Shown in pieces: positions 1 to 41,213 of a stretch of 41,213 nt of DNA. Position numbers and translations under genes: made by a program. Every line of letters begins with the position of its first letter. Position 1 is the first letter of the stretch. The notes beneath the pieces are model-generated. The model saw only the letters and a program-made list of their open reading frames with translations, was not told the DNA's origin and did no database searches. The stretch comes from an uncultured Bacteroidia bacterium (lineage in GTDB: Bacteria; Bacteroidota; Bacteroidia; Bacteroidales; Prolixibacteraceae): the NCBI GenBank assembly GCA_903904515.1, contig CAIVCR010000035.1, positions 1-41,213 of the forward strand, in the 5' to 3' direction.

Positions 1-303
1 ATTTGCAGCTATTTTTTCTCGCAAAGTCCGCAAAGCATCGCAAAGGGTTTACGGATTAATATTTTTTTCTTTACGTCACTTAGCGTTCTTAGCGCGACCT
101 AATTTGCAGCTATTTTTTCGCGCAAAGTCCGCAAAGCATCGCAAAGGGTTTACGGATTGATATTTTTTTCTTTGCGTCACTTAGCGTTCTTTGCGCGACC
201 TATTTATTGTCTCTTTTTTCTCGCGAAGGTCGCAAAGACCCGCAAAGATTTACATGGTTATTTTTCTTGCATCACTTAGCTGTCATTGTGTGACTATCTA
301 ATG
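1..303. repeat. Three tandem ~100-bp palindromic GCAAAG repeats
   Basis: Copy 1 spans 1-101 and copy 2 spans 102-201; they differ at only a few bases. A third, degraded copy runs from about 202 to 303. Each copy has GCAAAG motifs on its left half and CTTTGCG or TTAGCG motifs on its right half, so each can fold into a long imperfect stem-loop. No gene was seen in this first 353-base stretch. It lies just beyond the stop codon of the minus-strand GH51 gene and may end that transcript. The same motif family recurs near 12690, 29640, 31177 and 41070. Confidence 0.85.
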
Positions 304-353
304 CTATGCGGTTTAAGATTGGGTATTCGCAATTCCTGAAAAATTCATCCGAT

Positions 354-2327
354 TTAATACTGCTTAATTTTAATTACCGTGAACGAATAAGGCGCTAGAA
401 CCTGATCGACCGTTTTCCCTTTAATAATCAATTTGTTCTCAACAGGAGTAAGTACTGTTGGATGTTCAATTGAATTGAAAGTTGTGAGGTCATCACTTTG
501 AAGCGTAATTATTGTCCCGTTTCTGGACAATTTGCTAGTTCCGTCAAGGGCTACATTTACCGATTGAGGTTCACCTTTTGAATTGACCAGTTTCAGGATG
601 ATTTCATGAGAATTCTGATCGTACGTTGCTGAACCATAGAGTCCATCCTGACCTGTCATTGGTTTATTGGCCCTTAGCATTGGTAATACCTCGGTCCCCT
701 TATTGTTTGAGAACAATTTTTGAACGAAATAATTGACTGTTCCATACGAGCGCAGGTTGTCGAACCAGATCAGGTCAGGCGTCCACTGCCACCCATCGAC
801 ATGGGCAAAAAGCGGGGCGTAAGAACAAAGCTGAACAACTGCGGCATTACGCTCCAAACCGGTCATGAAGGCAGCTTCAGAGAGGGCGCATTTCCAGTGA
901 TTATGAGACTCGGGAATCCCGGTTTTAGCTCCATGAGCTGCATATTCTCCGGCAAAAATCTTATAGCTGTTGCGGTCATAATTATCATAACGGGTGGCAT
1001 TTTCCAGGAACCACTCCGGTTTTGAATAGTAGTGTTCATCAACAATCTGAGCATTCAGTTTTTTAAGTTCAGAAGAAGCATAATCAAAGTTCGTTCCGTT
1101 TGGAGCAGGACCTGCGCTTGAGATAATCTTTATGGAAGGATATTTTTCGGCAATCGCTTTTGCAAAAATCTTATAACGTTCGATATATTGATTTCCCCAC
1201 TGCTCATTTCCGACTCCGATCATTTTGAGGTTGAAGGGTTCCGGATGCCCCATTTGAGTACGGATTTTCCCCCATTTAGAATCAGAAGTTCCGTTGGCAA
1301 ACTCTACCAGATCAAGGGCATCCTGAATATAGGGGTCGAGTTGATCCAATGGGACAAGCTCGGCCGTATTATACTGGCATGCCATTCCACAACTCAGAAT
1401 AGGAAGCGGTTCTGCGATCAGATCTTCAGATAATTGGAAGTATTCATAAAACCCTAATCCGAAACTTTGGAAATAATCGGGAGTTTCGCGGCGTTTAAAT
1501 TCTGTGTTCCATCGGTTTACGATCAGTTTGCGGTCTTCGGTATTTCCGATAGTTTTTTTCCATTGGTAACGGGTCTCGAGTTCCCTCCCTTCGACTACGC
1601 ATCCTCCCGGGAAACGGATAAATCCAGGTTTCAGGTCGGCAAGCAATTGTACCAGGTCCGCACGCAGACCACCCGGACGATTTTTCCACGTGTCGTCAGG
1701 GAAGAGAGAAATCATATCGAGATCCAGCGACCCTTCGCCTTCAAACCAGATGTTGAGCCTTGCTTTTTGTTCGGTGGCAGTTGCCGAGAAGCTGACCTCA
1801 CATCTCTTCCATGATTCCGACTGAGGAACCATGCTGGTGGAGCCGATTACTTCACCCGGAGGATTTACCAGTTCAATGCGCATTCTAAGTTTACTGTCAG
1901 CTTTCTGCTTTGCAAAGACCGAAAAGTGGTAGGTCACCCCTTTTTTTATCCCCATCCCTCTGAACCCTTCATTGGATAATCCAAAGGATGGTTCACCCGA
2001 AGCAACCGAAATCCTGGCAAAGCGCGGATTGTCAGGATTTGTCTCACTGCGGTTTAAAATGGTTACCCCAGTGGTTGTGTCGGGTTTCATAATCTTCCAG
2101 CCCATCAGGGGTTGAAAGAACTCAAAGGAGCGATTTTTGACGAGTTCTGCATAAATGCCACCATCGGCTGCAAGGTTTATATCTTCAAAAAATATTCCCC
2201 ACATGGTTGGCTGAACAGGAGCGACAGGTTTTGAGGTATTTACATGAATCTGAATCTGGGAAAATGCGTTTATTCCTGACAGGAGACCTAAAAGAACGAT
2301 TAATTTAAAAATTGATTGACTTCTCAT
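354..2327 (-). CDS. Alpha-L-arabinofuranosidase, GH51 (large form)
   Basis: Predicted to release terminal alpha-L-arabinofuranose from arabinan, arabinoxylan or arabinogalactan side chains by a retaining mechanism. The 657-residue product has a signal peptide (about residues 1-23, ending in AFSQ) and an N-terminal GIFFEDINLAADGGIYAEL block typical of GH51. A carbohydrate-binding-like beta-sandwich insert follows (about 80-210), then the TIM barrel with RFPGGC (238-243). The acid/base is seen in GVGNEQWG (Glu375) and the nucleophile in FAGEYAAH (Glu461). A C-terminal beta domain follows. Its start overlaps the GH95 stop by 4 bp, so the two are probably co-transcribed and translationally coupled. 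It resembles the 676-residue GH51 at 8791-10821 far more than the 511-residue one. Family assignment is firm; the exact polysaccharide is inferred. Confidence 0.93.
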   Translation of the reverse strand: MRSQSIFKLIVLLGLLSGINAFSQIQIHVNTSKPVAPVQPTMWGIFFEDINLAADGGIYAELVKNRSFEFFQPLMGWKIMKPDTTTGVTILNRSETNPDNPRFARISVASGEPSFGLSNEGFRGMGIKKGVTYHFSVFAKQKADSKLRMRIELVNPPGEVIGSTSMVPQSESWKRCEVSFSATATEQKARLNIWFEGEGSLDLDMISLFPDDTWKNRPGGLRADLVQLLADLKPGFIRFPGGCVVEGRELETRYQWKKTIGNTEDRKLIVNRWNTEFKRRETPDYFQSFGLGFYEYFQLSEDLIAEPLPILSCGMACQYNTAELVPLDQLDPYIQDALDLVEFANGTSDSKWGKIRTQMGHPEPFNLKMIGVGNEQWGNQYIERYKIFAKAIAEKYPSIKIISSAGPAPNGTNFDYASSELKKLNAQIVDEHYYSKPEWFLENATRYDNYDRNSYKIFAGEYAAHGAKTGIPESHNHWKCALSEAAFMTGLERNAAVVQLCSYAPLFAHVDGWQWTPDLIWFDNLRSYGTVNYFVQKLFSNNKGTEVLPMLRANKPMTGQDGLYGSATYDQNSHEIILKLVNSKGEPQSVNVALDGTSKLSRNGTIITLQSDDLTTFNSIEHPTVLTPVENKLIIKGKTVDQVLAPYSFTVIKIKQY

Positions 2328-4762
2328 TTTGTGCTGATGTTTAGCTGATCATCCAGTGAATAGGTTCCCCCTTTTTCCAGACTGGTGAATTTTGCTGATT
2401 TATCCTTGTATTTGATCAGGCATGCCCCTCCATTTCTTGAAAAGAGTTGAGCAGAAACCAGCTTGTTGTTTTCCCATTTCATAGTAAGGATGTTTCCACC
2501 GCGGGCCACCAACCCTTTTACTTCCCCGTTTTTCCAGACAGAGGGGAGGGCAGGAAGCAGTTCGATATACCCATTATGACTTTGAAGCAACATCTCGGCA
2601 ATACCTGATGTCCCCCCGAAATTTCCGTCAATCTGGAATGGCGGATGGCCACAGAACAGATTTGGGTAGGTTCCACCCGCGTTCGACATGTTGATTTTGC
2701 CATTGTCTGTTTGGCGAAGGAGGTTTTTCAGCAATTTATAGGCTCGGTCGCCATCTTTGAGTCTTGCCCAGAAATTGACTTTCCACGCCAGTGACCAACC
2801 GGTTCCGATATCGGTCCTGGCATCCAGGCTCTTCCTTACAGCAGCTGCCAGTTCAGGTGTCCGTTGCGGGTCAACCTGGTTTCCGGGATGTAACATATAA
2901 ATATGGGAAACATGCCTGTGCGTCGGCTCTGTTTCTTTGTATTCCTTACCCCACTCCATAAGGCGTCCATCTGATCCGATCTGCGGAACAGCAAGATTCT
3001 TCAGGGAGAGGTCTATTTTCTCCAGCAATGGATTTGTGTCTTTCAGTACCTCTGAAGCTTGCAACACATTGGTAAACAGTTCGTGAATCACCTCCTGGTC
3101 GTGCGACGGTCCCATACTGATCGAGCAAACAGAACCATCAGGGGCGACGAAAGCATTTTCAGGCGAGGCGGCAGGACCTGATACCAGCTTGCCTGTGGCC
3201 GGATCTTTCACGAGCCAGTCGAGATAAAAGCGGGCCGATTCCAACATAATAGGATATACCCGTTCCAGGTATTTCCGGTCAAGGGTATAGGTGTAATGAT
3301 CCCAGAGATGCTGACATAGCCAACCCCCGGCACCGACATGCATGCCCCAGCCGGGGTGTTCACCGGGTGAGGTAAATCCCCAAACGTTGGTAATCGGATG
3401 GACACACCATCCACCCATTTTGTATTGGACAGCAGCAGTGACTTCCCCTGGTTTAACCAGTGATTCAATGAGGTTTGTAAGAGGGCCATAGCACTCGGAG
3501 AGATTGGTAATGTCGGCTGGCCAATAGTTCATCTGTACGTTGATATCGGTATGATAATCGCCATTCCATGCTGTCTGTATTTTATTGGCCCATACTCCCT
3601 GCAGGTTAGCTGGCAATGACCCCTCGCGCGATGAGGAGATCAGAAGGTACCTTCCAAACTGAAAATAAATCTCCTGAAGATGTAGATCATCGGGATTGGT
3701 CTCCTGATTTTTCAAACGTATATGCGTTGGAATGGTGTCGGGATCGTTGGTTGTGAGTTTCAAACTCACTTTTTCCATGAGGGACGAATAATCGTCAACA
3801 TGTCTTTTTAAAAGTTTAGTATAAGGCTGATCAATGATTTTGTTGAGCTGTTCAAATGAAGTTATCCTTGGATTATTTCCCAGATAGGTGGGGTACTCCT
3901 GTTTGTAATTGGTCGAGGCAGTGAGAATTAAAACCACCTCATCGGCATGGGTTACCACCATTTTATTATCTGCGAAAGTAACAGCCCCACCAGATGAGAT
4001 CGCTTTTAGCCTGGCAGCGAACATCATTCCATCACCCCCTTTGCCGTTATCCATGGTTCCGGTCATCACCAACTGATCATTTTCGCTACGGGTTGTGAAC
4101 CGCTCGGGACGATTTAGGGATGTTCTGAAGCTTAAGGCCCCTTTCTTATCTGCCGTCAACCGCATGACAAGTGCACGGTCAGGATAACTCGTGAAGATCT
4201 CACGTTTAAAGTTTATTCCGTCCTGTCTGTACGAAACAGTGACAACGCTGCGCGAGAGATCAAGTTCGCGGTGGTAATCCTGGTAGGTTGCCGATTTTCC
4301 AAAATCGAGCCAAAGATCACCCAGTGTCTGGTAGCAGCCAAAAGGGACTTTTGAGCCGTTTCCCTGTCCTGAACCGGCCCCTTTGCATATCTGAGTTTTG
4401 AGAGTTAGTTCCGAAGCTTCCTTGTATTTTCCGCTAAAAAGCAACTCGCGTATTTTAGCCAATGACGAAATTGCATTGGGATTATTGTTGTCGTCCGGAC
4501 TGCCTGACCATAAGGTTTTTTCGTTTAGTTGAAGCCGTTCGTGATTTACATCACCAAAGACCATCGCCCCAAGAAATCCATTTCCGATGGGGAAGGCCTT
4601 GAGCCATTCCGGATCGTTTTCCCAACCGCGAGTCACATCCTGAACCGATGAATTGGCTGGCTGATTGTCCCATATCCGGAGAGCAGGAGCAGGTGTTGTT
4701 TTTACTGCACAGGAAAATAGTGCGATTAGAAACAGTAACAGAAGTGATTTTTGGATGGTCAT
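2324..4762 (-). CDS. GH95 alpha-L-fucosidase / alpha-L-galactosidase lipoprotein
   Basis: Inverting exo-enzyme predicted to remove terminal alpha-L-fucose or alpha-L-galactose from plant cell-wall glycans. I prefer the ATG at 4762, which gives a clean lipoprotein signal (MTIQKSLLLL...LFSC); an in-frame ATG at 4792 would add ten residues. Numbering here is from 4792. The N-terminal beta domain includes NGFLGAMVFG (71-80) and the (alpha/alpha)6 barrel follows. The general acid is probably Glu545 in SPENAF, and Asp722 lies in IDGNFGG. The HTDINVQMNYWPA block (414-426) matches the conserved GH95 asparagine pair, but its first member is Asp416 rather than Asn. The length is normal for the family. 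It shares a 4-bp overlap with the downstream GH51 and is preceded by two hairpins (4816-4870). Confidence 0.92.
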   Translation of the reverse strand: MTIQKSLLLLFLIALFSCAVKTTPAPALRIWDNQPANSSVQDVTRGWENDPEWLKAFPIGNGFLGAMVFGDVNHERLQLNEKTLWSGSPDDNNNPNAISSLAKIRELLFSGKYKEASELTLKTQICKGAGSGQGNGSKVPFGCYQTLGDLWLDFGKSATYQDYHRELDLSRSVVTVSYRQDGINFKREIFTSYPDRALVMRLTADKKGALSFRTSLNRPERFTTRSENDQLVMTGTMDNGKGGDGMMFAARLKAISSGGAVTFADNKMVVTHADEVVLILTASTNYKQEYPTYLGNNPRITSFEQLNKIIDQPYTKLLKRHVDDYSSLMEKVSLKLTTNDPDTIPTHIRLKNQETNPDDLHLQEIYFQFGRYLLISSSREGSLPANLQGVWANKIQTAWNGDYHTDINVQMNYWPADITNLSECYGPLTNLIESLVKPGEVTAAVQYKMGGWCVHPITNVWGFTSPGEHPGWGMHVGAGGWLCQHLWDHYTYTLDRKYLERVYPIMLESARFYLDWLVKDPATGKLVSGPAASPENAFVAPDGSVCSISMGPSHDQEVIHELFTNVLQASEVLKDTNPLLEKIDLSLKNLAVPQIGSDGRLMEWGKEYKETEPTHRHVSHIYMLHPGNQVDPQRTPELAAAVRKSLDARTDIGTGWSLAWKVNFWARLKDGDRAYKLLKNLLRQTDNGKINMSNAGGTYPNLFCGHPPFQIDGNFGGTSGIAEMLLQSHNGYIELLPALPSVWKNGEVKGLVARGGNILTMKWENNKLVSAQLFSRNGGACLIKYKDKSAKFTSLEKGGTYSLDDQLNISTK

Positions 4763-4815
4763 AGCTTTATCATTAAAAAATACAGTTTTCATTATTTTTT
4801 CTCGGTGAAATATGA

Positions 4816-4837
4816 AAGTGTAACAAATGTTACACTT
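4816..4837. promoter_or_regulatory. Perfect 9-bp-arm palindrome upstream of the GH95 gene
   Basis: AAGTGTAAC and GTTACACTT flank a 4-base loop, 23 bases before the alternative ATG at 4792. The arms are too regular to be chance and there is no T-tract typical of a strong terminator. It may be an operator for a dimeric regulator or an mRNA hairpin in the isomerase-GH95 spacer. Confidence 0.55.
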
Positions 4838-4846
4838 CTCCCTTTA

Positions 4847-4870
4847 ACTGAAGTGAACAATCACTTCAGT
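4847..4870 (-). terminator. Hairpin across the end of the sugar isomerase gene
   Basis: ACTGAAGTG and CACTTCAGT are perfect inverted arms around AACAAT and overlap the TGA stop of the minus-strand isomerase gene. Read on the minus strand, only a weak run (TTAAAG) follows. It may act as a leaky terminator or processing signal between the isomerase and GH95 genes. Confidence 0.45.
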
Positions 4871-5673
4871 GCTTTTCTCAATAAATCTTTTACATATAAA
4901 TTAATTTCCCACTGACTGGTAACCGGACTATTGTCTTCGGTCCTGGTCCACATGTATGGAGGTGGTCCAAATTCAGTCGTCACAGTGAGAAATCCGGCAT
5001 TATTCAATTTTCGATATTCATAGATTCTTCTCCATAAAGCGAGGAAAAATCCGACTGGTTCCTGCCATTCAATAAGTCTTGGGTCGGGAATTTGCGGCCC
5101 CTGAGTATAACCGACCCGGGCATGGATATGCCTGGTCCGTTTTATGGCCTCTTCCACAATCTCAGCACAATTTTCCAGATAGCTCTCTGTCACACAGGTC
5201 CAGTGTGAAAAATCAGCCGTTATTTTCATCTCAGGTCTGCGCTGAAACAGTTCCCAGGTATTGTATGGGCTAAAACCTATTCGTCCGCGGTGGGTTTCAT
5301 GGGCAACGGTAATCCTGTTCTTTATGGAAAACTCTTCAACGGTGTCGATGACTCTGAGCTGATCCTCAAGTGAAAAATAGTCCCGGCCTGAATGGGTGTT
5401 GATTAGTAGTGGATTACATTCGAGGCATAGGTTGAGGTAATATTCCAGTGACCTGCAAAAATCGTTAATGGTATCCCCTTTCGCCTGGTGCTGGTGACTG
5501 ACTATTTTCAGATCGTATTGCTCCAATAATCGGATGAAATTTTTCCTTTCGTTTGGTTCTTCGGGCATCCAGGTGTCAACTCCGTCATATCCTGCCTCTT
5601 TTACCCTTAGAAAAAAATCTTCAACCGGCAGGTGTTCCTGACCCCATTGCGGACAGAGAATCAAAAGATTCAT
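4861..5673 (-). CDS. Sugar phosphate isomerase/epimerase-like TIM-barrel protein
   Basis: A 270-residue member of the xylose-isomerase-like/AP-endonuclease-2 TIM-barrel superfamily. Its candidate divalent-metal ligands lie at the usual strand ends: Glu126 in VAHETHRG, Asp154 in ITADFSHW, His184 in HIHARVG and Glu234 in TTEFGPPPY. No signal peptide is visible, so it is probably cytoplasmic. Its ATG overlaps the stop of the upstream dioxygenase gene (4 bp), indicating translational coupling. Members of this superfamily act as ketose epimerases or isomerases, and some act as lyases on 3-keto-glycosides. Given two Gfo/Idh oxidoreductases and a DUF1080 protein in the window, that last role is attractive but unproven. 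Confidence 0.85.
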   Translation of the reverse strand: MNLLILCPQWGQEHLPVEDFFLRVKEAGYDGVDTWMPEEPNERKNFIRLLEQYDLKIVSHQHQAKGDTINDFCRSLEYYLNLCLECNPLLINTHSGRDYFSLEDQLRVIDTVEEFSIKNRITVAHETHRGRIGFSPYNTWELFQRRPEMKITADFSHWTCVTESYLENCAEIVEEAIKRTRHIHARVGYTQGPQIPDPRLIEWQEPVGFFLALWRRIYEYRKLNNAGFLTVTTEFGPPPYMWTRTEDNSPVTSQWEINLYVKDLLRKALK

Positions 5674-6503
5674 AAATGGATTGTTTTTAGTCGTGAATAG
5701 ATCAAAGGGGTTTGTGATTCATCATTCAGCAGATCTCCGATTTTAAGTTTAGCTACCTGCTCATCGGTCAGAATGTTTTTAATTCCGTTAAATGTTGCCC
5801 CATCGGGCATGTAGGCGCAGGTCATTGCCCGCCTGAAACCGCTTGTCATGTTGGCTCCCGCACCATGAATGGTAAGGCCATTGTGAAAAGAACAACTTCC
5901 GGCCTTCATGGGCACTGCCACTGATTTGGATTTAATAAATTGAGGATAAAACTCAAATATCGCATCCATGTTTTTCCCGATTCCGGGATTTTCAAACGTA
6001 GTAGAATGGAATGTTCCGGGGATAAAATAGAGGCAACCGTTTTCGAGAGTAGCATCATCCAGCGCCACCCAGATCGATAATGCCCGCCGGTCGCTGAAAG
6101 ACCAGAATGGGGTATCGAGATGCCAGGATGTTGGATTGGCCCAGGGCCTTTTTATGAGCGCCTGGTCATGCCAGATCCGCGTCCCTTCCCACCCGGCAAG
6201 ATCCGCCGCCATTCTCCCCAAATTTTTATCGAGCATCAGCTGTTTTACCTTGTCGTTGGTTTGCCAAAGATTCAGCATCTGGTCAAATACCTTGGCAAAG
6301 TAATCGCTGTCCTTGTTGATCCCGTCGTCTTCCCCGACTTTAATCTCGCTGCCAGGCATTTTCTTGCCGCCCCGTTGTTCAATCGCCTCTGTTACAGCCT
6401 CTCTCCATACTGTTAAATCAGCCTCACTAAGGAAATCTTCAATCAGTAGAAAGCCGTTTTCACGGTATGAATCGATTTGTTGTTGGGAAAGTATAGCGTT
6501 CAT
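5670..6503 (-). CDS. Phytanoyl-CoA dioxygenase (PhyH) family protein
   Basis: Predicted Fe(II)/2-oxoglutarate-dependent dioxygenase of 277 residues, probably cytoplasmic. The iron-binding facial triad appears as His128 and Asp130 in SWHLDTPFW and His213 in TIHGAGAN. The Arg pair at 224-225 (GFRRAM) is suited to binding 2-oxoglutarate. I start it at the ATG at 6503 (MNAILSQQQ), where homology-like sequence begins. The upstream in-frame ATG at 6647 would add 48 residues encoded largely by a short CCGGGTGACT repeat and looks spurious. PhyH proteins hydroxylate very varied substrates; coupling to a sugar isomerase suggests a sugar-derived or cell-wall-linked substrate, which is inference. Confidence 0.85.
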   Translation of the reverse strand: MNAILSQQQIDSYRENGFLLIEDFLSEADLTVWREAVTEAIEQRGGKKMPGSEIKVGEDDGINKDSDYFAKVFDQMLNLWQTNDKVKQLMLDKNLGRMAADLAGWEGTRIWHDQALIKRPWANPTSWHLDTPFWSFSDRRALSIWVALDDATLENGCLYFIPGTFHSTTFENPGIGKNMDAIFEFYPQFIKSKSVAVPMKAGSCSFHNGLTIHGAGANMTSGFRRAMTCAYMPDGATFNGIKNILTDEQVAKLKIGDLLNDESQTPLIYSRLKTIHL

Positions 6504-6583
6504 AAAGGTAAGGTCTGATGTTAGTTTGATCGCTGTTAAACCATTCAAAGATATAAAAATGCAATTAATTATCGGGTATAAAT

Positions 6584-6645
6584 AGTCGCCGGGTGACTGT
6601 TCAGGACTTGCATAGTCACCCGGTGACTTCAAACCGGGTGACTTC
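6584..6645. repeat. Short palindromic CCGGGTGACT repeats
   Basis: Near-palindromes AGTCGCCGGGTGACT (6584-6598) and AGTCACCCGGTGACT (6614-6628) are followed by a half copy, CCGGGTGACTTC (6634-6645). They fill the spacer between the GH127 stop and the dioxygenase gene. They resemble small dispersed palindromic repeats and could fold as hairpins after the GH127 transcript unit boundary. Confidence 0.6.
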
Positions 6646-6657
6646 ATTAGCGAATAA

Positions 6658-8592
6658 TTATTTTTTTGGAATCCACACCTTCATCTTTCCGATACCCCGG
6701 TTATTCCACGAATAATAAGGGATGGCAGAAAAACTTACTTTTCCGTCGATTAATTTGCCCGAAATCGTTTCAATTCCACCCAGCAGATTTGGGTTAAATC
6801 CTGCGCTGAACAGATCATTAGGCGAAATACCTATGTTGTCAATATTCTCATTGTCAATCGCTTCCAGGCAATAAACAATTGGGCCCCGTTCTATGGCAAC
6901 TTTGCCCAGATCATCTTTTACCGATTTGTTGGCCACTACCTGGCGGATCTGCATTGGTAATGTCAGGTTCACTACATCTCCTTGTTTCCACTCGCGGTCC
7001 ATAACAGCATAACCTTTGTCAGACTTGAAAGCGATCTTTTTACCATTTAAGAGAATAGCAAAGGAATCCTTTTCCGGTAACGTGTATGTATACAAATCTC
7101 CGGGAACCGGCTGGTTTTTAGCCCATCCGGGGATGCGCAGACAAAGTGCGAATTTCCCGGGATTTTCTCCGGAAACCGAGACCTTCACGTTCCCATCCCA
7201 TGGATATTGGCTTTCCTGGCTGATTTCAACGTGATTTTTTCCGTTCAGGTCAATTTTGGATGAACTTGTCGTATATAGATTTACATAGATTTTGTCTTCC
7301 CCTTTTGCATAAATATAGCCCGGAACTGAAGGGAGAAAACGGCACATGTTGGTCGGGCAGCATGAACACCCAAACCATGGCTGACGGTCGAGCTTTTCGC
7401 CGCTGTTGAATTTATACTTAAGATCGCACTCCAGTGGATTGGGGTAGAAGAAGGTTTTGCCGTCCAACCCAATTCCGGAGATCACCCCATTGTAGAGACT
7501 CCGTTCGAGCACATCGATATATTTTGAATCGCCGTGAAGCAAAAACATGCGATAATTCCAATATACATTGGCGATTGCGGCACAGGTTTCGTTGTAGGCC
7601 GTGAGGTTTGGCAATTCATAATTATCCCCGAATGCTTCCCCTTCGTGACGTGAACCAATGCCTCCTGTGATATAGAATTTCTTCATAACCATATTCTCCC
7701 AGATCTTATCGATTGCAGAGATATATGCTGCATTCCCGGTCAACGCAGCAACGTCGGCAACGCCTGAATACAGGTATCCGGCACGAACTGCATGTCCTAC
7801 AGCCTCATCCTGTTGAATGAATGGTTTGTGGTCCTGTGAATAGGCCTTTTTTGGATCGTTCTCCTTGCCGCGACTGTCGATAAAATATTTTGCAAGATCG
7901 AGGTATTTCTGCTCTTTGGTGATGCGGTATAATTTCACGAGCCCCATCTCTACGATTTCGTGACCCGGAGCATCATTCCTTTTACCGGGAGTGAATACCT
8001 GACGGAGCAGATCTGCATTCTTAAGTGCGATATCGAGAAAGTTGCGCTTCCCGGTTGACTGAAAATGGGCCGAAGCGGCTTCGAACAGATGTCCTGAATT
8101 ATAGAGCTCATGACTTAGCACCGATTCATTTACCCACCGTTGGTCACCTGACCATGGGTGCGGATGCTTCGGGTCAATGGTCCGTGCGGTATATAAATAA
8201 CCGTCGGCTTCCTGGGCTTTCCCAACGATTGTGATCAGGCTGTCGACATAGCGGTCGAGTTTCGGATCGGGATGAACGCTCATTGAATAAGAGGCTCCTT
8301 CGATGATCTTGTAGATATCTGTGTCGTCAAACGGAAACTCAGTTCCGAATTTCCCCTCTTTTTTGGCAGCCTTTTCAAAATTGGCCACCCTGCCGGTCTC
8401 TTCACATTTGGCGAACGAGGCAGGAATTGTCACCGTTCGGGCAGTCTCAATCTTGGGAGACCAGAACTGATCGCTGATTTTTACTTCGTTAAAGGGGATA
8501 CCCTGAATCTGGTAGTCGGATTTTGAGGTTTCGTTTTTACAGGAAAACAACACAAAAAAAGCCAATAGCGGAATAGTGTGGAAAATATTCAT
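6658..8592 (-). CDS. GH127 beta-L-arabinofuranosidase (DUF1680) lipoprotein
   Basis: Predicted retaining exo-enzyme releasing beta-L-arabinofuranose, as found in hydroxyproline-linked arabinans and some pectic side chains. The 644-residue product has a lipoprotein signal (AFFVLFSCKN, Cys18) and the N-terminal (alpha/alpha)6 barrel of the family. It keeps the cysteine-zinc active site known from HypBA1: Glu319 (HEGEAFGDN) as the likely acid/base, Glu335 and Cys337 (AYNETCAA), and Cys411-Cys412 (GCSCCPTNMC), where Cys411 corresponds to the nucleophile. With three alpha-specific GH51 enzymes in the same block, the cell can attack both anomers of arabinofuranose. The substrate choice is inferred from the family. 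Confidence 0.92.
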   Translation of the reverse strand: MNIFHTIPLLAFFVLFSCKNETSKSDYQIQGIPFNEVKISDQFWSPKIETARTVTIPASFAKCEETGRVANFEKAAKKEGKFGTEFPFDDTDIYKIIEGASYSMSVHPDPKLDRYVDSLITIVGKAQEADGYLYTARTIDPKHPHPWSGDQRWVNESVLSHELYNSGHLFEAASAHFQSTGKRNFLDIALKNADLLRQVFTPGKRNDAPGHEIVEMGLVKLYRITKEQKYLDLAKYFIDSRGKENDPKKAYSQDHKPFIQQDEAVGHAVRAGYLYSGVADVAALTGNAAYISAIDKIWENMVMKKFYITGGIGSRHEGEAFGDNYELPNLTAYNETCAAIANVYWNYRMFLLHGDSKYIDVLERSLYNGVISGIGLDGKTFFYPNPLECDLKYKFNSGEKLDRQPWFGCSCCPTNMCRFLPSVPGYIYAKGEDKIYVNLYTTSSSKIDLNGKNHVEISQESQYPWDGNVKVSVSGENPGKFALCLRIPGWAKNQPVPGDLYTYTLPEKDSFAILLNGKKIAFKSDKGYAVMDREWKQGDVVNLTLPMQIRQVVANKSVKDDLGKVAIERGPIVYCLEAIDNENIDNIGISPNDLFSAGFNPNLLGGIETISGKLIDGKVSFSAIPYYSWNNRGIGKMKVWIPKK

Positions 8593-8655
8593 TGTCTGTA
8601 TTTTAATTTTTCATATTTAACTCTAAACGCTTAATGAGGCTGTATCAAAAGTTAT

Positions 8656-8782
8656 TTAAGTTAACCACAATGGTCACAAAGTCCGCCAGTTGGCGGATCA
8701 CAAAGATCACAAGAATCAGAAATACAATATATTACATTTGTGTTCTTTGTTTTTACCTTGTGTGCTTTGTGTTTAAAATGAC
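8656..8782. repeat. Imperfect CACAAAG stem-loop with embedded 16-bp palindrome
   Basis: Motifs like CACAATGGTCACAAAG on the left and TTGTGTTCTTTG and CTTGTGTGCTTTGTG on the right form a long imperfect inverted repeat between the GH127 and GH51 genes. Inside the left arm sits a perfect palindrome, TCCGCCAGTTGGCGGA (8682-8697), which interrupts the periodic pattern. It looks like a small palindromic repeat inserted in a larger one. Confidence 0.6.
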
Positions 8783-8790
8783 TTTTTATA

Positions 8791-10821
8791 CTACCTGCTA
8801 TTATTTTTTAACCGGATAACAGTAATTGAGTTTGCCGCAAGTTCACACTGGAATTCTTTCCCAATCTTGATTTCTGATCTTAATGGAGTTAAACCCATAT
8901 CATCCGGTAAACCGGTCAAAACGGTTCTGGATCCAACGGAGTTTTTCAGATCAATACCTTTTATTTTAATTGTTGCATTCACAGAACCTGGAAGAACATT
9001 CACCACCTTAATGATCAGATCACCACTCTTCGTATCCTTTAAAATTGAGACTGGGAGCAGATCTGCCCCTTTCTTAGAGTCCCCGGAAACAGTAACCTGG
9101 CTGGCAAGATATTTATCTCCTGAATTTTCACCAAACAGTTTCTGAACAAAGTAGTTAACTGATGGCATAACCTTTGTGTTGTTGAAATAGATCAGATCGG
9201 GCGACCATTGCGTATGACCCGATTTAGCCAGCAGCGGAGCATATGATGCCATTCCAACCACGTCACCATTCCGTTCGAGGGAAGTCATATAGGCCGCTTC
9301 TGCCAGGGCTGAGCGCAGCGTATTTTTTCGGTCCACGTCATGGGCCGCATACTCTCCGACGTAAATATGAGATGCCTTACGATCGTAAGTGTCATACCGG
9401 TGAAGGTTCTCCAGAAACCATTTTGGCTCCTTATAATAATGCTCATCCACCATTTGAACCTTGTACTCGTTGGCAAATTTCCAGCCGAGATCAAAGTCTT
9501 CTCCAGTTGGGTCGGGACCAACAGTTCCGACGATGGTGATCCCGGGATGTTTTGCTTTGACAATTTCATAAATCATTTTGAATCGTTCCCGAAAATCAGG
9601 GGTCTGTTTATCCTCATTTCCAATCCCTATGAATTCAAGATTAAAGGATTCAGGATGACCTGCTTCAGCCCTTTTCTTCCCCCATTCCGAAGAGGCCGGT
9701 CCATTTGCATATTCTATCAGGTCGAGGATCTCCTGAATATAGGGTTGCATTTCATTCATTGGCAATCCCCGTTGACCAGTGCTGCCAATTACCCAGGTGC
9801 CACCTGAGTTCTGACAGCTTACCCCTGCAGGTACCACAGGAAGTGGTTTAGCTCCGATATCTTCACAAAACTGAAAATATTCAAAATAACCCAAGCCTGC
9901 CGATTGGTGATAATTCCAGATATCACGTTGCCCAACCCTTTGTTCAACGGGCCCAATCGTATTTTTCCAACGGTACATATTCCGAAGACCATCGCCATGA
10001 ACAAGGCACCCTCCCGGAAAACGCATAAACTTTGGCTTCAGATCGGCAATGGTCTGAGCCAGATCGGCGCGCAGTCCGTTGACCCTGTTTTTAAAGGTTT
10101 TTTGAGGGAATAACGAAACTTCATCGATTGCAAACTTCCCTTTTGTCTTTCCAAGAATCACAAAATGACAACTGTCGCAGCTCTGGGTTGCCGTAACTGT
10201 TGCCGGGTATTTTTTCCAATCTTTTGAATCAACAGTGAATTCGGCTTCTCCGAAAATTTCTCCTTTTGAATTTTGCAATTTGATTTCAAACGGGATTGGC
10301 TTTTCGGAAATCAGCTTTATAAAGGATGAGCAATCATATTTTTCACCAGCATGAATTACAATTCCATCAAAACCGGAATTGGATAAACCTACCCCTTTTT
10401 GACCCTCATCCTCAATATTCAATACGATATAATGTGGGTCATTACTATTTAAGGGTGATGATGTCTCGACTGATATAGTCCCATATCCGAATCCATCGGT
10501 TGTATATTCCCAGGCTGTAAGCGGATTCCACCCTTTGTGATCGTTGGGGGAGTATTCAAAGGAACGGTTTTGGATCAATTCGGCATAAAGTCCCCCATCG
10601 GCAGCGTAATTGAGGTCTTCAAAAAAGATACCGAACAGATGGTCGCTGATTTTTTTTGTTTTGGTGGCGTCGATTGAAATTGTTGCTGTCATGATAGTTT
10701 CATCACTTTTTGTCTGAGAACCTTCCTGTTTTAGGGGTCGGGTGCTACCTAAGGCATTTGCAAACATGGAGAAGAATGTCAACAATCCTATAATTGCAAT
10801 ACCTGATTGAACTCGTTTCAT
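8791..10821 (-). CDS. Alpha-L-arabinofuranosidase, GH51 (large form)
   Basis: Second large GH51 enzyme (676 residues), predicted to be exported. The N terminus is hydrophobic (about residues 5-25) and then contains a ~25-residue linker before the conserved HLFGIFFEDLNYAADGG block (61-77). A beta-sandwich insert (about 95-235) precedes the barrel with RFPGGC (267-272). Catalytic acid/base Glu403 is in IGIGNED and nucleophile Glu490 is in YVGEYAAH. It is a clear paralogue of the GH51 at 354-2327, with the same domain order but many differences. It reads away from the plus-strand GH51 at 11137, so the 315-bp spacer holds divergent promoters. The enzymatic class is secure; its preference relative to the paralogue is unknown. 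Confidence 0.93.
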   Translation of the reverse strand: MKRVQSGIAIIGLLTFFSMFANALGSTRPLKQEGSQTKSDETIMTATISIDATKTKKISDHLFGIFFEDLNYAADGGLYAELIQNRSFEYSPNDHKGWNPLTAWEYTTDGFGYGTISVETSSPLNSNDPHYIVLNIEDEGQKGVGLSNSGFDGIVIHAGEKYDCSSFIKLISEKPIPFEIKLQNSKGEIFGEAEFTVDSKDWKKYPATVTATQSCDSCHFVILGKTKGKFAIDEVSLFPQKTFKNRVNGLRADLAQTIADLKPKFMRFPGGCLVHGDGLRNMYRWKNTIGPVEQRVGQRDIWNYHQSAGLGYFEYFQFCEDIGAKPLPVVPAGVSCQNSGGTWVIGSTGQRGLPMNEMQPYIQEILDLIEYANGPASSEWGKKRAEAGHPESFNLEFIGIGNEDKQTPDFRERFKMIYEIVKAKHPGITIVGTVGPDPTGEDFDLGWKFANEYKVQMVDEHYYKEPKWFLENLHRYDTYDRKASHIYVGEYAAHDVDRKNTLRSALAEAAYMTSLERNGDVVGMASYAPLLAKSGHTQWSPDLIYFNNTKVMPSVNYFVQKLFGENSGDKYLASQVTVSGDSKKGADLLPVSILKDTKSGDLIIKVVNVLPGSVNATIKIKGIDLKNSVGSRTVLTGLPDDMGLTPLRSEIKIGKEFQCELAANSITVIRLKNNSR

Positions 10822-10921
10822 ATGTTTACTTAAATTGTTTACCTTGGCTAGCTACCGATCAGATCATATTTTGAAAGCCGATTATCAAAAGGGATCTGAT
10901 AGTTGAGTTTAATAATTAAGA

Positions 10922-10955
10922 CAAATATAAGTATCTGTGAAATATATTTTGCAAA
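10922..10955 (-). promoter_or_regulatory. Candidate Bacteroidota-type promoter for the minus-strand GH51
   Basis: On the minus strand TATATTTG (10929-10922) fits the -7 consensus TAnnTTTG perfectly, with a TTTG (10955-10952) as possible -33 element. The spacing is 22 bp, slightly long. Transcription would begin about 95 bases before the GH51 ATG at 10821. Apart from this and the opposing promoter, the 10822-11136 spacer shows only AT-rich sequence. Confidence 0.4.
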
Positions 10956-11086
10956 CTTTTATTTATAAATAGTATTTATTACTTTTGTTTTTCTGACAGC
11001 CATTTTTGATTTCGCCAGATTACTATTTTAGATATTTCTATATCCTCCTAAATACCAGATAAATTACTCTAAAATTGAAACTTAAG

Positions 11087-11118
11087 TTTTGTTTTATTTT
11101 TATATAAGTATAATTTAC
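11087..11118 (+). promoter_or_regulatory. Weak candidate promoter for the plus-strand GH51
   Basis: TTTTG (11087-11091) is followed after 19 bp by TAATTTAC (11111-11118), an imperfect match to TAnnTTTG. The spacing is right for the Bacteroidota vegetative sigma factor and it would start a very short leader before the ATG at 11137. Confidence 0.3.
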
Positions 11119-11136
11119 CTTTAAAATAAATAAATT

Positions 11137-12672
11137 ATGAAAAAAGTGAATCAAATTCAGTCTTTACTTATTGCTTTATTATTTTTTACAGCTATCACCG
11201 GGTTTTCCCAGAATTCAATCATTGTCCATGCCGATAAACCGGGTTCAAAGATTGACAAGGCTATTTATGGCCATTTTGCCGAACATCTTGGCCATTGTAT
11301 TTATGGCGGAATCTACGTCGGCGAGAAATCGGATATCCCTAACACCAAAGGTTTCCGTTTGGATGTGGTTGGTGCATTAAAAGATTTAAAAGTTCCTCTG
11401 GTCCGTTGGCCGGGTGGATGTTTTGCCGATACCTATCACTGGAAAGACGGGATAGGCCCAAAATCTGACCGCGCTTCAATCATTAACGTCCATTGGGGTG
11501 GAGTAACCGAGGACAACAGTTTTGGGACACACGAATTTCTGGACTTTTGCGAGCTCATTGGTTGCGATGCCTATATTTGCCTCAATGTGGGGAGTGGAAC
11601 AGTTCAGGAAGCTGCTCAGTGGATGGAATATGCGACCTCTTCGAGCGAAAGTCCCATGACTAAACTACGCAAACAAAACGGACGGGAGAAACCATGGAAC
11701 GTCAAATACTGGGCTGCAGGAAATGAGACCTGGGGTTGCGGTGGAAGTATGCGCCCCGAGTACTATTCTGACCTATTTAATCAATATTCATCCTATATGC
11801 GCGCCCCAGGTGTCTACAAAATTGCCTGTGGTGCAAATGCCGAGGATTATAAATGGATGGATGTATTAATGAAGCAATCGGCTCATATGATGAACGGTAT
11901 TTCACTCCACTATTATACCATAGCCGGAGATTGGAATAATAAGCATTCTGCCACACAGTTTGATGATAAGGATTGGTTTGTAACCTTGCAAAAGACTTTG
12001 AAAATGGAGGAACTGGTCACCAAACACTCCGAAATCATGGATAAATATGATCCTGAAAAAAAAGTAGGATTGTTGGTTGATGAGTGGGGAAACTGGTTCG
12101 ATGTTGAACCCGGGACAAATCCGGGATTTCTCTATCAGCAGAATACCTTGCGTGATGCTTTGGTTGCCGGTATCAACCTGAATATCTTTAATAACCATGC
12201 CGACAGGGTAAGGATGAGTAATATTGCACAAATGATCAATGTTTTGCAGTCGGTGATTCTAACCAAAGAGAAAGAGATGGTTTTGACACCAACCTATTAT
12301 GTCTTTAAGATGTATAATGTTCATCAGGATGCAACAGTTCTTCCGCTTGAAATTAAGAGTAATAAATATTCTTCAGGATCAGAAGCTGTAGATGCAATCA
12401 ATGCTTCGGCCTCTGTGAAGGATGGTGTGGTTAGCATTACCCTTTGTAATCTGGACCCGGTTAATTCCCAAAGTGTGAGTTTTACGCTTCAAGGGTTAAA
12501 ATCGACACAGGTTTCCGGAAAGATTGTCACGGCCAGTAAGATGAATGCTTACAATGATTTTGGCAAAAAAGAGGAGGTTTCGATGACCGATTTTAAGGGA
12601 GCGAAGCTGAATAAAGGGTTGGTTGAAGCGAATATTCCGGCAAAATCGGTGGTGCTTATTCAGTTAAAATAG
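11137..12672 (+). CDS. Alpha-L-arabinofuranosidase, GH51 (compact form)
   Basis: A 511-residue GH51 of the compact, AbfA-like subgroup without the large beta-sandwich insert. Unlike the usual intracellular members it carries a signal peptide (MKKVNQ...GFSQ, cleavage near residue 25), so it probably works in the periplasm on short arabino-oligosaccharides. Conserved blocks are IYGHFAEHLGHCIYGG (43-58), RWPGGCFADTYHW (90-102), the acid/base in AAGNETWG (Glu197) and the nucleophile in LVDEWGNW (Glu316). A C-terminal beta domain ends in VLIQLK. It is transcribed away from the other GH51 genes and towards the GH53 gene, separated from it by a GCAAAG repeat pair. Family and export are well supported; physiological substrate is inferred. 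Confidence 0.93.
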   Translation: MKKVNQIQSLLIALLFFTAITGFSQNSIIVHADKPGSKIDKAIYGHFAEHLGHCIYGGIYVGEKSDIPNTKGFRLDVVGALKDLKVPLVRWPGGCFADTYHWKDGIGPKSDRASIINVHWGGVTEDNSFGTHEFLDFCELIGCDAYICLNVGSGTVQEAAQWMEYATSSSESPMTKLRKQNGREKPWNVKYWAAGNETWGCGGSMRPEYYSDLFNQYSSYMRAPGVYKIACGANAEDYKWMDVLMKQSAHMMNGISLHYYTIAGDWNNKHSATQFDDKDWFVTLQKTLKMEELVTKHSEIMDKYDPEKKVGLLVDEWGNWFDVEPGTNPGFLYQQNTLRDALVAGINLNIFNNHADRVRMSNIAQMINVLQSVILTKEKEMVLTPTYYVFKMYNVHQDATVLPLEIKSNKYSSGSEAVDAINASASVKDGVVSITLCNLDPVNSQSVSFTLQGLKSTQVSGKIVTASKMNAYNDFGKKEEVSMTDFKGAKLNKGLVEANIPAKSVVLIQLK

Positions 12673-12685
12673 ACTAAAAAATTGA

Positions 12686-12852
12686 TCACGCAAAAACGCA
12701 GAGTCGCAAAGAATCGTAAAGGTTTAGGGGGTTGATTTTTCCCTTTGCGTTATATTCGCCTTCTTTGCGAGAACCAATATATCCGTTTTTCTCGCAAAGC
12801 ACGCGAAGAACCGCAAAGTGTTCATGTATTGATTCTATTTTCTTTGCGTGAT
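12686..12852. repeat. Two tandem GCAAAG/CTTTGCG stem-loops
   Basis: The left copy has CACGCAAAAACGC and TCGCAAAG facing CTTTGCG and CTTTGCGAGAA. The right copy has CTCGCAAAGCACGCGAAG facing CTTTGCGTGA. They sit between the GH51 and GH53 genes and belong to the same dispersed family as the repeats at 1-303. They may serve as transcription or mRNA-stability boundaries. Confidence 0.7.
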
Positions 12853-12922
12853 AGTTTTAATCAATGATTTCGATTTTAATACACACCTTTGTTTTAAACT
12901 TTTTCTATTTATTCACCTCCCA

Positions 12923-13990
12923 ATGAGAAAAATTAAAACGCTGATATCGCTTTGCATGCTGTTTTCGATCATATGTATCGGATGTTCAAAATCATCTGCG
13001 GTAACTTCACCTGTCCCGCTAGCCGCTGACAGCAGTTTTGTAAAAGGGGCTGACATTGGCTGGCTCCCGCAGATGGAAGCTACCGGATATAAGTTTTACA
13101 ACGATCAGGGTGTTGAACAGGATTGTTTTCAGATTCTGAAGGATCATGGGATCAATTCAATCCGGCTCAGAACATGGGTCAATCCTTCTGATGATAAGGC
13201 AAGTGGTCATTGCAGTAAAGCAGAGACTGTCGTCATGGCAGTACGTGCCCAGAAAATGGGGATGAAGGTGATGATCGACTTCCATTACAGTGATTCATGG
13301 GCCGACCCCGGACAGCAACGGAAACCGGCTGCATGGGTTGGGCATGACTTTCCAACACTATTAAACGATGTGTATAATTATACGGCCGATGTTATGATTG
13401 CTTTAAAGTCGGCTGGAATAACACCTCAGTGGGTACAGGTAGGGAATGAAATTTCCAATGGAATGATCTATCCGGAAGGAAGCGCTTCGAACTGGAGTCA
13501 GTTGATTCAATTGGCGAATAAGGGATATGATGCGGTTAAAGCTGTAAGTCCTTCAACCAAAGTTATTCTCCATATCGATCAGGGGAATAACATCAGTCGC
13601 AGCAAGTGGTGGTTCGACAATGCCCAGGCAAACGGCGCAAAATATGATATTATCGGTCTCTCTTATTATCCATACTGGCTGGACGGAAGGCCCGATTTTT
13701 CGTTATCGATCGATGATCTGGGCAATAACATGAGTGATCTGGCCTCCCGATATGGCAAAGAGGTGATGGTTGTTGAAGTGGGAGGGGAGGATACCCAACC
13801 GCAGAATACCTTTGATATGCTGGTAGCTGTTCAGAAAAAGGTCAAAGCTGTTCCGGGCAATAAGGGTCTTGGCGTTTTTTACTGGGAACCTGAAGGCGCC
13901 AGAAGCTGGAGCCACTATGCCTTGAGTGCCTGGGGAGATGACGGGAGACCAACGAAAGCACTCAAGGCATTCGTTCCAAACTTAGAGTGA
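12923..13990 (+). CDS. GH53 arabinogalactan endo-beta-1,4-galactanase lipoprotein
   Basis: Predicted to cleave beta-1,4-galactan chains of type I arabinogalactan (pectin side chains) internally. I start it at the ATG at 12923, which gives a lipoprotein signal (MRKIKTLISL...CIGC, Cys21). The in-frame ATG at 12848 would put 25 extra residues before that signal. Numbered from 12923, the mature protein starts with the typical KGADIGWLPQMEATG block, followed by RLRTWVNP and DFHYSDSWADPG. The acid/base is Glu176 in QVGNEISNG and the nucleophile is Glu285 in VVEVGGE. The length (355 residues) is normal for GH53. It is the only endo-acting enzyme in the block and points to arabinogalactan as target. 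The surface lipoprotein location is inferred from the signal. Confidence 0.93.
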   Translation: MRKIKTLISLCMLFSIICIGCSKSSAVTSPVPLAADSSFVKGADIGWLPQMEATGYKFYNDQGVEQDCFQILKDHGINSIRLRTWVNPSDDKASGHCSKAETVVMAVRAQKMGMKVMIDFHYSDSWADPGQQRKPAAWVGHDFPTLLNDVYNYTADVMIALKSAGITPQWVQVGNEISNGMIYPEGSASNWSQLIQLANKGYDAVKAVSPSTKVILHIDQGNNISRSKWWFDNAQANGAKYDIIGLSYYPYWLDGRPDFSLSIDDLGNNMSDLASRYGKEVMVVEVGGEDTQPQNTFDMLVAVQKKVKAVPGNKGLGVFYWEPEGARSWSHYALSAWGDDGRPTKALKAFVPNLE

Positions 13991-14025
13991 TTAAAATCCC
14001 TGCCGATGCTAAGAATATTGGAACA

Positions 14026-14101
14026 CAGATGACACTGATCTAACGGATAAACACTGATTTATAATACAATCTGCGAAGATCTGTTCAATCAGTGTCATCT
14101 G
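14026..14101. terminator. Long inverted repeat between convergent genes
   Basis: CAGATGACACTGAT (14026-14039) and ATCAGTGTCATCTG (14088-14101) are perfect 14-bp arms around a 48-base loop. They lie between the plus-strand GH53 gene and the convergent minus-strand DUF1080 gene. A bidirectional terminator-like role is likely. The motif resembles dispersed intergenic repeats common in this phylum. Confidence 0.6.
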
Positions 14102-14116
14102 CGTTCTTTATTTATG

Positions 14117-15382
14117 CTACAGAGGCTGGATTACAAGATTTTTCCAAAGTACTTTAATGCCACCTCCATCGTGGATCTGGAGAGCAATACGGCCGTTTCC
14201 TTTTCCGATCAGGGAGTCAGTCAGATGGGTCATCTCCTGACCGTTCAGCCAGGTTGTAACCTCCGACCCAACTGCTTTGACACGCATGGTATTCCATTCA
14301 CCCATCTTCAGGATATTCTCCTTCTCATCGGGAATCTGGTGCAACCATCCTCGCCCGTACGATTCATAGATGCCACCTGAATCACTCCCCTTTGGAGCAA
14401 TTTCGCACTGCCAACCTGAAACAGTCGTTCCTTCGCATGTTGACCGGAAGAAAATACCGCTGTTGCCGTTTGTAATCTGTTTAAAATCTGCGGTAAGGTC
14501 GAAATCTTTATAATATTTTTGAGTGGCCAGATAACCATATCCTTTGTCAGGGCCGCTTTCGCAGATCAACAGGCTATCCTGAACATACCATTTTTCTGTT
14601 CCATAAGCCACCCAATTCGATAAGTCAACACCGTTAAAAAGTTTCACTGCAGTTTTTGCCTTCTTTGGAAGTTCCCTGATCTTCATATTCCTGTACCATA
14701 CCTTGCTGCCATGATCCTGTAGCGCAATGTATCCGGTTTCCGACAGACCATATTCAGGCATTTTTGACCATTTTCCGCTATTTTTCAGACGAAACCAATC
14801 AGGAGTCCAGGCTTCAAATTCAACAATTTTAGCACCATTTAACCAATGTTCCACATGTCCGTTATTGACAATGATTTTGGAAGAATTCCAATCACCCACC
14901 TGGCTTAGCTTTTTAGTTTTGGCATCGGCAATATGCATCGCATAATCGGCTCCTGCCAGCTGCCAGTCTTCGAGTTTCATGGGGAAATTAACATCGTCAA
15001 GCACCTGGTATTCAGGTCCGGTTACATAAGGAGTTCTGAATTTCTTTCCTTCCATCACATGGTAAATAACGCCGCTGTTTCCCCCTTTTGATATTTTCCA
15101 TTCAAAATTCAGTTCGAAGTTATCATACTGTTTTTCAGTATTGATATATCCGGTAGAATCGCTGCCAGTACCACTCGCCGACAGACACCCATTTTCAACG
15201 GACCATTTCGAAATGCCTGGTTCATTGTAGTTCTTCCATCCGGCCAGACTTTGTCCGTCAAATAAAAGCTTCCATCCATCCTGTTTTTCCTGAACGGACA
15301 ATACATTCTGTTTCTCTGCACAGCTGCACAAAATGGCAGCGATCAGAAACATTCCACCAAATAATAAAGTTTGTTTTTTCAT
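14117..15382 (-). CDS. Double-domain DUF1080 (3-keto-disaccharide hydrolase-like) lipoprotein
   Basis: A 421-residue lipoprotein (signal MKKQTLLFGG...LCSC, Cys21) with two concanavalin-like beta-sandwich DUF1080 domains, about residues 32-230 and 240-420. Both repeat the same signatures. GWKLLFDGQSLAGWKNY and AVKLFNGVDLSNWVAYG open the domains; ELNFEWKISKGGNSGVIYHV and DLTADFKQITNGNSGIFFRS follow; GEWNTMRV and WLNG motifs come later. DUF1080 proteins have been shown in other Bacteroidota to hydrolyse 3-keto-glycosides. It is the last gene of the minus-strand run, 13 bp after the GH20-derived frame, alongside an exported Gfo/Idh oxidoreductase. An oxidise-then-hydrolyse function is therefore plausible. 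The duplicated architecture is seen directly; activity is inferred. Confidence 0.85.
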   Translation of the reverse strand: MKKQTLLFGGMFLIAAILCSCAEKQNVLSVQEKQDGWKLLFDGQSLAGWKNYNEPGISKWSVENGCLSASGTGSDSTGYINTEKQYDNFELNFEWKISKGGNSGVIYHVMEGKKFRTPYVTGPEYQVLDDVNFPMKLEDWQLAGADYAMHIADAKTKKLSQVGDWNSSKIIVNNGHVEHWLNGAKIVEFEAWTPDWFRLKNSGKWSKMPEYGLSETGYIALQDHGSKVWYRNMKIRELPKKAKTAVKLFNGVDLSNWVAYGTEKWYVQDSLLICESGPDKGYGYLATQKYYKDFDLTADFKQITNGNSGIFFRSTCEGTTVSGWQCEIAPKGSDSGGIYESYGRGWLHQIPDEKENILKMGEWNTMRVKAVGSEVTTWLNGQEMTHLTDSLIGKGNGRIALQIHDGGGIKVLWKNLVIQPL

Positions 15383-15395
15383 TTTTTAATCGTTC

Positions 15396-16052
15396 TTAAT
15401 GTTGAGTTTTTAAAAAGAGATCTTCGAATTTTAAGTTTGAATCATTAATATTATAGTGTTTATTGTAATCAACCAGCCTGTTGTACCAATTTCTCCAGAA
15501 AAGATATTCCGAATCGAACCGGCCGGTCATAGTTCCCATTCTGTAGCTCATGTTCTCCGACAGCCATGCCTGTTTGTACTCTTCCCTAAGTTCAGTGCAG
15601 AAATCCATCAGGTCAGCTGTAAGTCCGTGCGCAGAACTATTAATGTCATTGAACCGGCTGTCGTCTTTTTTGCCGGTAGTTTTATATTTATAAATCCAGT
15701 TCCAGCGGTCAACAATGGTTCTTGCCCAGATAAATCGTGTTGCTGTATAATTGAGCAATCGTGTATTGACGAGCATCGTTTTAATAAAGGTAGAATCTGC
15801 AGTTTGGGAACTTAGTGCCGCCATGAAATTTTCCTGGGCTGATTCTGAGCATAACCTCGCATTCTTATAATCGGTCAGGTGATCCAGCGTATTTTTCAGA
15901 TGGTATGGTGTAAACGGATCCGCCCACATCTCTGTCATGGTATGTCTGCCCAGACACTTTGCAAGATGCGCCTCAGATTCAGCCATTTTATTAAATCCGT
16001 TAATCATTTGAACCGAGATTCCAGGATACATTATCCGGCAATATTTACCCAT
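15396..16052 (-). CDS. C-terminal part of frameshifted GH20-like protein
   Basis: This 218-residue frame has no start-like features (no signal peptide, opens MGKYCRIMYPG). It is helical, with many Trp/Tyr/Arg residues, as expected for the C-terminal accessory domain of exported GH20-like proteins. Reading upstream of its first ATG in the same frame gives sensible sequence, AWQIEPLERGEY, with no break until it meets the end of the 16075-17457 frame. I therefore interpret it as the continuation of that gene, separated by a single-base insertion or two-base deletion near 16085-16100. If real, the fragment is probably not translated well; if it is a sequencing error, the two frames form one protein of about 680 residues. 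Confidence 0.65.
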   Translation of the reverse strand: MGKYCRIMYPGISVQMINGFNKMAESEAHLAKCLGRHTMTEMWADPFTPYHLKNTLDHLTDYKNARLCSESAQENFMAALSSQTADSTFIKTMLVNTRLLNYTATRFIWARTIVDRWNWIYKYKTTGKKDDSRFNDINSSAHGLTADLMDFCTELREEYKQAWLSENMSYRMGTMTGRFDSEYLFWRNWYNRLVDYNKHYNINDSNLKFEDLFLKTQH

Positions 16053-16074
16053 GTATTCACCCCTCTCTAACGGC

Positions 16075-17457
16075 TCAATCTGCCAGGCACCATGATCCGT
16101 AAGCCATAAAGAGCCATGCGTTTCGTTGCAATGCCTGAACAGGATCGGTCCACACAGAAGTTATGTATCCGATTGCTTTCTCCTCACGGGCTGCCTTAAG
16201 ACAAACATCGATATTGTCGAATGTGTAATTCGTTGCCACATAAACATTCCCCCAATTGTCAACAGCCGATTGAATCAGAAAAGGCAATCCTGTTTTTTGA
16301 ATTGGTTTGAGCCATTTTGAAACAGAACCCGGCTCATCGGAGTATTCCCAGATTACGGGTATTAAATCCTTTGGAAAACTTAATGCAATTTCAGGGTAGT
16401 TGTGCGTAATATCAGTCCAGGCCATCACTGTCTTTCCATATTCCCTGAGTGTATTGGTGACGAATATTAACTGTTTAATATAGCGTTCTTTTGGTTTTGT
16501 TTTTGGATTGGCGATTACCAGACGTTCAGTTTCCCAGGTTTCATCGAACCCGATATGGATAAACGGTGAGGGGAAAAGGCCCGCATATTGCTTAATCCAG
16601 TCTTTTAATAGTGTTTGTACCCCAGGGTTTTCAGGATCAAGGTCGTGACCATACTGTCCGATTCCTAGACCGGCATATTTCTCCACCCGGAGCAGCTCAT
16701 GCAGGTGACTGTAAAAATTTACGAAAGGGATAACATCAATATGCCTTTCGCGTCCGTAGGTGATTATCCTCTTTATTTGCTCCTGCGAATAACAGGCGTT
16801 GTAGTTCATTAACGGATACCCCTTCATCTCAATACTTATTTCGTTGTAGAAATAATACTGATTAACTTTCCATTTCGCCAGGAAATTGATCTGGTTTTTA
16901 ATCTCAGCCTCAGTCAATAACCCACCGTGCGAAAAGTCCATCATCACACCACGATAGGCAAAAGCAGGATAATCATCAATTTCAACTTCCGGAATGCAGG
17001 TGTTGCCACCTGTGACTGTAATCAATTGACTTAATGTCTGAAGCGCATAATACAGACCGGCATCTGCCGAAGCATTGAGCTGAATTTTAGTTGCAGTTAC
17101 CCTTAAGTGGTAAGCTTCGCGTGACTTTTGCCCCGGCTTTTCAGCAACGACAGGCAAGGGAGATCCGGGTTGGTCGGATTTCAATACAATAAGCCGGGCT
17201 TCAGGGTCCTCAGTATTTATAATTGGAAGGGACAATCCGGTTTGCTGTTTTACCAATGCAATAAACTGAGCAATTGATTTCTCTTCTCTTAAAGCCAGAT
17301 CCAGGGACACCAGTAATTTTGCCCCTGCAAGAATAAACCTGTCTTCTCCCCACGAAACCTTTTGAGGGACGGGAAGAAGACGATTTTTTTGAGCGTTCAG
17401 ACTAAGAGTGCACAAAAGCAAAAACAGAACGGTGTATAGAACTGTCGTTTTTATCAT
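16075..17457 (-). CDS. GH20-like beta-N-acetylhexosaminidase, catalytic part, frameshifted
   Basis: Encodes the N-terminal zincin-like GH20b domain (about residues 25-150) and the GH20 TIM barrel. The adjacent Asp-Glu catalytic pair is in HIGFDETWE (Asp305-Glu306 from the ATG at 17457). A signal peptide ends near SLNAQ. I prefer the ATG at 17457, two bases beyond the Gfo/Idh stop; an in-frame ATG at 17481 would overlap that gene by 22 bp. The frame ends at a TGA right after the last barrel helix (FMAYGSWCLAD), whereas the next frame continues with AWQIEPLERGEYMGKY, which shows a frameshift. GH20 enzymes usually release beta-linked GlcNAc/GalNAc, but this branch is divergent, so the substrate is uncertain. 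Confidence 0.78.
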   Translation of the reverse strand: MIKTTVLYTVLFLLLCTLSLNAQKNRLLPVPQKVSWGEDRFILAGAKLLVSLDLALREEKSIAQFIALVKQQTGLSLPIINTEDPEARLIVLKSDQPGSPLPVVAEKPGQKSREAYHLRVTATKIQLNASADAGLYYALQTLSQLITVTGGNTCIPEVEIDDYPAFAYRGVMMDFSHGGLLTEAEIKNQINFLAKWKVNQYYFYNEISIEMKGYPLMNYNACYSQEQIKRIITYGRERHIDVIPFVNFYSHLHELLRVEKYAGLGIGQYGHDLDPENPGVQTLLKDWIKQYAGLFPSPFIHIGFDETWETERLVIANPKTKPKERYIKQLIFVTNTLREYGKTVMAWTDITHNYPEIALSFPKDLIPVIWEYSDEPGSVSKWLKPIQKTGLPFLIQSAVDNWGNVYVATNYTFDNIDVCLKAAREEKAIGYITSVWTDPVQALQRNAWLFMAYGSWCLAD

Positions 17458-17459
17458 TT

Positions 17460-18440
17460 TCAAAAGGTTACCTCTACCCATTGTTCATTTATAGCCGATT
17501 TTTCCAATGCCTCAAGAATGGCTACCTCGTTCAGCATGCTTTGATGACTGCGTGGTTCCATGCGTGTTCTGAACATTTCAACGATATCGGAATAAATCTT
17601 GACCGGCTCACTTTCGGGAACACGTGATTTCAATTCAACCAACCCCTTTTTAGTCTCCACAAAGGTTTCCCATCCGTAAGCCAGGTTTTTAAAGATCAGG
17701 GTGGCATAAAGTCCGCTTTTAAACACCAATGCCGCACTCCCTTTCTTGCCTTCACGCGTGATTTTCACTTTCTGAATATCTTCACCAAACATAAACATCA
17801 ATGGTTGAAGGATATGCACACCGTAGAAAAATACTCCTCCATATTCCGAGTCCAGGTCGACAGGGCCGTAACGCACTACGTGGTTAATCTCACCCAGCGA
17901 TTCCAGTTGTTGTTTGGTGTCGTAGGTGCAAACGCTCTGTGCAATTGAACTGAACGATGTGATTGGAGTTCCGGCTTTACGTGCCATTTCCAGAAATGCT
18001 TTTCCCTCTTCAACGCGGTAGCAGAACGGTTTATCGATAAACGTCGGGATACCTGCCTTAACAAATGGGGTGGCAGCTTCAAGATGAAACCTGGCATGCC
18101 GGTGGTCAACGATAAGTGCATCAATTTTCCCGAGCATCTCCATGGGGTCTTTTACGATATTGGGAATCTTACCCGCTTCAGCTGTTTTTCGGGCAAATTC
18201 ATCGGTCTCCCCCCAGATATGGGTCACTTCGACTCCGGGGAATTTTTTATCGATGTTAAACATCTTTCCAAACCCGGTGGAATGGGAATTCTCTGCCCCG
18301 ATTATGCCAATGCGGATAGCCTTTGGTTCATTCGTCTGGTCTGCAATAAGCACAGAACCAAATGCCGGAGCATTCAACGAAACTGCTGTAACGGCGGCTC
18401 CGGTCCCGATGGTCTTGATAAATCCTCGTCTTGTATCCAC
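17460..18440 (-). CDS. Tat-exported Gfo/Idh/MocA family oxidoreductase
   Basis: NAD(P)-dependent sugar oxidoreductase family protein of 326 residues. It begins with a twin-arginine signal (DTRRGFIKTIGTGAAV), so it should be folded with its cofactor before export. The Rossmann domain shows IRIGIIGAENSHS (42-54), and the canonical Glu-Lys-Pro motif reads IDKPF (Asp136-Lys137-Pro138). The C-terminal alpha/beta domain follows. It is separated from the upstream propeller gene by one base and from the GH20 ATG by two bases, which is a tight operon. Exported family members are linked in other Bacteroidota to oxidation of glycosides to 3-keto forms using a bound cofactor. That role, with DUF1080 downstream, is inference. 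Confidence 0.87.
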   Translation of the reverse strand: MDTRRGFIKTIGTGAAVTAVSLNAPAFGSVLIADQTNEPKAIRIGIIGAENSHSTGFGKMFNIDKKFPGVEVTHIWGETDEFARKTAEAGKIPNIVKDPMEMLGKIDALIVDHRHARFHLEAATPFVKAGIPTFIDKPFCYRVEEGKAFLEMARKAGTPITSFSSIAQSVCTYDTKQQLESLGEINHVVRYGPVDLDSEYGGVFFYGVHILQPLMFMFGEDIQKVKITREGKKGSAALVFKSGLYATLIFKNLAYGWETFVETKKGLVELKSRVPESEPVKIYSDIVEMFRTRMEPRSHQSMLNEVAILEALEKSAINEQWVEVTF

Positions 18441-18441
18441 G

Positions 18442-19821
18442 TTAATATTGGATTATATATTTGATTTTTATAAAATCGGCCCGTGTCTTTCCATTTTCGG
18501 TGATGCGACCTAACGTGTAAACGGTGCCATCCAGACCAATGGCAATAGAATTCACATAGAGGGGACGCTGACCGTCAGGATAAAATACGGGTCCGTGATC
18601 CTGATATTTAGCAGCTGAAATATCATAGGTAATTAAATGTAAATTCTCTAACCCTTTTGCTTCACCCATGGAAGTTGAGCTTTTTCCGGTTACCCGTTTA
18701 CCATCCTGATAAATGGGTCCACCTGTCAGATAATAAAGCGTATGCCCGTCGGGTCCGAGCGTAAATCCAAGATAACCATAGCTGAACTGATCAAACATCC
18801 CGCTGCGCTGCGAGACTTTTGAGGTTATCCGTTCCAGTACTTCAATTCGCGGCAGTGCCGGATCAAAACTGAAAAGGTAACCTGAGTTTCCGTGAACCCC
18901 ATAAAATTTCTTTTCTGCCTGACTCCAGATCACCTGTCTCCAATTGTAGCCCATGCTTCCTGAGGATGAGGGGTCATAAATGCCGAAATAATCCTTTTTC
19001 ATATCCTCTCCTTCAACACGCCCGATGATATCCTCTCCTGCACGGCAACGAAGAATGGTCCCTTCAGGGGTGGTCATATACGCGGTGCCGTCTTCGGGAT
19101 TAATCGCAATCGAACGGCATATCACACGGAATGCCGATCCTTTGCCTCGCTCCCCTTCACCTGCGACAGGACCAAGATCTTTAAGTTCCTTTTTGATCAG
19201 GTCATAGCGGAAAAAATAACCTGTGGGCCAGGTTATCCCATAGATCACTCCTCTCTTCGTATCCATGCTCATGGTCAGAATGCCTTCCTGATGAGGCGCG
19301 ATTGCGAGGTTTTCAAATTTGTGGGTAGTTAGATCGTAGGAAAGCAAATGTCCTCCGGGATAAGGTTTATAACCAGCGGGTGGAATTCCGGGTTTTTCCA
19401 TACCGTCAACAGTGCTATAATAACCAATGTGCGTGGCAAAATAGAGCTTGCCGTTTGACTCCACGAATTTAACGTGGCTCTTTCCCTGCACAATAGCTTT
19501 CAGTCCCTTTTCGCCACATAGTTCGGTGAGATCACCCAAATGGCGAATCGTTTCACTTTTAGGATCAAACGAATAGATCTGTCCCCCCACATCCGCTGAT
19601 TGAGAGCAGAGTACGTAATAAATTTTCCCGTCAGATGCAGCCGAAATCCCATTGTAAGTATCATGTGCCAGTTCAAAACCGGAGTTATAGGGTTTGGCAA
19701 CTAAACTCGTTGATAAATCTTTTTTTGATTTTAAGTCCGGAACTTTTCCTGATCCCTGTTCACAACACGCAGATAAAAGGACGATTAACAAGGACGAAAT
19801 AATAAATCTTAAGATTATCAT
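18442..19821 (-). CDS. Beta-propeller-like lipoprotein of unknown function
   Basis: A 459-residue predicted lipoprotein (MIILRFIISS...LSACCEQ) from the ATG at 19821. A second in-frame ATG at 19842 (MNNELNK) lies in the first heptamer repeat units and would spoil the signal peptide. The mature part shows repeated blade-like strands such as GGQIYSFDPKSE, GHLLSYDLTTHKFENL and GYFFRYDLIKKELKDLG, with GTAYMTT and GTVYTLG repeats, as in Kelch/SMP-30-like propellers. I cannot assign a reaction. It sits one base before the Gfo/Idh gene and 95 bp after the ceramidase-like gene, a gap almost filled by heptamer repeats. It may bind a glycan or act as a lactonase-like partner; this is a guess from fold and context. 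Confidence 0.75.
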   Translation of the reverse strand: MIILRFIISSLLIVLLSACCEQGSGKVPDLKSKKDLSTSLVAKPYNSGFELAHDTYNGISAASDGKIYYVLCSQSADVGGQIYSFDPKSETIRHLGDLTELCGEKGLKAIVQGKSHVKFVESNGKLYFATHIGYYSTVDGMEKPGIPPAGYKPYPGGHLLSYDLTTHKFENLAIAPHQEGILTMSMDTKRGVIYGITWPTGYFFRYDLIKKELKDLGPVAGEGERGKGSAFRVICRSIAINPEDGTAYMTTPEGTILRCRAGEDIIGRVEGEDMKKDYFGIYDPSSSGSMGYNWRQVIWSQAEKKFYGVHGNSGYLFSFDPALPRIEVLERITSKVSQRSGMFDQFSYGYLGFTLGPDGHTLYYLTGGPIYQDGKRVTGKSSTSMGEAKGLENLHLITYDISAAKYQDHGPVFYPDGQRPLYVNSIAIGLDGTVYTLGRITENGKTRADFIKIKYIIQY

Positions 19822-19830
19822 TTTATTTAA

Positions 19831-19907
19831 TTCATTATTCATTATTCATTATTCATTATTAATTATTCATTATTCATTATTCATTATTCATTATTCATTA
19901 TTCATTA
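19831..19907. repeat. Eleven-copy heptamer tandem repeat (TTCATTA)
   Basis: Eleven head-to-tail 7-bp units, all TTCATTA except the fifth, which is TTAATTA (19859-19865). On the coding (minus) strand the unit reads TAATGAA, so each copy carries an ATG and a TAA, and each such ATG opens a four-codon frame (MNNE then stop). The array ends 9 bp before the propeller gene ATG. Slippage would change leader length and the frame of upstream starts, so expression may vary between cells. Confidence 0.95.
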
Positions 19908-19916
19908 TTGTCATTC

Positions 19917-21338
19917 TTAATAGCTTCTCAGCAATTTCCGGATGGCCGTCATGACAACAGCCTCTGCATCGGCTGTTACTCCTGAAGCAACACCTGACTC
20001 ATAGCCACCTTCTTTATAGGCAACAGCAGTGCAAATATAACCCGGGGCATAATCGCCATAGGCTGCCATAGCAATAAACAGGTCGGGCCTGATAGCCTTG
20101 GCTGCCAGCTGATATTCGACAAAGAGCTCTCCCGGAGCAAAAAGGATTCGTCCCCGTCCCAACCTGAGACACCTCACATCAAGCTGTTTGCCGGCCTGGG
20201 AGCGGCGTAAATAAACCAGTTTGGATAAGTTATTACTCAGAAATATCGAATCCTTTGTCGCCATCCATGTTTGCATCTCCGCCTGATTTGGAAGTGACGG
20301 CAAGGCTAATGGTTCAACTTTCCATGCGATTTCCTCTGCAGTTATTGGCTCACGCTTTGTTGCCTCCCAGGCCCGTTTCATCCCATCAGCCAGCCGGTCA
20401 GCGAGAATGCCGCGCATTTCAGGAGAACCGTCATTATACTTACCCGCAGTAATATTTCCCCCCGCTCCATTAAAATGAATATGAAGTGCGGAAGGCACAG
20501 CAAGCTGCCGCATAAAGCGGGCAACTCCCGGATAATCAGGATTTGCCACACCGGTACGGTAATAGCTCTGTGGATGGGTGGCATAATAACTTAGCACTGC
20601 AATGGGTTTATCGTTATTCCAGAAACTGACCAGGGAAACCATTGGGTCAATCAGACCTTCAGGTTCAGCAATCAAGGCGGAATCTTTACAGCTCGAATAG
20701 CGGGTTGCTTTCAGCAGACCATCATTGCCAATGATCCGCCGGTTAGAAGCAACTTTGTAAACATCAGCTTCACCGAGTCCGATATGTGTTACCGGTTGTG
20801 TGTGCTCAAGTGATTGTTTAACAGCTGCTTTGAGCCGGATGACCATCTCTCGGGCAAAAGTCCCCTCGAAACACATCGGATCGCGACCGGCATCCCTGAG
20901 CATCTTTTCAGCACCAAAATCACAGGTTGGCGCATCGTGTTGGTGGACAGTATGAAGTGCTACCCTCGAGGGAATAGTCCCTGCGGCATCGGCGAGTGCC
21001 TGACGGAAAATATCCTGACCTTCATTGGCAATTCCAATCCAGTCGACCGAACATAAAACGATTGGCTCACCGGAACCTAAAAGGATAGCCCCTTTAGCCC
21101 GGAGCCCCAGGTCCCATGTGTTAATCTCCTTGTTGTATGTCAACAGACTTCCTACTGGAGGGGTAGCATCGATATCGAAAGTTGCCAGGCGAACTCCTGT
21201 TGGAATCGTATCCATAGCCTGCCCAAATAGGTCTGAACCAATTGCGAAGAAACAGATGCAAATGAAGGAGAAAAAGCTTATGAATTTGCGGTTTATAGTG
21301 CTGGTTTTAAATATAATTAAATGATTGTTTCCTTCCAT
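19917..21338 (-). CDS. Neutral/alkaline ceramidase N-terminal-like exported protein
   Basis: A 473-residue protein with an unusually long N terminus before the hydrophobic signal segment (about residues 19-40, ending DLFGQ). The rest corresponds to the N-terminal catalytic domain of neutral/alkaline non-lysosomal ceramidases, with TFDIDATPPVG near the start. The zinc-binding histidine region is HTVHQHDAPTCDFG, and a glycine-rich NGAGGNITAGKYNDG block stands where true ceramidases have their serine motif. The C-terminal immunoglobulin-like domain of real ceramidases is missing, as in many family members of environmental Bacteroidota and Planctomycetes. Its substrate is unlikely to be ceramide. 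It sits 32 bp after the DegT-like gene and before the propeller gene, in a cluster of exported proteins. Confidence 0.82.
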   Translation of the reverse strand: MEGNNHLIIFKTSTINRKFISFFSFICICFFAIGSDLFGQAMDTIPTGVRLATFDIDATPPVGSLLTYNKEINTWDLGLRAKGAILLGSGEPIVLCSVDWIGIANEGQDIFRQALADAAGTIPSRVALHTVHQHDAPTCDFGAEKMLRDAGRDPMCFEGTFAREMVIRLKAAVKQSLEHTQPVTHIGLGEADVYKVASNRRIIGNDGLLKATRYSSCKDSALIAEPEGLIDPMVSLVSFWNNDKPIAVLSYYATHPQSYYRTGVANPDYPGVARFMRQLAVPSALHIHFNGAGGNITAGKYNDGSPEMRGILADRLADGMKRAWEATKREPITAEEIAWKVEPLALPSLPNQAEMQTWMATKDSIFLSNNLSKLVYLRRSQAGKQLDVRCLRLGRGRILFAPGELFVEYQLAAKAIRPDLFIAMAAYGDYAPGYICTAVAYKEGGYESGVASGVTADAEAVVMTAIRKLLRSY

Positions 21339-21370
21339 GATTTACCTAATAACTAATATTTAAATAAACT

Positions 21371-22735
21371 CTATAGTCTATTCAGTTGGTCTCTGTTTGC
21401 ATGAACCTTCATAATGGCGCTGATAATGTCATCCATATCACCCTGCGTTCCAAGCAGCGGTCCGGAAGCCCAGAGCATAACCATATCTTCACATACCTGG
21501 TCACATTTGGGATAGGTCAGCTCTTCCCGGTATTGCTGAAGTCTGGCAGGAGAATACATTTTCTGATATACCTTCAGATTCAAAATGTGATCTGTCCAGG
21601 GCTCTTTATGCAGTCCGTTGGGGATATATCCGCTCATGCTGATCCCTTCTGCTGCCAGAGCCTTCAGAAATTGATTCCGTGTTGCATTGTTGAAATGTTC
21701 CTTTTTATAGGACATCGTATAGAGATAGAAGGAGCCGCTTTGAGTCCCTTCGTAGAGTTTTTGGGGAACAAGGCCCGGGAAGTTTTTAAGTTTTGATGAA
21801 AGGTATGCTGCGTTTTTATTGCGAAGGAGGAAGCGTTCTTTGGCACTTTCCAGCTGGGCCAGCAGAATTGCACCTTCAAATTCGTTCATCCGGTATTTTG
21901 GTCCGATTGTTTCGGAACGCCCTTTGCGATTAGTGCCGTGATTCTGAACAGTATAGCATTTATCCATGAGCTCCTCATTATTTCCGATTATGGCCCCTCC
22001 TTCACCACAAGCGATTGTTTTGGTAGTCTGAAAACTAAAGCATCCTAAATCGCCAATGGTACCCAGTATTTTTCCCTGGTATTCGCCCAGATGTGCCTGG
22101 CACGCATCCTCGATAACCCGGAGGTTGTGTTTTTTAGCTATTGCCATGATCCGTTCCATGTTACAGGGTTGTCCCATGATGTGAATCGGCATAATGGCTT
22201 TGGTATTTTCGGTAATCCTCCGTTCAACCTCGTTCGGATCGAGCTGAAATGATTCGGGATCGAGGTCCGCCATCACCGGTAGTGCTCTGCTTGAAATAAT
22301 TGACGCGATGGTACCCATGTCGGTATAAGGCGAAGTGATTACCTCATCACCGGGACCGATCCCCAATGCTTCGACGCAGGTATGGAGCGCCTGCGTTCCG
22401 GAACCGGTAGCCACCGTAAATTTGGCACCCATCAATTTGGAATATTCACTCTCAAAGGTGGGCACTGTTCCGGTTGACGATTGTATTCTGCACCAGATCC
22501 CGCTTCTGGTGGTTTTAATAATTGCTTCAACCATTTTTTCATCCACGTAGGGCCATGCTGGCCATATTTTGCTCTTTACAACCGGTTCACCACCCAAAAG
22601 GGCAAGCTTGCCGCTTTCGTTCAGCGAATGGGATATATTCCCCAAAACCGGAATTGAGGTTGAGGCTGCTGCTGCAATTGAACCAACAGATACACCTGCG
22701 ATGAATTGACGTCTGGTGAAATTATTTTTTTTCAT
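21371..22735 (-). CDS. Tat-tagged DegT/DnrJ/EryC1/StrS aminotransferase-like protein
   Basis: PLP-dependent fold-type-I protein of 454 residues. The sugar aminotransferase signatures are present: GSGTQALHTCVEALGIGPGDEV (111-132), IEDACQAHLGEYQGK (208-222), and the probable PLP-binding Lys239 in FSFQTTKTIACGEGG. The unusual part is the N terminus, NNFTRRQFIAGVSVGSIAAAAS, a convincing twin-arginine signal, so the protein should be exported with PLP bound. DegT proteins normally make amino- or deoxysugar nucleotides in the cytoplasm. It heads a minus-strand run of exported genes. It could instead act on free amino sugars or have another PLP chemistry. Family assignment is firm; location is inferred from the signal. 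Confidence 0.88.
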   Translation of the reverse strand: MKKNNFTRRQFIAGVSVGSIAAAASTSIPVLGNISHSLNESGKLALLGGEPVVKSKIWPAWPYVDEKMVEAIIKTTRSGIWCRIQSSTGTVPTFESEYSKLMGAKFTVATGSGTQALHTCVEALGIGPGDEVITSPYTDMGTIASIISSRALPVMADLDPESFQLDPNEVERRITENTKAIMPIHIMGQPCNMERIMAIAKKHNLRVIEDACQAHLGEYQGKILGTIGDLGCFSFQTTKTIACGEGGAIIGNNEELMDKCYTVQNHGTNRKGRSETIGPKYRMNEFEGAILLAQLESAKERFLLRNKNAAYLSSKLKNFPGLVPQKLYEGTQSGSFYLYTMSYKKEHFNNATRNQFLKALAAEGISMSGYIPNGLHKEPWTDHILNLKVYQKMYSPARLQQYREELTYPKCDQVCEDMVMLWASGPLLGTQGDMDDIISAIMKVHANRDQLNRL

Positions 22736-22918
22736 TTTCGGAACTAATAATTTGTCGTAATAATATGATACCCGATAAATAATTCAATCCGCAATTGTCT
22801 GCGTTTGATAAACCTAAGGTGAAAGTTATCTTAAAAATAGTTTTTATTCCTGAATTTTCAAATTTTTAAATTGCCGAATTAAACAAATTATTAAAGGTGA
22901 TTAGTATTGTAGTCGTCC

Positions 22919-23389
22919 TTATTCCAACATCTTAATCTCTTCACTGAAATCAAACTGGAGGTCTTCATGTAGTGTCCCGATAGTTTTTTTGATTCGCTGT
23001 ACCTGGCGCAGGTAGATGTTTTTTATGGTGATGTTGTAACGAAAAGGAACCTCCTTTTTAAATTTTTTGCAGAAATGGATGAGCAATTCCACTTCAGTCC
23101 GCTTTTGTCCCGAATAACGAATTCGCTGATTGGTGAATGCCAGTGTTTTACGGATCCCTTTTTTCGTTAGATAGGGGGTATTCCTGTTCAGTTCACTGAA
23201 GTGGTCATCAATTTCAGCTTTTATCTTACGGATATATTCAGGTTCATCATCCGACTCGAACAGCAGGTAGGAGAGGAGCTCCTTATTCTCCTTTTTAAAC
23301 CGGGCCAGCCTGATGCATAATTCGGGCAAATCGGCTGAAGGAACATTGTTTATGGCCCTTCTTAATTCGGGAAGTGAAGCTGTGGTCAT
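22919..23389 (-). CDS. Conserved-looking hypothetical protein
   Basis: A 156-residue, highly charged (Lys/Arg/Glu-rich), probably all-helical cytoplasmic protein; no signal peptide or membrane segment is seen. Segments such as DLPELCIRLARFKKENKELLSY (split by turns) and QRIRYSGQKRTEVELLIHF suggest a helical bundle. I do not recognise a named family. Its ATG overlaps the stop of the upstream DUF3820 gene by 4 bp, so the two are almost certainly co-translated and may function together. Confidence 0.75.
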   Translation of the reverse strand: MTTASLPELRRAINNVPSADLPELCIRLARFKKENKELLSYLLFESDDEPEYIRKIKAEIDDHFSELNRNTPYLTKKGIRKTLAFTNQRIRYSGQKRTEVELLIHFCKKFKKEVPFRYNITIKNIYLRQVQRIKKTIGTLHEDLQFDFSEEIKMLE

Positions 23390-23616
23390 TTTTTAAACCG
23401 GCTTTTTCTGAGTGGTGCCAATAAATATTCCAGTCCATTCAGCTTGATTTCATAAATAGTTTGAAGTAAAATTCCCAGTTTGCCCTCAGGAAATCCTTTT
23501 TGCTCGAACCATTCAAGGTACGATACCGGAAGGTCGCACAACCAGGTCCCTTTGTATTTCCCAAAAGGCATTTGGGTTGAGGTCAAAAGGAGAAGTAAGT
23601 TGGGATCAGGACTCAT
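23386..23616 (-). CDS. DUF3820 family small protein
   Basis: A 76-residue cytoplasmic protein matching the short DUF3820 pattern: MPFGKYKG near residue 16, then LPVSYLEWFEQKGFPEGKLG. DUF3820 proteins resemble a domain also found near exonuclease-type proteins, and their role is unclear. It is the first gene of a two-gene unit with the 156-residue hypothetical (4-bp ATGA overlap). The length is typical. An internal ATG at MPFG is possible, but the 5' start keeps hydrophobic residues that look structured. Confidence 0.8.
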   Translation of the reverse strand: MSPDPNLLLLLTSTQMPFGKYKGTWLCDLPVSYLEWFEQKGFPEGKLGILLQTIYEIKLNGLEYLLAPLRKSRFKK

Positions 23617-23808
23617 GTGACTGGATTTAGATTAAAGGAAAGTCGTCCCTTTTAATAAAAAGTCTTGACTGCCATACCATTTGGATTAATTCTGAATTGA
23701 ATTCAAATATAAGGGATAAATTCCAACAGACATAAATTTCATGCCGGAAATCTTAAAATAAGTTTGACAGGCATCCTATATTTCCCGGGTACTATTTAGT
23801 AATCACAA

Positions 23809-23877
23809 ATGGGAGAGGGGTTTAAAAACTTCGAAACAACAATGAAAACAGCAGTTTTTAAACGATTTTTTTCATAA
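23809..23877 (+). other. Possible 22-codon leader ORF with hairpin upstream of the DHOD-like gene
   Basis: A short ATG-to-TAA frame encodes MGEGFKNFETTMKTAVFKRF plus two more residues, with five Phe in 22. Within it, GTTTAAAAACT (23820-23830) and AGTTTTTAAAC (23853-23863) are perfect 11-bp arms followed by a T-run (GATTTTTTTC), a terminator shape lying 55 bp before the DHOD-like ATG. Besides this and the AT-rich flanks, the 302-bp spacer 23617-23918 holds nothing I recognise. It could be an attenuator or simply a terminator. Confidence 0.35.
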
Positions 23878-23918
23878 TTTTATAGCCTGATAATTAAATT
23901 ATTGTAATATTAAAATCT

Positions 23919-24914
23919 ATGAATATACCTGATTTATCAACCACTTATTTAGGATTGCAACTTAAAAATCCAATTATTATCGGAAGTAGTGGTCTGACCG
24001 ATTCTGTGGAAAAGATAGTCAAGCTTGAAAAGATGGGAGCAGGGGCGGTTGTGTTGAAATCTCTTTTTGAGGAGGAGATCATCATTGAGATGGATGAGAA
24101 GATTCATTCCATGACAAACCGGCACTTTGTATTTCCTGAGTCAATGGATTATATGGAAGCCATTGATACCCCTAATATTCTGGCCGATTATCTGGAGTTG
24201 ATCACCGAATCGAAAAAAGCAGTTGCAATACCTGTGATTGCCAGTATAAATTGTGTGAGTTCCCAGAAATGGACCTTTTTTGCTAAAGAGATTGAAAAGG
24301 CGGGAGCTGATGCTCTCGAACTAAATATGTTTTTTCTACCTTCAGATAACCAGCGCGGGGAAAAAGAGATCACTGATATAACTTTGGAAATCATCTCAAA
24401 AGTGAAGCTCACAATTCAGATTCCTGTCGTTCTTAAAATTAGTGCATTTCAGACGAATTTAATCCGCTATTGTGAATATATCGATCAGGCCGGAGTTGAA
24501 GGAATTGTCCTGTTTAATCGTTCATGGTTGCCTGATATTGATATCAATCAGCTCGTTATCTCATCAGGTTTTGTACTTAGTTCACCCTCTGATTTGGGTA
24601 ATACGCTCCGTTGGGTATCCATGTTATCGGGAAGACTAAATTGCAATATTGCGGCTTCAACCGGGATTCATGATGGTGTAGGTGTGATTAAACAACTACT
24701 TGCCGGGGCACATGTATGTCAGGTGGTCTCTTCCTTGTACATTAATGACCTGGCGCAGATTGGCAAAATGACCGATGATCTCACCCGGTGGATGGTATCG
24801 CATGAGTTCAGATCGATATCAGAATTCAGGGGGCGTTTGAGTCAGGCAAACAGCGGTAACCCGGCGGCATGGGAACGTGTGCAGTTTATGAAGCACTTCC
24901 GGAGTTTTGTTTAG
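23919..24914 (+). CDS. Dihydroorotate dehydrogenase-like TIM-barrel flavoprotein
   Basis: A 331-residue cytoplasmic protein with the class-1 DHOD barrel: LGLQLKNPIIIGSSGLTDS (11-29), GAGAVVLKSLFEEEI, VIASINCVSS, PVVLKISAF and a C-terminal phosphate-binding-like region AASTGIHDGVGVIKQLLAGA. The normal signature with the catalytic cysteine (N-x-S-C-P-N) is replaced by ALELNMFFLPSDN, so it cannot use the usual Cys base. It is therefore probably not the pyrimidine enzyme but the 'DHOD-like' paralogue common in Bacteroidota, which may act on another substrate or redox partner. It stands alone and converges on the TonB-like gene. Confidence 0.85.
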   Translation: MNIPDLSTTYLGLQLKNPIIIGSSGLTDSVEKIVKLEKMGAGAVVLKSLFEEEIIIEMDEKIHSMTNRHFVFPESMDYMEAIDTPNILADYLELITESKKAVAIPVIASINCVSSQKWTFFAKEIEKAGADALELNMFFLPSDNQRGEKEITDITLEIISKVKLTIQIPVVLKISAFQTNLIRYCEYIDQAGVEGIVLFNRSWLPDIDINQLVISSGFVLSSPSDLGNTLRWVSMLSGRLNCNIAASTGIHDGVGVIKQLLAGAHVCQVVSSLYINDLAQIGKMTDDLTRWMVSHEFRSISEFRGRLSQANSGNPAAWERVQFMKHFRSFV

Positions 24915-24939
24915 GTGGAATTAAAAGTTCAAATTGTAA

Positions 24940-25003
24940 AATGCAAAGTTTAAAATTGATTCTTTGTTTTGAATTTTGCACTTTTCATTTTACACTTTGC
25001 ATT
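24940..25003. terminator. Bidirectional terminator-like inverted repeat
   Basis: AATGCAAAGT (24940-24949) and ACTTTGCATT (24994-25003) are perfect arms, with GTAAAATG/CATTTTAC also complementary just inside or beside them. It lies between the convergent DHOD-like (+) and TonB-like (-) genes. Confidence 0.5.
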
Positions 25004-25017
25004 CCTTAAAATTCATC

Positions 25018-25779
25018 TTATTGCGCTAAAAACAGATAAGTAATCGTCCCCTTTTGGCGCTCCGGTGCCTTGGGGTCTTCATTGAAAATAGTTTTCTCTG
25101 CAGCCTGCCTGGCATAGGCAAACGTAGTAAGATCAGCTATTGCAGGGTTAGGACGAGGCTCAGCTTTGAGAACAACACCATCACGTCCAACAACAATATC
25201 AACAATTACTTCACCCCCTCCCTCTGCAAGATAAACAGGAATGGGAAGGTAAGCGTGATACCTGTTTTCGAGTGAGTAGTGAATATTGGATTTCCCTTTG
25301 TAGTTCGATTGTTTAACCTCTTCACGCGTCTTCCCCTCGGCGTGATCAGCAGGCATCGGGATATCGCCGATCTCCGGAATCTTTCGCGCCAGTGTTTGAT
25401 TCACATCGCTTACCAATTTCTTTGCCGCTGCAATATCATTGGCATAAGCTTTATCGAAGAATGGGTCGCGGGATGCAGCGGAAGATTTTTCAGTCCCCTT
25501 AACGGCATCGTTAACTGCGCGATTTGAAGCCAGCTCCGTTGCTCCTGATTTTTGTTGCTGCACAGGTGCTGATTCCTGAAGCTGCTTCTTCTCTTTTTCA
25601 GGTTCCGGCATTTTCAAATCAATTTGCGTCAGGTCCAGAACAATGGAATCGGTTTTTTTTGATTGATCGCTTAAATTTACATGGGATAAAATCAGGAAGA
25701 GCAAGATCAGGATGTGAAAAATCAACGTGGTGATCACCCCGTAGATATTGCGATTGTATATTTCTATGATTTTCCCCAT
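25018..25779 (-). CDS. TonB family C-terminal domain protein (energy-transducer-like)
   Basis: A 253-residue inner-membrane protein starting at the ATG at 25779 (MGKIIEIYNRNIYG). An upstream in-frame ATG at 26052 would overlap the divergent topoisomerase gene and add 91 non-homologous-looking residues. One transmembrane helix (about residues 15-36, VITTLIFHILILLFLILSHV) is followed by a periplasmic linker rich in Glu/Lys/Gln (about 50-150). A TonB-like C-terminal domain follows (YLPIPVYLAEGGGEVIVDIV then VVGRDGVV and AEKTIFN). It may deliver proton-motive energy to TonB-dependent transporters such as SusC. The linker has no long Pro-Lys repeat, so a TonB paralogue with another role is possible. 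It diverges from topB. Confidence 0.8.
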   Translation of the reverse strand: MGKIIEIYNRNIYGVITTLIFHILILLFLILSHVNLSDQSKKTDSIVLDLTQIDLKMPEPEKEKKQLQESAPVQQQKSGATELASNRAVNDAVKGTEKSSAASRDPFFDKAYANDIAAAKKLVSDVNQTLARKIPEIGDIPMPADHAEGKTREEVKQSNYKGKSNIHYSLENRYHAYLPIPVYLAEGGGEVIVDIVVGRDGVVLKAEPRPNPAIADLTTFAYARQAAEKTIFNEDPKAPERQKGTITYLFLAQ

Positions 25780-25902
25780 TTTCTGCGGGCAAAAATAAGA
25801 AATTTTAATTGTGCCCTTGGCCTCTTTGAGATAATCTTTCCAGGAGGTTTTCCATTGACGGTAAAGTGAACTACCTTTGAACCTGGAACTGAAATTGAAA
25901 AG

Positions 25903-28278
25903 GTGAGAGTTTGTATTGCTGAAAAACCAAGTGTTGCCAAGGAAATTGCCACCATTATCGGGGCGAAAAGCCGGATGGATGGCTATTATGAGGGGAACGG
26001 ATACCAGGTAACCTGGACATTCGGGCACCTTTGTACCCTGAAAGAACCCCACGATTATACCGACCGCTGGAAGTCATGGGATTTGCGTACCCTTCCGATG
26101 TTGCCTGAACGTTTTGGTATTAAGCTGATTAATGACAATGGAGTTAAGAAACAGTTTGGAATCATAGAAAGGCTGGTCAATAATGCCGACGAGGTGATTA
26201 ATTGCGGGGATGCCGGCCAGGAGGGGGAACTTATTCAGCGTTGGGTTTTATCCAAGGCAGGCAACACAAAACCTCTGAAGCGATTGTGGATCTCATCACT
26301 AACCGAGGAGGCTATCAAGGAGGGTTTTGATCATTTACGCGATGGTCACGACTTTGATAACTTATATGCTGCAGGAAGTGCCCGCGCAATAGGAGACTGG
26401 CTCCTTGGGATGAATGCAACCAGGCTTTATACCCTTAAATATGGGCAGAACAGACAGGTTCTTTCGATTGGCAGGGTTCAGACGCCTACACTTTCTCTGA
26501 TTGTGCAGCGCCAGCTCGAGATCGACAATTTTAAACCCGAACCGTATTGGGAACTGAAAACAAAATACCGGGAGGTTGTTTTTTCGGCTACATCGGGGCG
26601 TTTTGCAACGGAAGAGGAGGCGCGCTTAAAGCTTGCAGATATTACAGGGCATGAGTTTTACATCGTTTCATACGAGAAAAAGACCGGCAGCGAGGCTCCG
26701 TTGCGCCTTTTTGACCTTACTTCACTCCAGGTTGACGGGAACCGGAAATATGGATTTACCGCCGAAGAGACATTGAAACTGATCCAGAGCTTGTACGAAA
26801 AGAAACTGACTACCTATCCGCGTGTCGATACAACCTATCTGTCAGAAGACCTATTCCCCAAAGTTCCGGGAATTCTTGCCAAGTTAACCCCTTACCAGGA
26901 ATTAATTACCCCTTTGCTTGCCACGAAAATTAAAAAAACAGCAAAGATTTTTGACGATAAAAAGATCACCGATCACCATGCGATCATTCCAACCGGGGTG
27001 CTTTCAAATTCACTCACTCCCGATGAGCGGAAAGTTTATGATATGGTGGCACGTCGTTTTATCAGTGTTTTTTATCCCGACTGTAAGGTGTCAAATGTTA
27101 CGGTGGTGGGAGAGGTGAATCGGGTGGAGTTTAAAGTTACAGGCAAGCAGATTCTGGAGCCCGGATGGAGGGTGGTTTATAAAGATGATTCAGGTAAGGC
27201 TTCAGCCGATGAAAATATTCTCCCTCTTTTTGAAAAAGGGGAGCATGGCCCCCATGAGCCTGAATTGGGCGAAAAGATGACACAACCTCCGAAATTCTAT
27301 ACCGAGGCGACACTGCTCCGCGCAATGGAGACTGCCGGTAAAAATGTTGACGATGAAGAACTCCGCGATTTACTCAAGCAAAATGGAATCGGACGCCCTT
27401 CAACCCGGGCAAATATCATTGAAACACTCTTCCGCCGCAAATACATCTATCGGAATAAGAAAAATATAGTTGCCAATCCTACCGGGATTGAGCTAATCCA
27501 GATCATCGAAAATGAGTTGCTTAAATCGGCCGAGCTTACAGGGATGTGGGAGAAAAAACTTAGACAGATTGAGGAGGGTAAGTACGAAATCTCTTCGTTT
27601 ATGACAGAGCTGAAGGAGATGGTTTCTGAAATTGTTCTGCAGGTAAAACACTCCTTTGGTAAAGCTATTTCAGTTGCCCCACAGGAAGAGAAAGTGGCTG
27701 TCTTCAAAGCGGATAAACCTGACAAGACGGTAAAACCTTCAGTGCCTGCTGTTCCCGATAAAATTGTTTGTCCAAAATGCAAAAAAGGGGAGGTGATTAA
27801 AGGGAAAAATGCCATGGGATGTTCTGCGTTTCGTGAAGGCTGCAATTTTCGTCTCCCTTTTGAATTTGCCGGTAAGAAATTAAGCGAATCAACTATTAAG
27901 GCTTTATGCCGCAAGGGGAGGAGTGGAGAGATTAAAACCACCGCACCCGATAAAACAGAGACTAACGGTTATGTCATACTCAACGACGATTTTGCCCTGT
28001 CGTTTCTGCCCAAACCTTCGGAAGAGCTGCACTGCCCAAGGTGTAAAAAAGGTCTGATCATAAAAGGGAAAGCTGCATGGGGATGTGCAGAATTCAGAAA
28101 TGGTTGCACCTTCAGAATTCCATTTGTATATATGGGAAAAGCATTGTCTGATAGTCAGATGGAGCAACTGGTACAAAAGGGAAAAACAGGGAAGATCACT
28201 GGATTTTCAGTGGCAGATGGATCCAAACGGGATGGTAAGTTGATATTTGACAAAGAGTTTAGGTTGAATTTGGAATGA
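25903..28278 (+). CDS. topB: DNA topoisomerase III, type IA
   Basis: Type IA topoisomerase of 791 residues that relaxes or decatenates DNA through a 5'-phosphotyrosine. It starts with GTG (25903), immediately giving the conserved VRVCIAEKPSVAKEIA. The TOPRIM domain (1-135) has Glu7 and NCGDAGQEGEL (Asp103, Glu107). The second Asp of the usual DxD pair is Gly105, a variation I associate with Bacteroidota-type enzymes. The active-site tyrosine is Tyr305 in LTTYPRVDT, and GIGRPSTRA is typical. Two C-terminal zinc-ribbon-like repeats each contain CPxCKKG and GC..F..GC motifs (about 638-690 and 722-775). The gene stands alone and lacks conjugation neighbours, so I read it as chromosomal. Confidence 0.93.
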   Translation: MRVCIAEKPSVAKEIATIIGAKSRMDGYYEGNGYQVTWTFGHLCTLKEPHDYTDRWKSWDLRTLPMLPERFGIKLINDNGVKKQFGIIERLVNNADEVINCGDAGQEGELIQRWVLSKAGNTKPLKRLWISSLTEEAIKEGFDHLRDGHDFDNLYAAGSARAIGDWLLGMNATRLYTLKYGQNRQVLSIGRVQTPTLSLIVQRQLEIDNFKPEPYWELKTKYREVVFSATSGRFATEEEARLKLADITGHEFYIVSYEKKTGSEAPLRLFDLTSLQVDGNRKYGFTAEETLKLIQSLYEKKLTTYPRVDTTYLSEDLFPKVPGILAKLTPYQELITPLLATKIKKTAKIFDDKKITDHHAIIPTGVLSNSLTPDERKVYDMVARRFISVFYPDCKVSNVTVVGEVNRVEFKVTGKQILEPGWRVVYKDDSGKASADENILPLFEKGEHGPHEPELGEKMTQPPKFYTEATLLRAMETAGKNVDDEELRDLLKQNGIGRPSTRANIIETLFRRKYIYRNKKNIVANPTGIELIQIIENELLKSAELTGMWEKKLRQIEEGKYEISSFMTELKEMVSEIVLQVKHSFGKAISVAPQEEKVAVFKADKPDKTVKPSVPAVPDKIVCPKCKKGEVIKGKNAMGCSAFREGCNFRLPFEFAGKKLSESTIKALCRKGRSGEIKTTAPDKTETNGYVILNDDFALSFLPKPSEELHCPRCKKGLIIKGKAAWGCAEFRNGCTFRIPFVYMGKALSDSQMEQLVQKGKTGKITGFSVADGSKRDGKLIFDKEFRLNLE

Positions 28279-28470
28279 TAACCAGGTCCCTAACTAATTT
28301 TTATTCTCTTTACTATTTTTCATATTGAAATCTGCAACCATAAATTAAGATCTCAATATTATCATAAGGATAAATTAGTAGTAGTTTGATTTGAAATTCA
28401 CCATTTTAATTTCAAACTTGCCTAATTTTGATCGGGGATTTTGGGTGTCATGTAATGAGAACACTATAAA

Positions 28471-28682
28471 TGTCGCATGTTCACTAAGCGATCTGTCGCC
28501 GCTATGCGGCTGGAATTTTTGTATTCGGGCGATTTTACCAAACTTGCGGTGCGATTCACCTTAACCTTTAAAGAGCCGTGTAACGGCGATAGTTTGGTAA
28601 AAGGGTAATTAGATAAGAATTGGTAAGCCGCCTCGCGGCGACAGAATTGATTACTAACCAACGTTCATTTAAAAATGCGACA
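28471..28682. mobile_element. MITE-like 212-bp nested-palindrome element
   Basis: Ends are the perfect inverted repeat TGTCGCAT (28471-28478) and ATGCGACA (28675-28682), flanked by ATAAA on both sides (28466-28470 and 28683-28687), which looks like a 5-bp target duplication. Two inner inverted pairs nest neatly: CTGTCGCCGC/GCGGCGACAG (28493-28502, 28635-28644) and TTTTACCAAACT/AGTTTGGTAAAA (28533-28544, 28591-28602). It has no transposase, so it would be non-autonomous. The rest of the 513-bp spacer 28279-28791 holds only a weak hairpin (28390-28416) after topB. Confidence 0.65.
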
Positions 28683-28791
28683 ATAAATTATTTTAAGAAT
28701 TTATTGTGATTTTCAGACATGGTTTTCAATTTATCCTGAACTTTTGATGCGGTGAGATGTTTAGTTTATAATTAAGTTAAAGATAAAATAT

Positions 28792-29418
28792 ATGAAGTTT
28801 TCCCTGAACAGCAAAGATAATATTGGATATAGCAAGGTTGAGGTATACAACGAAACGAATGTGTTAAAAATGGCTGAGCATTACCGCCAGATTTTGAAAT
28901 TACTGGGTGAGGATGTCGAAAGGGAAGGGATTATTCAGTCACCGGTTCGGATTGCCAAGTCGATGCAGTTTTTAACCCAGGGTTATAATATGGATCCTGA
29001 TGAGATTCTTAAATCGGCACTTTTCAAAGAGGATTATCGTCAAATGGTGATTGTTAAGGATATTGAGATTTACTCACTTTGCGAACATCATATGCTTCCA
29101 TTTGTAGGAAAAGCCTATGTGGCCTATATTCCCAATGGATATATTACTGGCTTAAGTAAGATTGCCCGTGTTGTTGAGGCCTATTCCCGCCGTTTACAGG
29201 TGCAGGAACGTCTCACAACCCAGATCAAGGATTGTATCCAAAATGCATTGAACCCTCTGGGTGTGGCTGTTGTAATCGAAGCTAAGCACATGTGCATGAG
29301 TATGCGTGGAATTGAGAAGCAAAATTCGGTAACTACAACTTCCGATTTTACAGGTGCTTTTCAGAAAGAGGCTACCAGACAGGAGTTTATCAAGTTAATT
29401 TCTTCGAATTTGTCGTAG
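28792..29418 (+). CDS. folE: GTP cyclohydrolase I
   Basis: Catalyses GTP to 7,8-dihydroneopterin triphosphate, the first step of tetrahydrofolate (and pterin/queuosine-precursor) synthesis, in the cytoplasm. The 208-residue product has the conserved zinc ligands in [10 protein letters not shown] (Cys97, His100) and Cys168 in [10 protein letters not shown]. The [23 protein letters not shown] block (split by turns) and SPVRIAKSM are also typical, and the length fits FolE type IA. It stands alone after the MITE-like element and is followed by a good AT-rich terminator hairpin. No unusual features were seen. Confidence 0.96.
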
Positions 29419-29425
29419 AATTAAA

Positions 29426-29456
29426 AAAACAAAAGCTGTTACACCTCTTTTGTTTT
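29426..29456 (+). terminator. Terminator after folE
   Basis: AAAACAAAAG (29426-29435) and CTTTTGTTTT (29447-29456) are perfect arms with an 11-base loop, eight bases after the folE stop. A rho-independent terminator, though the stem is AT-rich. Confidence 0.65.
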
Positions 29457-29535
29457 CAAACTATCAATTAAAACAATTCACCAACCTTCACACCACCGGT
29501 GTGACAATAAATACCTTAAAAAGAAATTCAGCCTG

Positions 29536-29775
29536 CCCCGATAGGGAGGAACGACCGTATCGGGGTGAAAATCTGTTCCGCCTGCTGGCAGATGTGGACA
29601 AAAAAAAGTGGACAAAAAATACAGAATCCTTTTTCCTTTGCGCTCTCCGCGTTCTTTGCGCGACCCTTTTCTGTTGAACCTCAACTTTAATCTGTTGGTC
29701 CCTGAGCGCTAGTCGAAGGATTAATCTGCGTTATCTGTGGTCCGCTTTGCGTCTCTTTGCGTTCTTTGCGCGAAA
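29536..29775. repeat. Mosaic of small dispersed palindromes and GCAAAG motifs
   Basis: Four short elements lie end to end in a gene-free stretch. CCCCGATA...TATCGGGG spans 29536-29565. TCCGCCTGCTGGCAGA (29577-29592) is one base from a perfect palindrome. A TCCCTGAGCG...CGAAGGA element spans 29699-29720. CTTTGCG runs occur at about 29636-29670 and 29745-29775. Each is typical of small dispersed repeats in Bacteroidota spacers; here they appear nested in or between GCAAAG repeats. Antisense reading frames here are not believable genes. Confidence 0.6.
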
Positions 29776-29786
29776 CACCAAAATCA

Positions 29787-30037
29787 TCAGAGTTATCTCA
29801 GATTTACCAAAGTTGCACCACAAAATGCCGGAGGACAACAAAAAGTAACCGGAGTTCACTCACAAACAGTCAGAGTTGAATAACAAAACACCGGAGTTCG
29901 CTTACACTTGACCAGAGTTGAACAATAAACACCAGAGTTGATCTACAAACAACCAGAGTGCAATTAAACTTTTCCAGAGTTGCCCTAAATAGACTGGAGT
30001 TGAACTGCAAAATACCAGAGTGCAAATAAAATCCTGC
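29787..30037. repeat. Twelve-copy 21-bp degenerate tandem array (CCAGAGTTG core)
   Basis: The core CC(A/G)GAGTTG recurs with AGAG/GGAG starting at 29789, 29809, 29830, 29851, 29872, 29893, 29914, 29934, 29955, 29976, 29996 and 30017, a period of 21 (three times 20) bases. Between cores lie A-rich segments such as ACAAACA. It is intergenic, lacks CRISPR-like spacers and has no continuous reading frame. The spacing equals two helical turns, so cores lie on one DNA face; this may reflect curvature or serial protein binding. Confidence 0.85.
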
Positions 30038-30107
30038 ATATGCGGGATCTTTAGCGAACCTTGATCCCTGTTATACATAGTTAATTCTTCTCTGTGTTAA
30101 TCTGTCC

Positions 30108-30180
30108 GTGAGCTGCCAGTTGCAAGCCGCCAGCCGTTCTTTGCCAACCGCCAGTAGCCAGTAGCCAGTCGCCAATAGCT
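30108..30180. repeat. GCCAGT/AGCCAGT low-complexity repeat
   Basis: GCCAG(T/C) motifs recur, including three adjacent heptamer-like AGCCAGT or AGCCAGT-variant units (about 30148-30175: CGCCAGTAGCCAGTAGCCAG). It lies 85 bp before the fabD start and has no coding potential. Such GCCAGT tracts look slippage-derived. Confidence 0.55.
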
Positions 30181-30210
30181 AATCTGCATACTCTCCAAAA
30201 GGTATACTTC

Positions 30211-30238
30211 TTAGTTTCCAATGATTTTTATAAATTTG
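30211..30238 (+). promoter_or_regulatory. Candidate promoter for fabD
   Basis: TAAATTTG (30231-30238) matches the Bacteroidota -7 motif TAnnTTTG exactly, and TTAG at 30211-30214, close to the TTTG -33 motif, lies 16 bp upstream. Predicted transcription start is near 30245, leaving a leader of about 20 bases before the fabD ATG at 30266. Confidence 0.5.
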
Positions 30239-30265
30239 CACCTTAATTTTTTAGAACGCAAAATT

Positions 30266-31156
30266 ATGAAGGCATATGTTTTTCCCGGACAGGGAGCTCA
30301 GTTTGTTGGAATGGGCAAAGACTTGTATGATAATTCATTAATGGCCCGTGAGTTATTTGAGAAGGCCAATGAAATTCTTGGTTTTCGGATTACGGACCTG
30401 ATGTTTTCCGGCACTGACGAGGATTTGCGCCAGACTAAAGTGACTCAGCCGGCCATATTTCTCCATTCGGTACTTCTGGCAAAAACACTGGGTGACAGTT
30501 TTCAGCCCGACATGGTAGCCGGACACTCGCTGGGTGAATTTTCCGCACTGGTTACAAGTGGAGCACTCTCCTTCGAAGATGGGCTGCTACTGGTCTCCAA
30601 ACGGGCTCTTGCCATGCAAAAAGCCTGTGAGGCTGAACCTTCAACGATGGCTGCCATTGTGGGTCTTGAGGATGAAATCGTTGAAACTATCTGTGCAGGA
30701 ATAGACGAAGTAGTTGTTCCCGCCAATTACAACTGCCCAGGTCAACTCGTGATATCGGGTTCCATAAAGGGAATTGATCTCGCTTGTGAAAAACTTACTG
30801 CAGCTGGTGCAAAGAGGGCTTTAAAGTTAAGCGTTGGAGGTGCTTTCCACTCACCACTGATGGAACCGGCACGGACAGAGCTGGCTGAGGCTATAAACTC
30901 CACAAATTTCAGCACTCCTGCTTGTCCAATTTACCAAAATGTAAATGCTTCCGCAGTTACAGATGCTGACCAGATAAAGAAAAACCTGATTGCCCAGTTA
31001 ACAGCGCCGGTAAGGTGGACACAGACTGTGAAAAATATGATTGCTGACGGTTGTGATTCATTTACCGAAGTTGGCCCCGGATCGGTTCTGCAGGGATTGG
31101 TCAAGAAGGTTGACCGGGCAATGACAACTGCAGGAATTAACACCTATCAGGGATAG
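30266..31156 (+). CDS. fabD: Malonyl CoA-acyl carrier protein transacylase
   Basis: Transfers malonyl groups from CoA to acyl carrier protein for fatty-acid elongation in the cytoplasm. The 296-residue product, from the ATG at 30266 (MKAYVFPGQGAQ), has the family's N-terminal PGQGAQ, the nucleophile in GHSLGE (Ser88), and the catalytic histidine in GGAFHSPLM (His195). QNVNA near the C terminus is also typical. The in-frame ATG at 30221 would add 15 residues and lies upstream of the predicted promoter's -7 box, so I reject it. It is monocistronic here, unlike the fab clusters of many bacteria, and ends at a GCAAAG stem-loop. Confidence 0.96.
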   Translation: MKAYVFPGQGAQFVGMGKDLYDNSLMARELFEKANEILGFRITDLMFSGTDEDLRQTKVTQPAIFLHSVLLAKTLGDSFQPDMVAGHSLGEFSALVTSGALSFEDGLLLVSKRALAMQKACEAEPSTMAAIVGLEDEIVETICAGIDEVVVPANYNCPGQLVISGSIKGIDLACEKLTAAGAKRALKLSVGGAFHSPLMEPARTELAEAINSTNFSTPACPIYQNVNASAVTDADQIKKNLIAQLTAPVRWTQTVKNMIADGCDSFTEVGPGSVLQGLVKKVDRAMTTAGINTYQG

Positions 31157-31176
31157 TTCAACCCTGGATTAAAAAA

Positions 31177-31237
31177 TCACGCAAAGGCGCAAATGACGCG
31201 AAAGTATTAAACTTTGCGGCTTTGCGGCTTTGCGTGA
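31177..31237. terminator. GCAAAG/CTTTGCG stem-loop between fabD and the permease gene
   Basis: TCACGCAAAG (31177-31186) faces CTTTGCGTGA (31228-31237) perfectly, with further GCGCAAA and CTTTGCGGC pairs inside. It lies between convergent genes, so it may stop transcription from both sides. It belongs to the same repeat family as 1-303 and 12686-12852. Confidence 0.65.
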
Positions 31238-31283
31238 GAAAATAGCGTTATTCTATTGTTTTTTGTATTCTGTATTCCCTGAA

Positions 31284-32573
31284 TTATACGTCCTTATTCA
31301 TTACCCCTAGTTTGGTCAGGGACCAGAAGATCAAGGATAAAACAACTCCGATAATTGCCGCGAATGCCATCCCTTTTAACTGAACAGAGCCGATATTTAT
31401 ACTAGCCCCGCTTACGCCAACTACAAAAGTAATTGCTCCGAGTACCATATTGCTGTTCTTGCTGAAATCGACTTTTTGCTCCACAAACATTCTGAAACCC
31501 TGTACTGCGATAACTCCGTAAAGAAGCATCGTAATACCACCCATAACGGGGGAGGGGATTGTTGAAATTGCCGCCGATATTTTCCCAATGCAGGAAAAGG
31601 CAATAGCCAGCAGAGCAGCGCCGCGAATAATCCATACCGAATAAACGCGTGTTATGGCCATTACTCCGATGTTTTCGCCATAGGTTGTGTTGGGAGGTGA
31701 ACCTGCAAATCCCGAAAGGACATTACTGATACCGTCGCCTAATAACGAACGGTGAAGCCCCGGATCTTCCATTAGGTTTGTGTCGGTTATTTTTCCGGTG
31801 ACAATCAAATGGCTGATATGTTCTGCAAGCACAACAATGCAGGCCGGTGCGATAATAATTATCGCATTAATATCAAAGACAGGAGCCTGAAAAGTAGGTA
31901 GTGCGAACCATGCTGCGCTGCCGATTTTTGCGGTATCAACCATCCCTACGGTAAGTGCCATCAGATACCCTGCAATTACAGCAATAAGTATGGGGATAAC
32001 CTGCATAAATCCACGGAAGATTACCGAACCGATAATTCCTACGCAAAGGGTGAACATTGAAACCAATAGCACATTTGGTGCGACTGCAAAGGGGGCAACA
32101 ATCTGACCAACGGCAGTGGGCCATGGTGCAAGTCCCGATTGTTGTGCTGCGACAGGAGCGAGCTCAAGTCCGATAATGGCCACTACTGCACCCATTACCG
32201 CGGGAGGCATCACGATATCGATCCACCGGATCCCCCATTGCTTTACAACAAATGAAATTGCAATAAAGAACAATCCAAAAAAGATAAACCCTGACTGTGC
32301 ATGACTAAAGCCATGATAGGAGGCTATAATCAGCATTGTTGGGGCAATAAATGCAAAACTTGAGCCCAGATAGGCAGGAATACCACCTTTAGTGACCCAG
32401 GAGTAGAGCAGCGTCCCGATACCATTCATTAATAATGCAATAGCTGGATCGACGCCCAATAAAATTGGGACGAGGATCGTTGCACCGAACATTGCTGTCA
32501 GGTGTTGAAAACTAAGGGGCAAGCTCTCCAAAATTGGTAACTTCTCCCGGATACCGATAATTCGTCTGGCCAT
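31284..32573 (-). CDS. uraA: Uracil/xanthine permease (NCS2 family)
   Basis: Inner-membrane nucleobase symporter of 429 residues with about 12-14 hydrophobic segments. The family signatures are visible: SFQHLTAMFGATILVPILLG (22-41), FAFIAPTM, the acidic residue pair in GLELAPVAAQQSG and LAEHISHLIVTG, and the FAGSPPNTTYGENIGVMAITRV region (split by turns). The last of these carries the conserved Asn-Thr-(Thr/Ser)-(Tyr/Phe) substrate-site motif. Uracil is the usual substrate for this branch, but xanthine cannot be excluded. It stands alone and is transcribed away from the SusCD terminator. Confidence 0.92.
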   Translation of the reverse strand: MARRIIGIREKLPILESLPLSFQHLTAMFGATILVPILLGVDPAIALLMNGIGTLLYSWVTKGGIPAYLGSSFAFIAPTMLIIASYHGFSHAQSGFIFFGLFFIAISFVVKQWGIRWIDIVMPPAVMGAVVAIIGLELAPVAAQQSGLAPWPTAVGQIVAPFAVAPNVLLVSMFTLCVGIIGSVIFRGFMQVIPILIAVIAGYLMALTVGMVDTAKIGSAAWFALPTFQAPVFDINAIIIIAPACIVVLAEHISHLIVTGKITDTNLMEDPGLHRSLLGDGISNVLSGFAGSPPNTTYGENIGVMAITRVYSVWIIRGAALLAIAFSCIGKISAAISTIPSPVMGGITMLLYGVIAVQGFRMFVEQKVDFSKNSNMVLGAITFVVGVSGASINIGSVQLKGMAFAAIIGVVLSLIFWSLTKLGVMNKDV

Positions 32574-32642
32574 TTGTCGATTTTTTTGAGTTATGATTGA
32601 ATTAGTGGTTAATACCGTGTGAAATTAATAATTGTTTTTTAC

Positions 32643-32681
32643 AAAAAAAGAGCAGGTCCTGATCGACCTGCTCTTTTTTTT
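32643..32681 (-). terminator. Strong terminator of the SusCD operon
   Basis: Perfect stem: seven A's then GAGCAGGTC, loop CTGATC, GACCTGCTC then eight T's. It sits 28 bases after the SusD stop on the minus strand; its symmetry means it would also stop plus-strand transcripts. Confidence 0.9.
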
Positions 32682-32709
32682 AACAATATAGAAAATTATA
32701 GTAATCTCA

Positions 32710-34341
32710 CTATTTTAATAGCCACATTAGGGAAAATTCATCATCACCCTTGTCCAATTTGGCAACAGCCGACTGATAATTTGCTGCATTATCGGCCATC
32801 TCGGTTGAAGGGTATCTGAAACGGAGCGGGAACGGGTGAAGACCATTAATCAATTCACCATTCAGTTCAATTGCCGGAAGTCTGGTCCTTCTGTGGTCAA
32901 CATAAGCTTCAACACCCATCAGGAAATGACCGAGCCATTTCTGTAAGGCGATTTTAGCAAGTTTCTGGTCGTTGGAACCTGCAGCAGGGAATTTAGCAGA
33001 AGCATTGTCAAAATAGCCACCGGTGATTGTCACTCCCCATCTGCTGTTTGCCAAAGTCACGCCACTCTTGTAATGTGCCTCGGCTGAACCAGCTGAAATA
33101 TAACCTTTAACTGCCGCTTCAGCAAGCAGGAACTCCACTTCATCTGACTGAATCATACATGCTTTGAGCAATGGATGTGCTTTTGCATTAAGCAGTTTGG
33201 AGAACTTGGAGATTTTGTAGTTGAAAATAGTGGTTGGGAAATCGTAATTTCCATTGGCCGCCAGGACATTTTCATACATACCTGCTGTATATCCTGCATA
33301 GAGTGTCAATGAATCGACAATAAAATGAGCAGCTGCTGCGATACCTGCTTTAGACCTGTCGATATACTCCGCGGTACTTGTATAGGTAAAGCCGTTCGGA
33401 TCTGTGGTTGTCTGGGTATATCCGTCATAAGCTTTCACATTAACCCACGGTTTTTCCAATGGAGCAACCCAGACATATAGTCTGTTGTCGTTAAGTGCCT
33501 TCAGCGTGTCGACCAAGGTTTTAGAGGGGCGGAAAATCTGAAAGTTATCACTATAGGCGTCGTATGAGAGGGGCCAGTTATAGGTCCTGTCGCCATCGAG
33601 GTATGGAATGGAGGCATTATCTCCAACCGATGAGATTAATGGAAGGGCTGCAACTGCGGCAATCTGAGCTGCAGCATTTGGAAGATTTTTACTTGCTCTC
33701 ATCAAAAGCCTTAACTGAAGTGAGTTTGCAAATTTGATCCATTTTGCTTTATCTCCTGCATAAAGAATGTCATACGTTTTATCGATAGACTCGGTGCTCT
33801 CGGTTAACAATTGGGCAGCATCCTTGAGGTTCTGAATTAATGCAGGATAGATATCCTTTTGCTCATCGAATTTTGGGAAAAGAATCCCTTCCTGGCCGCG
33901 AAGACCTTCAGTGTAATAGATATCTCCGTAAAGATCAGTAGCAGTTGACCATAGCAATGATTTAAATATCAGGAAGATCCCTTCATATCCTTTCAATCCG
34001 AGTTTTTGCACACTGTTAATAGAGGCCTGGACCAATTTAATTGGTGCTGTAATACCATATAAATCACTGTTTGGCTTTGGGAAGCCCTTGTAGATATTGT
34101 TATCTGAACTTCTGTTTCCCTGCATATACTGAACAGTGGCTGAAAGTTGACGGTTTCCGACTCCCCCTTCATACTGATAGGCGAAAGCCGACTGTTGGAT
34201 CACAGAGGAGAGCAGAAGATCCGGAGTAGCAGATTCTAACGCATTCCGCTTTTGTAATATATCATCCTGCCTGAGCAGCTGTTTTTCGCAGCCGGTTAGA
34301 ACAAAGAGTGTCAGGATTAATAGTGATATCTGTTTTTTCAT
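32710..34341 (-). CDS. SusD/RagB-like outer-membrane lipoprotein (SusD-like_2 type)
   Basis: Cell-surface glycan- or nutrient-binding lipoprotein that forms the lid of a SusC channel. The ATG at 34341 gives a lipoprotein signal (MKKQISLLIL...VLTGC, Cys18); the ATG at 34362 would add seven residues and overlap susC by a base. The 543-residue product has the helical TPR-like fold of SusD proteins (AKWIKFANSLQLRLLMRASKN split by turns, EVEFLLAEAAVKG). It belongs to the SusD-like_2 branch, whose members are often associated with peptides or non-starch ligands. The SusC gene is directly upstream, so they form an operon. No glycoside hydrolase or regulator is adjacent, so the ligand cannot be named. 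Confidence 0.92.
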   Translation of the reverse strand: MKKQISLLILTLFVLTGCEKQLLRQDDILQKRNALESATPDLLLSSVIQQSAFAYQYEGGVGNRQLSATVQYMQGNRSSDNNIYKGFPKPNSDLYGITAPIKLVQASINSVQKLGLKGYEGIFLIFKSLLWSTATDLYGDIYYTEGLRGQEGILFPKFDEQKDIYPALIQNLKDAAQLLTESTESIDKTYDILYAGDKAKWIKFANSLQLRLLMRASKNLPNAAAQIAAVAALPLISSVGDNASIPYLDGDRTYNWPLSYDAYSDNFQIFRPSKTLVDTLKALNDNRLYVWVAPLEKPWVNVKAYDGYTQTTTDPNGFTYTSTAEYIDRSKAGIAAAAHFIVDSLTLYAGYTAGMYENVLAANGNYDFPTTIFNYKISKFSKLLNAKAHPLLKACMIQSDEVEFLLAEAAVKGYISAGSAEAHYKSGVTLANSRWGVTITGGYFDNASAKFPAAGSNDQKLAKIALQKWLGHFLMGVEAYVDHRRTRLPAIELNGELINGLHPFPLRFRYPSTEMADNAANYQSAVAKLDKGDDEFSLMWLLK

Positions 34342-34361
34342 AATTGCAATAAATTTAAGCA

Positions 34362-37300
34362 TTAAAATTCAAACGATACTTTGAAACCATAGGAAGCTAT
34401 AGATGGTAACGCTTTTCCCACTGTTCCCTGATTTTGACCGATACCTTCAAATGCTGATTCAGGATCGACATTTCTTGCGGATTTATTCCATTGGAATATA
34501 TTTCTGCCAACAAATCCTACCACCACATTTTCAACTTTGAGTTTTGAGGTGATGCTGTTTGGTAACGTATAATCAAATGTGAGCTCTCTCAATTTGAAAT
34601 TGGTTGCATCGCGAACCAGAGATTCCGGGAAATTCCAGTATTGTGTTCCAAGGATTAAGCCTGGTAATGCGTAGAATGTCTCCAAAGGATTCGCACCGTT
34701 CACAATGTAATCCGCATCGTTTGCTGCATTTCCGCCAGGTTTCAGCCATACTCCTCTGAAGTAGCTGGCGTCACTAATTGGAACCGGTGTTCCGTACAAG
34801 GCGTATGTGTCGACTAAACTACGTTGATTTTCGTACGGCATTTTTGACGCATCAGGCCAGGGCAAACCACCTGTTGCTGCATCACGACCACCAACAGTAT
34901 AGCTGTTAGGTCCGTTGAATTTGTCGCCAATCACCGATAATGCATGACCATTGGTAACAGCGCGCCGTTCGATGTTTGAAACATACTGACCACCCATACG
35001 CAAACTTCCAACCATTCCTAATCTGAAATTTTTCCATTTCACAGAAGTGTGCATTCCAAGGATAAAGTCAGGATTATAGTTTCCGATTTTTTGACGGTCT
35101 TTTTCATCGGTTGAATGTTTCCACTCCCCATTGTCATCAAGTACCAGGCTGCCGGCATATTTACTTGAAGAAGGCATCCTCTGGAACACATCATGTGCCC
35201 ACATGGTTCCCACTTTCTCGCCAACGGCCAACCTTAAGTCGATATTTGGACCACTTCCGTAAAAGGTGTATCCGTTAGGAACATACGTTGGAGAGAGCGC
35301 TGTGATTTTTGATTCAACTTTACTGAAGTTGAATCCGATATCCCAGTTCCAGTCATGTGTGCGAACTGGTACAAAGTTTAATGAAAATTCGTAACCATTA
35401 GCTTCAACAGTTCCTACGTTGGTTAACATCCCACCGTAGCCAATACCTGGTGATGTTGGAATATTACCCTGCTGATTTTCGTGCTTTTTCTTGTAAACAG
35501 TGAACTCAGCCGACACGCGACGATCAAGTAAGGCTATGTCAAATCCGGCTTCAACAGAGGTTGTAACTTCTGCTTTTATGTGCGGATCAACAAGAGAACC
35601 TCCAATATTGACAATTTTAGTATTTCCGTAATCAATAGGTGCAAAGCTGAATGTGTTATTACTTCGTGGTGTTCCGATTCCGTGGCCTACCTGGGCAATA
35701 CCACCCCTTATTTTAAGGAGATTAATAACCGAAGGAAGTGTAAATGTAGTCGAAGGTAACCAGCTTAATGAGGCTGAAGGATAAAAATGGTGGTTTTTAT
35801 CTTCCTCAAGAATTCCGCTCATATCATATCTTCCCGATACATCGGCGTATAATTGATTGGCAAATCCAACCTGACCGGTGAAATATCCGCTCTGTGATTT
35901 TCCAATACCCCAGTTATTCGAGGCTGTCATTGTACCGGCAACCGCATTTCCTAATGAGTAGTCGTTTACACGAACTAGTTTCTCTGCATTAGCTGCATAG
36001 CTGTATGATTGACCATAGGCGTAGTTATAACCGGCAGTCGCATTGGTTGAGAATTTACCAAACTCTTTATTCCAAACCAACATTAAATCGTTCTGAACAT
36101 TAAGTCCGGTTCCCTGATTAACGGAATATTTACCATCCCGTTGACTGCTGTCAACGAAGTCTTTGGCTCTTTTATATTCGTAATTGTCACCTGTATAATC
36201 GATACCTGTACGGGCAATGAATTTCAGTGGCTTAATAATCTCATAATCTAACTGAGCCTTGCCAAAGAAATTATCCTTCCGGTAGGTATTTATTTCCGAA
36301 TAGGCATACATGTAAGGATTATCCAGTGCTGGAGTACCGTCAGGATTATAAAATGGGGCATTTTGAAGCTGTCCGTCGAAACCAGTTTTCCAGATCGTTC
36401 TCATCTCTTTAATCGGCTGAATGCTGGCCAAAAAGTCCATGGTCAACTCTTCAACAACCTGGCTGTTTTGTGATGTTTTGTTGGGAGTAAACTGACCCAT
36501 ATAATTACTGTTTACAGAGATTTTCAATTTTTTGGTGATGTTATACTCTGCACTCAGATTGGCATTCATACGATCTGTCTGGTTGTTAGGCATTACGCCG
36601 ATATTGGCCATTTTGCCTATTGAGAAGCGGAATGCACCATCTTTATAGTTGCCAGCAACACTGACATTGAAATTTTTCGTGGCTCCGGTTTGCATAAACT
36701 GCTGTAACCTGTTTTCGTGAGTTGCTGCGAAAAGCTTGGTCTCAATCCGTTGTGTTACCGTATTATAGGCGTCGATTGTTGCATTTGGGAAATCGGAGAA
36801 TTTAGCACCCCAGTCATATCCGGAGGTGTAAATAGACGATGCACGTATTCCATCACCATAAAGCTGCTGGGTTGCGAAGAAATTATAAGGCTTATCCCAC
36901 ATCAGTGAGGTGTTGACCGTTACACCGATCCCTTTTTTACCCCCTTTACCCGATTTGGTGGTGATCATGATAACACCATTTCCTGCAGCAGAACCGTAAA
37001 GAGCCCCTGCACTGGCGCCTTTCAAAATTGTGATTCCTTCAATATCCTCAGGATTTAATTGCGAAAGAAGGTTGCCAAAATCTGCACCATTCTGATTTTC
37101 AACCGCTGTTGTTCCTAAAGGAATCCCGTCTACTACAAACAAGGGTTGTGCAGCCATGGATGAATTTGTGAGATTTAAACTCGTCGCTCCACGAATAGTA
37201 ACAAATACCGAACCGGAAGGATCTGTGCTTGATGAGGTGAAATTCACCCCGCTCACGCGACCATCCAACGATTTGATTAAGTTTGATCCGCCTCCCCTGG

Positions 37301-37697
37301 CTAATTCATTTCCTTTTACTTCGGAAACCGAATAGGCAAGAGATTTTTTCTCCCTTGAAATACCAAGTGCCGTTACAACTACTTCATCAACACCGATTAT
37401 CTTCGAAGACAGCGAGATGTCAAATTTATTCTGATTCCCTACTACAACCTCTTTTGATTCTAATCCTACAAATGAGAAAACCAAAGTGACATTCTTTCCC
37501 ACTGAGATCGAGAATTTTCCGTCAGTATCGGTTACAGTTCCATTGGTTGTCCCTTTAACGATTACGCTGACTCCGGGCAAAAACTGACCGGTATCATCTT
37601 TGACACTTCCCGTTACAATATTTTGTGCAAAGAGGTTGTGAGTCATCACAACAAAAAAGCACAGCAATATTGCTTTAAGCATTTTCCTTTTCATCAT
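34362..37697 (-). CDS. SusC/RagA-type TonB-dependent outer-membrane transporter
   Basis: Outer-membrane active importer of 1111 residues. Signal peptide (about 1-25, ending LFAQ) is followed by a CarboxypepD_reg-like domain (27-108; GSVKDDTGQFLPGVSVIVKG split by turns, then DGKFSISV). The plug domain opens with VDEVVVTALGISREKKSLAYSV (about 104-125) and contains FVVDGIPLG and ILKGASAGALYGSAAGNGVI. A 22-strand barrel ends in SYGFKVSFEF with a C-terminal aromatic residue. There is no N-terminal signal-transduction domain, so it is unlikely to be partnered to an anti-sigma factor. It starts the operon with SusD. The 543-bp upstream region contains a TAcaTTTA near-match to the -7 box at 37758-37751. 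Confidence 0.94.
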   Translation of the reverse strand: MMKRKMLKAILLCFFVVMTHNLFAQNIVTGSVKDDTGQFLPGVSVIVKGTTNGTVTDTDGKFSISVGKNVTLVFSFVGLESKEVVVGNQNKFDISLSSKIIGVDEVVVTALGISREKKSLAYSVSEVKGNELARGGGSNLIKSLDGRVSGVNFTSSSTDPSGSVFVTIRGATSLNLTNSSMAAQPLFVVDGIPLGTTAVENQNGADFGNLLSQLNPEDIEGITILKGASAGALYGSAAGNGVIMITTKSGKGGKKGIGVTVNTSLMWDKPYNFFATQQLYGDGIRASSIYTSGYDWGAKFSDFPNATIDAYNTVTQRIETKLFAATHENRLQQFMQTGATKNFNVSVAGNYKDGAFRFSIGKMANIGVMPNNQTDRMNANLSAEYNITKKLKISVNSNYMGQFTPNKTSQNSQVVEELTMDFLASIQPIKEMRTIWKTGFDGQLQNAPFYNPDGTPALDNPYMYAYSEINTYRKDNFFGKAQLDYEIIKPLKFIARTGIDYTGDNYEYKRAKDFVDSSQRDGKYSVNQGTGLNVQNDLMLVWNKEFGKFSTNATAGYNYAYGQSYSYAANAEKLVRVNDYSLGNAVAGTMTASNNWGIGKSQSGYFTGQVGFANQLYADVSGRYDMSGILEEDKNHHFYPSASLSWLPSTTFTLPSVINLLKIRGGIAQVGHGIGTPRSNNTFSFAPIDYGNTKIVNIGGSLVDPHIKAEVTTSVEAGFDIALLDRRVSAEFTVYKKKHENQQGNIPTSPGIGYGGMLTNVGTVEANGYEFSLNFVPVRTHDWNWDIGFNFSKVESKITALSPTYVPNGYTFYGSGPNIDLRLAVGEKVGTMWAHDVFQRMPSSSKYAGSLVLDDNGEWKHSTDEKDRQKIGNYNPDFILGMHTSVKWKNFRLGMVGSLRMGGQYVSNIERRAVTNGHALSVIGDKFNGPNSYTVGGRDAATGGLPWPDASKMPYENQRSLVDTYALYGTPVPISDASYFRGVWLKPGGNAANDADYIVNGANPLETFYALPGLILGTQYWNFPESLVRDATNFKLRELTFDYTLPNSITSKLKVENVVVGFVGRNIFQWNKSARNVDPESAFEGIGQNQGTVGKALPSIASYGFKVSFEF

Positions 37698-38240
37698 AAA
37701 TAATTTTTGTTAGTTGTAATAATTGCTAATACTTTAAAATAAAATAGTTATAAATGTAATAGTTAAATAATCTAAAATTTGATTTTGAAATAAGGGACCA
37801 AAGTTGGATGGGCGCTCACGTCGAATTAATAATTGACAATATTAGTTAAAAAACATTAATACCAATTATGCTGAAAATTTATTTTGCATTTTTTTTTATC
37901 CCTTTCTCCCCCTACTTTACCGATTTAGCTAAACACATAGGCGAATCTCCCGGTTTTGGTTTTAATCGGAACGTTCAATCGGGAAATTCGATAAAATCCT
38001 TTATCCATTAGTAGTTGCGGTCGTTTCCAGTATTTGAAATTTTAATAATTCACCGCTCATTCCGGTTTTTAAAATTGAACTTTGTCCAAAGTTTAGGGAA
38101 TTCAGCTCGTTAATTAATAATCCGGAAAGACGGATGTCTAAAAATTAACACTTGAAAGGGTTTATCACTCGGGAATATTTCCCTAAATTGCAGGAGTAAT
38201 AAATATCAGCAAACTTATAAGAATATCTAAAATCAGAACA
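37698..38240. other. 543-bp AT-rich spacer between divergent SusC and Gfo/Idh genes
   Basis: No gene is recognised. It must contain two divergent promoters. A weak -7 match (TACATTTA, minus strand, 37758-37751) could serve SusC. A perfect short palindrome GGGAATATTTCCC (38171-38183) lies about 60 bp before the Gfo/Idh ATG and could be an operator. Several AT-rich inverted half-sites are present but none is convincing. Confidence 0.4.
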
Positions 38241-39557
38241 ATGGAAGAACAGAAAAAGGGATGGTCGAGACGCCAGTTTCTAGGAACATCGGCTGCAGGA
38301 ATGGCCGGACTTGCCGTATTGCCAGGACTGGCCGGACTCGGAGCAAAAACTGAAGCCGATCTTACAATCGGGTTTATCGGGTTAGGTCGTCAGGGAATGT
38401 TTTTATTGGATGGATTTCTCCAGATTCCAGGTGTTAAAGCGGTAGCTGCCTGCGATGTATACGGTATCAAACGGAAACGGTTTGAACGTAGGGTTAACGC
38501 ATTTTATACCAAGGCAGGGAAATCTGTTCAGGTACAGACCTACGAAAAGTATGGAGATTTATTGAAGAGAGAAGATATTAAAGCGGTGGTCATTGCAGTT
38601 CCGGACCATTCTCATGCCTATATTGCCATTGCTGCATTGAAAGCGGGTAAGGATGTATATCTTGAAAAACCGATGACTTTTACGATCAAAGAGGGTCAGG
38701 AGCTCAAAAAAGTTGTGAGGGAAACCGGACGGATTTTCGGCCTTGGCAGCCAGCAGCGATCAGATCCCAATTTCCAGCATGCAGTTAACCTTGTTCAGAC
38801 CGGCGCTTTAGGCAAAATCACCAATGTTAAAGCTTACGTTGGGGCACCTCCGAAACCGTATGATCTCCCGGAAGAAAAACTCCCTGAAGATTTGAACTGG
38901 GACCTTTGGTTAGGTCCGCTGCCAAATCCTATTCATTATAATCAGGAATTAGATCCGATTATCTCGCTCGATCCCGAGGTCAATGAAAAAACATGGGGTG
39001 GATGGCGTTGGTATAAGGAGATGGGTGGCGGATTTACTACCGACTGGGGCGCGCATATGTTCGACATCGCACAATGGGGACTTGGTATGGACCGCAATGG
39101 CCCTGTCGAGATCTCACCAATTGGCGACGGCAGTGAATTTATCTCATGGACTTATGCCAATGGCGTTGTGATGACTTCAGAACCCTTTGATGAAAAGAAA
39201 ACCAAAGGGGTTAAATTCATCGGCGAAAAAGGTTGGATAGAGGTATCGCGCGGATATTTTAATTCTTCTGATCCTAAATTTATTCCCAAAGAAAAGGCCA
39301 AGGATGATGGACCTTACGAAACAAGAATCCCTCACCAGGTAAATTTTATTGAGTCGGTAAGAAAACATAAAGATCCTGTTGTTCCTGTCGAGATCGGACA
39401 CAGCAGTTGTTGTGTTTGTAATCTGGGAAATATCGCCTGCGATCTAAAACGGACCATAAAATGGAATCCGAAAACTGAAACTTTTGTGGATGATACCGAT
39501 GGGGCTGCAACAGCTAAACTCCATTACCAATATCGTACAGGGTGGAAACTGGTTTAA
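38241..39557 (+). CDS. Tat-exported Gfo/Idh/MocA family oxidoreductase
   Basis: A 438-residue NAD(P)-dependent oxidoreductase family protein with a strong twin-arginine signal (GWSRRQFLGTSAAGMAGLAV). The Rossmann glycine motif is TIGFIGLGRQG (42-52); the family motif is LEKPMT (Glu142-Lys143-Pro144). The C-terminal domain includes GGGFTTDWGAHMFDIAQWGL (split by turns), typical of the large exported Bacteroidota and Planctomycetes subgroup with a trailing ~100-residue extension. It is clearly not orthologous to the 326-residue oxidoreductase at 17460-18440. Family members act on sugars and cyclitols; exported ones are implicated in oxidising glycosides to 3-keto sugars. A terminator follows directly, so it is monocistronic. 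Confidence 0.9.
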   Translation: MEEQKKGWSRRQFLGTSAAGMAGLAVLPGLAGLGAKTEADLTIGFIGLGRQGMFLLDGFLQIPGVKAVAACDVYGIKRKRFERRVNAFYTKAGKSVQVQTYEKYGDLLKREDIKAVVIAVPDHSHAYIAIAALKAGKDVYLEKPMTFTIKEGQELKKVVRETGRIFGLGSQQRSDPNFQHAVNLVQTGALGKITNVKAYVGAPPKPYDLPEEKLPEDLNWDLWLGPLPNPIHYNQELDPIISLDPEVNEKTWGGWRWYKEMGGGFTTDWGAHMFDIAQWGLGMDRNGPVEISPIGDGSEFISWTYANGVVMTSEPFDEKKTKGVKFIGEKGWIEVSRGYFNSSDPKFIPKEKAKDDGPYETRIPHQVNFIESVRKHKDPVVPVEIGHSSCCVCNLGNIACDLKRTIKWNPKTETFVDDTDGAATAKLHYQYRTGWKLV

Positions 39558-39578
39558 ACTAAATTAGACATAAAATAG

Positions 39579-39617
39579 AATGAGGGTATTCCGGTTGTCG
39601 GGATACCCTCATTTTTT
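39579..39617 (+). terminator. Terminator after the Gfo/Idh gene
   Basis: AATGAGGGTATTCC and GGGATACCCTCATT form a 14-bp stem with one mismatch, followed by a T-run (TTTTTT). Typical rho-independent terminator 22 bases after the stop codon. Confidence 0.9.
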
Positions 39618-40036
39618 AGTCTAAGATGAACTGATAGTAAAATTATCGAATATTTAATTTGGTGATCATCCTGAAAATGATTGTTGAACCAGAGCTCTCC
39701 CCAATGAGTTTTATAATTCAACTTATGTTATTTATTCAGCATTTAACAGCTAGTAAACTTCCGGAACCGTTCCTGGAGAATGATACTCCTATTCCCAAAA
39801 TCACGGGAGGATTAAACAAAATTTACTGTTAATTGTTATTAATCATAATAAGGTTTGAAGGCGCTATTTTCCTCCCTGGTTAATCTGTCTTCAATAAACA
39901 ACTAAACTATTCAGGCATTTCCAGTATTACCGATTTCAAGGGAGAATTGCCACATGAGGTGGAGACCAGTGACCACTTAAAAAACGGGGCGCACCGAAAA
40001 GCCAGATGAGTAGGGAAAATGTAAAAATCAAACCAA
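39618..40036. other. 419-bp spacer with possible gene remnants before the cytochrome gene
   Basis: Contains a 35-codon frame at 39725-39832 (starts MLFIQHLTASKLPEP) and, further on, a start-less frame ending near 40008 that reads ITDFKGELPHEVETSDHLKN. Both look protein-like but match nothing I know, and no promoter is obvious. They may be decayed gene pieces or an uncharacterised small gene; nothing firm can be said. Confidence 0.3.
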
Positions 40037-41020
40037 ATGAAAACTCTTAAACGTATCTTGCTTTGGAGCTTTGTGATCGTTGTCATTCTAATGGCCGGAT
40101 CATTATCCTACATTAAACTGGTTTTACCCAATGTTGGACCAGCCCCCGTAATGAAAATCGAAAGCACTCCCGACCGTGTAGCCCGCGGAGAGTACCTGGC
40201 TAATCATGTAGCTGTTTGTATTGATTGCCATTCAAAACGTGACTGGTCCCGTTTTTCGGGTCCTCCTACTGAGGGGACCTTTGGGATGGGTGGAGATCGT
40301 TTTGACCAGAAGTTTGGTTTTCCCGGAGTCTATTTTGCGAAAAATATTACGCCGGCTGGAATTAGCCGATATACCGACGGAGAGCTGTTTAGGGTGATAA
40401 CTACAGGTGTTAATAAAGAGGGGGAGGCGATGTTTCCCGTGATGCCCTTCCACTATTACGGTCAAATGGATGAGGAGGATATCAAATCGATTATTGCTTA
40501 TATCCGTACCCTGAAGCCCATTGAAAATACAGTTCCGAAATCGGCTTCAGATTTTCCGATGAATTTTATTCTGAATACCATTCCGCATAAAGGGACCCCT
40601 TCCAAAATCCCGGTTAAAAGCGATGTGGTAAATTATGGAAGATATTTGGTGAATGCCTCTTCATGTATTGAATGTCATACCAAGGTTGATAAAGGTGCCC
40701 TGATCGCCGGAACAGAATATGGCGGTGGGAGGGAGTTCCCTTTTCCTGATGGTTCAGTTGTCCGGTCGGGTAATATCTCCTCTGACAAGGAAACCGGGAT
40801 AGGAAAATGGAAAAGGGAGACTTTTCTAGCCCTTTTTCATGCACATTCCGATTCTACCACCTTACATACTACTCTTAAACCGGGTGATTTCAATTCCATC
40901 ATGCCATGGACGATGTACGGTAAAATGACCGATGAAGATCTGAATGCTGTTTTTGCCTATTTGATGACGGTTCCTGCGGTGCATAACAGCGTGGTAAAAT
41001 TTTCACCGGTGACAAAATAA
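40037..41020 (+). CDS. Membrane-anchored dihaem cytochrome c
   Basis: A 327-residue periplasmic electron carrier held by an N-terminal transmembrane helix (about residues 8-29). Two class-I cytochrome c domains carry CIDCH (Cys61-His65) and CIECH (Cys210-His214). Probable axial methionines are in the parallel MPFHYYGQMDEED and MPWTMYGKMTDED motifs, each about 70-100 residues after its haem site. Such proteins accept electrons from periplasmic dehydrogenases. It could serve the Tat-exported Gfo/Idh enzyme 480 bp upstream, but that family normally uses NAD(P), so the link is speculative. It could also be a component of an alternative oxidase or alcohol/aldose dehydrogenase chain. Confidence 0.9.
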   Translation: MKTLKRILLWSFVIVVILMAGSLSYIKLVLPNVGPAPVMKIESTPDRVARGEYLANHVAVCIDCHSKRDWSRFSGPPTEGTFGMGGDRFDQKFGFPGVYFAKNITPAGISRYTDGELFRVITTGVNKEGEAMFPVMPFHYYGQMDEEDIKSIIAYIRTLKPIENTVPKSASDFPMNFILNTIPHKGTPSKIPVKSDVVNYGRYLVNASSCIECHTKVDKGALIAGTEYGGGREFPFPDGSVVRSGNISSDKETGIGKWKRETFLALFHAHSDSTTLHTTLKPGDFNSIMPWTMYGKMTDEDLNAVFAYLMTVPAVHNSVVKFSPVTK

Positions 41021-41033
41021 GCGTTTTTTCTCA

Positions 41034-41213
41034 CAATCCGTCAGTGGACGGACACGTCCGTCAGTGGACGGAGCAGAGATCGCAAAGGGAGATGGATAAT
41101 GTGTTACTTATTTCTTTGCGTTTCTTGGCGGGCTTAGCGCAAACCTTCTTTTTATTTTCTCTCGCAATCCGTCAGTGGACGGACACGTCCGTCAGTGGAC
41201 GGAGCAGAGATCG
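41034..41213. repeat. Two identical 49-bp repeats with double TCCGTC palindromes
   Basis: The same 49-bp sequence is at 41034-41082 and 41165-41213, 131 bp apart; the window ends exactly at the second copy, so it may continue. Each holds two palindromes TCCGTCAGTGGACGGA separated by CACG, embedded in the GCAAAG/CTTTGCG repeat pattern (41080-41145). No gene was seen after the cytochrome. Confidence 0.85.

What the first reader, a model, noticed from the sequence alone, without database searches (positions are those of the whole stretch)
14117..22735. Operon-like run of six exported proteins with an unassigned joint function
DegT-like (Tat), ceramidase-like, propeller lipoprotein, Gfo/Idh (Tat), GH20-like and DUF1080 lipoprotein are tightly spaced (1-95 bp) and each has an export signal. 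The mix of a PLP enzyme, an NAD-type oxidoreductase, a hexosaminidase and a 3-keto-glycoside hydrolase-like protein points to periplasmic or surface processing of an amino-sugar-containing glycoconjugate. I know of no described pathway with this composition, which makes this my best candidate for a new system.
Basis: partly seen in the sequence, partly recalled or inferred. Interest (0 to 1): 0.75.

Follow-up and report, generated by a model that had tools for sequence, protein, structure and literature searches.

The report
Exported aminotransferase–amidase sugar-processing gene module
A run of bacterial genes for exported enzymes, built around an aminotransferase and a ceramidase-like amidase, recurs in several bacterial phyla and probably helps break down unusual amino sugars outside the cytoplasm, by a route for which I found no description.

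Summary
The run is real. In 80 loci fetched by DegT alone, from four phyla, CerL lies in 53, Gfo2-type oxidoreductases in 31 and Prop in 20 (hits of at least 100 bits). In 13 genomes 24 of 38 DegT genes have CerL within 5 kb (0.5 expected). A Prop-first search found module genes beside 4 of 5 new Prop genes. PLP lysine and aspartate are kept in 94 of 94 DegT rows; CerL has the neutral-ceramidase fold and aligned zinc ligands. GH20 and DUF1080 are local partners, not core. Best reading: exported N-deacylation and PLP-dependent deamination of an acylated amino sugar to a keto sugar, handled by Gfo/Idh and, in some Bacteroidota, feeding GlcNAc catabolism. Substrate, direction and activity are untested. 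Against: three congeners have lost DegT at this same site, and 12 of 38 DegT genes lack CerL within 10 kb.

The parts
21371..22735 (-). DegT: Tat-exported DegT/DnrJ/EryC1/StrS (PLP) aminotransferase, 454 aa, type A; core
   Evidence: PF01041 300 bits; RR, Asp210, Gln213, Lys239 conserved; 85% identical to the L031/L053 copy
19917..21338 (-). CerL: exported protein with the neutral-ceramidase catalytic fold, 473 aa, putative Zn amidase; core
   Evidence: AF2 pLDDT 90.9; Foldseek 2zws 3.2e-22; Zn-ligand positions aligned
18442..19842 (-). Prop: beta-propeller lipoprotein, 466 aa, no Pfam family; core in part of the loci
   Evidence: no Pfam match over its cut-off; AF2 pLDDT 81.3; generic propellers only among the PDB matches listed
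17460..18440 (-). GfoT: Tat-exported Gfo/Idh/MocA oxidoreductase, 326 aa, GTG start in the listing
   Evidence: PF01408 46 bits; 88.6% identical to the L150 copy
16075..17481 (-). GH20 gene, 5' part (468 aa ORF), interrupted by a frameshift; local partner
   Evidence: PF00728 63 bits, PF02838 62 bits
15396..16052 (-). GH20 gene, 3' part (218 aa ORF, other frame)
   Evidence: aligns with the intact L150 GH20 from residue 457 on
14117..15382 (-). KDH: lipoprotein with two DUF1080 / 3-keto-disaccharide hydrolase stretches, 421 aa; local partner
   Evidence: PF06439 284 bits, 2 stretches; 91% identical to the L150 copy
19830..19909 (.). 7-base tandem repeat (ATTCATT, 11.4 copies) between CerL and Prop, overlapping the start of the Prop ORF as listed

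Best explanation
The run is a local version of a conserved, exported amino-sugar catabolic module. Hydrolases such as GH20 (and GH123 in Parabacteroides) release or expose a 2-acetamido sugar. CerL, an amidase by fold, removes an N-acyl group. The exported PLP enzyme DegT takes off the freed amine, giving a keto sugar. The exported Gfo/Idh enzymes, probably with bound NAD, interconvert ketone and alcohol; DUF1080, where present, cuts the 3-keto-glycoside bond. The resulting hexosamine enters the cell through a NagP-like transporter and goes through NagA/NagB. The simplest specific version puts the amine on C3 of a 2,3-diamino sugar, so that CerL, DegT and Gfo/Idh run in reverse the biosynthetic order oxidise, transaminate, acylate. 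Shown: gene association, export signals, conserved catalytic residues, the folds of CerL and Prop (predicted), GlcNAc-pathway neighbours in some relatives. Inferred: substrate, position of the amine, direction, amino acceptor, cofactor recycling, role of Prop.
For: Loci fetched with DegT alone: CerL in 53 of 80, Gfo2 31, Prop 20, GfoT 12 at >=100 bits (55, 34, 21, 12 with weak hits). CerL in 29 of 35 Bacteroidota, 21 of 33 Planctomycetota, 2 of 2 Acidobacteriota loci; where within 2.5 kb, on DegT's strand in 24 of 27 Bacteroidota, on the opposite strand in 16 of 17 Planctomycetota. In 13 genomes (holding 14 of the 80 loci, my choice): DegT with CerL within 5 kb 24 of 38, 0.54 expected; Prop with DegT 10 of 14, 0.09 expected. 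Prop-first: 4 of 5 new Prop genes have module neighbours. DegT: twin-arginine pattern in 88 of 93; Asp210, Gln213, Lys239 in 94 of 94 rows; solved relatives near the top are 2-deoxy-scyllo-inosose aminotransferases, whose substrate carries no nucleotide (recalled). CerL: only neutral ceramidases match in PDB by sequence, and only they convincingly by fold. Context: NagA, NagB- and NagP-like genes; Gfo2 of L055 best hits BT_2158 glycoside 3-dehydrogenase, below its cut-off. The one NagA match of Parabacteroides sp. Marseille-P3160 lies about 5 kb from a DegT; NagA within 10 kb of DegT 3 of 22, 0.24 expected, P 0.0016.
Against: 12 of 38 DegT genes have no CerL within 10 kb. Only 1 of 10 Verrucomicrobiota loci has CerL. 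At the window's own site three congeners lack an intact DegT (L151 keeps two end fragments, L152 and L153 none) while CerL remains, with GfoT and DUF1080 in two: DegT is not indispensable to the rest, or the locus is decaying. CerL genes also occur with no DegT in the fetched stretch (L152-L154, L159-L161, L163, L164; some contigs short). NagA/B/P are in 8 of 35 Bacteroidota loci and 0 of the other 45, and not in the window's run. No amino acceptor or NADH source outside the cytoplasm is known to me. No activity has been shown.
Confidence: 0.4

Rival explanations
1. A variant of the known periplasmic 3-keto-glycoside route (Gfo/Idh oxidation, DUF1080 cleavage), with DegT and CerL as add-ons for one amino-sugar decoration.
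For: DUF1080 and GfoT stand in the same run in the window and in three congeneric contigs (L150 with GH20 between them, L151, L152), and there they outlast DegT. Gfo2 of L055 is nearest to BT_2158 glycoside 3-dehydrogenase. BT2157 is a DUF1080 3-ketotrehalose hydrolase (PMC9007349, passages seen) and BT2158 a periplasmic glycoside 3-dehydrogenase (PMC11300592, passages seen).
Against: DUF1080 is in 6 of 80 DegT loci, none at 300 bits or more, and not in the congeneric locus L051; CerL is in 53. Gfo2 of L055 is far below the BT_2158 cut-off (150.6 against 750 bits).
Confidence: 0.22
2. Degradation of glycosphingolipids or other N-acyl lipids: GH20/GH123 strip sugars, CerL is a true ceramidase, and DegT deaminates the freed long-chain base.
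For: CerL matches neutral ceramidases in PDB. A GH123 gene stands in the Parabacteroides cluster.
Against: CerL is about 470 aa against 646 and 688 for 2zws and 4wgk and misses the Pfam ceramidase cut-off. DegT is of the sugar aminotransferase family, and Gfo/Idh, NagP-like and NagA/B-like genes are sugar genes.
Confidence: 0.1
3. A surface-glycan modification system working in the building direction: Gfo/Idh oxidises a hydroxyl of an exported glycan and DegT aminates it.
For: Gfo/Idh-type and DegT-type enzymes make amino sugars in biosynthesis; gnnA/gnnB do oxidation then transamination at C3 of UDP-GlcNAc (PMC5644692, passages seen; that they are Gfo/Idh and DegT proteins is recalled).
Against: Bacteroidota neighbours are uptake and degradation genes (SusC/D, GH20, GH123, NagP-, NagA- and NagB-like). 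No glycosyltransferase was among the neighbours that I put to Pfam. An amidase does not fit synthesis.
Confidence: 0.1
4. DegT is not a transaminase here but uses PLP for an elimination that breaks a bond in the amino sugar.
For: ColD and CDP-4-keto-6-deoxyglucose 3-dehydrase are among the solved relatives. An exported PLP lyase would need no amino acceptor.
Against: The aminotransferase lysine is kept in 94 of 94 rows; that ColD-type dehydratases have lost it is recalled, not tested.
Confidence: 0.1

Closest known systems
Periplasmic 3-keto-glycoside pathway of Bacteroides thetaiotaomicron (BT2157, BT2158)
   Same: Exported Gfo/Idh-type oxidoreductase and a DUF1080 protein acting on sugars outside the cytoplasm
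   Different: No DegT or ceramidase-like protein is named in the passages that I read; here DegT+CerL is the constant pair and DUF1080 is optional
gnnA/gnnB diamino-sugar biosynthesis
   Same: An oxidation and a transamination at C3 of a hexosamine
   Different: That pathway is nucleotide-linked and synthetic (cytoplasmic: recalled); this one is exported, has an amidase, and in Bacteroidota sits among degradation genes
2-deoxy-scyllo-inosose aminotransferases (2c7t, 5w71, 5w70)
   Same: Second (5w71), third (2c7t) and eighth (5w70) in the list of solved relatives of DegT, aligned over most of its length
   Different: Antibiotic biosynthesis enzymes of the cytoplasm (recalled); substrate of the exported clade unknown
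Neutral ceramidase (2zws, 4wgk)
   Same: Catalytic fold and aligned Zn-ligand positions
   Different: CerL is shorter, below the Pfam cut-off, and stands in sugar gene clusters

Membership tests
DegT/DnrJ/EryC1/StrS aminotransferase (PF01041) | Pfam gathering score | tested here: met
   300.3 bits against 19.8
DegT/DnrJ/EryC1/StrS aminotransferase (PF01041) | PLP lysine and aspartate | tested here: met
   Lys239 and Asp210 in 94 of 94 rows; their roles are recalled from the family
DegT/DnrJ/EryC1/StrS aminotransferase (PF01041) | aminotransferase activity | not testable with these tools
   needs an assay
Neutral ceramidase (PF04734) | Pfam gathering score | tested here: not met
   12.9 bits against 32.1
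Neutral ceramidase (PF04734) | catalytic fold | tested here: met
   predicted model, 2zws 3.2e-22, TM 0.64 on the query
Neutral ceramidase (PF04734) | Zn ligands | tested here: met
   CerL His, His, Glu, Tyr align with 2zws positions 97, 204, 411, 448 (counted in the alignment); that these bind Zn is recalled
Neutral ceramidase (PF04734) | ceramide as substrate | not testable with these tools
   needs an assay
3-keto-disaccharide hydrolase (PF06439) | Pfam gathering score | tested here: met
   284.4 bits against 26.8, two stretches
GH20 | Pfam gathering score of the catalytic domain | tested here: met
   62.7 bits against 22.3
GH20 | intact reading frame | tested here: not met
   broken in the window; an intact relative exists in L150
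BT2158-type periplasmic glycoside 3-dehydrogenase | NCBIfam cut-off (BT_2158_fam) | tested here: not met
   Gfo2 of L055 150.6 bits against 750; the window's GfoT does not hit the family at E 0.01
Polysaccharide utilization locus | SusC/SusD pair beside the genes | tested here: inconclusive
   none in the run; a SusC/SusD-like pair at 32710-37697 is about 10 kb away beyond housekeeping genes. In relatives SusC is in 13 and SusD in 16 of 35 Bacteroidota loci

The most novel reading that the evidence does not exclude
PLP chemistry is carried out outside the cytoplasm as a step of glycan breakdown: an exported amidase and an exported aminotransferase together turn acylated amino sugars into keto sugars, a reverse of diamino-sugar biosynthesis, in at least three and probably four phyla.
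Probability: 0.36. Interest if true: 0.85.

Novelty: new variant of a known kind. Interest (0 to 1): 0.6.

Why it matters
An exported aminotransferase with an intact PLP site, tied to an amidase across phyla, would add a new chemistry to glycan degradation outside the cytoplasm and could explain how bacteria use 2,3-diamino and related sugars of bacterial envelopes. It would also give a role to two protein families (CerL, Prop) that have none here. Named strains carry the module (Parabacteroides sp. Marseille-P3160, Maribellus luteus XSD2, Mariniphaga sediminis SY21, Parapedobacter tibetensis), so it should be testable.

Tried and rejected
All six genes as one fixed system: rejected. DUF1080 and GH20 profiles hit 6 and 7 of 80 loci, 3 and 3 at 100 bits or more.

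An early impression (blastp with the window's own proteins), that DegT relatives outside the close clade lack CerL, was wrong: with profiles CerL-like hits stand near DegT also in L039, L045, L046, L048 and L049. The association is broader than type A, and this cannot serve as a negative control.

Prop function: no sequence match in PDB and only generic propellers in the listed fold matches; no enzyme class is claimed.

A phylum sample was of little use: type-A DegT at the strict threshold was in 1 of 395 genomes, the window's own, and Prop in 6 of 395. CerL was in 16 of 101 relatives, among them 7 of the 17 same-genus genomes other than the window's own.

The sigma-70 promoter and terminator scans were near chance (22 against 18.2; 12 against 9.9) and say nothing on co-transcription; Bacteroidota promoters differ (recalled).

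Limits of the counts. The DegT, CerL, Prop, GfoT, Gfo2, NagA/B/P, SusC/D, DppA, GCE and GH20 profiles were built from sequences of these same loci (GH20 from four: the window's 5' part, L053, L059, L138), so members match by construction and distant relatives can be missed. The estimates use distances between first coordinates, treat sites as independent and genomes as unrelated (there are two close Maribellus genomes), and rest on 13 genomes that I chose; their P values are too small. Of 15 Prop rows two are pieces of one gene, so 14 were used; DegT rows under 580 bits and NagA rows under 150 bits were dropped. One search was also run at 25 kb (NagA 4 of 22, P 0.0024; NagP 4 of 16, P 0.0033).

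Paper searches gave nothing fitting. A 2024 Nature paper on 3-keto glycan breakdown (Nasseri and co-workers, recalled) was not among the listed results and was not read.

Full report
OBSERVATION. The window holds a same-strand run at 14117-22735. In order of transcription: DegT (PF01041), CerL, Prop, GfoT (PF01408), GH20 in two ORFs, and a two-domain DUF1080 protein. Gaps are 32, 74, 1, -22, 22 and 13 bases. Each product has an export signal by eye. GH20 is frameshifted: the intact congeneric relative L150 (687 aa) aligns in two frames that meet at 16093/16091. Against the relatives compared, every gene, both GH20 halves included, differs most at third codon positions, so the genes have been under selection as proteins and the break is recent or an assembly error.

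SAME GENUS. Three contigs keep the window's order with losses. L150 has DUF1080, GH20 (intact), GfoT, Prop, DegT fragments (39% identical to the window's DegT, between Prop and CerL, where other relatives have the second type) and CerL. L151 has DUF1080, GfoT, a shortened or broken Prop, CerL and two end fragments of DegT. L152 has DUF1080, GfoT and CerL. L151 and L152 lie at the window's own site: the flanking GH53 lipoprotein is 79% and 83% identical, the 156-aa ORF 86% and 88%, the dihydroorotate-dehydrogenase-like ORF 87% and 82%; in L153 the last two stand directly before CerL with no DegT between. So DegT has been lost or cut at three orthologous sites. Other congeners differ: L031 (G005) has GfoT, an enolase-like gene, Prop, the second DegT, an esterase-like gene, CerL, DegT, GH20 and part of a Gfo2 gene; L032/L051 (G017) has DegT, CerL, Prop, Gfo2, GfoT, then NagP-like, NagA and NagB-like genes, and no DUF1080 hit in L051. 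Of the 17 other same-genus genomes searched, 7 have CerL and 3 a DegT at least 70% identical.

WIDER CONSERVATION. A scan with eight close DegT sequences gave 421 relatives; the best 80 were kept: 35 Bacteroidota, 33 Planctomycetota, 10 Verrucomicrobiota and 2 Acidobacteriota by record title. With profiles over all frames CerL is in 55 of 80 (53 at 100 bits or more), Gfo2 in 34 (31), Prop in 21 (20), GfoT in 12 (12). Further: SusD 16 (14), SusC 13 (13), GCE-like esterase 11 (10), GH20 7 (3), NagA 6 (6), DUF1080 6 (3), NagB 5 (5), NagP 4 (4), DppA 4 (4). Only 40 of 80 loci have 5 kb on both sides, so absences are uncertain. At 100 bits or more CerL lies in 29 of 35 Bacteroidota, 21 of 33 Planctomycetota, 1 of 10 Verrucomicrobiota and 2 of 2 Acidobacteriota loci. 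Where CerL is within 2.5 kb it is on DegT's strand in 24 of 27 Bacteroidota but on the opposite strand in 16 of 17 Planctomycetota: the link survives rearrangement. In Verrucomicrobiota Prop is the commoner partner (4 of 10).

CHANCE. In 13 genomes holding 14 of these loci (my choice), copies were located with CerL, Prop and DegT profiles. DegT (38 genes of at least 580 bits) has CerL within 5 kb in 24 cases (0.54 expected); Prop (14 genes) has CerL in 10 (0.17 expected) and DegT in 10 (0.09 expected). Against: 12 of 38 DegT genes have no CerL within 10 kb, and two Prop genes (G506, G507) have neither within 6 kb, though the G506 one lies near a contig end. A search begun from Prop in 395 Bacteroidota genomes found it in 6, five of them new. 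L138 and L139 carry CerL, DegT, GfoT and Gfo2 beside it; L140 two CerL and Gfo2 (and a third, weaker CerL-like hit); L137, at a contig start, Gfo2, NagP-, NagA- and NagB-like genes; L141 none of the core genes.

PROTEINS. DegT: the twin-arginine pattern is in 88 of 93 sequences of at least 550 bits; Asp210, Gln213, Gln236 and Lys239 are in 94 of 94 aligned rows, the window's included. A quick tree of 94 rows shows two types, 83 and 11 rows, divided by a branch with 100% support, each holding Bacteroidota and Planctomycetota, and mostly sorted by phylum. The best solved relatives are 7b0d and the 2-deoxy-scyllo-inosose aminotransferases 5w71 and 2c7t. CerL: predicted at pLDDT 90.9; the first four PDB fold matches are chains of neutral ceramidases (3.2e-22 to 2.4e-20), the fifth is at 5.8e-4 with probability 0.18. 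The profile alignment puts conserved His, His, Glu and Tyr of CerL on 2zws positions 97, 204, 411 and 448, the Zn ligands as I recall them. Prop: a beta-propeller at pLDDT 81.3 with only generic matches among those listed, and many invariant residues over 18 sequences.

CONTEXT. In L051 the neighbours are a NagP-like transporter (321 bits, cut-off 625), NagA over its cut-off (295 against 226) and a NagB-like protein (135, cut-off 237); the NagA-like protein of L115 is under the cut-off (204). Any of NagA, NagB or NagP is in 8 of 35 Bacteroidota loci and in none of the other 45. NagA lies within 10 kb of DegT in 3 of 22 cases (0.24 expected) and NagP-like genes in 3 of 16 (0.27 expected). Parabacteroides sp. 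Marseille-P3160 has a stretch of about 30 kb with three DegT, three CerL, two Prop, two GH20, one GH123 and SusC/D; its one NagA match and its one NagP match at the thresholds used lie on either side of it.

READING. The parts suggest removal of an acyl group (CerL), removal of the amine (DegT), and redox at the resulting ketone (Gfo/Idh), with hydrolases before and, in some Bacteroidota, GlcNAc uptake after. Because NagA acts on a still-acetylated sugar, the amine handled outside the cell is more likely a second one, for instance on C3; gnnA/gnnB make such sugars by oxidation and transamination (PMC5644692, passages seen). This step is inference. DUF1080 cleavage of a 3-keto-glycoside is reported for BT2157 (PMC9007349, passages seen) and periplasmic glycoside 3-dehydrogenation for BT2158 (PMC11300592, passages seen).

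VERDICT. A real and conserved exported module, not described as far as my searches reach, with a plausible but unproven amino-sugar role. GH20 and DUF1080 are local additions, and in the window's own genus the locus is losing genes, DegT among them.

Noticed in passing
window 19830-19909: A 7-base tandem repeat, about 11.4 copies at 97% match, lies between CerL and Prop and overlaps the start of the Prop ORF as listed; a unit not divisible by three could shift the frame of an upstream start.
   Followed up: no
window 354-13990: Three alpha-L-arabinofuranosidase (GH51-type) genes, GH95, GH127 and GH53 suggest arabinan/galactan side-chain degradation; a PhyH dioxygenase and a xylose-isomerase-like protein sit among them.
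   Followed up: no
window 32710-37697 and 38241-41020: A SusD-like/TonB-receptor pair and, on the other strand, a further Gfo/Idh gene next to a cytochrome c gene, about 10 kb or more from the run beyond housekeeping genes.
   Followed up: no
L104 14549-15448, L115 14343-15176, L052 2490-3365 and 12791-13663, L087 10876-11736: M55 D-aminopeptidase (DppA-like) genes stand in 4 of 80 DegT loci, in L104 and L115 just after Prop.
   Followed up: partly
L063 15615-18335 (same region as L035 3521-6241): CerL and Prop are read as one 906-aa ORF, a possible natural fusion of the two proteins.
   Followed up: no
G025 contigs C4 157501-161053 and C12 147518-151703 (Mariniphaga sediminis): Two copies of a CerL-Prop-DegT stretch, CerL and Prop with the same scores, one cut by a contig end: a recent duplication or an assembly repeat.
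   Followed up: no
L045 (the window's own genome, contig C59), L046, L047, L048: A second arrangement in the genus: a Tat-type DegT, a Gfo/Idh and a DegT without Tat signal, with a distant CerL-like protein in 3 of the 4.
   Followed up: partly
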